Positions 1 through 64,000 of a DNA stretch of 64,000 nucleotides are shown here, piece by piece. The DNA comes from Psococerastis gibbosa. Taxonomy: Eukaryota; Arthropoda; Insecta; Psocodea; Psocidae. The translations under genes and the position numbers were made by a program. The notes under the pieces are model-generated. The model worked only from the letters and a program-made list of their open reading frames with translations, did no database searches and was not told the origin of the DNA. Each line of letters starts with the position of its first letter. The stretch's first letter is position 1. Location of the stretch: contig OZ020487.1 in NCBI GenBank assembly GCA_963971405.1, positions 40,149,039 through 40,213,038 on the forward strand. Direction: 5' to 3'.

Positions 1-639
1 GTGATAACAACGCTGAGTATAATTAAACGGTGTCGAAGGACAAGAGGCAAATTGCACATTGACTTTTGGCCGACAATGAAAAGTGTTGGTCTGCCAACCC
101 GGATGACAGTTTGCATTCTGTAGCGGCCAAATGTTTAAAGGGCCATCAACTGTTCAACTTAGGCTACATTTATATACGATTGGTTATGCAACATAGACAA
201 AGCCATAAGCCGCTATATAATTTCATGAGTAAATGTGTAAACGACGTTGCGCAGCCTATAGTTGATTTTACTAGATTTTAAATAAATAAATAAATAAATA
301 ATATTGTACAACGTGAATCACATGTCAAAACCAAAACGAACACATTTACGAGGGCTCTATATTAGTGGTATTAGGGTATAATATACACTATATTATAGTG
401 TCTTAACATTTTACAGTGTCTAAACATGTTTAAGTTGAAATAACAACAGAATGAAGAAGTTCGATGTTCCGCATTCTGTTTTCATTCCCACTTAAATCAT
501 GATTTTCCAACATTCAATCTCGGATATTAGGGAGTCAAACGTGTTTTTACAACATTCTATGTTATTTAGCAGGTACTGTGTATTAATGTTTTCTTTCTTA
601 TTTAAATACGTATAATAATACAATAATATATTTAAAAAA
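1..639. other. No gene recognised
   Basis: AT-rich; an AAAT microsatellite at about 281-302. A 71-codon frame at 66-281 lacks an ATG start and resembles nothing I know. Confidence 0.5.
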
Positions 640-930
640 AGATTAGCTTTGTGATGGTCGAAATTCTCGATTTCAATATTTACACGTTATGAGGTCCAAA
701 ATAAAAGTGGTTTTTACAAAATGTATGTCGGTCTGTCTGTCTGCCTGTGCATCGATTTGTGGGCAACTACTCAATGGAATTTGATGAAATTCAGGATAAA
801 GGTTCACAAATTAATATCAAATCTCGAGCCATTTTTTTTTATTTTGGACTAGGCCTAACTCAATTTTAGTGGGGTTCATCTTCCAATAAACGTCAAAAAA
901 TAATTTCTCAAAAACAGCTCCAACTATTTT
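640..930 (-). repeat. Interspersed repeat, 3' part, reverse
   Basis: Reverse complement of the CAGACAG...ACCTC end: GTGGTTTTTACAAAATGTAT, GTCTGTCTGTCTGCC. Confidence 0.72.
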
Positions 931-2350
931 TTTTTTTTTTTCTAATTCACGCTGTGGTCGTTATTTATTGCACTATTTTTGTCCCGCAACGTTACTTTGA
1001 AAAATTTCTGACTAATCCAGGGCAAGTTTATAGGGAACACTTCATTCCATACTGGTAAAGGTTAAAGGTTGCTTCAGTAAGTTATAATGTCATGAATATT
1101 GCATGTTAGGTACCAAATTAAAGGCCTACAAAAAAATTGTATTGAACAGGGAACACAGCTAATGTGATGGGCTAATAGCTGCCAGACAAATTAATACGTG
1201 TATATTTCTCTATGCTAATAGGAGTAACAGCCTATATGTAACGATAGACTAGTAAAAATGATATAAAGCAAAATGATTACCGTCCCCAAATAAGTAATCA
1301 TCACTATAAACACTATCAACAATATAGCCTAAAAAAAATTGCTTATATTAACAAAACAGCCAAATATAGGCTACCAATACAGTAATATAGCCTGCGCTAC
1401 CTATAACAAGTTTATATAATTCGTGCAAAATTAAATTGTCAGCAGAGGCGTAGGTAATGCACAAATTTAATAACAGAAAATAGGCTACGAGACGCACTCA
1501 AACAAGAGATTTATCAAAATAGCCTAAAGCGATTTTCGATAATAATCTGAAACTGACGAGATGTAGGCTACCAATCGAAGCGTATTGCACAAGGAAATCG
1601 CTAATCCAATAAGAAAAGTATCAATCTATGCCTGTATTGCAGCACCCCATTCTACAAATCTTATTGTATGTATTCAGAATCACTCCGCTTATTTCAGTAT
1701 TCATTCTATTAGCCTGAGACGAATATTGCACAACTTTAAAATATAAGCACATAGAAACAATTAGTGAACAAGCGGAACATTTGACGGGATCCGTTTGCAC
1801 ATACCAGTCATGAGTGTTTTCAACAACAAACAGCGTCTCACTGAACGCCGTTCGATAGCTGTTGGATCAGTGCGCAGTGGCGCTGCAGCTGCAGATGCAG
1901 TTTTAATTGGCCGTCCCTCTCGAATGGAAATGCACAGTCTACCCTTCCAACTAAAAATTCTAGAGTGGCCCTCCCTGATGTCCTAACTCCTAAGCTGATG
2001 AATGAACACATACCCCAACCTCTTCCCGGACAAAGTCAAGCACTAAAATCCTGACTGTGTAGGATTACAATTTACCCTTCTGCACAAAAGTAGTTAAAAT
2101 CAGGCTTCTAAATATATTCTATAATAAACAAAATACAACATAATAGGCTCTGCATATTCAATGTGTAATAGGCCTATACAAAATATGCCTATTGCATAAT
2201 GCAAATATGATGCATATTTGAATGTTATTTAGAGCTAATTATTTTACATTACTTATACAACAGTGGATAGCAGGGCACATTTGCTTATACAGTCATATAG
2301 CATGTAGATTGATTAATCAAGGAAAAGGGATGGTCACATAAAACTTCAAT
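931..2350. other. No gene recognised
   Basis: AT-rich sequence with many short 'aggcta' motifs; nothing coding. Confidence 0.5.
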
Positions 2351-2491
2351 GGCGGGGTTTCCACATACGTCAATGGTCAATGAGAAATATGGTTTTGACG
2401 TGGTAGCAGAATTTTTAGTATGTCTTTAATGTCTGCTAAAACGTCAATTTCATATTTCTCATTGACCATTGACGTATGTGGAAACCCCGCC
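2351..2491. mobile_element. Palindromic MITE, GGCGGGGTTTCCAC family
   Basis: Near-perfect 141-bp palindrome. Termini GGCGGGGTTTCCACATACG and complement; centre with GACGTGGTAGCAGA and TCTGCTAAAACGTC. Confidence 0.9.
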
Positions 2492-3180
2492 TATGGAATG
2501 ATAAATAAATTAGAATAGATTGAGGGAACCCATATATGCTCACTAATAATGGCGAGTAGCACCGGCATAGCCAGAGAGGGGGGATCGTGCCCCTTCTAAA
2601 GATTTTGCGATTTAACACTAAATAGAATTCAGTTTTAATTGATGAATTTACACCATGTAAAAAAGTGCAGGGAATTTAAACTAGGCCTAGATATAATAAA
2701 TCTGATTTTCATGTTCAATTCAAAAAGTTTCGAATAAACCCGCGAAAACTAACTGATTTACTTGAACTTCTACACCTGCCCCCCCCCCCCCCTGGATCCA
2801 ATCTTAGCTATGCCCATGGTCATTAGTGATTAAAAAACACGTGACAAGGTTGCCTAGCCAATGAGATCTCTCAAATCTTGGGCCCAGACGGCAGCCAATC
2901 AAAATATGGGTGTTTCTCTGGATGTGGATTCCTATACCCTACTACAATAGTACAGCAACATGCAATAGGCCTACCTAAATAAGGCACTAAACGAGCAGAT
3001 TGGAAATTAGGCAATCAAAATCTTTCGTATGATATTATTATGCTTATTACATCATTTAAAATCTGCAGGTTTTGTACTTATAAATAGCCAATTGTTACCA
3101 ATACCTAGTTGCTCAACTAATACTAGTGGGCTACAGTATATTCAAGTTTATTTGCGGTCAGGTTTCCCGACAGAGGAGTC
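2492..3180. other. No gene recognised
   Basis: Contains a C-run at about 2780-2791; otherwise featureless. Confidence 0.5.
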
Positions 3181-3352
3181 GTCTATAGCATCAAAGTCGA
3201 CAATGTAACCACAAAACCTGTAGAGTACCTGTACAGCTGTCAATTTAGTTTAATACAGTAGGCCTATATGATTTGTATTGTATTTATTCACAGGTTTTGT
3301 GGTTTCTGCAAAATTGGTCACTGGTTACATTCGCGACTTTGATACTAGACAA
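3181..3352. repeat. Imperfect inverted repeat
   Basis: GTCTATAGCATCAAAGTCG, AATGTAACCACAAAACCTGT on the left pair with a right arm at 3290-3352. Confidence 0.7.
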
Positions 3353-3987
3353 CTCAGATTCCAATTAGTACAGCCTGCAATAAGTTACGAAAATATGTTA
3401 ACAAACCGACTAGGTGCCGAATGACGCTCAAATTTTTTAAACTTTTTTATCCGTACTTCTTACTGTAGCACAGACTAAGTTTACCGTAAAGTAACGAGTT
3501 TCTATTCGGAATACAGTACGTCACCAAAATTCCATGTGACGATAAATAATAAAATAAAGCATTTTTTTTTCATTTGGAAGAAGTCATCAATGTCCCTTTC
3601 AGTCCTGAACTATGATATAGATACCGGTACCCCAAAAATGTTTTTTTACTTTATTTACTCTAATTTTATGTTTTTTATAGATAATTTGATTTTTTTCCCC
3701 GGTTTGATTGCTCAACTTTGAAGATAGGTACGGCATGTTCCTCTGGTGGAACACATGTTCTTATGGCAAAATCGAAAATACATAATTATACTCTTTATCA
3801 GTACCGGATTAACCCCTGTGGGGGCCGTGCTGGGCACGAGACATGTGGGGGCCGTGTGCGCAAGCCCTGTCTACCGACATAGTAGCAAAAAAAAACGTTT
3901 AATTTCCAGCCAATTTCAAAACTTTGTTGGGAAATTTTTTTTCAACTTTTTGTTTTGTTTTAAAAAGATGACCTAGCGTTCGTAATC
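3353..3987. other. No gene recognised
   Basis: T-rich; near 3803 a CCGGATTAACCCCTGTGGGG stretch resembles the end of the hAT-like element at 22342. Confidence 0.45.
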
Positions 3988-4320
3988 TTAATTATATAGT
4001 TCAATGCTAGGGCTGAACTGCAGGCTACTAGTGGGGTCACAGGTGGCGGATAGTGAACGGCCATCAGATATGATGGTTAGCTGCGAATAAGATGAATAAG
4101 CAGTCCCCGACCAAGCAGTACCGAGTGGGGTCCGGTTAAAGATCCCCCACCTAGCTCCCCCACCTAGGGCATGGGCACCCTTTTGTCCATGGGAGAGAAA
4201 AAGCTCCCTAAAGGCGGAAGAATTCAGCAGAGGAGTCAACGGCATAAGGATGCAGAAGGCAACGGGAAACCACTGCATTAAATGTCCTTCGGGGCATCCC
4301 TTGTACAATCATCATGAGCG
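3988..4320. repeat. Probable interspersed repeat
   Basis: Contains GAAGGCAACGGGAAACCACT and GCATCCCTTGTACAATCATC, phrasing I associate with animal LINE leader or tail sequence. No frame supported. Confidence 0.4.
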
Positions 4321-4698
4321 AAAAGTTTAAAACTTATCGCTCAAATGATCGCCAATCTTCAACGTTGAAGGGGCACGAGAAGAAAGAGAAGAAATGCTTA
4401 ATGGCTAAGTGGCAGAGACGTTCACTTTTATTTTTAAAGCACGCTTCTCGTGGCACCTAGCGTCCGTAATGTAAACCAATCTTTTTCAATTCTTATCTGC
4501 CAGATGGCAGAGGCATTCACTTTTTACCGCTAGGTCTCAAATCAAATAGAGGTGTGTGTAGTGTCTGTGTAGTAGGCAAAAATGTTTTATATAAATTATA
4601 TTAAAAATATAATTAAATTGTACTTTTATCTTTAAACTATATAGGCCTATTCCTAAAACATAGTTTCTATGGTACTACGGCAAGATAATTATTTACTG

Positions 4699-4860
4699 AA
4701 GGCTGTTATTCCACTTGTCATTTTTTCTTCATTTGTGCATTAAAAAGAGACATCAATAATACGTCTCAACCATATTATAACTTAATTTATAATAGATAAG
4801 TTAAGTATCTACATAATAGTCTCCTTAAAACAAAATTGCACAAATGAAGAAAAAGTGAAG
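4699..4860. mobile_element. Palindromic MITE, right end truncated
   Basis: Left end AAGGCTGTTATTCCACTTG. Core AAGTATCTACATAATAGTCT shared with other copies. The right arm stops within TGCACAAATGAAGAAAAAG. Confidence 0.8.
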
Positions 4861-4885
4861 AAAAATTTTCAATTTTTTGAGATAA

Positions 4886-5165
4886 GTGTTTGGACTTGAC
4901 CTACTTGACTTTAGGTCGGCGCGTCCAGCCTGGGGGACTTTTGGCCGCTGCCACAACACCACGCCACCTCGGACGATCTTCTGCCACTCACTTCCAATCT
5001 CGGTAGCATGCACATCCTCGAGCACTTGGTCTCTTCATCTTAGTCTTGGCCTACCAGGACGAGAAGCGTGGCTGAAGGTGCGCGTCTTCGAAAACCAGCT
5101 TCGGCCTCCTCTTCACTTGCATACGGTGTATATCACCCAGCCAATGGATTCGATGCCCTTTTAGT
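4886..5165 (-). mobile_element. RTE-like LINE 3' fragment, degraded
   Basis: The minus strand contains RPGRPRLRWRDQVLEDV and EWQKIVRGG, the C-terminal pattern of RTE-like polyproteins, with a stop in between. Similar to the fragment at 15842-16235. Confidence 0.6.
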
Positions 5166-5950
5166 CCTAAAATTATATTCGTGGAGGCGAATGGATCCTA
5201 AGCAATAATGCTATACATTGGACAATTTTGTACTTACAAATTTGCAATAGTCTTTTAATTGTTTCTTCGCCTCAATAATATTTACAGTGTCTCCTTATAA
5301 AGCCATGTGCACTATAGTGTGGAGTTTTCAATCCGACCACCGAACATATTTTATTAGTAAAGTATGTTATTATTTTTTGTTTTAATTAAAGGTTAAATCG
5401 CGTAGGCTACAAACAATTCAATGAATGTAGCCTACCCGATTAATCTCTTCAATCGCCTCACTATTAAGTCATCTGTATTAGGTACTTGTGTCGAGTTGCG
5501 ACACATCTCCGACCGCAAGGTGTGTGTAGATCTTCGCACAAGTAGTCTACGAGCAGGCTATACCACCTTGCCAGCGAAGTCGCTTTACTGCTGTAGAGAT
5601 AGAATGAATAAAATTTATGCATGTAAGCAAAAGCCGATTTGTCACTTAAAACTGTAAATGCACAAGAGGTAAATGTTGGATATGTACTAGTAATATTTAA
5701 TTAGGCCTAATATTCTTTGATAATTTAGGAACCGCATTACATATTTTGTTAAGCATTCTGTGTGACTTGATCTTTCTCCGCGTGAAATATATTCTACCGT
5801 AGTACCAGCTTATCAATGTACTTTCAATCACTGAATCACCCATACCCTTTCCGCCATCCGTGATTGTGATGTGTGCAGGATGAAAATTATGGCTATTATT
5901 TATAGGGCCTATCATTAAACTAAATTTTAAATTTGCCGCTCTTTTTACAA
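5166..5950. other. Upstream region of DPH1, nothing recognised
   Basis: Small open frames with no recognisable motif; no TATA or initiator could be assigned. Confidence 0.45.
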
Positions 5951-6059
5951 GGCGGTGTAGTATTGATGTGGTAGCAGACATTTTTAGACTCTCTTTAATG
6001 TCTGCTACCACGTCAATACTACATTTACTATCACTATTGACGTTAATGGAATCCCCGCC
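5951..6059. mobile_element. Palindromic MITE just upstream of DPH1
   Basis: Core GTGGTAGCAGACATT and AATGTCTGCTACCACG, ends GGCGGTGTAG and ATCCCCGCC. It ends 54 bp before the DPH1 ATG, so it must overlap or adjoin the 5' UTR or promoter. Confidence 0.85.
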
Positions 6060-6113
6060 TAAAAGTTTGTTTGTTTGTTTGTTTACTTTGGTTTGCTTGT
6101 AAACAAATTAAAA

Positions 6114-7588
6114 ATGTCTAATGTGGTTGTTGCTAAAGATAAATGTGAAAGAAAAATTTTTAAGGCTCCTGCAAAGTCTATAAACAGGGTTCCTGATGAA
6201 ATAATTAACAGTCCCATCCTTGGAAAATATTTGGAAGCATTACCCAAAAATTACAACCTGGAAATTCCAAAAACCATATGGCGAATCCAACAGACCAATG
6301 CAAAATGTGTTGCCCTTCAAATGCCGGAAGGCTTGCTCATGTTTGCTACAGTAATTTGTGATATAATTGAAGCTATGACGGGTTCCGAAACGGTAATTAT
6401 GGGAGATGTTACTTACGGTGCGTGCTGTATTGACGATTATACTGCCAAAGCACTTCAGGCAGACTTGCTTGTTCATTACGGGCACAGTTGCCTGGTCCCT
6501 ATTAACAAAATGGCAGGAATTAACGTTCTTTATGTATTTGTTGATATTAAAATTGATCCTTTCCACTTCATTGAAACTGTCAGGTACAATTTTGACGCAT
6601 CAAGACGCATTGGGTTCGTGAGCACCATACAGTTTGTAGCGACTCTTCACGCAGCTGCTGACGTTTTGAGAGAGGACGGATATAATGTGAGCATACCGCA
6701 GTCAAAACCGTTGTCTGCCGGTGAGATTTTGGGATGTACAGCACCGCAAATGCGCAATGTGGACATTTTAGTTTATTTGGGCGATGGAAGATTTCACTTG
6801 GAAGCTGCCATGATAGCAAATCCCAGACTGGAAGCTTATCGCTACGATCCATATGAGAAAAAATTAACACAAGAATTTTATGATCATGTTGTCATGCAGA
6901 ATAATCGACGACAAGCCATAGAAATAGCCAAGAGCTGTAAAATATTCGGATTGATTCTTGGGACCCTTGGGCGACAGGGCAGTACTGCTGTTCTTCGTAG
7001 TTTAGAGGTAGGTATGCATATGGCCTTGTTAGGCAGAAGTGCCGTTAACCAATCTGGTGCGTGACACTATCATGTCGAGCAAAAAGTTGCCAATCAAGCT
7101 GGTGGGGCATCCCCCCTATTTCCGTCCGGAGGCAGGTGCCTTGGATGTGTCAATTTATTGCCTGATATTATCGCCGTCTATCCCACCTTGGTGGGTCATA
7201 AATGATTGGTTGACTGATTTTGATAACAAAATGCGTGAAACAATTATGACAAATCGTGGCTTTTCATTATGGTTTTGCATTTTAGGATTCTATCAACGAA
7301 GCTGGCAAGAAATGTATTACCGTGCTTCTTTCTGAAATTTTCCCAAGTAAGTTGGAACTGATGAGCGATGTTGATGTTTGGGTACAAGTAGCCTGCCCTC
7401 GACTGTCAATCGACTGGGGAACGGCATTTTCGAAACCTCTTCTCACGCCATACGAGCTAAGTCTGGCACTGGCAAAAGATCCTCCTAATTGGGCAGATGC
7501 TTATCCAATGGACTTTTACGCCAACAGTAGCCTGGGACCGTGGACACCTAATCACAAACACAGCTCGGATTGCAGATGTAACACATAA
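6114..7588 (+). CDS. DPH1: Diphthamide synthase subunit DPH1, two exons
   Basis: DPH1 pairs with DPH2 in the cytosol. Using a 4Fe-4S cluster, the pair moves the 3-amino-3-carboxypropyl group of S-adenosylmethionine to a histidine of elongation factor 2, the first step of diphthamide synthesis. Exon 1 is 6114-7007 and exon 2 is 7286-7588; the intron starts gtaggt and ends ttttag, and the join is in phase. The product is 398 residues, somewhat shorter than vertebrate DPH1 because of a short C-terminus. All three expected cluster cysteines are present: YGACC (Cys104/105), LGCTAP (Cys208) and VACPRLSID (Cys335). Other family signatures are LQMPEGLL (68-75) and VHYGHSC (120-126). The start is the ATG at 6114; the longer reading frame upstream has no ATG. 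The intron holds a short stretch (about 7170-7225) also found at about 58720-58780. A palindromic MITE ends 54 bp upstream of the start. Confidence 0.96.
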
Positions 7589-7759
7589 TGATGCTGCGAG
7601 CGCGCTCATTAGATGTTGTATATATACAGTATATTTACATGATTACCTGTTCTTTGCAAGTATTTTAACCTCACCTCATGTCCACCGCGACGGTAGTCTA
7701 CGGCGTTAAGAAAGTTGCCAGAACTTTCATTTTTTATTCCATTAACTCAGCAAGTTATT

Positions 7760-8440
7760 AAAAATTTGGCTCATTTAAGTTGTAGAAGTGCATTATATAA
7801 TCGGGTATTTTTACTTTTCGGTTTTGTAGTTTTTCCAAAAATCCAAGATTACGCGAAATTTTACCCCTCTCTGGTTTTTATGAAAGAACTAAGTTGCCAA
7901 AAATTTAATATTTCCTATTATATGACAAGGGTTACCAGACGTCAGGGATTCAAAGTGCCGTCAGGGAATGCCGGGTGAATGTCAGGAATATTACGACTCA
8001 TTTACGAGAAACATGCAAGTGAAAAAAAATGATTTTGTATCGTTAAAAATGTGAAATAAAGTTTTTTACTGAAATGAAAACTTTTTTCGCGCTTTAATTT
8101 TAAATCAAAATTGGGCGGGAACTTATAGTATAATATTGCAATTTTAATTCTAGCATACCAGTTTTTACCAGTAAAATGCACAAGTAAATTAACACTAGAT
8201 ATAATGTGACACTTCAGAAGGAAATTTACACTATTTTGAATGACACTTTGGTTCAGGTGTCAGGAAGTGAGCTTTCTGAAATCTGGTAACTCTAGATATA
8301 TGATGCATGAAGTAGTCTTCTACAACTTGCATGAGCCAAATCATTTCTGGCTTTGTTAATTAATTAAAAAATGAAAGGTCAACACAAACAACAAATTTTA
8401 GGGTAATCATTTTCTACGCACGGTAGCTATGTTGCTAATG
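7760..8440. repeat. Inverted-repeat element, copy 1 (interrupted)
   Basis: Left arm AAATTTGGCTCATTTAAGTT and right arm ACTTGCATGAGCCAAAT belong to the same palindromic family as 37294-37605; the hAT-like MITE sits between them. Confidence 0.75.
7926..8295. mobile_element. hAT-like MITE inserted in another inverted-repeat element
   Basis: Ends CAAGGGTTACCAGA and TCTGGTAACTCTAG, flanked by TTATATGA and ATATATGA (one mismatch). It separates the two arms of the repeat at 7760-8440. It lies downstream of DPH1 and contains an AATAAA at about 8054. Confidence 0.75.
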
Positions 8441-8454
8441 CCAAAATGCAATAC

Positions 8455-8635
8455 TGTCAGGACATGTAGAGCAGTGGTATAGACTCCGACTTTCACCCGA
8501 AAAAATGTTGGTTCGAGTGCCACACTTGCTACATTTCCTGGCCATGTAAAGCAGGCGGTCCCGGGCTTTCCTAGTTGAGTGTAAGAGAGGGCTCTATCGC
8601 CGTAATTCCGCTAGGTTGACAAGAACTGAATCGAT
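8455..8635 (+). mobile_element. tRNA-derived SINE, copy 1
   Basis: tRNA-like head with A-box region TAGAGCAGTGGT and B-box GGTTCGAGTGCC, then a tail with GGCGGTCCCGGGCTTTCCTA and GGGCTCTATCGCC. The acceptor stem does not close as in a tRNA gene. Confidence 0.8.
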
Positions 8636-8684
8636 CGATAGGACGATTGCATAGGCCAGAACGGGCAGACCATAAAACACGGTA

Positions 8685-9235
8685 CCTAATAATGGTAGGG
8701 TATGCAATGTTTGGGGCATGAATTATCCATTTCTTCAAAAACTATTTTTTTATTAAATAGAAATTTGGCTTAAGAAAGAAAGCTACCTGTTCGGTGATTT
8801 ACTCTAATTAACACCTAAAACACACCAGAAGCATCGATAGAAAGGTTCATGAATATAGGCTAGACTGTTTTTTTTATTTTATGTCCCCAGAACCAACCTA
8901 TCAAGGGACAATTGGGTTTTGTTTAAATTAATAACGACTACCTACGGTACCTACATTATATGTGAATTTAAAGAAAATTGTTGGGAGCCAAAAAAAATTT
9001 CGGAGGGTAAAACCCCCCAAAATCAAAAATTTTCCCGAAACATGATTTTTGTGAACCTACATGGAAGATTTCACAAAATTTAAATTTAGTTAGCCCTCAA
9101 ATCGACGAACAGACCGACAGACATTTCGTTAAAACCACTTTTTATTTTTTTCCTGGGACTTCAAAACGTATTTAAATCCGTAGAAATCTCAGAATCGAAA
9201 ATGTCGACCAGCACAAAGCATTCCCTAAACTAACG
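8685..9235 (+). repeat. Interspersed repeat, 5'-truncated copy
   Basis: Shares AATAATGGTAGGGTATGCAA, ACACCTAAAAC, GATTTTTGTGAACCTACATG and CACTTTTTATTTTTTTCCTG with the family. Confidence 0.75.
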
Positions 9236-9365
9236 TAGCCTATAAACAAATAAAAGGCAATAAATAACGAAAATGAGAATTTTGCTTGGAAATCCTCCCT
9301 TATAATTACTGCTTTCTACGACTAAAAGAACGTATGAACATGCTTTAATATTTATATAGTTTTAT

Positions 9366-9770
9366 ATAGGATACTACTCGACAATAGCGCAAGCAGCCTT
9401 AGCTGTTGGGAAAAACTGCACAAATTTCGATGGAGAAGTAAGTGCCATCAGCGAAGCAGCTAATGAACTACTTTTACTACCAATAGCAAAGAAAGTGGTA
9501 TTCCTATCGGACTCAATATCCGCGATACAGGCTATATGTTCAACAAAACCACAAGAACGAAGAGAAATAAACATCTGCCAGGAACGATGACACCTGCTGC
9601 AAGAAAGGACAGATATAGCCCTGCAGAACATCTCGCAACCTGCGACGGCCTTAAGGACGTCATCTGCGTGGCAACTTTGGAGGGACGAGCTTCTTTATAC
9701 TGGGCGGCACGGCGTGGGATGGCCGAAAGGCCACGAACGGGCGTTGGCTGAAGTAAGAAGTAAGTATATT
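9366..9770 (+). mobile_element. LINE RNase H remnant
   Basis: The plus strand reads DGEVSAISEAANELLLLP and VVFLSDSISAIQAI, matching the RNase H domain of I/Jockey-type LINEs (acidic Asp/Glu/Asp positions visible), then decays with a frameshift and stop. Confidence 0.6.
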
Positions 9771-10374
9771 TATATAGTAGGCTAGTAGAGTATAGTGAAA
9801 GAGGACAGGTTATGACAATCCATGGCGAATAAATTGTCCTAGGCGTATATATAGGCTGCTACTATTTTCTCTATCCTAAAGCATTAGATTGGTCAGTAGA
9901 ATAATTGCATTGCCCAATTCTATGTATTTAACTTCTTAATCGTCAGCAGCAAGTCGGCCATCATTCACAATCGAAAGTACTTTCTGCATTTTGATGAAGA
10001 CAATTCGAACTTATGCAATGCGACTGACTCACCTCCTACTCACTATTTACAATGCATCGGAGGTACCGGCATTGTTGACATTGTACTACAGGCTCACCAT
10101 CCAGGCAATATTCAGATTTATCTCTGCCCTCTTACTGACAGGCATCACTTGCGTCTGCACGTTAATTAAGATGCCCGCATTTCTGCCACAGAAACACATT
10201 ATTAAGGTTGAGTAGACTAGAAATGTTTATTTTCCAAACTCCTGTATTACAAACAAACAAAAGAAGTTTTCACTTCAGAAAGATCATTTCAGTTACACAA
10301 TATATCAGCCAAATCAGTAACAATGTCGTCAACTTACGTACCGGTATTTTTCATTGGCAGTAAAAGTTTCGCTA
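9771..10374. other. Nothing recognised
   Basis: Intergenic between DPH1 and the ATF7IP-like gene. Confidence 0.5.
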
Positions 10375-10552
10375 AGGCATTCCACTTGTCAATATTCCGT
10401 CATTTGTGATTAAAAAAAAAGAAGAGACTTTTGTTTTAAGGAGACGATTATGTAGATAAGTTAAGTATGTACATAATAGTCTCCTTAAAACAAAAATCTC
10501 AACTTTTTTTTAATCACAAATGACGGAATATTGACAAGTGGAATATACGCCT
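10375..10552. mobile_element. Palindromic MITE
   Basis: Arms AAGGCATTCCACTTGTCAA and TTGACAAGTGGAATATACGC flank a shortened AATAGTCTCCTTAAAAC core. Confidence 0.88.
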
Positions 10553-10706
10553 TATGAATGTGTCATGAGCTTTTACTGATTTTGCAAAAATTAAATTATG
10601 TTTTTTTTAATAGGCCCAGGAAAAATCATAGATAATTATATCATTTAGCTGCTTGTACTCTTGAAATAGAAACATTAGGTATGTTTCACTTTCAGCACGG
10701 ACGCAT

Positions 10707-10960
10707 TAAGCGTGTATTCCACTTGTCAATAATCCGTTGAGATTTTTGTTTTAAGGAGACTATTATGTAGATACTTAACTTATCTATTATAAATTAAGTT
10801 ATAATATGGTAGCAGACATCATTAATAAGTCTCTACCATATTATAACTTAATTTATAATAGATAAGTTAAGTATCTACATAATAGTCTCCTTAAAACAAA
10901 AATCTCAACTTTATTTTCATCACAAATGACGGAATATTGACCAGTGGAATACACGCCTTA
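10707..10960. mobile_element. Palindromic MITE with long hairpin core
   Basis: Ends GCGTGTATTCCACTTGTCAA and GACCAGTGGAATACACGC. The core is a palindrome of over 130 bp centred on GCAGACATCATTAATAAG. Confidence 0.9.
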
Positions 10961-11301
10961 GGGCTCTGAAGTCTGGATATTCTTACATAGTGGTTGTGAA
11001 TTGACGTGCACTGTAAGGCTGAGGCTAGAAATAAATATTATTTTATTTTTTCAATTAAGTGATAAAAATGGGTGCACACCATGGGTGTTATATTGCTCTA
11101 ACATGTTAAAACAATTATTCTCTTGAAATAAGTTGTTTTGCATACAGAAATGGACTGCACAACATAATATACGATCACTGTGTACAGCGCTCCAATAAAC
11201 ACAGAATTATTTATTTACATCACATATATTTATCTACGTATTTACAGTGCGAGTCCATTCACAACCACTCAGGTGGAGTGAGAATATATAAAGAGCCCTA
11301 A
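10958..11301. mobile_element. Inverted-repeat MITE, second family
   Basis: Arms 10958-11016 and 11240-11301 share TTAGGGCTC, GTGGTTGTGAAT and CACTGTAA in inverted form. It abuts the previous MITE. Confidence 0.72.
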
Positions 11302-12154
11302 TTTTTATTAAAAACAACCGAGACAATAATATTATAAAACTGCACGATATTACGACCTGCTAGGCACCTTTTTGGCAATTATTAAAAATTAAAGTCAAAT
11401 TGTCCCAATTTGAATTCTGCGTTTTTCATTTGCGCTTTTGTCAGCTGATTCAGAATCTGAATCGTAGTGTACTGACCGATTTGCCGAAATCAGCCATGAC
11501 GAAAATTGATTTGAATTTCGTAAAAACCACTTTCAATTAGTTGATAGACGCATGGACCTGGCAAGCCGTAAATCTACTAAAAACTAAAAGAAATAATATA
11601 CTCTCTCGCTTTATGCCACTCCTACTGATTAAAACTATAACCTAAACTGTATTAAAAACAGGCAGTTTCAGATGATTCAATAACTTATCATATTATATTA
11701 GCATTATTATTAAGCAAAGGCTTGCATGAACATTATAAACAACAATAGTCTTAAATTCTTAGTCTTAATTATGAACATTTTGCCAACATCATCAGAAGAC
11801 CTAAAAATAACATTTCCACTCTTCGCATTGAAATAAAATGTATGTATATGTACAAATGCCGGCTGACATAGTCATACCCATTTGCCCAAAATTGAACTAT
11901 AAAACTCATCAGATTTCTTAACATTTAGTTTTTATTGATTTATTGTTTTTTTGTCACTATTATTCATGCTTATATGTATGTACATGTCAACGTTGATTTT
12001 TCAGACAATATTCGCATTTTAGCGAGATTTCATCTACCTATTTAGTCGGTCACCAATGTTTTACTTTCAGAAAATGTCTTCCTAACTGTTCATTTCAAGA
12101 CCCTAAAACCACCCCCCGTTCAAAATGTTGTATATACTGTTTATGTATATAGGT
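11302..12154. other. Nothing recognised
   Basis: AT-rich intergenic sequence. Confidence 0.5.
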
Positions 12155-13446
12155 ATACAGTATTGGTCAAAAATCCTGGAACAAACTGGTTTATCGCTTT
12201 TCATAAATAAAGTATTTCTCGTATCAAACTCTACTTGATATATCTGTCACTTTCACCAAAAAAATGAAATTGGATCAGTGGTTTCAAGAGGATGAGCTGA
12301 AAACAGAAGAGGCGTTGGCCATAATGGTTGGAACAAAACTCTTACAATATAATTACAAAGGCTTTCAAGGTCGGAGTTACGTGATGAATCAGTAGAATCC
12401 GGGATAGGCCGTCGTAATTCTGAAAACTTCCCAACGCTTACAACTGTTCGCCCATATGGAAAATAAAGACAATTTTCTTTCTTTCTTTGTTCTTCACGAA
12501 TTTTCGGTTTCCTAAGTAATAATTAAGTATGTGCTTATGTTTTGAAACACATGACAAAAGACAAAGGACATAAGGGAAAGAAGGTTTCCTTCAAGTCGGG
12601 GATGAAGCTTATTGTCTCCAGGTCATCAATTTCTAGAATTATCAAGCGATACGTGTGAACTGAAACCACCCAAGCATGTAAAAGTCCAGACCGTCGTCGT
12701 AAAACGTCAGCGACGCTCGAAAGAACTGTGTAATCGTTATCGTGGGTTTCCCATGGTGGAAAAGTTTGGATAAGTTAAAATTTCCGGAGCCAAGCAAATT
12801 TCAGCAAGGACAGTAGTAGTAGTAGTGTTCGTCGGGATAATAACGACTTAGGCCTCAAATTTGGGCCCATAGAGCGACCCCGACTTGACTGTCCTATGCC
12901 AGTCCATAGGACAGTGGACCTCCTGATTATAGTGGATTCCGAACCACTTGGGAAACACAGTGATGTCACACGATTAGTTCGGAGGTGACCAGGACAAGTC
13001 CTACCATGTTTCCCCATCAGCACTGTGCACACGACCAAGTTATCTGCAGCTTTGAACCTGCTCTGGTCCGCTGGATTCAACTTGGTACGGCGGCCGGTAC
13101 TCGTCACCCATACCGTACCCACACCGGGTAGAAGCAGCAATGGACAAGCCGAGATATGCTTACCATTGACACATTGTAACAGGCGTGAGCCCGGCTAAAC
13201 CAAGCTCGTTAGTCTTTAGTGTTACTGAAACTGGAAATACACGATCCAACGACGAGTTGAACTAGGTTTATACTTGTTTCTCAGATTTTGAATACCTCAA
13301 ACCACCCTAACCCAAATAAATACCCAGATCCACCCTAAAATTTATTACAGATATTAAATAACTCTGAAAAGTTTTATCGTATAAAGTCGCCGAAATTTAA
13401 AGGGAGTTTCACACTAAATTGGGACTTGGGTTTTTTAATACTGTGT
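12155..13446 (+). mobile_element. Tc1-like element remnant
   Basis: Ends resemble ACAGTATT..CAAAAA inverted. A plus-strand stretch at 12590-12740 reads SRSSISRIIKRYV and RRRKTSATLERTV, the helix-turn-helix region of Tc1 transposases, with stops and frameshifts. A fragment of the fold-back family (12340-12440) is embedded. Confidence 0.5.
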
Positions 13447-13784
13447 AACAATAAATTGTATAATCCTGTTTTGCCTTTCCTAATGCTAATTCCCTATGAT
13501 GACACAAGCACCTAGGACTTTTTGTTCGAATGTTATATGCTAAACTACTGGGCTTTTGCAATCTTAATTAAATGACAAAAGTGAACAGTGGATAATGATT
13601 ATTTGTGTCGAAATTTATTAACACGAGTTTGCTCTGTTTACCTGAAAACAGTATAACCCTATATCTCACTACTGTTTGTCAGTAGTCAGTTCGTCAGTAG
13701 TCATTGGGTAGGGTCCGGGAATCACTTGTCCCGGAATGGCTGAATGCTCAGAAGGGAATGAGCCATTACTCTATAGTCTATACC

Positions 13785-14119
13785 ATTGGTCGTCAACCTT
13801 TTCGCAAAACGGAGCCATATTCTAAGTTCACTATGAGGCTTGCGGAGCCAGACTTACTATAATATACGCACTATATACATAGATAAGAGAAAGGGGGAAA
13901 GCAACTTAATTTTTTATAGCCGTTTTTAATCCTTTTGCATACAGTTAGACCACATAAATATTTGGATTAGATATGATTCGTTTTGAATTTCCATTTGATG
14001 AATTAGATTTTGATTTTTTCTATAATAGTTTCAATTTTAATTCTACCGCGGCGTTCTGGTGGAGCCAGAACCAAAGCTGCTCGGCATCATAGTTGGCTCC
14101 GGAACCATAGGTTGACTGC
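13785..14119. mobile_element. hAT-like MITE
   Basis: Perfect 8-bp target duplication TCTATACC (13777-13784 and 14120-14127). Short inverted GTCAACCT near both ends. No coding capacity. Confidence 0.75.
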
Positions 14120-14127
14120 TCTATACC

Positions 14128-14862
14128 TACACGGCTACACTACACTTAATTATTTTATTTGTACAATAGTTTTACACCAATTACATTGTACAAAAAATTC
14201 CAATTGAACAGTAAAATATTTAAATCGTAAAAAAGAATAAGAATATACAACTACGACACAAAACAATATTAAAAATAAAGGAGGAGGTAATAGCTTAAAA
14301 CTTTTTAAAAATTACTACATAATTAATAGACATAAGGCATTTTCTTCCATAAATTGTGCTCGAGTAAGTAGGAAATAATGCAAAGGTATGTTTATGTTAT
14401 GTTTTTTGCCTTTTTTGGTGGATTGGAAAAGTTAATATACAATAAAACCAAGGAAATGCATGATAAATTGTTAATTATGTACGGCAAGGCTGTTTCAAAA
14501 ATGTCACCGTCCAAAAAAATAATTTTCCGTACTGGTGTCCTTTTAACAATCAATTGAGAAACAGAAGCTTAGTAGTTTTGCATACAGCTTCGAACAATAC
14601 AGTCCTAAATATCAACATAGGGAATACGCATTTGGAACAAAGCATAACATGATTGTACAATTTACAATTGTTAAACTCAAGCCTCCAATTTAGAGTGAAG
14701 CTCCCCTTAAAGTGCGGCGACTGTAAATTAGGTCATTTTGGACAAGTCATAAGTCACGTTATTAAGAGCATGTCAATGAACCACTAAAAGATACACAGAA
14801 AATTAATAAAGAAGAACTACCAGTTAGCTTAAAAATTAAACCATCATTAATACAAAAATCGC
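14128..14862. other. Region downstream of the ATF7IP-like stop codon
   Basis: Should hold the 3' UTR of the minus-strand gene; I see no convincing polyadenylation signal. 14560-14640 resembles the 41583 repeat. Confidence 0.45.
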
Positions 14863-15131
14863 CTACTTGACGAGAAGAATTGTGCCAGGGTAGCTGTACT
14901 GTCCAACTCTCGCACGAATATCAACAGCTCGAACTGCGAAGTGGTACTTGTGTCCAGGTACGAACTGCGTCAAAGTGCAGGCCATGGGTAAGGGCAGTGC
15001 TTTAACGTCTCCAACCCTTTTCCACAACGAAGCGTGCGGCGGATTGGACCCCTCTTGGTAAGCTACTAATTGGTAGCTCGCTATAGTCTCATGCTCCGGG
15101 CTTATGATCATGTCCCACGATAGTACTATTC
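14863..15131 (-). CDS. ATF7IP: ATF7IP-like last exon (fibronectin III domain)
   Basis: Encodes most of the C-terminal FN3 domain: GIVLSWDM, SYQLVAYQEG, LWKRVGDVKALPLPMACT, YHFAVRAVDIRARVG, then the stop at 14863-14865. In ATF7IP this domain contacts partners such as MBD1. No AATAAA signal is visible close downstream on the minus strand. Confidence 0.95.
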
Positions 15132-18100
15132 CTGTTGTTAAAAGAAAATAATTTAAAATCGGGGTTTATTGCTTTCCTATTTATACCTTAGTATAAATTT
15201 AATTAATTAAAGTTATATAAATCTGGCCATTCACGAGGACTCCAAACAGACTCGCGTCAAGCCAAATGGCGCATCCTGTTCCATTTGTAATAGTGTAATA
15301 TCGTCACACTGTACAATTTGAAAGATTAGGAGCGACTGGTTCAGCGTAGTCGTGATGACCCCTCTAAATGGCGCTAACGCCGAATGGAACAGGACGCGAA
15401 ATTTGGCTTGGCGCGAGTCCGTTTGGAGCCCTCGTGAATGGCCAGCTTAAGGAATATGTAAGGATCGTTGAATTTTCTATTTCGAGATTTCAACGAATTT
15501 AGTCCTGGTAAAAAAGGCTTTTCATATTCGTTAAGCCTGAGTGTTCAAAATGTTTTGTAAACCAGAAATTTTGCTGATTTTTTGACGAAACTAATTTATT
15601 GCTCGTTCCACAGATAAAAAGATCACAAAGTGAACAGATAAAAAGCTCATAAAAAATACAAGTTATCGCAGGAAGTTTATATTTTCTGCACTGAAATATT
15701 ATTACCTTAGAAAAATGGGATAAAGAGCCTTAAACCCATTTTGTAGTACAGTTGTAAGTCTGTAGGGGAAATAGACAGCTTTCACAGAAAGCTCGTATTT
15801 TTTAAGATTTTTTCATCTGTTCCCTTTTATATATTTGTGGCTGTGGAACGACTTGACTTATGATGGCGCGTTCAGCCCTAGGGGACTTCTGGCCTCACAT
15901 ACAATTCGCCTCCATTTCGCCCGATTCTCTGCGACGATCTGCCAATCCCGGAGCCCCAAGTCTACTGCCTGGAGGTCCTCTTCTGTTTGTTCCCTCCATC
16001 TCCTCCTTGGTCTTCCTATCGGTCTCGGCGCATGTATTTTTGCCCCCGACGTTTTCTTGGCCGTAAGGTCGCTCTCCATTCGTTGTACGTGTCCCAACCA
16101 CTGTAGTCTCCTGGCTCGGAGCTCTGTAACAACATCGACTGACCCGAACAGATCGTGTATCTCGTGGTTATGCCGAATTCTCCATCTACCATAAATTCTT
16201 CAGAGCATTTTATTTTCAAATACTCGAAGCGCTTGTGACTCTTTTAGTGTTAGTGTAACGAGCAATTAATTAATTTCGTCCACAAATTACGATAATTTCT
16301 TGTTTACAAAACATTTTGAGCACTCAAGCTTAATGGCAGACATATTATCAGAACCCTCGTTCCGTAGCAAGGGCCAATAAAGCACAGTATTTCTATCGAT
16401 CCTAAGCAAATGGTGTCAAATGTAAAAATGGAATAAGATAACTATAGGTAGATGCTATAGGCACATCACAAAATCGACAATTTCTTGAATTTGAAACAGT
16501 CCCCGGAAAACAAGGTCATGAATTTTCACATTAGGCGGCTATTCCACCGGCCAATTTGCTTCACTTGTGAAGCTGAGAATTTTGTCATTGACGTTTGCTT
16601 TGTTTTAAGGAGACTATTATGTAGATACTTAACTTACCTATTATAAATTAAGTTATAATATGGTAGCAGACATCATTAATAATATTATAACTTAGATAAG
16701 TTAAGTATCTACATAAAACTACTTAAAACAAAACAAGTGAAGCAAATTGGCCGGTGGAATAGCCGCCTTACGAAGCGTCCGATGCCGGTGCATTGCCGTG
16801 AATGGAATAGAATTGAGCCAAAAATTTGTTCGAACTGCTATTATGCACAAACTTACCACGTACAGTATATCAGTCACTCAGACGAATTCATAAAAAAAGC
16901 ATAAACTTATGCCTCACATAATTGGAGCTGATTGATTACTTGTGTTGTTGTTTTTTAAAGGACTTTTTTTGGACCCAGGCCTACTTATTGTCTCTAAGTT
17001 TTTGTTATTTTTGTTATTTTTTGTTTATTAAAATGAAATACCACGAAGTCATGAGTAAACTAATTATTTGTCTACTTATTGTCCAATGCTAACGACCCCG
17101 TGTATATCGGACAATATTTGTATTGTTTCCGCATGAAGTTTTGGGCATTGGCAAACTGGTATACGTTCTCGATGTCAACTTACACCGGCTACAAGCGATA
17201 ATGGACAAGCTGAGACAAGATTACCATTGACGCAATGAAACAGGCGAAAGCATGACTTAACTAAGTACAGATACGAGTCTTACTTGTGTTTCCATTCATA
17301 AAAATCTTGAGCGAGAGCTTCAGCAGAAAACAGTTTTTCTTCATGAGCAAAACATCGGGTAGTATTTAAAGCATTTCCTTTCACCACAAGCGTTACGTAC
17401 GTTTTACGAACTTTAGCTCATACCTCATACTCTTACTCGTGAAGTAATCACTCCTTTTTATGAATTCGGCTGAATGGGACAATGAGCATTTATTGCACAA
17501 GCAATAGCGATGAGATTCTTGAAAACGCTGGAAGGATGAGCTGGAAACTGTACTTCGCGAGTTGGGAGTCAGTTGTTGGTGGAGCGTTGTACAAAACTGA
17601 GATGACTGGACGAGTGTTGTCGAGCGGGCCAAAGCTCATCAAGGGCTGTAGAGCCAGAAGAAGAATAGCGATGAGATGAAGATTTTTAAATTCTGCGCTC
17701 CTATGAGGTTAATTCAAGGATGTGCAGTCTCATCACACTGACCATTAAACAAGAGTCCGTTATCAAAACGTCGCCGACAGTGGAGAGCTAAGAACGCATA
17801 TGACCCTCCGGGCCGGACGTAGGGCTTAAGAATTTGATCAGAAACATGACGCTACAATGGAGATCTTCAGTGTGGTCTCAGTTTCCAACACTGCTCTCAT
17901 GCAGATGATTGGGTATGCGGTTCACCAGGGAGGGGGAAGGGGTGTCAGAGCGGCCAAGATATAGGGCCTAAGTTGTTTATCAGAAACCTGTTGGCTTACC
18001 TGACGCTATAATGGTAATCTTGAATGTAGGCCACGGTGGTCTCTGTTTCCAACACTGTTCTCATACTGTTGATTGGGTATGGGGTTCACCAGGGGGGGGG

Positions 18101-21100
18101 GGGGGGGCAGGGTGTCAGAGCGGCCAAGATATAGGGCCTAAGATGTTTATCAGAAACCTGTTGGCTTACCTGACGCAATAATGGTAATCTTGAGTGTAGG
18201 CCGCGGTGGTCTCAGGTTCAAACTGTTATCAAGCGCTTGATGGGCTGGGGGGTTCGGCAGAGGGGCAGGATGTCGGAGCGCCCAAGGGCCACCAGGCGAA
18301 GTCGCGGAATTCGCTGTCACCTGCGCACCAAATTAAATAAACAAATAATGAATTATTCTTCTATTACTGAACCAATCTAACGAGTTAGTGGAATGAAGCT
18401 CTCTCAAAGGTCGGCATCAGATACTGAGAAATTTGTCATTGGAGCAAATGGGCTTGGTGAATGTTTGTCGCAAAACCAGAGCCTACTTACGAAGATGTTT
18501 AACTAAGTAACGAACACTAAGTATAACTTATTCGGGAATAAGTGTAAATTATGCTAAATAAACACCAATGAATTTACCCAGTTAGGCCAGATGTTCTGTT
18601 ACAAAGTTTTTTTATTTTTTTTGAAAAAATAGGCAAATTAAATTAACGCATTGTGAAAAAATTATTACTTTATACAGTTTTACGTAATAAAATAAAAATA
18701 CACAACCGGTTAATAAATCAGAATTACCATAATTGATTGTTTAACTCATTTGCAATTAAATTAAGAAACGTTTATTAGACCTCCAGCATGTCCCAAGTCT
18801 GAGGGCCACGCAGCTATCGCAGCACGCACCGTTTCTTTGTGGGATTTCAGCTGGGGTCGGGATAAGGGACTTCTTGAGAGCATCCACATTAATGTGTCGC
18901 TTAGAGCAGATCTTGGTCTTTAAAACTGACCACAATTCATAATCCAAAACAACTCTGTCACATTTCCTTTGCCATTTCCCCCTGCACTTCACTTGGTAAG
19001 GCGCCATTTATTCTATTCATTATCGTTGGGCCTATGATGAGTGCACTAACCCCAGGCGGAAGTGCTGGTCCCCGATATTGCTGTATCGGGCCAGTCGCGG
19101 CCCTATTGTAGACAAGGGGCGGCGGCGTCTCCTGCGACTGCGTGCGACCATTGGCGATGGACACTTGCCGCGAGTTGACCTGACTTGTAGGAAGGAGATA
19201 AGCGACCCGATTGCCTTGATTCTAAAAAAGAAAAAATCCAGTGAGTTTTATTTTTAATTGGCAGACGTGGCCTTATGTTGACGAATGGTCCCATTACAAT
19301 TGAAGAGGCCAAAGGGTGCAAGTGACAAAAATAAACATTCGTGATAATTGAGGCTAAAGTTTGTAACTTGTAACTCAATTGAAAATGTACAGGCATATGC
19401 CTTTACCATGAATTCTACCATTGTCAAAATGACAGATCCGGATTTTCCTCTTAGTTTCGAGGATAAAGCGCAGTTAGAGTAACAGCATGACGGTACATTT
19501 AACCCCAAAACGCAAAAAATGTCACTTGCCCCCAACCGCTTTAATTCTGGTTGTAAGACTATGGATGATTGATCACTAATATTAGGGGTATTCACTGAAT
19601 TTCGATTTCCCTGAGAGAAAGTAGGAATAGAACTCCAGTTTTTCTACGGTAGAAAAATAATGCCACAAGGAAATGTATTTCAAAACATTCCCCCACTTTC
19701 CTCAACTACTTGGTTGGGTAAACTCGTGGACTACAGCAAATGTTCATAAGTTAAGCGAAGGCAAAGAAACTTTGGAAGTAGGTTAGGTTAGGTCGGGTAA
19801 AGTCGGAAACTTAGAGATATACGTTTCCATGGCAATTATTTTTCTACCGTAGAAAACCCGGAGTTCTATACCTACTTTCCTTTAGGGAAATCGAAATGCA
19901 GTGAATACCCCTAATAGAGTAATCATCCAATAGTAAACTCATTGGCGCACACTAATTTAAATGCCTGTAAATGCCCGAACACTTTGTTTACAAAACACGC
20001 CAACTTGGTGCAGAAAACGCTTTGAAGGCCTCAAAACTAGGGGACGCACAGCGTTTCACCACTATTACTAAGGGTTACCCGTAATTTTAACTAGGAGTTG
20101 GAAGGTCGAACACCGATTTCCGAGTTGAGTGCCACTTGAAGTAACCTCCCCTAAACTGTTTTAAAACGCCAACTCAGACTCGCCCACAAAGGGTCAACGT
20201 TAAACAGCCGAAATACAGGGATATGAATGTTAATCGGAAGTGGAAAACCGTAAACCCTTGAACTAATTAAATATCTAATGAAATATCAGAGCAAACTGAA
20301 GAAAATTTTTTATTACTCTTATTACTATTTTATTACTCTTCCCAACTCAGATACGCCACAATTAATGAATTTGATTTGTACAAGAATCTATTGGTGTGGT
20401 AGTCCCGAGGAAGGAGTTCAAGAACTGTGGCCAATTGGAGTCAGTGAAGACCACATGTCATACATTGAAATGTAGAGAAGCATTTCTGCGAGTTTAAAGG
20501 GCACTTTTGAAGGCTCTACGACCAATGAAAAAAACTTTGTACAAAAAAACACGCTGATTTGTTGTTAACGAAATCAATTTCAGAGCCAGAGGTTGATTTA
20601 CCTACGTATTGCGTTGCTTATATGTATAGTCTCACTTGCACATGAGATGATACTAACGGAATTTTATGAAGTAGCCTTAAGTCATACTATATTTAGCCTA
20701 ACCTCTTCATTAGCTTACCTGTGCTGCGGAAGTCGTCAACACCTGTAATATCTTCCCTGGAAAAATTAATAAAACCAAATTTATTGAATGGTATGATATG
20801 AAGACAAATTAATAATATCAATAATACACTTTCATGAGAGGAATTTCATTAGCGATTTCAGGGATAAAACTAAGTGGACAGATATTATAAAAATCCCCTG
20901 GAGGATATTTCTAGTAATAAGTTTAATGATTTCCGGGTCCATAAATTTAAGAAAGGAAATCCTTATGGACGCCTCTTGCAGCTTTTATTCACTCAATTGT
21001 ATTATGTTCTTAATTTTTTTTTAATTATCTATAAAAGCGGTTCTCAAATGATTCCGACGCAAATAATTGAAACAGAAACAGACATGGACAGCTCACTTCG

Positions 21101-24100
21101 ATTAAAAGTGCCAGCTAAATATTGAGTTACATGTAAGCAAGTTTTAAATGAAAAATTTTGATTTTCGATTTGAAAATTCGTTAGGTAAGAAAAAGATACT
21201 AAGCACTGTACAGGAGAAATTAGAAGGCGAGAATCTAACACTGCCCGGAAGTTAATTTTAATTGGAAAATACAAGAAACGCCAGATATCCGCGCCTACTT
21301 TTGATTTTCAGTGACTATGGGGACATGTCGCCTGTAGTAGTAGTAATTTTTGAAGTCCTTTTTAGAAACCTAAGCCAACTTATGGTGTGGCCCATAGGTC
21401 CCTTGTCCAATGCCAACGACCCCATGGATTTCGGACATTATTTGTATTGTATCCGAATGAATTTTTGGCCATTGGTAAACTGGTATACGTTCTCGATGTC
21501 AACCTACACCGGCTACAAGCGCTAATGGACCAGCTGAGACAAGCTTTCCATTGACGCAATGAAACAGGCGAAAGAATGATTAAACCAAGTATGAATACAT
21601 GTCTGTAGTAAATAAATACTCGGACTGAACACTTCATTTCTATGGTACCTTGAGAGTTTGCTGGGTTGGCAGGAGTAAAATTGGTTTGCGCAGGTCTCTG
21701 CGTCATTTGGTGCGTGGCGGGGGACTCGTCGTCCTCAGAGAGATCAATGACATCAGCGACAGCGTTGACTGACGGTGCCGGCGTCAGTGGAGGCATAGTA
21801 ATCAACTGTAAACAAAATTAAAATAATAATGCTGCAGTCTGGCAACGAGGTACAAGTCAACTTATTCCTGGTTAATGAGGTTAATAATGTAAACAGAACA
21901 ATTTTTAGAATAGCTCTTTGCATTATAAAAACCTTTTGTTTAGGAATAAGTTAAGTTGGTACCTCTTTCTCGGGCTGTAGATGCGTTAACTTAGTAAACA
22001 GGGAACATGGAAAGAGAGGCTGAGCCCACGTTACCTCCTTTTCTTTCTTTATTAATGGTAATATTTATGTACAGTCTTTAATAGAAGCCCCATGACATAC
22101 AATATATTGCAACAGTCAGTCAACAGAACTAAAAGAGCCAGCGTGTTCTTTCGCAAAAAGTATAGGCTCTACATGGTACTTATTATTCGATTTTATAAGT
22201 TTGGTCACCCTACTTTCTAACCTAATCAGATCTAATGAGTATCATTTATTATGGTTGACGAGCTTTTTCATGGACGAAGGCCTACAAGCGTTGTGTTCCG
22301 TTTAACCTTCGCCTGCCAACATTAGTTTTCGGACATTAATGCAGTGCCGGATTAACCCATGGGCACTTGGGGCACGGGCCCCCCCCCCCCCAGAAATGCC
22401 AAAAATTCCGGCCCCCCCAGAATGAGATTATTTTAATATAAAAATATTAGAAATTAAAAGTTTTGAAATAGAAAGTAAAAATTGAAAGTAAACCCCCACT
22501 ATTTCAGCCCTATTTTTCAAACATTTTCTCCCGGGAGAGACCCTCGGCCCCCCTGTTCCCAATTAAATATATTAATTCTCTGTAATTTATAAACCTTATT
22601 CCTCTCAAAATGCGTAGAATCCCAATATTTCAGACCTATTTTTCAAAAACTTTTACCTGAAGCAGACCTCCGGGCCCCACTAGTTCACAATTATATTAAT
22701 TATAAAATATATAAACCTTAAATTTATTGCATTCAAAATGTGTAAAACCTCAATATTTCAGCCTTATTTTTCAGAAATTTTCACCCGTGGGAGACCCCCG
22801 GCCCACACCCTTGTTAGCAATTATTTCAGGTCTGTTTTCACTAAATTTCTCCCGCGTGGGAGACCCCCCGGTCCCCCTACATATCCTGTGACCCGAACTA
22901 AAGTCATTAATTTAAAAGCTGCATACGTCCATGAGAACGGCTTTCCCCATTTATACACTTTTATGGAAATGGGTGAAGGGGCGCCAAATTATACACCGCC
23001 CACTTTGAAAACCTATCGTTACGGCACTGGCAAATACCTCCCCCTTTTATGAAGTCTGGGACCGCCTCGTCCGCCTCTGGTTTGCACCCACGCCCCCCCC
23101 CCCCCCCAGGGGTTAATCCGGCACTGCATTAATAGCATTGTTTCCAAATTAATTTCTAGCCATAGACTAACTGGTTCACGCCTCAATGTCAACCCAAACC
23201 GACTACAAGTGCTAATGGGCAAGCTCAGACATTATTATTGGCATTAGCTCGACTTAACCAAGTTCAGGAACGAGTTAATCTAAGGAGTAAATATGAGTAG
23301 CTATTAATCCATTACTCTGTGTTTACTATTTTTGCTTTGTTAATTATGTATATAGTATATACTATGTGCATTGCAATTTAATTATTAAGTGCTTAGTTTT
23401 CAGTAGTTTTTATTAACATTGACTTAGACATGCTATTAATGTATTTCATCTCAGGGACATTGCCCTTGTCCTGAAGTAATATACAATAATATAATAATAA
23501 AGTATGCAATTGAAGGAAAGACTTACTGACGCTGGAGACTGTCTTTGGGTGGCAGATGGCGCCTGATTAGGTTTTGGAGTGTTGGGTGTTTTCACAACAA
23601 GCACAGAAGTGGTGGCAGGTTTTGCAACTGACTTTGGAGTGCTGGGCTGCTTTACAACTGGCTTCGGAGTGGTGGGTGGCTTTACAACTGGATTCGGAGT
23701 GGTGGGTGGCTTTGGAGTGTTTTGTGGTTTTGCCAATTTCTTTGGAGCAGCAGTGGTGGCAGCCTTAGGTGGTGGGGGTCTTGTAGATTTAATTGCAATT
23801 GGTGGCTTTAATGGAGACCTCTGAACCTGAAATAAAAAAAAGCATCGTTGGTATTAATTATTAATTTATTATTCAAATGAACCATTTCGGAACATGCAAC
23901 CATGAAAATTACTTGGTTGTTGGTGCACCGCTAGTTTGAACTTTTGCCTATTCTATTGTCCATTAGTAATCATGCGCAGATATAAATTGAATTGAGCACT
24001 TATGCACCAATTAATGGCGTCATTTCACAATGGGCTGTATTTAATTTTAAGTAATAAACAGACTATCAAATGCCTTGTTAAGGGTGGCTTACGCCTTTTA

Positions 24101-27100
24101 CAATGTGTCAATGGTAAGCAAGCTTCAAATTGTCCATCGTCGTTTGCGAATATTCAATAGAGCCGCTGGTTCAAAAGGCCACTTGGTCTACATATTCTCA
24201 ATACAGTATATGCTCATACCCTGGCCCCTACAGTGTTAGCCTACATACCTTTTCGGGTGAAGTCGAGCTCGTTGACTTCAAAGCTGCAGCAGTTGCTCTA
24301 TCAATTTTCTGTAAAATGTACAAAAATAGAAATGCAACATTTTTTTATGAAGCTAGCGTAAGCCATAAAACAGAAGATAAAAAACGGAATGTTAAAAGAA
24401 ATGTATCAAAAGCCAAAGCTATAGTTGCATGGTTTACCTTTACAGCTGCAAAGCACACTACAATTGTCAGAAAACATTAATTTATTGCAGCAGCGCTACT
24501 TTAGTTATATATAATATTTATTTATCAAACTACACGGGTCTTGCCCATTTTACATTTTTGAACATTAAATATTTTACAAGTAGGCTAAATGATTTATTTA
24601 GTAATTGAAATAAACCAATGAAAACTAAATCTAAAAATACAACTAGGTACTTCACCTATAGTAATGCAATACTATATTATCTAGTTTACAGTACGTCATT
24701 CCTCACTGCATCACGACTGCAGTGTAAGAAGTCAATGTGACTATTAGGTGGAATTTCAACCGACCTCGTTTTGCATAATGCACGTGACATTGACGTGGTA
24801 GTAGACATTAATTTTTATATTTTATTAATAAGTATTTAATGTATGCTACCACGTCAATGTCACGTGCATTATGCAAAACGAGGTCGGTGGAATTTCCGCC
24901 TTAACGTCATTTCCCTGCCTCACAATAATTCTTCTCAAAGGGGAATTTTGTCCATAACTGGTGTAATGATGTGAGACACTACATAGTAGATAATGTAATG
25001 GTAATAGATTATGGTTTCACGTACGAGTAGAATGAATGCTGCAGTTAAGATGGACTTTTCTGACAAGCTCGCACAATTAACACGGTTGTTTATAAGGGCA
25101 TGAAAGAAGATAACATCACTTATTTTCAGATGGTGGTTTCAAACTAGATAGTAAAGGTCAAAAGGAATATTTTTGTAGTCGAAACTCATCTAAGGTGCCC
25201 ATTCCATTGACCGGCTAGGGCTATTTCCAACAACGGTGACGTGGTAGCAGACATTCAAGACTTAGGTGGCGTTTCCACCGACCTCGCATTGCAGAATTGA
25301 CGGAAATGTTTATTTTCCTCTATGCCATAGTTAAAATTGATCAATGATCATACAGTAAAATCACAAACAAACTAAAATTAAAAAATGGCGTCATGGGATA
25401 TGTTAAGTACAAACATTTTAATAGATTTCTATAAAAAGAAAAATTCTAATTTCCGTCAATGTCATTTGCATTCTGCAATGCGAGGTCGGTGGAAACACCA
25501 CCTAAGTCTTGAATGTCTGCTACCACGTCACTGTTTTTGGAAATAGCCCTAGCCGGTCAATGGAATGGGCGCCTTAACTGCAACCATCCGAAGAATCTTA
25601 GCGAGGTAGTCCATGTCAGGGGTTCTCAAATGGTAGGCCTCTTCCAGGGGAGCCATGTTATGAAAAAATATGTTGAAAGTTGAATGTTTCTATCAAGTGG
25701 ATTTTTGACTATTAAAAAAACCTTAAACGTTTTTGATATTAATAACTTTGTTTTTTTCTCTATATTACATAAATCACCTTCTTATATAAATACATGCATT
25801 CAAGACCCCCCCTCCCCACACTCACACACATACGAGTATACGGGGAGCCAATGCTTCGTTGAAAAGTTGTTTAGGGAGCCACCGGAAATGTTTCTTGAGA
25901 ACACCAGGTTTAAGTGATACATTTGGTACGGTCTCCACACAATTGAACAATATTATAGATTAGGTCTAATAAAACTACAAAACAAATCACGTAGAGCTAA
26001 GATCAATGTCAAGTCTTTCGGGCATCGATATACGAAACCTAACATTTTTTTTTTAAATGAAATTTAATAATGTGATATTGAAAATTTAACTTACATTTCC
26101 AATGGAAACCTGTAGGCCCACGCTACGAGTTACGCGAACCGGACTGGGAAACTGGACAGACGCTTTATCTGCATAGAATTTTTGAATAACTACAGCCAGT
26201 TCATTCATTTGCTTTCTATTTGCTAAATACCGCTCTTTCCACCTGCAAATGTAAATAAAAAGGGTACTCCCAATGTTGAAGTTATTGAGTTAAAAGTGTT
26301 ATACAAGTTAGTGGGTTGGTTGGTGGGTTAATCATTAACCGCTAATGTGCTAAATCGAAACAGTGTGTAAACAACGAGGTAGGAGTCGCGACATTCGTGC
26401 AAGATTTTTAAACCCAATGGCAGGACTCTGTTCTGGTGTCCTTTTTGTATACATAAAGACAGTATACCTAGGTATAATAATTATTATTATTTCGACAAGT
26501 TACATTTGCCGCCCCCTTCTATAGGCGTTGTGTTTCATTTTTGTTATTTGCGATTATTCAAATGTCTTCAATGTTTTCGAAATATTTGCTGACTTAGCAT
26601 TTGCAAAAACTAACCAAAGGTCCAGGGTCTATTGGTGCCCCTGTATGCTCGACGTAGACGGTTATGGCTATAATATGACAAATCCGTTTAATGTCGTCTG
26701 CTTAGGAGCTGGTTAGTTGTAATACAATATTGAATGCTTATACTCAGGACATGTAGAGTAGGGTTACAGACTCCGACTTTCACCCGAAAAGTTGTTGGTT
26801 CGAGTCCCACACATGCTACATTTTCTGCTAAGCTTCGGAGGGCATGTAAAACAGGCGGTCTCGGGCCTTCCTAGTTCAGTAAAAGAGAGGACTTAATAGC
26901 CCTAACTCTGTTAGGTTGGCTTAGTAATGGAACAAAAAGTCAATATTTATTTATCTATACCACAAAGACGACGGAGTCGCGAGTACCTTAATCTTTCTTA
27001 TCGTTAGATACAACAAAAAAATTAATTCAACAGATTATTTGACACATTCCTTCTTTATCAATCAAGGTTTTTAAGGAAGCCTGGGTTTCCCAAAGGGTTG

Positions 27101-30100
27101 GAAGGGGTGTGTTAATTTAAATAGGCATGACATCCCTTTGATTGCTAGGTACCTACGTAGAATACATACAGTATATCTGCAATACTTACTTATCAACTTC
27201 AATTTCTAAATTTTGGCATCTTCGACGCAGCTCGCCAACATCGCAGCGGTCAGAAATGCACTCGCAGAGTTTTTGTACCATAAGTTCTTCCAAATCCTAA
27301 CAAAACCAAAAACACAAATAAGATATCTAAGTACATAAATAGTATCTGGGCCAGTGTCGGACTTCCCTTTTCAGAGCAGCCGTCCCCAAGGTCCAAATTG
27401 CCATGATGATCGCCAGTCTTCGCTAGAAGAGGCATGCAAAGAATAATCCCTGAGGTAAATTTACCTGAAGCTGTCAAATATTTCACCCCTCCCCCCATTG
27501 CTTAAGTTTCTGTCCACCCATGCTTACAATGAACAGCCATCAGTTGCGTTGACAATGATCATAACCACGGTATTTAAATTTGATCTTAGGCGGGGTTTCC
27601 ACCGACCGGCTAGGGCTAAATACACATACGGTGACGTGGTAGCAGACATTCAAGTCTTAGGCGGGGTTTCCACTGACCTCGCATTGCAGAATGCAAATGA
27701 CATTGACGGAAATGCTTGTTTTACTCTATGCCATAGTTAAAATTGATCAATGATCATAAGAGTAAACTCACAAACAAACTAACTAATATTTAAAAAAATG
27801 GCGTCATGGGATATGTTAATTACAAACATTTTAATAGATTTCTATAAAAAGAAAAACAAACATTTCCGTCAATGTTATTTGCATTCTGCAAACACCGCCT
27901 AAGTCTTGAATGCCTGCTACCACGTCACCGTATTTGTATTTAGCCCTAGCCGATCGGTGGAAACCCCGCCTAAGATCAAATTAAAATACCGTGGTTATGA
28001 TCATTGTCAACGCAACTGATTGATGGTTGTTCATTGTAAGCATGGGTGGACAGAATTAGATTAGACAGATTTAGCCCTAGCCGGTCGGTGGAAACCCCGC
28101 CTGAATTAGTGGTGATTTCGAAATTACAGGTCTTACTGTTTTAGTTATGCCTTTGAGAGAACCCTTGCGTAGCCGAGATAGAACTGGAACAGGTGTCTTT
28201 GGAGCTTTACAATCCGAGGGTGCATGTGACTCGTCACTTCCTTCGGATGAGCCTTCTGAAACTAAACCAATAAGTTATTTAATGAGAAGGAATGTCAAAT
28301 AATTACCGCTTTTTATTCATGTCATTATTGATAAATATGTCTTTATATATGTATATATATATATACAAGCGGTTCCCGGCCTCCTCCACTTGCGCCTGCC
28401 GCGGGCGGCAGCTCGGCCTTCGGCTTCGCGGTCACTGCTCATGTCAATCGGGCGGCAGCTCGGCCTACGGCCTCACCTCTACGTCGTTTTTCAATGTGAA
28501 TGTGCATAACGTGGTTGCAGACATCATTAATAAGACTCTACCATATTATAACTTAATTTATAATAGATAAGTTAAGTATCTACATTATGTAAAATACCTT
28601 AGTGACGATAGCATAAATTATAAAATGAAATGTTTTCTGCAAATGAATGCAAGAATAGATTTAGAATCTGAACTGAAAGAAAAGGACATCAAAATAAACA
28701 AACTCACAGAGCGACTCAACACCCTAGAACAACACAGCCGAAACAAAAACATTGAGGTCAGAGTAAAAGTACAACCCACCAGTAACGAAAACGTCGAAGA
28801 TATATGCAAAATTGCAAATAAACTCGGAATCCAACTGGAAAGAACTGGTCCGAGTTTACTCAAACATGCTTTCCAATTTATCAATTAGTAGGGAGAGAAA
28901 ATGAATAATTTCATGGTAAATAGTTTTCCTATGGTTAAATTTCGGATATCTCGGGGGGGGGGGGGGGGTGTGTCCACCTGACGTCACTGGAGGTGAGGTA
29001 ACCTCAATATACACATTACAACACAGTAATAATGGTAGGGCAGGCAATGCATTTCAGCGTGAAGTTTCTATCATTTTTTGCGCAAAAGCAAATAGGTTTT
29101 TGGGAAAGCAAACTGTCCGGTTTCGTTACTCAACTTAACACCTAAAACAAGCCTGAAGGTAGAAATCATCAATAGAAAGGTTTCGCAGAAGTATTATTTT
29201 TTAGTCATTTTCATTAAAATTAAGTTATTTTTATTTTTTACCCCCAGAAGCAAACTATCAAGGGGTAAGCGACCCCCCGCATTTTATCAACATTAAGAAC
29301 GACTAGAATATATGTGAATTTAAAAGAAATCGTTGGAGCCGTTTTTTAGAAATAATGTTTTTAAACGTTTTTTTGGAGTTTTTTGAGAATAAACCCCCCC
29401 CCCCCAAATTGAGTTAGCCCAAAATAAAAAAAATGGTCTCGAGGTATGATTTTTGTGAACCTACATGCCAAATTTCATCATAATCGACCGAGTAGTTTGC
29501 CCGGAAATCGACGCACAGACAGACAGACAGACATACAGACAGACAGACATACAGACAGAGCGACAGACAGACATTTCGTAAAAACCACTTTTTTTTGGTT
29601 CCTGAGACCTCAAAACGTGTAAATCCGTTGAAATCATGATATTGAAACTGTACATCGCTTAAAATCAAGACCAGACAAAATACCACCCATTATTGTCCGG
29701 CTAGTAAATAAAGAAAAAGAGACCAACTACTCAATGGAAAAAAAACCATAATAACAAATAATGAGATAACAGGCACTGCTAGCGGAAGAATATATACAAG
29801 GCGTAAACCTAAACCCCTACTACCGCCAATTATTATGGGAAACAAAACAAACAGCAAAGAAAAAAGGATGCAAATTTGTATGGTGGAACGAATCGATTTT
29901 AGTAAGGAAAGAAGAAAAGTCAAGAGTAATAAAAATTAATAAACACGAAGACCTACAAAATTTGAAATAGAATGATGATTTTACAACATACACAATATGC
30001 CCAAGATACCACCAATGAATGATTCGGAAGATACAATTTTAAATCACCAGCAAATAACAACCTATGCAATACCTAATGACAATAGCACTGCTCAAATAGT

Positions 30101-33100
30101 AAACAACTCACAAACTATAAAGAATTTTACTCATGAACATCAGAAGTTTGAAAAAAAATAATGAACAATTTTCATTATTTTTAGAAAGCATTAGCAAAGA
30201 AATCGAAATTGTTGTATTAACAGAAGCCTTTATAAGTAAAGATCTACAAGAATTTCCTTTGCCCTCATATGAATGAATGAATGAATTATATTGGATACAG
30301 TAATACAATACAATTATAACTAAACTAAAAACACTTAACATGTAACATTTAACTTAGATAACTAACATCAACAATATAAAAATTAACATCTACAAAACGA
30401 AATAAAATTGGCCCATTGTAAGAACAATTGGCCAAATTAATTTACGCAATATGATTGCATTACTAAATGAGGTTCTCTAACAAAAAACGAAGGAGTTGCA
30501 ATCTACTACAAAAACCATCTATAATGCCATTGACCATAACTTATCTGATTTTACCTCTATTATGTTGAGTATCACAGATACACACCGTAAATATAAATTA
30601 CAGCTATTGGGAATATACAGATCCCCATCCGTTCAGAACCCTGAACCATTCATCAACAGTTTAGGCAACCTAATCAAAAGTCACAGGCCAACAGTAGTTG
30701 GTGAAATAAATATAGATATAAAAAACGACACAAGCTCACACACCGATTCTTAACATGTTCTCGGAACACGGATACACAGTATGAATATCATGCATCAACG
30801 ACTACACGAGAACCACAGAATCGACACAATCATGCTTAGATCACATATTCATTCCCAATAAACTCTATGATAACGGTATAATGGCACTTAACATTCAAAC
30901 TTCTATTACTGATCACTTTACACAAATCATTGGGCTACCTTTAACAAATTACTCTAATAAAATACAATATAGTACAAACGAAGTCACCTCCACCATAATT
31001 GACTACAACAAGCTGAATAAAGACTTGATAACGAGGTCTGAAACACTACAAGAAGAAAACCCAAACAAATCATACGCTGCATTCATTTTAAATTTTACTG
31101 AACACATAAAAAATAACACAACTGAAACAATAATACATAACAAATCAAGCAAAGCACGAATGCTAAAACCATGGATGACAATGTAACTGCAAAGGCTTTC
31201 ACGGCCGGAGTCAAATGAATAACCAGTAGAATCCGGGCTGATAGGCCGTGGTCGAATTGAAAGTGAACTTCCAAACGTTTCGTCAATATCTGCGGTCGAC
31301 ATCTTTCATTCCTCTGGGGAATTTCCATGTTGTGTTGAGAGCGAGCAGATCCTCGCTCTCAACACAACAACAACAAAAACGTCCAGGTATAAAGGTCAGT
31401 GCGCAGCCCCCTACCCAGTCACTCGCTACGGAACCACCGAGATACAACCTTCGAAGTCTACGCAGCGCCACTGAAGATGTCAACCGCAGATGTTGACGAA
31501 ACGTTTGGAAGTCACTTTCAATTCGACCACGGCCCATCAGCCCGGACTCTACTAGTTCTCCATGGATGACAGTTGAATTAATTAACAATATAAGACACCG
31601 CGATAAACTACATGAAATGTTTAAAAAACTACCTCACAACGCAGCCCTAGCAACCCATAAAAAGAACTTTTCCAAAATGATAAAATTAAAAATCAAGAAT
31701 ACCAAAGAAATTTATTTTAAAAATAAAGTACTTCATGCCGGTAAAGATATGAGAAAAACCTGGAATGTTGTAAACGAAATCACCAACTTCAAGAAAAACA
31801 AGCCGAAACCAATTGAATCAATATCTATTAACAACCAAGTAATAAACTCAAAAAATGAACCGACAAAAAATTGCAAATACTTTTAATGACTATTACATCG
31901 AAATCGGACACACTTTGGCAAACAAAATTAATCAAATCAAGAATTCTGAAGACCAACTATTAAATGACATACCATTAAATAACAATATAATATTTCTGGC
32001 TCCTACCACGGAACCAGATATAGAAAACGCCATAAAAAAGTTAAAAAAAAAAAAGTTATAGTACCGGGGAAGACAAAATAACAAACAATACCTTAAAAAA
32101 GTCGGCAGCACACATAAGTATGCCCTTAACACACATAATAAATAATACATTAAAGACGGGCATTTTTCCACATACACTAAAAAATTCAATTGTGATACCT
32201 ACAGTATATACAAAAATGCTGGGAACCGTATGGACATAATTAATTACCGCCCAATTTCGTTATTATCTAATATAAGCAAAATTTTCGAAAGAATCATGCA
32301 CACGAAAATCCAAACATTCTCTGAAAAATTTAATTTATTGTCACCAAATCAATTCGGATTTAGGAAACGGCGCGGAACAAACGAGGCAATCAACAACTTG
32401 GTACAAAAACTTTACGAAGCCCGCGAAAACAACAGCATTGCTTAAGTATCGCACTTGACTTACAGAAAGCATTCGACACAATTCCGCACGACAGACTAAT
32501 AGTAAAATTAGACAAACTTGGAATACGTGGAGTTGCATCGAAATTAATTAAAAATTACGTAACCAATAGAATTCAACGAACTAAAATAGCAAATGAACTC
32601 AGTGACGAAAAAATTATCTCCCTCGGCCTACCCCAAGGTACTGTTTTAGCACCCCTAATATTTTCACTTTTTATAAACGATTTATTAACCCTAAAAACCT
32701 ATGGCTCAATTTCCGCGTTTGCAGACGATACTATAATTACATGTACAGCTGAGTCAAGCCAGGAACTACAACGAAAGGCAAATACAGACTTCAGTTTAGT
32801 ACAGAAATGGCTAAAAGAAAACTACCAAAGTCTTAACCTAGCAAAAACCAATTTTATAAATTTTTCTAATAAAAAAAACACACAGAATGCCACGGTAAAC
32901 AATGTCACGCAAACCAATGCCACTAAATATCTAGGTCTAATAATTGATGAAAAGTTGAAATGGGAAGGCTACATACAGTATACGTTACAAAAACTTGTAA
33001 AGACTATCTACAAATTTGTGCAACTCAAAAATATAGCTAACCCAATACTATTAAAAACAATCTACCATGCCCTGGTACAATCACATCTGCAATATGGAAT

Positions 33101-36100
33101 AACTGCATGGGGAGGAGCATTTAAAAACACTATAGACAAGTTAAATGTTATACAACGGAAAATCCTAAAAATTATACATAAGAAACCAAACACTTTTCCC
33201 ACAAGCACTTTGTTTGAATGAAATATCTAATACACTTAATGCTCAACAAATATTGGTGAAAGAATCTATTCTGCAGATATACAAAAATAAGAAATCGAAG
33301 GAAATAGTAAATCACAACCATACCACACGATATATACATACAAACACAACCATTAATACAAGTCAGACCCAAAACTACCTTAATACAGAGACAAACAGAA
33401 TTCATTGGATTACATTTCTACAACAAACTTCCCCTTGAGATTAAAACAGCTAAAAATGTATCAATCTTTAAAAGAAATTTAGAGAAATGGCTGCGAACAG
33501 AAATTAATTACTAACAAACATTACTAATTGAATTAACTATCTACTGATAGAACTAACCTGATTTGATTAGTACTACTAACCAATAATAATTATTTAACTA
33601 CTGTATTGTATTGCGATTGAATTACATGTACTGTATATCCTAAAGCGAAACCGCACACGGGCTGACTGAAGCCTTGCGGTATATGATTTTATTGTATCAA
33701 TATAATGTATTGTGTTGGATCAATATAATATAATAATAATAATAATATAGTCTCCTTAAAATATGGCAGAGACTTATAAATGATGTCTGCTACCAAGTCA
33801 AGCACATTCACATTGAAAAACGACGTCGGTGGAATAGCCGCCTATGAACAATGAATACTGAATATGGCATAGTGCAGAAAAACGACAGGCCGCCAAAGAA
33901 CTTACCCAGATACCAATCAGAGGCAGAATTTAGGTTAACAACGGGTCATGACTACCTTCAAAAACAGCTGCCCTCTGTGGGACACCCCGGAAGAAATGAA
34001 GAGAGAACCCCTTAAGACGTGCCCTGCTCTCGTTAATAGCAGAGATTCACCAGATTATGTGTTGTATTTGCTACAAGAAAGCTGATGGCGGAAGCCTAAT
34101 ACTAAGGCATAATTTATTTTAAAAAAGAAAAAAGAATGATAGGCAATCTTTGGTCTTGAACTCAGATTCATCATAGTTTCTTCAAACGATTGCAAGAATT
34201 TTATGGACGACTAGTTGAAGAAAAGACTACCTGGTAAATATAGCCTATCTACTCGGTTAGCCGATGAAATGGATATAGTCACTAACCTGAGTCCGACATC
34301 GAACTAGGGTCATCCTCATCCTCGTCGTCCGAAGTCGTTAGCACACGCTGAGTTTCAGTGGGACCCTTCTTCATTGATGATGATGATGACGATGATGATG
34401 ATGATCTATTTGAGGAACTACACGAGGCCCTAACTCTGCTTTCTGAACTTGCATTACTTTCGTCTTCAGCATTACTTTCATTTGAATCACCAACTGCCCT
34501 GTCAGTCGTACGACTTGAGTGTTCAGAATCTTCACTATCATTTTTACAATCATTTCCATCAGTATCATCATTTGTCAAGCCTCCCTTCTCATCACAAGTC
34601 CCGTCAGCATTGGTAGGGTTGTTTTCAACAGCATCTGGTGAACTTTCCTTAGACGGTAGAGGATCTTGTCTAATAGAAGAATCATGAGAATCACAAGTCC
34701 CGTCAGCATTGGTAGGGTTGTTTTCAACAGCATCTGGTGAACTTTCCTTGGACGGTAGAGGATCTTGTCTAACAGAAGAACCATTAGGAGCACTATCCTG
34801 TTGCAAACTTTTTGACACATCTTGAATATTATCAACAACCTCAATGCGTATGGCAGCACTTTGCTCAGTCAGTGATTTTCCAGAATTCACTTGGACGTCA
34901 TCATCACACGAAATCTCGGGAGGTTCAACTTCTGCGTGACTAACACCTCTTTTTACATCTCCTTCCTCTAGTTCATTGTCTACTTGCCCTTGATCCATAG
35001 CAGAATCGTCCAGGTTATTCTGTGAAACTCGCTTCACAGCGGGCTCGTCATCGTGTTCTTTTGCTGGCCTCTTGCCTAACATAGATGGTACTGACGATTC
35101 CGATGACTTTAATCCATTAGTACCTGAGGTTTCCATTCTATCTGATAGTTCATCACATGCTTTTGGTGTCTCTCCATTAGTACCTGGGGTTTCCATTCCA
35201 TCGGATAGGTCATCACATGCTTTTGGTGTCTCTCCATTAGTATCCGAGGTTTCCATTTTATCTGAATGTTCATCACATGCTTCTGGTGTCTCTCCATTAG
35301 TACCTGACGTTTCCATTCCATCGGGTAGTTCATCACATGCTTTTGGTGTCTCGCCAGTAGTATCCGAGGTTTCCATTCCATCGGATTGTTCATCACATGC
35401 TTTTGGTGTCTCTCCATTAGTACCCGAGGTTTCCATTCCATCGGATAGTTCATCACATGCTTTTGGTGTCTCGCCAGTAGTATCCGAGGTTTCCATTCTA
35501 TATGATTGTTCATCACATGCTTTTGGTGTCTCTCCATTAGTACCCGAGGTTTCCATTCTATCTGATTGTTCATCACATGCTTTTGGTGCCTCTTCTCCAA
35601 GTGTTTCAGATTTAGCTACATCAGGAGGATTTTCATTACACAGACTATGCCCGGGTAAAATTGGTATATCTTCTTCTTCTTTAACACCAAGTGAATTCGT
35701 TTCAGTCTCAATTTTTATGTCTATATCGTTGGTAATAACGGGTTTGCAGTAATCGTATAATGGCGCGTCTGAATTAATATCTTCGACAAGGTGACTGACT
35801 GAAGATGACTCCCTAATATGAAGAGGGTTTGTTTCCACAGAGCACTGTTTAGTCGACAAATTCAACGATTCCTTGTTATCGGTATCTTCAAGCTCACTGA
35901 GTTCTCGACTTATATCATTAAGTGTTACTTCCTCTCCAGCAACATCGGCGTTTTCTAAAATCTCATCATTTCTAATAGTAGGATCTAACTTATTATGAAT
36001 TGTTGGGGCTCCTTGTTCACTTAAACTTCTTTCTTCAATTTGAGCTACAGTAATAAGCGCCTCAGTTTCAGGCACTACCAATTCCTTCTTCATTTCAATA

Positions 36101-36507
36101 ACAAGCCCATGGGGGCAGGATGTATCACGATCATTATGACCAGTTGTATTATTTTTTAGATTCACAACGCTATCATTTTCTGCATGGCCTTCAGTGCTTA
36201 CATTGTTAGGAGAACTATTCATATCACGTTCATTACTGGTATTCAGTAGAGAATTAATACTACTTCCAGATTTAGCTATTTTAGAATTCAATAAATTAAT
36301 ATCAGGTTTCTCGTCTTCTTCGTCTACCAAAGTGTCGCTCAGGAAAGCCGGGTCATTTACTTGGACTTCTTGAGAATTGGAGATAGAAGACCCGTTATGC
36401 AGGGACACGCCTCCAATATTTTCTTCGTGGCTGCTCAGCCCATTAGGGTTGGCACCGATTATGGGCGTTTTCAAGTCGCTTATTTCCACAGGAGAGGACA
36501 TGATCAT
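14863..36507 (-). CDS. ATF7IP: ATF7IP/MCAF1/windei-like chromatin cofactor, 11 coding exons
   Basis: ATF7IP-family proteins (windei in Drosophila) act in the nucleus. They bind and stabilise the H3K9 methyltransferase SETDB1/Eggless and link it to SUMO and methyl-DNA readers. Exons in transcript order: 34287-36507, 28137-28261, 27190-27296, 26095-26242, 24249-24308, 23527-23826, 21649-21805, 20719-20756, 19051-19221, 18170-18320, 14863-15131. All have GT-AG borders and compatible phases; the sum is 3747 bp, or 1248 residues, close to human ATF7IP. Order of parts: acidic Ser/Asp/Glu-rich region with coding repeats (1-740), basic KRPAKEHDDEPAVKR cluster just after the repeats, predicted coiled coil (about 783-850), Pro/Thr-rich linker (888-987), VIDLS SUMO-interacting motif (1006-1010), and fibronectin type III domain (about 1150-1246). 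The last contains KALPLPMACTLTQFV, which is highly characteristic of the family. Introns are full of mobile elements. The 5' UTR exon and promoter were not found. Confidence 0.92.
15230..15448. mobile_element. CTGGCCATTCACGAGG palindromic MITE, copy 1
   Basis: Inverted arms CTGGCCATTCACGAGGACTC and complement, then GCCAAATGGCGC. It lies 99 bp upstream of the last exon acceptor of the ATF7IP-like gene. Confidence 0.87.
15530..16337. mobile_element. Terminal-inverted-repeat element carrying a LINE fragment
   Basis: About 75-80-bp arms (15530-15610 and 16256-16337) share TTTTGTAAAC, GACGAAA and TTGCTCGTT in inverted orientation. The interior holds the minus-strand LINE 3' end and no transposase. 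Confidence 0.7.
15842..16235 (-). mobile_element. RTE-like LINE 3' fragment, second family
   Basis: The minus strand encodes, with frameshifts, a degraded IYGRWRIRHN-like region, LGHVQRMESDL, RPIGRPRRRWREQ and AENRAKWRRIV. It ends near LGLNAPS. It lies inside a larger terminal-inverted-repeat element (15530-16337). Confidence 0.75.
16533..16768. mobile_element. Palindromic MITE in the ATF7IP-like last intron
   Basis: Ends GGCGGCTATTCCACCGGCC and GGCCGGTGGAATAGCCGCC, flanked by TTA on both sides. The core GCAGACATCATTAATAAT arm is partly deleted. Confidence 0.9.
17085..17285. repeat. Interspersed repeat (CTGGTATACGTTCTCGATGT), copy 1
   Basis: Shared with 21399-21605: CTGGTATACGTTCTCGATGT, CACCGGCTACAAGCG, CAATGAAACAGGCGAAAG. 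Shorter relatives at 13130-13215 and 23140-23282. Confidence 0.8.
17517..17663 (+). mobile_element. 147-bp RTE-like LINE 3' end with 14-bp target duplication
   Basis: Matches the last about 147 bp of the LINE at 39303-40393, from the GRPRNRW region to GAGCCAGAAGAAG. It is bounded by AATAGCGATGAGAT at 17503-17516 and 17664-17677. It lies in the last intron of the ATF7IP-like gene. Confidence 0.9.
17846..18169 (-). pseudogene. Two degenerate tandem copies of ATF7IP-like exon 10
   Basis: A unit of about 154-170 bp repeats three times. Copy 2 (donor at 17999/18000) keeps RPPWPTFKITIIASG and a good gtaagcc donor but has a long C-run and no strong acceptor. Copy 3 keeps TLKISIVAS but its donor is lost (tcatgtttc). 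The intact copy is the exon at 18170-18320. Confidence 0.85.
18170..18320 (-). CDS. ATF7IP: ATF7IP-like exon 10 (complete copy of a triplicated exon)
   Basis: Acceptor ggtgcgcag, donor GCGTCAG|gtaagcc, phase 0 to 1. Encodes a proline-rich lead-in then RPPRPTLKITIIASG, which joins GIVLSW of the last exon to start the fibronectin III domain. Two diverged partial copies lie downstream in the transcript at about 17846-18165. Confidence 0.88.
18775..18965 (-). pseudogene. Tc1/mariner transposase C-terminal remnant
   Basis: The minus strand encodes LDYELWSVLKTKICSKRH, then LKKSLIPTPAEIPQ and, after a frameshift, AAIAAWPSDL: the end of a mariner-group catalytic domain. It sits just past the donor of ATF7IP-like exon 9, in the intron. 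Confidence 0.75.
19051..19221 (-). CDS. ATF7IP: ATF7IP-like exon 9
   Basis: Begins NQGNRVAYLLPTSQV and ends RGPALPPG in phase 0 at GGG|gttagt. Reading past the donor soon meets a stop, then a mariner-like remnant, so the intron boundary is needed. Confidence 0.82.
19581..19915. mobile_element. Inverted-repeat MITE in an ATF7IP-like intron
   Basis: Arms of about 85 bp: ATTAGGGGTATTCACTGAAT, TTTCTACGGTAGAAAAATAA and their complements. Confidence 0.85.
19916..20718. other. ATF7IP-like intron, nothing recognised
   Basis: Intron between exons 8 and 9; low-complexity T/A tracts only. Confidence 0.5.
20719..20756 (-). CDS. ATF7IP: ATF7IP-like exon 8 (38-bp microexon)
   Basis: Encodes GKILQVLTTSAAQ across the phase-1 junction. 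Acceptor tttttccag, donor CAG|gtaagc. Found by frame continuity; its length restores phase 0 for the next exon. Confidence 0.78.
20757..21398. other. ATF7IP-like intron, nothing recognised
   Basis: Part of the intron between exons 7 and 8, before the repeat at 21399. Confidence 0.5.
21399..21605. repeat. Interspersed repeat, copy 2
   Basis: About 85-90% like 17085-17285 by eye. It lies just downstream of ATF7IP-like exon 7 in the transcript. Confidence 0.82.
21649..21805 (-). CDS. ATF7IP: ATF7IP-like exon 7 with SUMO-interacting motif
   Basis: Contains VADVIDLSEDDESP, a hydrophobic VIDLS core followed by acidic residues, the usual form of a SUMO-interacting motif; ATF7IP family members have one in this area. 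Acceptor tttacag, donor CAAG|gtacca, phase 0 to 1. Confidence 0.86.
21806..22333. other. ATF7IP-like intron, nothing recognised
   Basis: Ordinary AT-rich intron sequence up to the hAT-like element. Confidence 0.5.
22342..23126. mobile_element. hAT-like non-autonomous element with internal C-rich repeats
   Basis: Ends CAGTGCCGGATTAACCC and GGGTTAATCCGGCACTG lie between CATTAATG and CATTAATA (8 bp, one mismatch). The interior has four diverged units with TATTTCAGCCC and GGGAGACCC motifs, each about 95-120 bp. It lies in an intron of the ATF7IP-like gene. Confidence 0.82.
23527..23826 (-). CDS. ATF7IP: ATF7IP-like exon 6 (Pro/Thr repeat linker)
   Basis: Exactly 100 codons in phase 0 at both ends. 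Encodes imperfect repeats of the type KPPTTPKPVVK, a flexible linker. The Gly/Phe/Val-rich open frames on the opposite strand are shadows of this repeat. Confidence 0.86.
24249..24308 (-). CDS. ATF7IP: ATF7IP-like exon 5 (60-bp microexon)
   Basis: Twenty codons, KIDRATAAALKSTSSTSPEK, between acceptor ttttacag and donor AAG|gtatgt. Both ends are in phase 0, so it could be skipped without a frameshift. Confidence 0.78.
24309..24745. other. ATF7IP-like intron, nothing recognised
   Basis: The open frame spanning exon 5 on the other strand is not supported. Confidence 0.5.
24746..24900. mobile_element. Palindromic MITE in an ATF7IP-like intron
   Basis: Near-perfect hairpin: CCGACCTCGTTTTGCATAAT and complement, ends GGTGGAATTT and AATTTCCGCC, with ACGTGGTAGTAGACATT at the centre. 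Confidence 0.9.
25193..25574. mobile_element. Nested palindromic MITE, outer element, locus 1
   Basis: Outer arms GACCGGCTAGGGCTATTTCC and complement with GACGTGGTAGCAGACATTC and its complement. The inner element at 25265-25502 sits exactly at the centre of the palindrome. Confidence 0.9.
25265..25502. mobile_element. Inner MITE of nested palindrome, locus 1
   Basis: Ends GGTGGCGTTTCCACCGACC and complement, with TA at both junctions. The loop contains AATGGCGTCATGGGATATGT, shared with locus 2. Confidence 0.9.
25615..25913. mobile_element. Possible hAT-like MITE
   Basis: CAGGGGTTCTCAAATGGT at the left and TTCTTGAGAACACCAGG at the right are roughly inverted. No clear target duplication. Contains 'ggagcca' motifs also seen at 13810-13850. 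Confidence 0.4.
26095..26242 (-). CDS. ATF7IP: ATF7IP-like exon 4 (coiled-coil end)
   Basis: Continues the helix as WKERYLANRKQMNELAVVIQ, then moves into a region rich in Val, Arg and Ser. Acceptor atttgcag, donor AAT|gtaagt, phase 2 to 0. Confidence 0.87.
26243..26739. other. ATF7IP-like intron, nothing recognised
   Basis: Short frames only, without motifs. Confidence 0.5.
26740..26935 (+). mobile_element. tRNA-derived SINE, copy 2
   Basis: Same family as 8455-8635: GACATGTAGAG, GGTTCGAGTCCCACAC and GCGGTCTCGGGCCTTCCTAG. It lies in an intron of the ATF7IP-like gene. Confidence 0.82.
27190..27296 (-). CDS. ATF7IP: ATF7IP-like exon 3 (coiled-coil start)
   Basis: Encodes a charged helical segment beginning DLEELMVQKLCECI and ending LRRRCQNLEIEVDK. 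Acceptor ttttgttag, donor GATAA|gtaagt, phase 0 to 2. This position matches the SETDB1-binding region of the family; that role is inferred from family knowledge. Confidence 0.85.
27589..27970. mobile_element. Nested palindromic MITE, outer element, locus 2
   Basis: Ends GGCGGGGTTTCCACCGACCG and CGGTGGAAACCCCGCC, with TAGGGCTAAATA and GACGTGGTAGCAGACATTC arms. Same arrangement as 25193-25574. Confidence 0.9.
27660..27899. mobile_element. Inner MITE of nested palindrome, locus 2
   Basis: Starts GGCGGGGTTTCCACTGACC, ends AACACCGCC (right arm slightly deleted). Interior nearly the same as at locus 1. Confidence 0.88.
28068..28103. repeat. Solo right end of the same MITE family
   Basis: TTAGCCCTAGCCGGTCGGTG then GAAACCCCGCC, a lone terminus 15 bp past the triple nest and 33 bp from exon 2. 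Confidence 0.8.
28137..28261 (-). CDS. ATF7IP: ATF7IP-like exon 2
   Basis: Encodes a Ser/Asp-rich stretch followed by KAPKTPVPVLSRLRKGSLKG. It enters in phase 1 and leaves in phase 0 at ACA|gtaaga. A second AG lies 6 bases inside (ttggtttag then tttcag), so splicing could remove two residues without a frameshift. Intron 1 upstream is about 6 kb and carries the LINE at 28.6-33.7 kb. Confidence 0.82.
28366..28470. repeat. GC-rich palindromic repeat, second locus (reverse of 61880-61985)
   Basis: ACAAGCGG, GCCTGCCGCGGGCGGCAGCT and CGGCCTTCGGC align with the reverse complement of the 61.9-kb repeat. The unit GGGCGGCAGCTCGGCC occurs twice. It replaces the left end of the split MITE. Confidence 0.7.
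28481..28586. mobile_element. Left half of a palindromic MITE split by the LINE
   Basis: Carries TTTTTCAATGTGAATGTGC and the GCAGACATCATTAATAAG core found in other copies. It stops at GTATCTACA, where other copies continue TAATAGTCTCC. The outermost terminus is missing, next to the GC-rich repeat at 28366-28470. Confidence 0.85.
28848..29662 (+). repeat. Interspersed repeat (GGTCCGAGTTTACTC ... CAGACAG ... ACCTCAAAACGTG), full-length copy
   Basis: Starts CTGGTCCGAGTTTACTC, then a G-run, TGACGTCACTGGAGGTGAGG, a block with ATTTCATCATAATCGACCGA, a CAGA microsatellite and TTTCGTAAAAACCACTTTTT, ending TGTAAATCCGTTGAAATC. No coding capacity. Inserted in LINE ORF1. Confidence 0.85.
31181..31559. 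mobile_element. Fold-back element inserted in the LINE
   Basis: Flanked by a perfect 12-bp duplication CCATGGATGACA (31169-31180 and 31560-31571); removing it rejoins the LINE frame. The arms contain GGCCGTGGTCGAATTGAAAG and its complement. A related fragment is at 12340-12440. Confidence 0.85.
33747..33843. mobile_element. Right half of the split palindromic MITE
   Basis: Resumes ATAGTCTCCTTAAAA, then GATGTCTGCTACCAAGTC, GCACATTCACATTGAAAAAC and the terminus GGTGGAATAGCCGCC, matching the left half 5.2 kb away. Confidence 0.87.
33844..34286. other. ATF7IP-like intron 1 start, nothing recognised
   Basis: Sequence between the split MITE and the donor of exon 1. Confidence 0.5.
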
Positions 36508-36520
36508 CACATCTAGTTTC
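34287..36520 (-). CDS. ATF7IP: ATF7IP-like exon 1 (first coding): acidic repeat-rich N-terminus
   Basis: The exon begins at a splice acceptor (tttgtttcag, boundary 36520/36521), so at least one non-coding exon lies further upstream. The first ATG is at 36507, and the exon ends at a CAG|gttagt donor in phase 1. It encodes 740 residues of low-complexity acidic sequence with no recognisable fold. Contents: eight 20-residue repeats, a basic KRPAKEHDDEPAVKR cluster, a 33-residue tandem duplication, a serine run and a DDEDEDDPSS tail. The long open frame on the minus strand and the clean splice sites support it; other-frame ORFs here are shadows of the repeats. Confidence 0.9.
34582..34779 (-). repeat. 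Tandem 99-bp coding duplication in ATF7IP-like exon 1
   Basis: Two adjacent 33-residue units share RQDPLPSKESSPDAVENNP and the following NADGTCD. They differ at only a few bases, which indicates a recent duplication that kept the reading frame. Confidence 0.93.
35116..35595 (-). repeat. Eight in-frame 60-bp repeats in ATF7IP-like exon 1
   Basis: Eight consecutive 20-residue units of the form GETPKACDE..D.METS.TN occupy about residues 305-464. Units alternate between SGTN and SDTT endings over part of the array, pointing to a 120-bp higher-order period and duplication of unit pairs. Confidence 0.95.
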
Positions 36521-37293
36521 CTGAAACAAAATGATGTTAATTAAAATAACTTTTAAAATACATTTCTGAATACACAGGGTAATTCATTGCTCATTGCAGA
36601 TGACTTAAGGTATACCAATATTGTAATCTATTGTACTATCAATGGGATGAGAAGAGTTAGAACTGTTGCGTTTGGGACAACGAGGAATGCTCGTAGAAGA
36701 TTTAAGTTTAGGTACCAAATGTAATAAGTCCATAAAGCGTAAGAGATCCTACAACGTTGGAGAAAAAATCTTCAAGATATTTTGTGGAAATCTTCGTCTG
36801 GCATTATATATCATAGCCTGGTTGAGCATTGATTACTCCCATTAAAAAATATAAAATGCGATAAGAGCTATTGAGCTGAGGCTTGCCTCTTATTATTTTA
36901 ACTATAGGAGGGGCGTCCAGAAGTTCGTAGCCTAACATAAAAGGAGAATTAAATCAGGATAATAGTGTTGTTTACCGTGTGGGTACATCCTTTACGGGAG
37001 CCAATGCCAAATTATAGCTTTAGATCACGCTCAAAGGGGGCCGAGAGTGCGCGAGGGCGTAGCGTAACGAGGAAGGGGGCAAGGGGCACCACATCACCTA
37101 GGGGCACCAAATTGGACAAAAATTATCAACATACATATTATGTACCTAACAAAAAAAAATTACAACAAAACTAATTAAAGATTTGAAAATAAGATAACAA
37201 AATATACTGTAATTATTTGAATTTCATTGTAGGATGGGGGATTTTATAGGTAGACACCTACATGCAACTTAACCCTGGTTTATAAACATCTTT
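36521..37293. other. Upstream of the first coding exon
   Basis: Intron leading to an unidentified 5' UTR exon; no promoter or donor assigned. Confidence 0.45.
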
Positions 37294-37605
37294 CAAAATT
37301 TGGCTCATGCAAGTTATAGAAGACTACTTCGTGCATCATATAATCGGGTATTTTTACTTTTCTGTTCAGTAGTTCTTCCAAAAATCCCAGAATACGCGAA
37401 ATCTCAGTACTGTCTTGTCTGTTCTGGTATTTATGGAAGAACTAAGGTACCAAAAATTTAATATTTCATATTAAATGGTACATGAAGTAGTCTTCTACAA
37501 CCTTCATGAGCCAAATCTTTAATGACTTGCTTTGTTAATTAAATAAGAAAATAAAAAGTCAATGAAACAACAAATTCTGGGTTGCTCATTTTCTACGTAG
37601 CATGT
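37294..37605. repeat. Inverted-repeat element, copy 2
   Basis: Left arm AAATTTGGCTCATGCAAGTT, right arm near 37480-37521 with GAAGTAGTCTTCTACAACC; uninterrupted relative of 7760-8440. Confidence 0.78.
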
Positions 37606-37663
37606 CCTCTTAAGAGACTGACCATAGAAAAACCACCCCCCTCCTCCCCCACCGTAGAAAGAA

Positions 37664-37900
37664 CCGGTCCGAGTTTACTCTAGCATGCTTTACAATTTAT
37701 CAAAATTAGTAGATAGAGAAAATGAGTCATTTTATGGTAAATAATTTTCCTATGGTTAGATTTCCTATATCTCGGGGGGGGGGGGGGGGCTGACCTGACG
37801 TCACTGGAGGTGAGGTAAGTTCTAGATAGGTCAGACCAATACATTACCACACCACAGCAATACTGGCAGGGTACGCAATGTATTTGAGCGTGAATTTTCT

Positions 37901-37940
<40 letters not shown>

Positions 37941-38222
37941 ATTTTTTAGTTAGCCCCAAATTATTAGAATAAAAATATAAATTAATAGTCCCGAGGTATG
38001 ATTTTTGTAAACCTACATGCAAAATTTCATCAAAATCGACCGAGTAGTTTGCCTGGAAATCAACGCACAGACAGACAGACATACATACAGACATACAGAC
38101 ATTTCGTAAAAAACACTTTTTGTGTTCTTGGGACCTCAAAACGTGTAATTCCGTTGAAATCTCGGAACCGGAAATTTCGAACATCACAAAGCTTTCCATA
38201 TACTACGTATAAATTGGAAAGC
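37664..38222 (+). repeat. Interspersed repeat, copy with A-run
   Basis: Same family as 28848-29662, shortened in the middle and with an about 38-base A run at 37902-37939. Confidence 0.85.
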
Positions 38223-38286
38223 AAAAATTCTGAGTACAGTACGGCATTTCACATAACCCAACTTCTGGATACATTATTAAAAATTA

Positions 38287-38975
38287 AAAAACCGGTCCGA
38301 GTTTACTCGAACTTGCTTTCCGATTTATCAATTAGTAGATGTAGAAAACTAGTAATTTCATGGTAAATAATTTTCCTATGGTTAAATTTCCGATATCTCG
38401 GGAGGGGGGGGGGGGGGAGCTGACCTGACGTCACTGGAGGTGAGGTAAATTCTAGATAGGTCAGACCAACACATTACCACACAGTAATAATGGCAAGGCA
38501 CGCAATCCATTTAGGCGTGATTTTTTTTTCATTTTTTCAAAAAATAATTTTATGCACAAAACCAAATAGTTTTTTGGGAAAGCAACCTGTCCGGTTTCGT
38601 TACTCAATTTAACACCTAAAACATGCCTGAAGGTAGAAATCATCGATAGAAAGGTTTCGCAGAAAAATTATTTTTAGTCATTTTTCATTAAAATTTAGTT
38701 ATTTTTATTTTTTTAGACGTTTTTTGAGAATTTAACCCCCCAAAATTGAGTTAGCCCCTAACAAAAAAAAAATGGTCTCGAGGTATGATTTTTGTGAACC
38801 TACATGCCGAATTTCGCCAAATCCACTGAGTAGTTTGCCCGCAAATCTACTCACAGACAGACCGACCGACAGACAGGCAGACAGGCATCAAAACGTGTAA
38901 ATCCGTTGAAATCTTGGAATCGAAAATTTCGATCACAAAGATTTCCTTATACTACGTATAAATTGGAAAGCAAAA
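38287..38975 (+). repeat. Interspersed repeat, tandem neighbour copy
   Basis: Second copy in the same orientation, 65 bp after the previous one. Confidence 0.85.
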
Positions 38976-39013
38976 AACTAACCACGACCCCTATAACTAT
39001 AAGAGAAGTGATG

Positions 39014-39205
39014 TGCAGTATAGTCCATGCAAAATGAGAAAAGTATGGATTTGGAATGTTTTGGTACTGTACGACACTGTAACCTTTTCGATTGCACCAT
39101 TTTGTTATGCCTTGCATCCAATGCATTTCCCCTATACAGATATAATGAAATGTTCGAATGTTGTATACAAAACTACAAAGCTTCTGTATTCCATATTAGA
39201 TGTAA
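39014..39205. repeat. Repeat inverted relative to 41583-41788
   Basis: TCCATGCAAAATGAGAAAAG, TCCAATGCATTTCCCCTATA and ACAAAACTACAAAGCTTCTG are reverse complements of the second copy. A weaker relative is near 14560-14640. Confidence 0.82.
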
Positions 39206-39302
39206 AAAGGGCATCAATGCGGATACGTCGCAAACACGATCGTAGGGTGTCATAAAATAAAAAACATGTTCATCCTAGTTTTAGTATACAGTATGTGGCC
39301 GT

Positions 39303-40393
39303 GGATTTTAGACAGGCTTTCGATTCTATTTGGAAAGACAGCCTATATAACACAATGATCCGACAAGGAATACTAAAAAAACTAGTTAATCTAGTAAAAA
39401 TGACTATGGAAAACGCCAGAGCCAGTGTAATAATAGACGGACGATGTGGAGAAGAATTCCCACTCGGCAGAGGGGTACGACAAGGAGACGCCCTCTCAGC
39501 TACACTTTTCAACCTGGCACTGCAAGCAGCGTTACAGAATATAGTAGAGAGTGGGACAATTGTATACAAGTCACAAATGATCTGCGCATATGCGGATGAC
39601 ATAGTCATAATCACTAAAAATGGGAAGCAACTAGGAGAGATACTTGCTAGACTATGTGTAGAGGCGAGTAGAGCTGGACTAGAAATAAATGTCTCAAAAA
39701 CTAAGTATCTAGTAATGTCAGCGTTAGAAAGGAGACGGAGAAGTGACAACCTGACTGTACAAGGAATGGCTTTCGAGAATGTAAAGAGCTTCATCTACCT
39801 TGGTGCAGAAGTAAACAATCACAACAAAACTAGCGCAGAGATAGACAGAAGAATAACAGCAGCCAATAGAGCATATTTTGCCAACCTAAAATTGCTCAAG
39901 TCAAGACTTATCTCTAGAGCCACAAAACTACGAATATACAAAACCCTTATAAGACCAGTTGCAACATACGGATCGGAAACCTGGAATCTCACTGTAAACG
40001 ATGCCAAAAAACTACGTGTACTCGAAAGAAAGATAATAAGGAGGATATATGGACCCCTTTACGAGTACGGAGAATGGCGTATAAGAAACAACGCTGAAAT
40101 CGACGCCGCTCTCAACGGAGAAGACATAGTAAGGTTCATTAAAGCACAACGATTAAGGTGGCTGGGACACGTTGTAAGGATGTCTGAAGAACGCATGCCA
40201 CGAAAAATGTACAAAGCAAGCATGACGGGAAGACGACTGCCAGGACGGCCAAGAAACCGCTGGAAGGACGAGTTAGAGAATGACCTTCGCGAGTTGGGAG
40301 TCTCCAGATGGTGGAGCGTTGTGCAAAACCGAGAAGAATGGAGGAGTGTTGTCGAGCAGGCCAAAGCCCACCAAGGGCTGTAGAGCCGGAAGA
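39303..40393 (+). mobile_element. 5'-truncated RTE-like LINE with 13-bp target duplication
   Basis: Flanked by a perfect 13-bp duplication AGTATGTGGCCGT (39290-39302 and 40394-40406). The frame is open from the insertion edge to a stop at 40381-40383. RT motifs: FRQAFDSIWKDSLY, GVRQGDALSATLFN and the catalytic YADDIV. The C-terminal part has ERKIIRRIYGP, RLRWLGHVVRM, GRPRNRWKDELENDL and a final AKAHQGL, the usual end of this LINE group. Endonuclease and N-terminal RT are absent because of 5' truncation. The 3' end is GAGCCGGAAGAAG. The same family left a fragment at 17517-17663. Confidence 0.93.
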
Positions 40394-40406
40394 AGTATGT
40401 GGCCGT

Positions 40407-41183
40407 TAACTTTTGGAACTCATCCTCAGTGGCTGATACTGTTGGCGTCTCAGAACAGCCTCGGAATTAGGGACACGATCTCTCCAAGATATGCATTCAT
40501 CTGCATTTCCACATTACAATAAAAATATTTACATAGGCTAACTAGCACTTGTTTTGTACCTATTTTTTGACATCCCTGTTGGACTCATTTTGTTTTTCGT
40601 TGAAACAATAGGGATTTTATAAGGAGAGACTAGTGGAGCGCATACCAGAATTAATTGAGCCGCAAATATGCCTACTTCTGGAGTAGGCTACCTATATGAT
40701 AATATTGCATCCCGGTGCTAGTGAAGGCTGGGTGAGTAACGTGCTTTTTCTATCAACGAAAGCGATGAAGGACTGCAATACAGATTATCATGATTATCAT
40801 GAAGACATGACAGTGACAGTCTATCTTTTCGAAGAGTAGGTTGAGACACAATTGCTTTGGCTGATACAAGATCTGTTGTGGTTATGGACAAAGCCCGTAG
40901 CCCCGTAGCATAGTAGAATGTTGCAGAAGGTACCTTCAATGCGAAGGCATTAATGGCAACCAACGGCCTGGATATACCGCAGCCCAAGCCTACGAACCCC
41001 GTTCTTATTGGTAAAGACTAATTTTTTAACATTACCTTAATTGCCTAGAACATATGCTGCGGCCGCATGTAATGCCCAAAAAAGACCAGAGCACTGGAAG
41101 AATAGTCCTTTGCTTTTGAGTGGTGAAAGTGCCTTCTAAGGTCGGATTTGTAGAAAACATAGAAACAGGAATAACCATACTCC
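40407..41183. other. Nothing recognised
   Basis: No frame or repeat supported. Confidence 0.5.
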
Positions 41184-41346
41184 TAATGTGTCTATTCCAC
41201 TTGTCAGTTTTTCTTCAATTTTGAAAATGTCATTGACGGAAATATCATAAATGTTGCTACAACATGCATACATATTTTTACACCTCATTCCACCTGTCTT
41301 CAATAATTTACTGACAATTTTTGTTTTCAAGTGTAATAGCCACCTA
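41184..41346. mobile_element. Degenerate palindromic MITE
   Basis: Left CTATTCCACTTGTCAGTTTT, right TTTACTGACAATTTTTG and TAATAGCCACC; the interior has lost pairing. Confidence 0.6.
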
Positions 41347-41582
41347 ACCGTATTTTTAAAGGGTTAACTTTGTGGCAGTTATTATGGATACGGTAATATA
41401 GTAACCCAAAAAAAGGACACAGACTGATTTATTACATCTATAAATACGGGGGATTCAGAAGAAGATGAGAGGAGAGATGAGAAGAGGATTATAACATGCA
41501 GCTTGCAAATGAAAATATGGTTGAATTTAATACAGTGGATACGGTACCTACTTTACTTTTTTAACATTTAATTTTTACATCT

Positions 41583-41788
41583 AATGTGGAATACAGAAGC
41601 TTTGTAGTTTTGTATACAACATTCGAACAAAACAGTCCTAAGTGTTTTCATTATATCTGTATAGGGGAAATGCATTGGATGCGAGGTATAACAAAATGGT
41701 GCAATCGAAATTGGTACAGTGTCGCACAGTACCAATCTACCAAAATATTCCAAATCCATACTTTTCTCATTTTGCGTGGACTATAACT
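41583..41788. repeat. Repeat inverted relative to 39014-39205
   Basis: Mate of the copy 2.4 kb upstream; it ends just before the hAT-like element at 41800. Confidence 0.82.
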
Positions 41789-41799
41789 GTGCACTCAGC

Positions 41800-42799
41800 C
41801 AGGGCTGCCGTTCGGAAAATTAAAATTATACGCAATGGAAGCGAAAAAGATACGCAAAGATACGCAAGTTGCAAAAATAAAAAAAATAATGCATGATTTT
41901 TTTATTTATTGTTTTTTTTATGTTTTCGTGTCCTAGTCGGTTATTTACTTAAAATTTTAATTTTTTACCTTCAAATTTAACACTTCCTTCTTATTGGCAA
42001 AACTTTTTTCCCGCCAATTTTTGAAATCATCGAAATTTTCGCATGTAAACTTTTTAAATTTAAAAAATTTTAAATGCATGCATGTGCCTAAGCTTAGCCA
42101 ATTAGTGGGATCTGATACTTTGTTCCCATTTCAATATTGGTTCCGGGCTGAGTAAAACATAAGTTATTTCGGATGTGGTAACATGTCTAGAAGAAATATA
42201 TAAGTATCCTAAAACCAGAAACTATGACGCTCGGTCCGCTGATTCTTCGGATTGGCTATACCGAAACCATAAGCGAAACATGGTATTATTAGGTCTAGCC
42301 ACAGAGTTTTTACCAACGCGTGGCTGTAGACCGTTATCAATATGGCGCCTATGGCGGCTAGTGCAGCCTGCACAAGATAAATACGCAATTTCGCTGGGTA
42401 AATAGTCCACAAAGGCTAAGTACAGAGATTTGACCGGGTCCAGGTATCCGTTCTGCTAGGCCGAAATGTGTAAGACTTCGAAATTTTTAAGTTGGTACTT
42501 ATCTCTGATAGTTGGCTTATAGTTTTAACGATTGTCCCGTAAGGGATATTATGGGTACCGCCGTCCCAGTTTATATATTTCTATGGTTTATACCAACAAA
42601 TAACTCCTGCTAATTTTCAAATGCTAAAAAAATGGATTTTTTGTTATTGAATATTCAAGATTGCTTTCTCGCATTTTCTATGTTCAAACTATATGAAATT
42701 ATACGCAAATTATACGCATTTAACATTATACGCACGACGATACGCAAGCCTTCAAATTATACGCAAAATCGTATAATTATACGGCAAACGGCAGCCCTG
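41800..42799. mobile_element. 1-kb non-autonomous hAT-like element
   Basis: Termini CAGGGCTGCCGTT and its complement, with a perfect 8-bp target duplication CACTCAGC (41792-41799 and 42800-42807). Many subterminal ATACGC motifs at both ends. No transposase frame. A part near 42300-42470 is related to 43395-43558 outside the element. Confidence 0.88.
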
Positions 42800-42807
42800 C
42801 ACTCAGC

Positions 42808-44705
42808 ACTATCATGCAAGGAAGACGGCAGTTCAAGGTAAGTCAGTTTAGTCAGAGTGCGACAACTCCTACGTCAATATGACGTAACAGTGGGCGGTTC
42901 GAAACTGAGCGACAAAGAACCGAAGATCTCCGGAAATTTCCGAGGGTCAATAAAGTTCACTTTGTAACCTAACCATGTTACAGCATTTTTATTTTCTAGA
43001 AAACGTATAAATTAATATAAAATTACATAAAAACCGAAAATAAACTTAACGATATGAAATAAACGGTTTTTAACTTTAGAAAACACAAGGGCCATAGGCC
43101 TAAGTGTTGAAATAATAATGCTTCGAAGTCAATGTCACTCACCAATTACAGCAGCAACTAGGCAATTCAAACCCAATCTCGAAGATGAGGAAATCAATGC
43201 CTGTACTTTAAATAACTACGTAGTACGAACATATGCATTTTAGTATCAATATAACACTAATTTAGTGCAAAGTGCAAACAGCACAAGATTATTGCGTCAT
43301 GTTCCCAGTTCCCACCTCAGAGCCACAAAATGGACGATAATGGGTGGAAGCGCAAGATAAGAAGACAACTTTTCACATTGGTTTCCTATGGCGGCTTAAT
43401 CTTATAACCACCGCGGGCTGTAAACCATTAGCAATATGGCGGTTAGTTGGATTGCACAAGATAAGTACGCAATTTCGCTATATGAAGAGTCTACACAAGC
43501 TAAGTAACGAGTTATGACAGGGTCTAGGTATCCATTTTGCTACGCTGCAATGATTAAGACCCCGTCGGGATATGGAGTACTTGCGTAGTGACGTCACATG
43601 ATCACCAATAATTTTTTTGTCCGAAAGTTACATAAGCAAAACACAAGCAGCAACCAATAGTTGTCCGATGACGTCTACATTGACTCCATGTATAGCATCC
43701 TTGTTGGATTTACCTGCGCAAGAACTCCATTATGGCTCTTTCTATTATATTTAATTTAATTTCTCTGATTGTAACAAAAGAGGCCGTCATATTGAAATTA
43801 TAGAAGATGTGCATATTTCAGGGTCAATATTAATATGGTAGGCCTACTGAAGTACAGCAGAAGTATAGGCTATAGCCTATGTACCTGAATAATTGAAAGA
43901 TATGGCAGGCACCTGTAAAGCACGCCTATCTCCAAGATAACACTATCGGACTAATGGCGAACGCGCCCTTTGTTTGGTTCCAAATAAACAAAAGCAATAT
44001 TTCAAAATAATTCCCTAAAAATATTAGATGGTGTAATTTCGCAAGAGTAAATACAGTCGAATTGCAACTGAAATTTAAGCACTTCGGCCTATCTATACTT
44101 ATCATATCAGATATGTTCAGATGCCTATTACGAAAACACTATCGGAGTCGGACGTCACGAGATATATCACGAACATTAATCAGCAACTGAAGCCAGAGGG
44201 GGGTCGGGAGGTTACGTGTCGTTACGAGGTCCGTGAAGTTACCTCACCTCCGGTGACGTCACATGGACCCCCTCAAAAACATTTCTGGCTACGGCCCTGC
44301 TTACAATTACAACATTAGTAGTAAACGCACGCCTAATTTAAGGGAAAATGAAAAGGCAACTGTTTCGGAGCTTTTACCGAAGCGAAGGTGAGAAGGTACT
44401 AAGACCAGAGCTTCGAAAGTATTTGTAAGGAATACTAGACGGCACTTATATCTACCAATGCACAGCGGTGTCATGCAGTAATCCTTAACGAGACTTTCAA
44501 GCGATGGTGGGAACAGCCCTAAGATGTAAAGCTATTTTTAACTAATGATCTTGAACAAGCATGAAAGCAATTTCGGAAACATCTTGCCAGTCCATCATCG
44601 ATTAGATATGAAACGGTGAACGTCATCAAAAAGTTGTGCTGTGTATGTAGCAGAAGCAATCACTAACTTATCTCAATCATAGATGATAATGATGATGTCA
44701 CTAAT
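42808..44705. other. Mostly unassigned
   Basis: Apart from the 43395-43558 repeat, only a reverse fragment of the GGTCCGAG family at 44222-44290 (GTTACCTCACCTCCGGTGAC). Confidence 0.45.
43395..43558. repeat. Direct relative of 42300-42470
   Basis: Shares GCACAAGATAA.TACGCAATT and GGGTC.AGGTATCC with the inside of the hAT-like element. Confidence 0.6.
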
Positions 44706-45080
44706 TGTTGCGGCGAGCGCATGTAAGGTGAGGTAATTACAAATTATGAATAAAGATAAAGATTTCGATATAAGCTATATTTGAACAAAGAAATGATCAA
44801 GTGAGTAAACCATGAGACGACCGCGCGTGGACTGACTTGTATTTTTCTAATTCTATAAAGTACAAACTTAAACCTAGAGGGGTGCGTTATAAGAGGGGTG
44901 AGCCTGACCCTCATTCGGCCACCCGGAATTCATACCTCCGCGTCGCTGTACCTATTGTCTGTTGTTGAGGGCCAACGGGCCTCAACAGTCAACACAGTAC
45001 ATGGGGTGCCGTAAGCTCAACATTGAATACGTTGCCGGGGCCACCCTGATGCGTTGTAGGGGCCGCACCAGGCCCCAACA
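44706..45080 (-). repeat. BEL/Pao LTR (3' LTR by element polarity)
   Basis: 375 bp; read on the minus strand it starts TGTTGGGGCC and ends CGCCGCAACA. It looks identical to the copy at 50612-50986. Confidence 0.96.
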
Positions 45081-45235
45081 ATCTGCCCCCCTTGGAAGGA
45101 GGCAGGACTTCCAACATAAAAACCATGAAAAGAAAATTTGAGCAAACGACACCCCGAACATGACAAGTACATAAACGAACGAGATAAAACACGGTGACAC
45201 AAAGGACATTTGTTCATAATGATGAAAAAAAACAC
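45017..45235 (-). CDS. Short Cys-rich frame beside the BEL polypurine tract
   Basis: A 72-residue frame containing CPLCHRVLSRSFMYLSCSGC, two CxxC pairs 14 residues apart, like half of a zinc-binding fold. It lies on the minus strand between copy A of the inverted repeat and the LTR. It could be a relic of Gag or an accessory frame. No function assigned. Confidence 0.3.
   Translation of the reverse strand: MFFFIIMNKCPLCHRVLSRSFMYLSCSGCRLLKFSFHGFYVGSPASFQGGQIVGAWCGPYNASGWPRQRIQC
45081..45095 (-). promoter_or_regulatory. Polypurine tract
   Basis: Minus strand reads CCAAGGGGGGCAGAT immediately before TGTTGGGG of the LTR, the usual placement for plus-strand priming in BEL/Pao elements. Confidence 0.8.
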
Positions 45236-45340
45236 AAAAGCATAAACTAAAATGATAATACTAGGTTAAGGTAAAATATTTATTTCGAAGACCAACTGGG
45301 AGCGCGAATGTGAATAATAAACCACAAAACCAAAAAAAAA

Positions 45341-45543
45341 CGGGTACGACACGAAGTATGTCCCCAAGAGAACACAAGAAAACGATTATGACCCCGAGTT
45401 GATCTGCAAGGAAACACGAAAACATGAGGTTGACTACACAGGTTGAGACGTTATTTTTACTTGGTTAGGGCACCGATTGTGCACGTGAAAAATTAGACGT
45501 TAGTGGAGAAGAACACCGAGCGTGTCAACTCCAACAACAAAAC
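45341..45543. repeat. 203-bp inverted repeat, copy A (BEL element)
   Basis: Perfect reverse complement of 50045-50247. It leads directly into the pol frame on the plus strand and is preceded by nine A residues. Confidence 0.97.
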
Positions 45544-48500
45544 AGCTATAGTCAACGTCGCAGCCAGAGATGGAACGCCAGTCAAGTTTCGGGCCCTACT
45601 GGACAGCGGAGCAACAACGTCCCTCGTCACCCGGGCAGCCATGCAAGCGCTCAAGGTGAAGCCGAGACCTACGTCACGCCGCATTATCGTCGCTGGGGGC
45701 GATGTCCAGGAGTGCGGGCAGGAAGTAGAGCTAACCATAAGTTCGAGGTTGGGTGAGTTTTCGACTAACCTGTTCTTCTTAACACTACCCACCATTTCAG
45801 GAAACATTCCCACCACTGAGGTCCGAGAGGAGTGGCCCCACTTGAGGGGGTTACCCCTGGCTGATCCGTCGTACGGCGTTCCTAGCAGGGTTGACATCTT
45901 GTTGGGAGCGGACGTTTTGCCTAATATTTTGTGTTCCGATATGATACGCATGCCAGGTGCGCCATGCGCTCAACGCACGCTGTTGGGGTGGGTGCTACAG
46001 GGACCAGTCGCGTTTGTCGGTACTGATACCATTCAAGGGCCGACCACTGGACCCAACACAACAACCACAGTGCTACACTGCACGGACTTCCTGCGTAGAT
46101 TCTGGGAAGTTGAGGAACTTCCATCAAGTCCAGTGTTGACAGAGGATGAGGAGAGAGCAGAAGAGAGCTTTCAAAACTCAACCTTTTGCGAGCCGTCTGG
46201 GCGGTTTTGTGTTCGTTTACCAGTCCGCTGCCAGCCACCCAACCTAGGAGAGAGTCGTCGCATGGCCCTGGCTCGTCTTCAGGGTCTTGAGAGAAGGTTC
46301 GCTAAGGATCGAGAGTTCCAGCTAAGGTACAATGAAGCCATCGACGATTTCCGTTTAGCTGGACATCTTGTGCCTTCAAACCCTAATCCAGCCGCTGTAT
46401 TCCTACCCCATCATGGCGTCATCAACGCGAAAGGAAAGCTTCGGGTGGTCTTCGACGCCAGTGCCAAGACCTCTAACGGAAGGAGCCTAAATAACGAGTT
46501 GCTGAATGGTCCTCGTACTCAAGACGAGCTCTTCGACATTATAATACGTTTCCGCTCAAGGGTTGTCGCAGTGTCGGCCGACATAATCAAAATGTATCGC
46601 CAAGTGAACGTCCACCCGTATGACCGTCACCTGCAGCGTATTCTCTGGCGCGAGTCAGCCAACGACCCTGTGCAGGAACTGGAATTAACAACTGTGACGT
46701 GGGGAACAAAATCTGCGGCATACCTAGCCACCCGGGTCCTGAAGGAAGTGGGGTTTCGGGCTAAAGAGTTCATGCCAGAAGCTGCCAATCGAATTCTACA
46801 GGACTTTTATGTGGACGATCTCCTGACTGGGGGGCAGACAGTCGGGGAAGTCCTGAAGTTAAGAAATCAAATAGCAGAACTTCTGGCCAACGCCGGGTTC
46901 GAATTGCATAAGTGGGCATCAAACTCACCTGCAGTGACGACTCCAGAGTCCAACGCAGTCATCGCTGCTGATGCGACTACTTTGGGGTTGAAGTGGGACA
47001 CAAATCGGGATGAGTTGTCTCTATTAACCGAACCGGTGAAGCCGCACGTCAAACCAACGAAAAGAACCGTCTTAAGTGACCTGGGCAGATTCTTCGATCC
47101 AATCGGCTGGGCCGCTCCGGTCTTATCCACGGCCAAGGTCTTTGTTCAGAAGCTCTGGGCCGACTCCACCTTGGGATGGGACACAGCTCTTCCTAGAAAC
47201 GCGGTCGAGCGCTGGTTGGAGCTGATGCAAGATGCAAGCTGTTTACGGCAGCTGTCCATTCCAAGGAATGTTTACCTCTCCGATGCCACCAGGAACACTT
47301 TATGCGGTTTCAGCGACGCGTCCGAAGAAGCATACGCAGCGGTGGTATATTTGCGGCAGGAGTGGGCTGATGGTACTTGCAGAATTAACTTCGTGGCCTG
47401 CAAGACGAAGGTCGCTCCATTAAAGCCATTAACCCTACCACGACTTGAACTTAGCGGAGCTGTCTTGTTAGCCAAATTGATGAGTAGGATCTCAAAGGCC
47501 GTCCTCTTTCGGCATGAGCAATTAGCCTTTACAGATTCAACCATCGTGTTATCTTGGCTCCGTGCTCATCCGAGCCGGTGGCAAACTTTCGTTGCGCACA
47601 GGGTACAGGCAATCCAGGAGTTCGTTCCTGCACGGGCATGGAGGCACGTACCTACCACAGACAATCCAGCGGACATCGCAACGCGTCGCTGTTCCTCAGC
47701 TGATTTGAAGCAAAGCAGCCTGTGGTGGCACGGCCCCGCATGGCTAGCGACCAACAGCTGGCCAGCAGATCTTCGCCTCACAGAAGATGCTCCAGAAGCA
47801 AGGGCTCCGAAGGTAATCTTCATTGTAACCGAAGGTTTCTTCCCTGTACTCACTCGATACGAGCGAATCTCCAAGACATTGCGGGTACTCGCTTATGTCC
47901 GTCGTGCCATCACTCCGAAGGCCAGACGTCCAATGGGTACGATTAGTGCACAGGAAATTATTACAGCCAGAATTACGATGATTCGCCTTATGCAACAAGA
48001 AACCTACGGTCAGGAGGTCAGGAGGCTAATTGTCAAACAGCCTGTTCTTCGGACTTCGGCGCTGTACAAGTTTAATCCATATTTGGACGATCACCAATTA
48101 CTACGGGTAGGTGGTAGGTTGGCCAATTCACAGCTCACCGAACCAACCAAGTACCCTATCATTCTGCCCTATAACCACCCGACGACGAAACTCATCGTGC
48201 GCCATCTGCATGTCCAGAACGAACACGCCGGTCCTCAACTGCTTGCTTCGATCGTCTTGCAAGGCTACTTCATTCCAAAACTGAGAAATATCACCCGTTT
48301 TGTGGCACGTACTTGTGCAATCTGTACCCGTCTGCGCGCCCGGGCTGTTGGTCAAATCATGGCTGACCTTCCGGCCAGCCGGGTCGCCCCTGTCTCGCGC
48401 CCCTTTCAGAGGTGCGGCGTAGATTTCGCTGGACCTGTCAGCCTGCGCACCCATCTCAGCAAGGGAACTCGCCATTACAAAGGTTACCTCTGTATCTTTA

Positions 48501-49471
48501 TCTGCATGGCAACAAGGGCACTACACCTCGAGTTAGCGTCAAGCCTCACCCCGGAGGCCTTTCTCTCTGCCTTCCATCGTTTATGTGCGCGTCGCTCAAC
48601 ACCGGCAGAGATGTTTAGCGATCGAGGAACCAATTTTACCGCCGCCTCCAAGATACTCAAGGAAGTATATGATTCGACTGCTGTCCAGGACACCCTGTCC
48701 ACAAGGGAAGTTCACTGGACCTTCAACCCTCCAGCAGCTCCACATTGGGGTGGTGTTTGGGAGGCTGGCGTGAAGTCTGTGAAGTTCCATTTGAATGCCG
48801 TCATCGGTACACATGTGTTAACCTTCGAGGAGATGACGACAGTCCTCTGCAGGGTCGAAGCCGTGCTCAATTCTCGACCGCTGGCACCCATTTCAAACGA
48901 AGTCTCGGATTTGGGAGCCTTGACTCCTGGACATTTTCTGGTTGGTGCGCCGCTCACAGCTCCCCCTGAGCGCATTGAGGAGGGAAAGATCCTACCTAAT
49001 CAACGCTGGCTGTTGGTCCAGAAGATGGCTCAAGACTTCTGGCGCCGATGGTCCAGGGAGTTCTTGACCCGTCTCAACCAAAGACCAAAGTGGTGTGCTC
49101 GTCAGACGCCACTGGCTGAAGGCGACCTTGTCATAATCAAGGAGGACAATCTCCATCCACTTCACTGGAGACTCGGCCGTATAAGTAAGCTGCACCTGTC
49201 TCCAGACAGCTTGCCTCGCGCGGCCACCGTGAAGACGCAGTTCGGAACTAGGGAACGACCCATTGTCCGACTGTGTAAGCTTCCCCTTGACGAAGGTTCA
49301 ACGTCAAAGAACCAACAGGACACCCCCACTGCTCAAGAAACGCCTGCAGTGCGTCCAGCCCCGGTGAGCTCCGCGAGCGCCGGTCCGACGCCTGCAGGAC
49401 CTCGGCGACGGAGCCAAAGGGTGGCCACCCGCATTGGAGCAGTGTCTTGCGTCACGCCCTGTGAGGACTAG
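45503..49471 (+). CDS. pol: BEL/Pao Pol polyprotein (protease, RT, RNase H, integrase)
   Basis: An uninterrupted 1322-codon frame. Order: aspartic protease with LLDSGATTSLVT (Asp34); reverse transcriptase with VFDASAKT, SADIIKMYRQV and the catalytic YVDDLLTGG (about 436-444); RNase H region with CGFSDASEEAYAAVVYL; integrase zinc finger His-His-Cys-Cys ending TCAICTR (about 899-945); integrase core DDE near CGVDFAGPV, FSDRGTNF and GGVWEAGVK (about 973, 1038, 1085); and the C-terminal HWRLGRI region typical of BEL/Pao (DUF5641). The frame starts after a stop nine bases upstream and has no ATG at its first codon (GTG), as expected for a gag-pol part cut from gag. It is opposite in strand to its own LTR signals. 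Confidence 0.95.
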   Translation: MEKNTERVNSNNKTAIVNVAARDGTPVKFRALLDSGATTSLVTRAAMQALKVKPRPTSRRIIVAGGDVQECGQEVELTISSRLGEFSTNLFFLTLPTISGNIPTTEVREEWPHLRGLPLADPSYGVPSRVDILLGADVLPNILCSDMIRMPGAPCAQRTLLGWVLQGPVAFVGTDTIQGPTTGPNTTTTVLHCTDFLRRFWEVEELPSSPVLTEDEERAEESFQNSTFCEPSGRFCVRLPVRCQPPNLGESRRMALARLQGLERRFAKDREFQLRYNEAIDDFRLAGHLVPSNPNPAAVFLPHHGVINAKGKLRVVFDASAKTSNGRSLNNELLNGPRTQDELFDIIIRFRSRVVAVSADIIKMYRQVNVHPYDRHLQRILWRESANDPVQELELTTVTWGTKSAAYLATRVLKEVGFRAKEFMPEAANRILQDFYVDDLLTGGQTVGEVLKLRNQIAELLANAGFELHKWASNSPAVTTPESNAVIAADATTLGLKWDTNRDELSLLTEPVKPHVKPTKRTVLSDLGRFFDPIGWAAPVLSTAKVFVQKLWADSTLGWDTALPRNAVERWLELMQDASCLRQLSIPRNVYLSDATRNTLCGFSDASEEAYAAVVYLRQEWADGTCRINFVACKTKVAPLKPLTLPRLELSGAVLLAKLMSRISKAVLFRHEQLAFTDSTIVLSWLRAHPSRWQTFVAHRVQAIQEFVPARAWRHVPTTDNPADIATRRCSSADLKQSSLWWHGPAWLATNSWPADLRLTEDAPEARAPKVIFIVTEGFFPVLTRYERISKTLRVLAYVRRAITPKARRPMGTISAQEIITARITMIRLMQQETYGQEVRRLIVKQPVLRTSALYKFNPYLDDHQLLRVGGRLANSQLTEPTKYPIILPYNHPTTKLIVRHLHVQNEHAGPQLLASIVLQGYFIPKLRNITRFVARTCAICTRLRARAVGQIMADLPASRVAPVSRPFQRCGVDFAGPVSLRTHLSKGTRHYKGYLCIFICMATRALHLELASSLTPEAFLSAFHRLCARRSTPAEMFSDRGTNFTAASKILKEVYDSTAVQDTLSTREVHWTFNPPAAPHWGGVWEAGVKSVKFHLNAVIGTHVLTFEEMTTVLCRVEAVLNSRPLAPISNEVSDLGALTPGHFLVGAPLTAPPERIEEGKILPNQRWLLVQKMAQDFWRRWSREFLTRLNQRPKWCARQTPLAEGDLVIIKEDNLHPLHWRLGRISKLHLSPDSLPRAATVKTQFGTRERPIVRLCKLPLDEGSTSKNQQDTPTAQETPAVRPAPVSSASAGPTPAGPRRRSQRVATRIGAVSCVTPCED

Positions 49472-50044
49472 GGGCTCATCTAGTCTCTCCGGGGGATCTT
49501 TGCCCCTCGTTAGCCAAAGACATCGCCATTAGTGTATAATCGTGTTTCACTATAGTTCATCGTTGTGTTAGTGTGTTTTGGAACCTCAACCCCTCCCCGT
49601 GTTACCCGTTGGCTCAACGGTTTTAACACGTAAGTGTCGTGTTTGTATTATTGTGTGGTTAACTGCGTATATGTACTCTTATTCAAGACGCTTCAGTACG
49701 TAAGTTGAGTTACTTTGTAAACCTATCATTATTTTAACCGTTTAAATTTTTGTGTATTGTGACTTACCTGGATACGTTACAAAATTCATGTACGTATGCT
49801 AGCTTTTGTGAAATGGCACCCTAATAGTGTCCATAGCCTTTGTGTTGATCCCCCTGGATCGTACCCGTTTTTTTTGTGTGTGTGATGTGATTCTTTCAGT
49901 GTCACAACCGTACCCGTCGTCTAAGAGGATCCCCCTGGATCATAACCCACCCGTTTTATGTTCATGTATGCACGTTATCGTGTTTTTTTGTGTTGGTATA
50001 TCACCCATTCTTGTATATAAGTTGGCTTACTCCTGGCCATAACC
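49472..50044 (+). other. Non-coding tail of the BEL inverted core
   Basis: 573 bp from the pol stop to inverted repeat copy B. T/G-rich, no gene seen. Contains two near repeats of ATCCCCCTGGATC (about 49848 and 49929) and several GTACCCGT motifs also present in the inverted repeat. Confidence 0.6.
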
Positions 50045-50246
50045 GTTTTGTTGTTGGAGTTGACACGCTCGGTGTTCTTCTCCACTAACGTCTAATTTTT
50101 CACGTGCACAATCGGTGCCCTAACCAAGTAAAAATAACGTCTCAACCTGTGTAGTCAACCTCATGTTTTCGTGTTTCCTTGCAGATCAACTCGGGGTCAT
50201 AATCGTTTTCTTGTGTTCTCTTGGGGACATACTTCGTGTCGTACCC

Positions 50247-50247
<1 letters not shown>
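50045..50247. repeat. 203-bp inverted repeat, copy B (BEL element)
   Basis: Continues the gag fragment on the minus strand. Next to it is a 31-base T run on the plus strand, matching the A run beside copy A. Confidence 0.97.
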
Positions 50248-50278
<31 letters not shown>

Positions 50279-50468
50279 CGTCCTCGGCCAACTTATCTGC
50301 TGCACATTGCAGCAAAATTGCCTTTTGGTTTTCAGCAATGTCCTTGTTTAACTCGACTACATGCTGTAACTGCCCGGCGAACTCAGTGGGATCAAACGTG
50401 TGTTTTTCATCCAGTATGAACTGAATTTGGCTTACAATAACTTCACGGCAGATGAGCAGCTCTTCCAT
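50142..50468 (-). CDS. BEL/Pao gag N-terminal fragment with lysine run
   Basis: ATG at 50468, 126 bp inside the primer-binding site. The 108 residues open MEELLICREVIVSQIQFIL, are helical and acidic, then run through lysines coded by a 31-base A-tract (50248-50278) into the inverted repeat and stop. It is much shorter than a normal Gag and lacks capsid and zinc knuckles, so gag is probably internally deleted at the A-tract. Confidence 0.65.
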
Positions 50469-50593
50469 CGTAACCACAACAACAACACAATAATTTGAAA
50501 TTTGACGTGAATAAACACTACACTAAAACATTACTGAAAAAACCCACCACAACCATAACAACTCGCCACACAAAACCACTATAACTAATAAAT

Positions 50594-50611
50594 CCGACTC
50601 TGTAAGGACCA
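50594..50611 (-). promoter_or_regulatory. Candidate primer-binding site
   Basis: Directly abutting the LTR, the minus strand reads TGGTCCTTACAGAGTCGG. The initial TGG is complementary to a tRNA CCA end. I could not assign the tRNA species. Confidence 0.75.
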
Positions 50612-50986
50612 TGTTGCGGCGAGCGCATGTAAGGTGAGGTAATTACAAATTATGAATAAAGATAAAGATTTCGATATAAGCTATATTTGAACAAAGAAAT
50701 GATCAAGTGAGTAAACCATGAGACGACCGCGCGTGGACTGACTTGTATTTTTCTAATTCTATAAAGTACAAACTTAAACCTAGAGGGGTGCGTTATAAGA
50801 GGGGTGAGCCTGACCCTCATTCGGCCACCCGGAATTCATACCTCCGCGTCGCTGTACCTATTGTCTGTTGTTGAGGGCCAACGGGCCTCAACAGTCAACA
50901 CAGTACATGGGGTGCCGTAAGCTCAACATTGAATACGTTGCCGGGGCCACCCTGATGCGTTGTAGGGGCCGCACCAGGCCCCAACA
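50612..50986 (-). repeat. BEL/Pao LTR (5' LTR by element polarity)
   Basis: 375 bp, matching the other LTR along its whole length, with the CTAAT target duplication immediately after it. Confidence 0.96.
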
Positions 50987-50991
50987 CTAAT

Positions 50992-51435
50992 TATGATGAT
51001 AATGAAGATGATAAAAATAAACAATAACTTGACCATAAGGCTGCCAAATTCACAGCCCCACTGACTAGATCCTCACAAGACTTAAACCTTCGTTTAAAAG
51101 TTCAGAATTGGCAGAAGTAATCGAAGCAGGTATTCACCGTTATACCTGCTCCTGTTCTATAAATAATAATAATAATATTTCATGTTCGAATATCTTATAA
51201 TTTATGAAATTACATTAGAACTTCAATTATCCGAATCAATTAGTTCGGGACCTCATTCGGATGATTCGAGTACGGTACTATACTGTAGTAAGGCAAATGA
51301 TTTTGACCTTGTCGGAAGAATTGACATTGTTCATGATTCCACTAATAGTGAAAACGTCTGGTCGGGCATGTGTATGGGAAAACGGGCCAAACCCTTAATG
51401 TGCTCTAAAGACCGTTTCGGGCAACTAAAAGTCTA
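50992..51435. other. Mostly unassigned
   Basis: AAT microsatellite near 51164; TTCAATTATCCGAATC at about 51221 recalls pogo-type DNA transposon ends, not enough to call. Confidence 0.4.
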
Positions 51436-52078
51436 CAACTGTGCTTATTGCACATCCCAGGTCCATAATTGCTAGGCGCCTCCAATATGCGCAGAACTCA
51501 TGCATGCGGTTCATTTACAATGTGAAACGGCGGGATCACATAACCCCATTCTACCGCAGGGCTCAGTGGCTGAAATTAGGTGAAAGAAGAACTTTCCACT
51601 CACTATTATTAGTATATAAGGTTTTGAACAGTGCAGCTCCTCCATATCTATATGACCGCCTAAAGCCAGTGAATTCCCATAGAAATGGACTTGTATTGCG
51701 AATACCCCGACATAACACAGCTTTATATGGTAGTTCTTTTTTGTAAATGTCTGCCGCCAGTGGAACTCCCTAGATAAGGAAATTAGATCGCAGCCAAAGA
51801 TTCGTGGGTTCAAAAGCCAGTTGCTGAAAAAATTACTAGGAACAGAATAGGTTTAGAATAAGAATACTGTCTAGATATTTACTGTATGTGTTTTTTTTTA
51901 CGTCACGTCACTTTAGAATAAGTTCTTTTTATGCATTGTCAGAATAAGATTGATTACGTTAAGCGTATGTATTTTGTAAATTGTATTGTTTTTGGACGTG
52001 GGTTAGGCAGAAAAAGACTTTCTAGTCTTAAGTCTCGCCCCGTGAATATAAGACGTTTATTATTATTATTATTATTTC
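51436..52078 (+). mobile_element. CR1/Jockey-like LINE 3' end
   Basis: Encodes RRLQYAQNSCMRFIYNVKRR, ERRTFHSLLLVYKVLN and, after a frameshift, WNSLDKEIR and a short FKSQLL end, the usual C-terminus after the RT of these LINEs. Ends in a TTA microsatellite at about 52053-52076. Confidence 0.82.
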
Positions 52079-52620
52079 GAAAAGACTGCCTGCGACTACT
52101 CCAGAGAAGTAGATTTGGACTTCAAGAAGGGATCTAACTGCGCAGTTTATATCGGGAACAAACCATACAGTTCACTAAGATTCGAGGCCTATAGGGGACC
52201 CACTCTTCAACGAAATCTTCTCTGCAGCTGCAAAGATAAACCACAACAGGGCCAAATTCTTGAAAACGGGACTGTCCCAGTCAAAACGAGACGAATGGTC
52301 ACCGTAGCAATGAAACACTTGGGAGTTGGGACTGAACCGCTTGACTCAGGTGTCAGACTGCATTGCATTAGATAAGAGAGAACGGGTCGGTTAACGATGC
52401 CGAGTCGGTGGGGAATAACCACAACGTTGCCAGTTTATAGACGGTTGCTATGACAACGTTCAAGGTCGCGTGTTCCCTCGTCAGCAATAGACCAATACGG
52501 CTACACAGCAACTTGAATAGTCTTGGTAGTTTATTCTGATTGGTTAGATGGCTGCGCATGTGCATGGACTAAATTCATGGACTGGCAGTCGAAGTGGAAG
52601 GAACAAAGTACACAGCACCT
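52079..52620. other. Unassigned
   Basis: An 86-codon frame at 52115-52375 is present but resembles no family I know. Confidence 0.4.
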
Positions 52621-52990
52621 TAAGCGGTCTCTACACGGTCAATAATAATGACATTATCATTAATGTCATTACTGTTCAGTAATGATGCAGCTGCGATCAG
52701 AAAATCCGGTTCCTTTTTTCGTTTCATTTTTTCTTCGTCATTCTAACTTTGTCCAACATTTTGATAAGGTAATGTCATTATTACTGACCGTCATGGCCGT
52801 GCGCAGGGGGGTGGTCCATGGGGTCCGAACCCCCCCCCCCCCGAAATAAATTTTTGGATGTAATTGTAAACCTGTATGGTTTAAAGAATTAATTCATTAA
52901 TAAATTACGTTTAAAAACATTGTGAACCCCCCCCCCCCCCGAAATCAAAACCTGGGCACGGCGTTGCTGCCCGTGTAGGGGCCGCTTTAG
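52621..52990. mobile_element. TAAGCGGTCTCTACACGG MITE with nested insertion
   Basis: Ends TAAGCGGTCTCTACACGG and CCGTGTAGGGGCCGCTTTA, with inner AATAATAATGACATTA. Interrupted at 52796-52962 by a smaller repeat with GGCCGTGCGCAGG and CCTGGGCACGGC ends and C-runs. Confidence 0.8.
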
Positions 52991-54154
52991 CTAACACTCT
53001 AATCATTATGCCATCGCGGCAATCCCCATAGCGCCTACTTGAGCTGAACACCTTAGTCACGTGACAAATGAAAGAGCCAATCAGAGGCGCTGAAATATAA
53101 GCTAATCTAAATCAGAATGTAGCGTGTTTGGTCTGGCAAGTGGCAAGTAGAATAGCAAGTAGTCATTTGCAGTTACGGTCCTCATATTCGATTGCTCGTT
53201 GAGAAATCTGCAATCCCAGAAAGCATCCCTCTATTACCAAGACTCAGCAGTCAGCAACCAACTTTTTAACCTTCACTTATTTCCCTTTCTGCATCTTCTG
53301 CTTCAGCCTTTGATAATTAATCAGTTTCCACTTTAGACGCATGTTTATTTTTATTTTTATTGAAGATACTAATCCAACAAGGCTAAAAAATTTAGGGAAC
53401 TTAATGTAATATTTAAATGCCTTTGAGAAATGATTGCCATTGCGAATGGTCGCACAAACGGTCATGGATTCCCCAAGCAAACTACGAAATGGCATAACTG
53501 ACATATTTGCGCATTAAATTATTAAAACAATGAAGAGCTGCATTAGCATTAGGCCAAACACTTGGAAGGTGGATAACCTTCCAACAGAAAATAATCGCCA
53601 AGTACTGGTTGATGAATAACGTACGTGACACCCCAGTCGTCTGGTTAATGAAGAGATAGAAAAATCAAACCTAAGGGTTTTAACTGAGTCAATTGGCCCA
53701 ATTACTCACTCTAATATTTATTCGATCCAAGAAATATTTGTAATGTTTATGTTGAAGTATACGATTTGAATCTGAATTTAGGTATTACACTTTCTAATTT
53801 TTCCAATATCCATATTTATTAGACATAATATCGTTCAATATTCGAGTGTGTAATAGGGGGGGATTGCGAACGTTATAAAACAAAATAGGAAAGCAAAAAT
53901 GGAATTTCGATGCAACGAAGTAACGAAGCAAGCAACCAGCTTCTTATTGATTTTTGCTTCAAGCATGCGTAAATGACTGATGAAAAATACGCAAGCTTAA
54001 CATGAGCGTTAAAAATAAGACACTAAAAAGTGAAAGTTTAGTTTCATTATTTCTCGCATCGCACACCTCGCAACGCAGATCATTTTCATTGCCTATTATT
54101 GTACTTTGTACGTCTCTCAATTCACACACTGATACTAGCGCCACGAGCTCCAAG
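52991..54154. other. Nothing recognised
   Basis: No supported gene or repeat. Confidence 0.5.
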
Positions 54155-54365
54155 AACCGGTCCGAGTTTACTCGAACATGCTTTCCTATTTATTAATTAG
54201 TAGATGGATAATATGAGTAATTCCATAGTAAATAATTTTCCTATGGTCAATTTTCGGATCCCTCGACATTGCACTGCACTGATCTATGACATTGCATATT
54301 CTAGAACGGACAGACCAATACATTACAACACAGTGATAATGGCAGGGTACGCAATATATTGCAGC
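54155..54365 (+). repeat. Interspersed repeat, 5' part
   Basis: GAACCGGTCCGAGTTTACTC and AATGGCAGGGTACGCAATAT; the rest is missing or at 54915-55012. Confidence 0.75.
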
Positions 54366-55714
54366 CTGGAGTGTAGTATTTTTTCAACAGCACATCGTAC
54401 GGCTCCCCCTTTTTGGCACGGTTACTATAATCTTTGCACTTCATATTACAAAGAGCCGGAAGACCACGATCAGGGACGGATCCAGCCCATTTGGGGGGGG
54501 GGGGGTAGTTGTAGGTCAAAATAGGAAAAACATATGTAGGATCGATTAAATCAGAGCGCAATAAATTAATTTACAATAGATTTATTTGGGGGGGGGGGGG
54601 GGTAGCTGCCCATGGTTGGCATAGACGTTCTGGCTATTCTCATATTTTTATAATAATTCCGCAACTTTGAACAGATCCAGAATCTACAGTGATGATCGTC
54701 AACCTTCGATAGAAGAGGCATTAGAAGTAAAAGATGATAGATATAATATACTGTATATATACCGTACTTGAAAATGATACTGTATTTCCAATTCGCTATC
54801 TGGTATTTAGCATGCTAAACCGCGTTAAATCGATAATGCCATTCTCAATCGCAAATGAAAACAATTGAAAATTATTTGGCAAGGCACTGAAATCGGTTTA
54901 ATTTTTTTTTTTTTTTTTTTTTCAATTGAATTGCCCCAAAACAGGTTTTTGGCTCCTTGAACCTCAAGGCGTATAAATCAAATTCCACTGAAATCTCGAA
55001 ATTGAACAATTCAATTGGTACAAATGCGTGGAGTCTTCTACTGAGGTCACAATCTCAACGATTGGTTGACAACAACTCCCTGCATATCATCCTCCCGCCC
55101 TCTCGGTCCTGCGCTTTCCTCCTCAGCTCTTGGTACGTTTGAGCTCCTGCTTCCTCCTTCATCAGTTGATCCATGAATTCATTCTTATTAATGAATTCTT
55201 CTTTGGTTTCTCCCACTGTGCCCTCAATGATGGTGTGCACCAGATTTTCGTGTCTCAATAATCCAGCATCTTGGATTTTTATTTACTGAAGGCCACTTTT
55301 GTTTACTGAGCACGGCTGTTTATTTCATCTGCTGAGCTATAGTGCTGCCATGACTTTGATCTTGTTTTTATTTATGGTCATTCAATGATATCTTATATTG
55401 TTTCCTTAAAACATTACAACACTTTTAACAACACTCTTTCCATGTCCATGCCCGGTAAAATTGACAATTAACTTTTTTTAAACTGTAATTTTTCACACTC
55501 AAGCTTTTGCTTATCGAGCTATCTTGGAGGAGATTGCACTGCAAAATATACTAGCATATATCAATTTTATATATTAACCATTAAGAATTTAATTACAACA
55601 ATGTGAACAATAATATAAGCTAGACATACAGTACTAACGTACAGTAAATACTAATAAATGCTCCTCACATTTTGCAGAAATAAAAAAAATACAACTCCTA
55701 ACCCCATCAGCGGG
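54366..55714. other. Mostly unassigned
   Basis: G-runs at 54494 and 54589, a T-run at 54902, and at 54915-55012 a fragment of the GGTCCGAG/CAGACAG family 3' end. Confidence 0.45.
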
Positions 55715-55850
55715 CTGACCATGCCTTTCGTAATAACTTAAACTGGGGTAAAAATGCAAACAGATCAATTTTAGAGTAGAGCATTGCGATCTTAAATTGT
55801 TTAGTTTACATTTCCAGCCCCAGGTTAAGTTATTACCAATCGGCATGGTA
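55715..55850. repeat. Imperfect inverted repeat
   Basis: CTGACCATGCC, GTAATAACTTAAACTGGGG pair with CCCCAGGTTAAGTTATTAC, GGCATGGTAG. Confidence 0.65.
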
Positions 55851-56514
55851 GGGTAGGCCCACAGGTCAAAGGCTATCTACCTCTTTTATCCCTAGTGAGT
55901 ACTGAGTAGTGACACTGACGTCACGAGACGGAGGTACCAGGCATACCGCCAATGCGCATGCGCGGCTTTTTTTGAAATGCACGTCCTGACATTGTTGCAG
56001 ATATCAGTTCATTCCGAGAACGACTTTTCAAGTCACCATGGGACCCGCCCTATAATTTATGACTTATCTTATGCAAAATTAGCTTATCGATTTCATGCTT
56101 AAAGGGTGATACGCTACCCGTTTTTGAATAATAATACCGCATTACAAAAATTTAATTTTAGACTTTAGTACACTCCTACGTCCAGATGCAGTAGATGTCG
56201 ATGATGTTTTGATTTGTATATTTATCATTCAAAGTTAAGGTGCTATAATTTTGACCACAACACCAACATTAATAATAATAATTTTAATCTAAGTTAATCA
56301 GCACATCTAGCGAACGAAAATAAAAACTTATCCGGGAATCGGGAAATTTCTTAAATCCGGTTGAGTTTTGAAAAAGTGTTCCGATTTATTTGCTGAAATG
56401 GTTCTACATGAAAATAGAGAAAACATTCAAATTTACACTAATAATTATCCGAATATTTATATAGTTTATTTATAAAAATATAAAAGACTTTGAACCTACC
56501 AAAAAAAAACCGCC

Positions 56515-56640
56515 ATTTTTAAGATGACGTCACACTTAAATAAATTCCTCAATGGCCGCCTTAGCCCAGCTTGCACCCATCTGACCCATACTTCCATTCT
56601 TGAGAAATTTGTGCAAGCGTGACGTCATCTTTAAAATTTT
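56515..56640. repeat. Short hairpin repeat
   Basis: TTTTTAAGATGACGTCACAC pairs with GTGACGTCATCTTTAAAA; loop of about 70 bp. Confidence 0.65.
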
Positions 56641-56704
56641 GAAAGTTCTCTTTTTTAAGTAGAATCCAATTCAACAATCTTTTTTTATTAGAACTCTATT
56701 GTAA

Positions 56705-57420
56705 CAGGGTTACCAGATCAAATTTTTGGAAAGGAGGACATTTCAATCGAAAAAGGAGGACATACGCAAAAAATTCCCATTTATTGAAGACGTACATATC
56801 TACTAACATAATTTTTATTCGTATTTCATTTTTGATGATATTTCTTTCAGTAAATTCGGTTTGCTAGAAATATATTTGTAAAAATCAGTACAATTTAAAG
56901 GTTTAAAATTAATTGTACTTAACAGCTACAATTCCCTTCACCGACTCAACCAAGAGTTTATTCCTCTCGTCAGTCCAATGAGCATTTATAAGAGAAAATA
57001 CTCTTTCGACGTTGGAGTTGGATCCCGGTATAGCGAAGAAGAACTGACAAATTTTTAACAGCTCCGAAAATTTTTCTAATTCACTGGTGCAGTCAAAAAA
57101 TTGCATCCATTGCAAATGCATCAATTGTTCAAAAAAGCCTTCTTCTTGGCAAGTCACAAAGGTTTGCAGGCATCGGAACTGATCAAACAGTTAGTTGTCA
57201 TCGATTTCCAACCCTCCATTACTTCGAATGTATAAAAGACTTTCTAGTGTGTCAGTAAAGCAAATGGACTAATTTTGATCAAATAATATTTAAACTAGGA
57301 TTTTTTTTCATTATTAAATAAGGCGAAAAAGGAGGACACTTTATTCGCTTTGGAGGACAGGAGGACACATTGGCAAAAAGGAGGACATGTCCTCCAAAAC
57401 GAGGACGTCTGGTAACCCTG
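56705..57420 (-). mobile_element. hAT element remnant with transposase C-terminus
   Basis: The ends CAGGGTTACCAGA and TCTGGTAACCCTG are inverted. The flanks share ATTGTAA (56698-56704 and 57421-57427). The minus frame 56909-57157 contains FFAIPGSNSNVERVFSLIN, the hAT C-terminal dimerisation signature. Only the end of the transposase remains. Confidence 0.85.
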
Positions 57421-57427
57421 ATTGTAA

Positions 57428-58654
57428 ACACTCCGGTCCCAGCAGACGACATTCATTTCGTTTTTGTCATGTTGGTACTATAGAGCTAAGGAAAAAGTAT
57501 GCATAAGCTAAGCATATGCACGAATAACAATGAACAGCTATTAACTCTGCTGTTGACAAACCATATCTAAATGAATTATCCGATGTTGTTTTCATGAGCC
57601 ACTGTTTACATTCATTTGGATTATTCTTATTCCCAGATGAGTTATTAGTTTCGTCCCGTGCTAAGCCTGCAGACATTTAGAAATTGCTGTTATTAATCAG
57701 TATAAGAGTATATACAGTATAAAAAAACATGTCACCAATGGCAAATACTAAATACGCATATAAAATTATAACAGTGGGATACCTTCGCAGTGACCTTGAG
57801 GGAAGGGAACGCTAGTGCTGCTATCTGTGCCGTCAACTCGATCCTAATCTCCTATTCAATAGATGCCTCGTCACCATTCTCCATTTACAAACTGAACTGA
57901 ACGAAGTCAACGAACGAACGATCAACGAACGAACGAAGCACAAAACTACAAGGCCACAAGTGTAAAGTGACAGACAGACAGCCAATGGGAGCTGCCCTCC
58001 CATGCGCATTACGGTTATGCGCACTCCAAGCTTGCGCAGAAGGCGCTGCCAAGACCGCTCGGAACTCATCGTAAATGTTCGGAAGCCTATTATAAATAAT
58101 TACTAGGCTACAGTATTGTTCAATAAATTGTAGGTGGGTTGCCGTTTTCCCGGCCTTAATGCGGAATTCGCCCTATTTCCTTCCCTTTTTTCCACATAAT
58201 TAATTTGCACATTACACGGCTTTTCTGCAACCATGATTCAGACAAACATTATAATTGGACAACGTTGAACGTACTGTAATAATAATGTTGACCTTAAAAC
58301 AGGAATTAGCAGTGGCATTCGTGGGGATATTTATACGCATTTATAAAATTTGGTGAGACATAGTAAACAGAAAGGAAATTTGAGGAGACGCCTGCGAATT
58401 GCGTAGTCAAGTTAGTTGAATAGAATGTGGGAGGAATGGCTGTGTGTGTTTAGCTAATGGTTACGCGGCAAGATTTGCAACAGCCTCGTCGGCTGACTGA
58501 GTTGAGTGCAACAAAACATTGAATAATAATATTCACGACATTTGAGCACTTTACAGCATTATTTTGTCGACGTCTTTTCTCTTATAGCAATATTAATAGA
58601 CAGGGGCTTGATGCCTCAATAGCGTTATTGCTTTCCTATTAACTTAGTGTAAAG
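57428..58654. other. Nothing recognised
   Basis: Short frames only; an ACGAACGA tract near 57905-57935. Confidence 0.5.
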
Positions 58655-58830
58655 AAAACTTTGTGATGTTCGAGATTCTCGATTTTGAGATTACATTGGA
58701 TTAACACCTTTTGAGGACGCCGTCTATCCCACCTTGGGCTTGGTGGGATATGGACAAAGGTTGATTGATTGATTGAGGACCCATAAAAACCCCAAAAAGT
58801 TGTTTTTACGAAATGTCTAACTTTGAGAGT
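58655..58830 (-). repeat. Interspersed repeat fragment, reverse, with insertion
   Basis: ACTTTGTGATGTTCGAGATT and GTTTTTACGAAATGTC flank an unrelated stretch with CGCCGTCTATCCCACCTTGG that also occurs in the DPH1 intron. Confidence 0.6.
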
Positions 58831-58842
58831 CTGAAATATTTG

Positions 58843-59160
58843 TTAAGCTGGCCATTCACGAGGGCTCCAAACGGACTCGCGCCAAGCCAAATGGCGCGTC
58901 CTGTTCCATTTGGCGTTCGCGCCATTTAGAGGGGTCATCACGACTACGCTGATTGGTCGCTGAACCAGTCGCTCCAAATCTTTCAAATTGTACAGTGTGA
59001 CGATATGGAAGAGGTACTTTTACACTGTACAATTTGAAAAATTTGGAGCGACTGGTTCAGCACTTCAGCGCTGTCGTGATGGCGCTAACGCCAAATGGAA
59101 CAGGACGCGCCATTGGGCTTGGCGCGAGTCCGTTTGGAGCCCTCGTGAATGGTCAGCTTT
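58843..59160. mobile_element. CTGGCCATTCACGAGG palindromic MITE, copy 2
   Basis: Longer copy of the family at 15230-15448, with GGAGCGACTGGTTCAGC and complement in the inner arms. Confidence 0.9.
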
Positions 59161-59399
59161 ACTCTAGTTCCAATCGTTACTTCAATGAGTTGTTCGAACA
59201 TTTCATATTTCAACATTTCTTTAATTGTTTTGAATACGTTATTCCTTTTAAAAGTCAACATTACTGTTACCACAAAGCACTATAAATTGATCCCTTCTGC
59301 AAGAGCCCATCCAATTTAGCCAATTTTCCACTTCCACGTACATTCTTGTGGACAAACTAGGCGATGGATAAAATACATTGTCCTACTGGATATTACTTA

Positions 59400-60510
59400 G
59401 GCAGCTAATCCCAGTATAGTTCCCGATTTTTTTCGAAAATTACTTCTGTTTTTATCTCGTTTCTCACATACAGCAGAATACCACCAGTGTGTTTACCATG
59501 TGAAGTTACTCCAATATTATAGAAACCTCTATCAGTTGGGTCAAAAATCTTCTCATCAAGATCACCCGTTATATGTGTTTCAACGAATCCCAACATATCT
59601 GGTTTTAATTCTTTGATCTCTTCAGTAATTTCCTCTTTACCTCCAATATTCATAAATAGGATAGATGGATCCATATTGTGTTTCAATCCTTTTTCCATTT
59701 TGAAGGCACCACATTATGTTCCACATCAAACTTATGTTTGTCCTCAACTCTTGAGTTCTTTAATTCACAGTAAAGTTATGACACCGCTCATTTTCTTCCT
59801 CACAATTTATTGTCAAATGACCGGGAAGGCTACATTTAACAAGTTTCCCTTTTTGCTAGCATTCCTTTGTTCCATGCGAAAATGGAAGTCTAGAAGCACA
59901 GTCCATATCTTCTTACAGCGATCAAATCAATAACTTTGAGCCATTGTCCTCCTAAAAACACATGTTGACGAGTCAGTAGAGTTATGTGGATGCTGGGTTT
60001 GACTTCCAGCACAAACAATTCAGCATTGGATTTGTAGTTTTCCAACCGGTTTGCAACATTCATATCACTCTTATCTTTATAGTCGGTTAGGTTATTGAGG
60101 TCGACCAGGCTTTCAACAATCATCATTGGCCAGTTTAAGAGCATTGTGTACTCCTACTATGTCAATCTTAGGACATATAATCTTTAGCTCTGAATACGTA
60201 AATGTATTCTGTAGTTTTTTTTTTTAGGAATGAATCCTTCCTACTATTTCACTCAATTTTCATGTCACCATCATTTGTCACAAATACTGTATTTATTGTA
60301 AATCCCTCTCTTGCTTCTCTTCTCTTCTTGAAAGAATGTACTGTGTATTATTTACTTCCTGAACATTTACCATTATTTTAGGCTTAAGCGTTAATGTGGG
60401 GCAATACACTTTCCGTTTGGTTAATTTACTATTTTCTTCTGGATTAGCCATATAGACAGGCATTTTTATATCTTTTTCTTTTGAGTTTTCACCATCTCTT
60501 TCCATTTCGT
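59400..60510 (-). mobile_element. LINE ORF1 / endonuclease remnants
   Basis: The minus frame 59405-59698 has NIGGKEEITEEIKELKPDML, GFVETHI and HTGGILLYVRNEI, matching the start of a LINE AP-endonuclease (the VETH Glu is the catalytic type). Open pieces further 5' at 59890-60144 and 60300-60500 look like the preceding ORF. No RT follows, so the copy is truncated. Confidence 0.65.
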
Positions 60511-60611
60511 GTTTAGTTTGCTCACATTATGATTTGAAGTTTTCAAACGCATTGTAGTTTTATCTTCATTACATTTGCAATTCCATGTAATTTTAAGCCT
60601 GTCCTTAACTA

Positions 60612-60835
60612 TAAAGTCCGATACACACGGACGATTCTCCAAGTCGCGATTTGCTGACGTCTTTTCCATTGCAGCCATAGGACTAGCAGAAGATTTAGCT
60701 ATCTTGTCGATTTCTTGATGATTTCGCCAGCTGAGCGCACAAAACTGTCCTGTTTTGGCTGTTTTTCCCTCGACACGCCAGCGCATAGAAATCTTCTGTA
60801 GTAGACTGTGGTTTTGAACCAACCGTTCACAAAGC
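60612..60835. repeat. TACACACGGACG repeat, copy 1
   Basis: CGATACACACGGACGATTC, CTGACGTCTTTTCCATTG. Its interior is related, partly inverted, to 62150-62370. Confidence 0.6.
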
Positions 60836-61433
60836 CCAATTGACAAATTTTTCAGCGTCAGACACCGACGTGGAACGTCCTTGTGTAGCGGGCCTAAGAT
60901 CAGTAACTTTCTGCTTTGGTCCTTGGTCCTGGGAATAAATTTCAAAGGACCGCAAAGTGCGTTCGAAACAAAACAAACGTTGTTTGTTATGAACTTTATA
61001 CATTAGCAATAAAGTTAAAATTCATTTTTATATCATTAAGTGTTTGTGGTATTAATCTGGAAAACCCATGTTTCTCACATGGTCAATTGTATGTTGCCTG
61101 TTCCCGCGTTCGAAAGCCAGCAGTCTGATCGAGGCGTTTATAATACCGGGGTTAAATAAATACCCTAGGATTATAACTGTAAACAAACAAATTTTGAATA
61201 GCACTTTCCATTATAAAATTATCTTGTTTACCAGTGGATTAAATAAATACCGGTATTATAAACGCCCCGATCAGGCTGCTGGTAATCAAACAAAAAACAT
61301 CGTTTATCACAAAGCACTACAATGAAAATAAAACTGATTTTGTTAATAATAATGTTTCACATGATTAACCATAAAGCGATTGCTTACTTTTAAATGCTAA
61401 ATTTTAAATCTTTTAGACAGGACGAAGTTAGAT
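60836..61433. other. Nothing recognised
   Basis: GGTTAAATAAATACC at about 61150 and GATTAAATAAATACC at about 61228 are short internal repeats. Confidence 0.45.
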
Positions 61434-61985
61434 TACTGCTTGGTTTGGGTTCAACAACTAAATAGGGCCACTACGACTATTCTCACGTGGCATGCGAGCC
61501 CCGAAGGGGCGAGCTGCGTAATGCCCAATGCTTATAAGCTAAATTCTCTTTTTTGCCTGTGTCCGGACCTCAGAAAAGGGACATCACAAAAGAATGGTGA
61601 GCCTTCCATGTCCATAAGCTAAGTGCAGGGGACTGTTCTAGAGGGGTCACGTGTTGAGTGCCGCTGTGCCGGTACCTCAGTTGCCACTTATGAATGGGGG
61701 TTGTGTGCAACGCCAGATTTTCATATTATTTTGTTAGGTAACTGCTTGGTTAAGCTAAGTGCAGGGGACTGTTGTGGAGTGCCGCTGTGCCGGTACCTGA
61801 TTGGTTTGGATTCAACAACTAAATAGGGCCACTACGACCATTCTGAGATGTCATGCGAGCCCCGAAGGGGCGAGCTGCGTAAAGCCCAATGCGAGGCCCC
61901 GAAGGGACTAGCTGCCGCCTGCCGCAGGCACAAGGGGGCGGGGCCGCGAAGCGTTCCCAAGCCCCGCTTGTAAACTTATAAAACT
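61434..61985. repeat. GC-rich palindrome-packed repeat with internal direct duplication
   Basis: Two direct copies start TTTGGGTTCAACAACTAAAT (61446) and TTTGGATTCAACAACTAAAT (61804). Each has GAGCCCCGAAGGGGCGAGCT. The second continues into GCCTGCCGCAGGC and GGGGCCGCGAAGCGTTCC. Between them is a repeated GCTAAGTGCAGGGGACTGT. Far higher in GC than its surroundings. Confidence 0.75.
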
Positions 61986-62147
61986 ATTTATAAACACAAA
62001 ATCACAAAAACTTCAAGTCAATCATTAAAAAAGTCCTATTTGTCGAAGAAAAAAGTCCTCAAAATTTTCAAGTGTCGGTTAAATTTTAATTGAGTCTCAG
62101 AATATCCAGAATTATGTAAATTCCTGGAAGCCGCCATGGAAAGATGC

Positions 62148-62460
62148 CACGGTACACACGGACGATTCGGCCAGTCGGGATTTTCCGACGTCTTTTCCAT
62201 TGTAGGGATAGGGGTTGGAGAATGATCGGTGCAAAACCACAGAGTCAGATTCAAAAAATGTCTATGATCTGGCGTGTCCAGGGGAAAAACGAAAACATTT
62301 GTGGGCCGGCTTCACTCCGAAATCGCCGGGAAATCGACAAAAAAATCTTCTGCTAGCCCTATGACTTCAATGGAAAAAGCCTACTGGGACGCTGACTCAC
62401 CGTGAACGGTGTGCATATTCATTAGGCCCGGTACACACGGGCGTCGCTGAGAAATTTGTC
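62148..62460. repeat. TACACACGGACG repeat, copies 2 and 3
   Basis: CGGTACACACGGACGATTCG near 62151 and CGGTACACACGGGCG near 62430. A reverse terminus GTGAGTACCGGGCC is near 63432. Confidence 0.55.
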
Positions 62461-64000
62461 CCATTGGAGCAAATGGGTGGTTGGAAAAATTTGAGGCCGG
62501 CGTGAAGCCGATGAGTAACCTTAAATAGAGTAAGAAAACCGAACATGGTGCTAAGCGTTGGTGTTGAATAACCCTTCGTTTAAAAGTAAGTATATTCATG
62601 CCCCGATATAGGCCTACATGGCATGCCCTGTCAATATTAATGTGTTGTATTACATTGGTTCTTGACTACGCAATCGTCCCCATCGATCAATTCAGTGCTT
62701 TGGGTTAGGGAAAGTCGAAGCAACCGATATTTAACCATTGGACAATTTTTTACTATGCAACTAGTCATATTTTATCTATCTCGGTACTTATTATACTAAT
62801 TGATAAATAGGAAAGCATGCACGGGTTCACTCGTACCGGCTCTTTAACAAAGAGTTAGTTTGAGGCCTCAGTCATCGAAAAATTAGGAAGAAGCCCATGG
62901 TCAGGGGAAGGGGCGTTTCGGTGTGAATTTTTCAGGTGTAGTCCTGATGGTTCCTGGACGATTGGCATTTTTGCATATTGTACTAAGCGATTGCCTTCTC
63001 CAATAATAGGCTGGCTTCCGAGCTCCAGTAATAGGTCTATAGTTGCTGAGTACCTTGCTACGGAATCCGGAGGATTTTCCTATTCATATGCATACCGACT
63101 TCTTTTGGGATCCACTTTCCGTGGCTTTACCAAAGTGGGACCCATCCTAATTAAAAGGTAGGTGCCTAGCGTACGTTAGGGGAGGTATATGGCACATGTA
63201 CCGTATAGGACTTAAAATGCACTCCCAATTTGATTATAATTCAAGAAACCAGCGGGCCTAATAAGCCGTTTATACTATGCCCGAGGCCGTAAATCCGTAA
63301 TAACTCACTCTTGGGGTAAACAATGTACCCCAGGTTGAGATAAAAATATTGGCAATAGTAGGTCCACTAAATTAGACTCTTACTTAACCAATCAATTTCT
63401 CAGCTTCTGACGTCGACGTCAAACATCCGCCGTGAGTACCGGGCCTAACTTAACTTTTGATTTTAGAATTTAAAACTACCGTATTGCCGCTAAAAAAAAA
63501 AAATATATCAACAGCATCAGGCAACCATAATAACAAAATATGCAAGTCTAGGAACATGGTGGTAGCAACAAAAATCACAACAGTTTGGCTTTGAAAAACC
63601 TCTAAAAATCTGCATTATTATGTTCAAGCGAAGTATTAAAATAATAATGAATGCGTCTAGAACCAAATGCAAGGTATACATGTAAGATATTAGTAAAAAC
63701 TTACCAAATTTCAGGTATAAAAACTTAAACACTATATTGCCGACGCCATGTCTTATTACAAACAATGCCTCTAGTCCAGACTGCGCATGCGCATAGAGTC
63801 AAATGGACAGGTTAGCCAATATACTACTTTTCAAAAATAAAAATAGCGCGAACGTTTTAAAAGTTATCAACGAATTTGCTTTTCTATTTCAGACTTTCTG
63901 TAATTCAAGCAGTATTGACATTAAATTTAGTCATAACTACAGTTTTGAGGAGGAAAATAGAATACTTAAACTTGTAAACAGTTGCAACTTGGACGACTTG
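62461..64000. other. Mostly unassigned
   Basis: Reverse fragment of the GGTCCGAG family near 62805-62855; otherwise no gene or repeat supported. Confidence 0.45.

Follow-up and report, generated by a model that had tools for sequence, protein, structure and literature searches.

How does an LTR retrotransposon come to hold its pol gene backwards between its own LTRs? The question is raised by an element at positions 44706–50986 of a 64,000-nucleotide stretch of the Psococerastis gibbosa genome (hereafter the window), which a first-pass annotation had described as a young BEL/Pao element with an invertible core. Positions given below are those of the window, and the element sense corresponds to the minus strand.

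LTRs, pol and their opposite orientations

The two LTRs (3′ LTR, 44706–45080; 5′ LTR, 50612–50986; both on the minus strand) start with TGTTG, end with CAACA and were identical at 375 of 375 bp by direct comparison. CTAAT is present on both flanks of the pair (44701–44705 and 50987–50991) and represents a 5-bp target-site duplication; the LTR identity was assessed without a shuffle control, as 375 identical bases with matching flanks were taken as self-evident. In the element sense, the 5′ LTR is followed without a gap by a putative TGG-type primer-binding site (TGGTCCTTACAGAGTCGG; 50594–50611, minus strand), next to which lies a leader containing 47% T. The polypurine tract AAGGGGGGCAGAT (45081–45093, minus strand) directly precedes the 3′ LTR, which opens with TGTTGGGG. 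The LTRs, primer site and polypurine tract share one orientation and are accompanied by a short target duplication, as in BEL/Pao elements. Because there are no differences in 375 bp of LTR, the insertion appears to be very young, as had been proposed, and the locus is best explained as a recently inserted, defective BEL/Pao copy.

The pol ORF (45503–49471, plus strand) is open over 1322 codons and runs against the direction of the LTRs, primer site and polypurine tract, which bears out the central observation of the first-pass annotation. Its first 13 codons consist of inverted-repeat sequence (see below) without recognizable pol, and homology to pol proteins extends from around 45542 to near the C-terminal end. 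Pfam matches above the cut-off were obtained for Peptidase_A17 (1.8e-43), DUF5641 (2e-30) and Asp_protease_2, and matches below their respective cut-offs for Integrase_H2C2 and gag-asp_proteas; none was obtained in this ORF for RVT_1, RNase H or the integrase core at 0.001. The combination of Peptidase_A17 and DUF5641 is that of a BEL/Pao-type pol, and all 120 listed relatives (out of 1315 found) match the plus strand. The closest of the listed proteins, P0001, shows 50% identity over residues 1–500, its residues 433–1730 match 45539–49420 (52.7%), and the same protein contains PF03564, which we take to be DUF1759. A search of viral_contigs with a 400-residue piece of pol returned two pattern matches, neither of which was confirmed.

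The gag remnant and the inverted repeat

In 109 of the 120 listed relatives, the protein carries at least 250 residues ahead of the corresponding position in pol. Here, gag and pol are not co-oriented in one ORF, as is usual in BEL/Pao elements: pol lies on the plus strand, and the probable gag remnant is a minus-strand ORF of about 63 codons from the gag start (50279–50468), with the capsid core missing. This ORF scored best of the 1204 ORFs in the window against a gag N-terminus profile built from 102 relatives, yet with an E-value of 0.32 and a mean profile score barely above that of shuffled sequences (26.9 vs 25.5). Residues 29–85 of P0001 match it weakly (E 0.63), and neither a Pfam match at 0.001 nor the DUF1759 core of gag was detected in it. 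The earlier reading of a gag start on the minus strand can be retained as probable for this short segment, although it is the weakest part of the anatomy. When the 120 listed relatives were compared with 44001–52000 by tblastn, there were no minus-strand hits at 1e-5, and no gag core was found. Judged against the relatives, roughly 340–390 gag residues appear to be absent, and the element is best regarded as a rearranged member of BEL/Pao that lacks the normal arrangement.

The two 212-bp arms of the inverted repeat (left arm, 45332–45543; right arm, 50045–50256) correspond without a single mismatch, and 9 of these positions belong to a homopolymer; the length of 203 bp given previously excludes the homopolymer. 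When a 23-nt word from the repeat was searched with up to 3 mismatches, it was found in the two arms only, and 100 shuffles gave an average of 0.00; the repeat exceeds chance. It also appears to be neither gag nor pol, because the match to pol begins at 45542 in 97 of the 120 listed relatives, one base before the end of the left arm. For 13 listed relatives the match starts before 45536, in three of these relatives across a stop, but no more than 48 of the 175 columns concerned agree with the repeat, and a convincing match of the 212-bp repeat to the gag-pol proteins of the listed relatives was not found.

Instead, the repeat unit (X′) looks like 3′ untranslated sequence. Downstream of pol, a T-rich region (UTR1; 49472–50044, plus strand) is continued in the pol sense by the right arm. 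X′ is T-rich like UTR1 (35.5% vs 37.5% T in the same sense), and the two have in common the 17-nt exact word TCGTACCCGTTTTTTTT in the same sense, whose score of 34 was reached by 0 of 200 shuffles, the last 8 of its 17 letters being a T run. In the opposite sense, no likeness was seen between X′ and UTR1 (194 of 200 shuffles reached the score). Composition alone cannot place X′, since the leader at the primer site is T-rich as well. On the other side, the minus strand reads from the left arm through a run of nine Ts into UTR2 (45081–45331, minus strand; 45% T in the element sense), the polypurine tract and the 3′ LTR, in what may be the natural 3′ end of the element. UTR2 did not resemble X′, its score being reached by 164 of 200 shuffles, and resembled UTR1 only slightly (35 of 200); at 1e-3 it matched nothing else in the window. 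The natural order in the family may be UTR1, X′ and UTR2. A special RNA fold of X′ was considered and rejected (z −0.02), and no tRNA genes or Rfam families were found in the window. The window also contains a diphthamide synthase gene whose best named hits, at 67–68%, are to thrips, with a further hit at 75%; it places the host no more closely than as arthropod-like.

These features do not support the proposal that inverting 45341–50247 restores gag, repeat and pol to their normal order, and nothing in the locus points to a core that flips. Such an inversion leaves gag short by the residues given above, the relatives carry no sequence of this kind between gag and pol, and the repeat resembles 3′ UTR. 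In either orientation one repeat arm is an extra antisense copy and the gag core is absent, and neither yields the working gene order that one isomer of an invertible core would be expected to have. The perfect repeats flanking the pol block might alternatively be those of a terminal-inverted-repeat transposon that carried pol into a BEL/Pao element. The block lacks a target duplication, being bordered by A9 on one side and T31 on the other, the inner edge of the repeat cuts pol at the protease, and X′ resembles the sequence that follows pol; this origin is hardly credible and was rejected on the first two grounds.

Two junctions and the origin of the rearrangement

Two abnormal junctions delimit the inverted segment. 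At the first (J1), a run of 31 Ts (50248–50278; A31 on the element strand) is joined to the gag remnant. At the second (J2; 45543/45544), placed by the start of the relatives' matches, pol is cut at the start of the protease and abuts the repeat at its inner end; over the following 10 nt, all differences between the two sides are transitions. Ten positions without a transversion occurred in a fraction of 0.00076 of 200,000 random pairs and at least 6 of 10 identical positions in 0.018, values that are suggestive only, as the pattern was spotted first and tested afterwards.

Most likely, the rearrangement arose by accident during copying and is not a reversible switch. We consider it probable that two strand switches turned pol round together with the 3′ UTR and removed the gag core, leaving what may be a one-off defective copy. 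A normal relative would consist of an LTR, primer site, gag-pol, 3′ UTR (UTR1, X′, T-tract and UTR2), polypurine tract and LTR. In the present copy, DNA synthesis would have swapped strands twice. One switch would have connected the A/T tract in the 3′ UTR with gag after about 63 codons, and the other the start of the protease with X′ at its inner end. The stretch from protease through pol and UTR1 to X′ would thereby have been laid down in reverse, the gag core lost and X′ left in two copies as the inverted repeat. Template switching at the A/T tract, as suggested earlier, is a good candidate for J1; the second junction lies at the start of the protease. The switches may have occurred during reverse transcription, before integration.

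This explanation is favoured because only two abnormal joints are required, because the right arm (UTR1-X′) and the left arm (X′-T9-UTR2-polypurine tract-LTR) can both be read as an ordinary 3′ end, and because J1 sits at a homopolymer. The resemblance of X′ to UTR1, the onset of the relatives' pol matches at the inner edge of the repeat and the residues that relatives carry upstream of that point also speak for it. The absence of transversions at J2 fits imperfect pairing, and the intact target duplication and identical LTRs fit the integration of an already rearranged molecule. Several observations count against it. No intact member of the family was seen in which the order of UTR1, X′ and UTR2 could be read, and composition by itself does not place X′. 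The T-tracts differ in length (31 vs 9), so that slippage or expansion is required; the remnant is only weakly identified as gag, and the lack of resemblance of UTR2 to X′ and its slight resemblance to UTR1 are also unfavourable. In addition, the main text of a review on template switching does not contain the word 'inversion'.

A rearrangement after integration would yield identical joints, which likewise weighs against the two-switch explanation. The element might have integrated with pol in the normal orientation, either intact or with an antisense X′ replacing the gag core, and been rearranged later in the chromosome through template switching in replication, the repair of a break or recombination of the two arms, which are perfect over 212 bp and could recombine. 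The two joints are identical whichever way the core lies, and the sequence cannot separate these orders of events. In the accessible part of a 2026 study of HTLV-1c, both reverse-transcription switching and end joining are left open as the source of its deletions (PMC13427564). A later rearrangement nevertheless calls for one more step, or for a complex event in an insertion that is very young, and is regarded as unlikely.

Short reads have difficulty in resolving identical 212-bp arms and a run of 31 Ts, and the 4.5-kb core might be misoriented between the arms, or the arms wrongly joined, in the assembly. Such an artefact would account only for the orientation of the core, whereas the extra inverted X′ and the missing gag core remain either way, and we consider it quite unlikely.

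The LTRs, primer site and polypurine tract seem intact and pol remains open, so that the rearranged form might itself be mobile, as a non-autonomous family with a backwards pol copied in trans. No second copy was seen within the window, where searches with seven pieces of the element returned, at 1e-3, just the LTR and repeat pairs already described, and this possibility is very doubtful. A 29-nt LTR word had no matches in viral_contigs, a collection in which the LTR is not expected and from which the element's own genome may be excluded. It is highly improbable that an ambisense BEL/Pao family moves with a reversed pol and has kept its inverted 3′ UTR arms, which would allow back-and-forth strand switching in reverse transcription and new copies in either orientation.

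Comparison with known systems

If the copy is one-off, it would be a clean and young record of DNA synthesis scrambling an LTR element, in which two joints, one at a long homopolymer, are accompanied by a deletion, an inversion and an inverted duplication. If other copies were to share the joints, this would be a genuinely unexpected case of an LTR element that moves with its pol reversed. Among the titles and beginnings of abstracts listed in a small literature search on LTR elements, no comparable inversion in BEL/Pao was seen.

The element resembles the BEL/Pao LTR retrotransposons of arthropods (presumably the family Belpaoviridae) in its Pfam domains, similarity to P0001, TGTTG...CAACA LTR ends and 5-bp duplication, but differs from them in its missing gag core, backwards pol and extra inverted 212-bp repeat. 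A segment reversed between intact LTRs, together with a deletion, is the pattern of a defective provirus. Such inversions are already known from HIV-1. In the accessible parts of the reports, an inversion and an inversion with a deletion of >1 kb were each found in 1.3% of HIV-1 proviruses (n = 1 each; PMC9278108). Among 693 amplicons, inversions were called in 2.4 or 21% of proviruses depending on the pipeline, and none was found among the near-full-length proviruses of a second dataset (PMC8264403). An inversion class was also reported for HTLV-1c proviruses in a 2026 paper (PMC13427564). As far as these sources extend, HIV-1 and HTLV-1 share with the present element an internal part reversed between LTRs along with a deletion, but they concern somatic copies in infected people, whereas the present copy lies in an arthropod assembly and has one joint at a long A/T tract.

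L1 insertions formed by twin priming, in the portion of the source available, show 5′ inversions with deletion and an inverted poly(A) (PMC2837659), and thus resemble this element in combining an inverted part, a deletion and a homopolymer at a joint. L1 uses target-primed reverse transcription, whereas the present element has a pair of identical LTRs and a 5-bp duplication. The plant LTR elements Grande, RIRE2 and Retand, according to the part of the report at hand (PMC7264820), also carry an ORF antisense to the element, but in these elements gag-pol is normal and the antisense ORF is an additional gene, whereas in the present element pol itself is reversed.

Layout of the element and its pol gene

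The BEL/Pao element (44706-50986) is bounded by two identical LTRs of 375 bp (44706-45080 and 50612-50986), with CTAAT on both flanks. The TGG-type primer site directly after the 5' LTR and the purine-rich tract directly before the 3' LTR are both located on the minus strand, on which the 3' LTR begins TGTTGGGG by direct reading. As claimed in the first-pass annotation, pol is inverted relative to these features: its 1322 open codons are on the plus strand, flanked by the arms of a perfect 212-bp inverted repeat (45332-45543 and 50045-50256). A T31 run is present at 50248-50278. The element is a genuine, young, rearranged, and defective BEL/Pao copy.

pol was assigned to the BEL/Pao type by its Pfam matches to Peptidase_A17 and DUF5641, and no Pfam match to reverse transcriptase, RNase H, or the integrase core was found in it at 0.001. 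Using pol residues 1-500 as the query, 1315 proteins were found and 120 were listed; residues 433-1730 of P0001, the closest among the listed relatives, match nearly the whole pol stretch at 52.7%. The tblastn match starts at 45542 in 97 of the 120 relatives, at 45536-45539 in 5, later (45557-45602) in 5, and 18-69 bases before 45542 (45473-45524) in 13. Because the last 13 agree with the repeat in 48 of 175 columns and 3 of them cross a stop codon, these early extensions were taken as chance. Given that the repeat extends to 45543, one base past the start of most matches, it is not recognisable as the start of pol, and codons 1-13 of the 1322-codon ORF are repeat sequence. Opening at a GTG within the repeat, the ORF lacks a usual start; the first ATG inside it (codon 47) lies 3' of a DSG that we take to be the protease motif.

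Elsewhere in the window, a fragment of the DPH1 (diphthamide synthase) gene was found at 6111-7061 on the plus strand (Diphthamide_syn, 9.2e-81). Among 120 listed relatives of it, the top match is at 75% and the best named ones, from thrips, are at 67-68%; the host is therefore probably an arthropod, with no close named relative in this list. Within a 742-codon ORF with no Pfam match (34282-36510, minus strand), a 60-bp unit is repeated eight times (35113-35593) and a 99-bp unit twice (34591-34784). A reverse transcriptase fragment (39295-40383, plus strand; RVT_1, 2.6e-22), presumably LINE-like, has an A35 run (37905-37939) ~1.4 kb upstream. Two short tandem arrays (17872-18231 and 22488-22804) have units of 170 and 128 bp, respectively.

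Origin of the inverted repeat and the two joints

The right arm, read in the sense of pol, has a T-rich composition (35.5% T and 19.7% A) similar to that of the 573 bases between pol and this arm (UTR1, 49472-50044; 37.5% T and 20.6% A). The two share the 17-nt word TCGTACCCGTTTTTTTT in the same sense, and their same-sense score of 34 (shuffle mean, 20.2) was reached in none of 200 shuffles; the opposite-sense score of 15 was reached in 194 of 200. No likeness to the repeat was found in UTR2, which adjoins the 3' LTR (45081-45331; scores reached in 164 and 194 of 200 shuffles in the same and opposite senses, respectively), in the putative gag remnant (173 of 200), or in the leader adjoining the primer site (184 of 200). 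The leader is also T-rich in the element sense (47%), which counts against a 3'-UTR origin of the repeat, and UTR1 and UTR2 are only weakly alike (score reached in 35 of 200 shuffles). Near the word shared with the repeat, UTR1 has an internal repeat of its own: GATCCCCCTGGATC occurs twice, at a spacing of 81 bp (49847-49941, plus strand).

Continuing from the left arm along the minus strand, T9, UTR2, the polypurine tract, and the 3' LTR follow in this order. With X' denoting the arm in the pol sense, both arms read as normal 3'-end parts (pol-UTR1-X' and X'-T-UTR2-polypurine tract-LTR), and the abnormal joints are therefore just two: J1 (50278/50279), where the T-tract is joined to gag codon ~63, and J2 (45543/45544), where the protease start is joined to the inner end of X'.

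Two strand switches within a single round of reverse transcription are the likely source of these joints. Two directions are possible; in one of them, a growing strand that already included copies of the primer site and the initial gag codons would end in an A run, anneal to the 3'-UTR T-tract of a sense strand, copy X', UTR1, and pol backwards as far as the protease start, and then return to X' for completion. The difference in length between T31 and T9 may reflect slippage or later expansion. Over the next 10 nt past J2, the two sides are identical (6 of 10) or differ by transitions; among 200,000 random pairs, the absence of transversions occurred in a fraction of 0.00076 and at least six identities in 0.018, the pattern having been seen first and tested after. 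The main text of a review of template switching contains neither 'inversion' nor 'inverted' (PMC3187697).

The gag remnant and flipping of the core

The segment beyond J1 (50279-50468, minus strand; about 63 codons) is probably, although not provenly, gag, judging from its position and its rank: of the 1204 ORFs in the window, it scored best against the profile built from 102 relatives' N-termini, yet with an E of 0.32. Its best single score (51) and mean score (26.9) were reached in 7 and 14 of 200 shuffles, respectively. With a loose cut-off and six relatives tried, P0001 residues 29-85 matched it at E 0.63, and with tblastn at 1e-5 minus-strand matches to the locus were absent for all 120 listed relatives.

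It had been proposed that flipping the core, i.e. the pol block between the arms, would yield the normal order of gag, repeat, and pol. At least 250 residues precede the pol match start (45542) in 109 of the 120 listed relatives (median, 451 in the 102 with at least 350), against ~63 codons here, and core inversion would therefore not restore gag. Because the core would be turned over by recombination of one arm with the other, leaving both joints unchanged, the sequence is compatible with either original orientation and with a misplaced core in the assembly.

Comparison with known inversions

The BEL/Pao copy is probably a one-off copying accident of an already known sort. No internal inversion of a BEL/Pao element was found in titles and abstract openings among the LTR-element literature matches listed, which is not evidence of absence. 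In HIV-1, internal inversions between the LTRs were reported as one inversion (1.3%) and one inversion with deletion (1.3%) (PMC9278108), and in another study at 2.4 or 21% depending on the pipeline, with none in a second dataset (PMC8264403). A 2026 paper refers to HTLV-1c proviruses bearing inversions; 58 of its 185 deletion junctions showed microhomology of 4-10 bp, and its authors leave the mechanism open (PMC13427564). Twin-primed L1 copies provide a looser parallel (PMC2837659), and plant antisense ORFs one looser still (PMC7264820).
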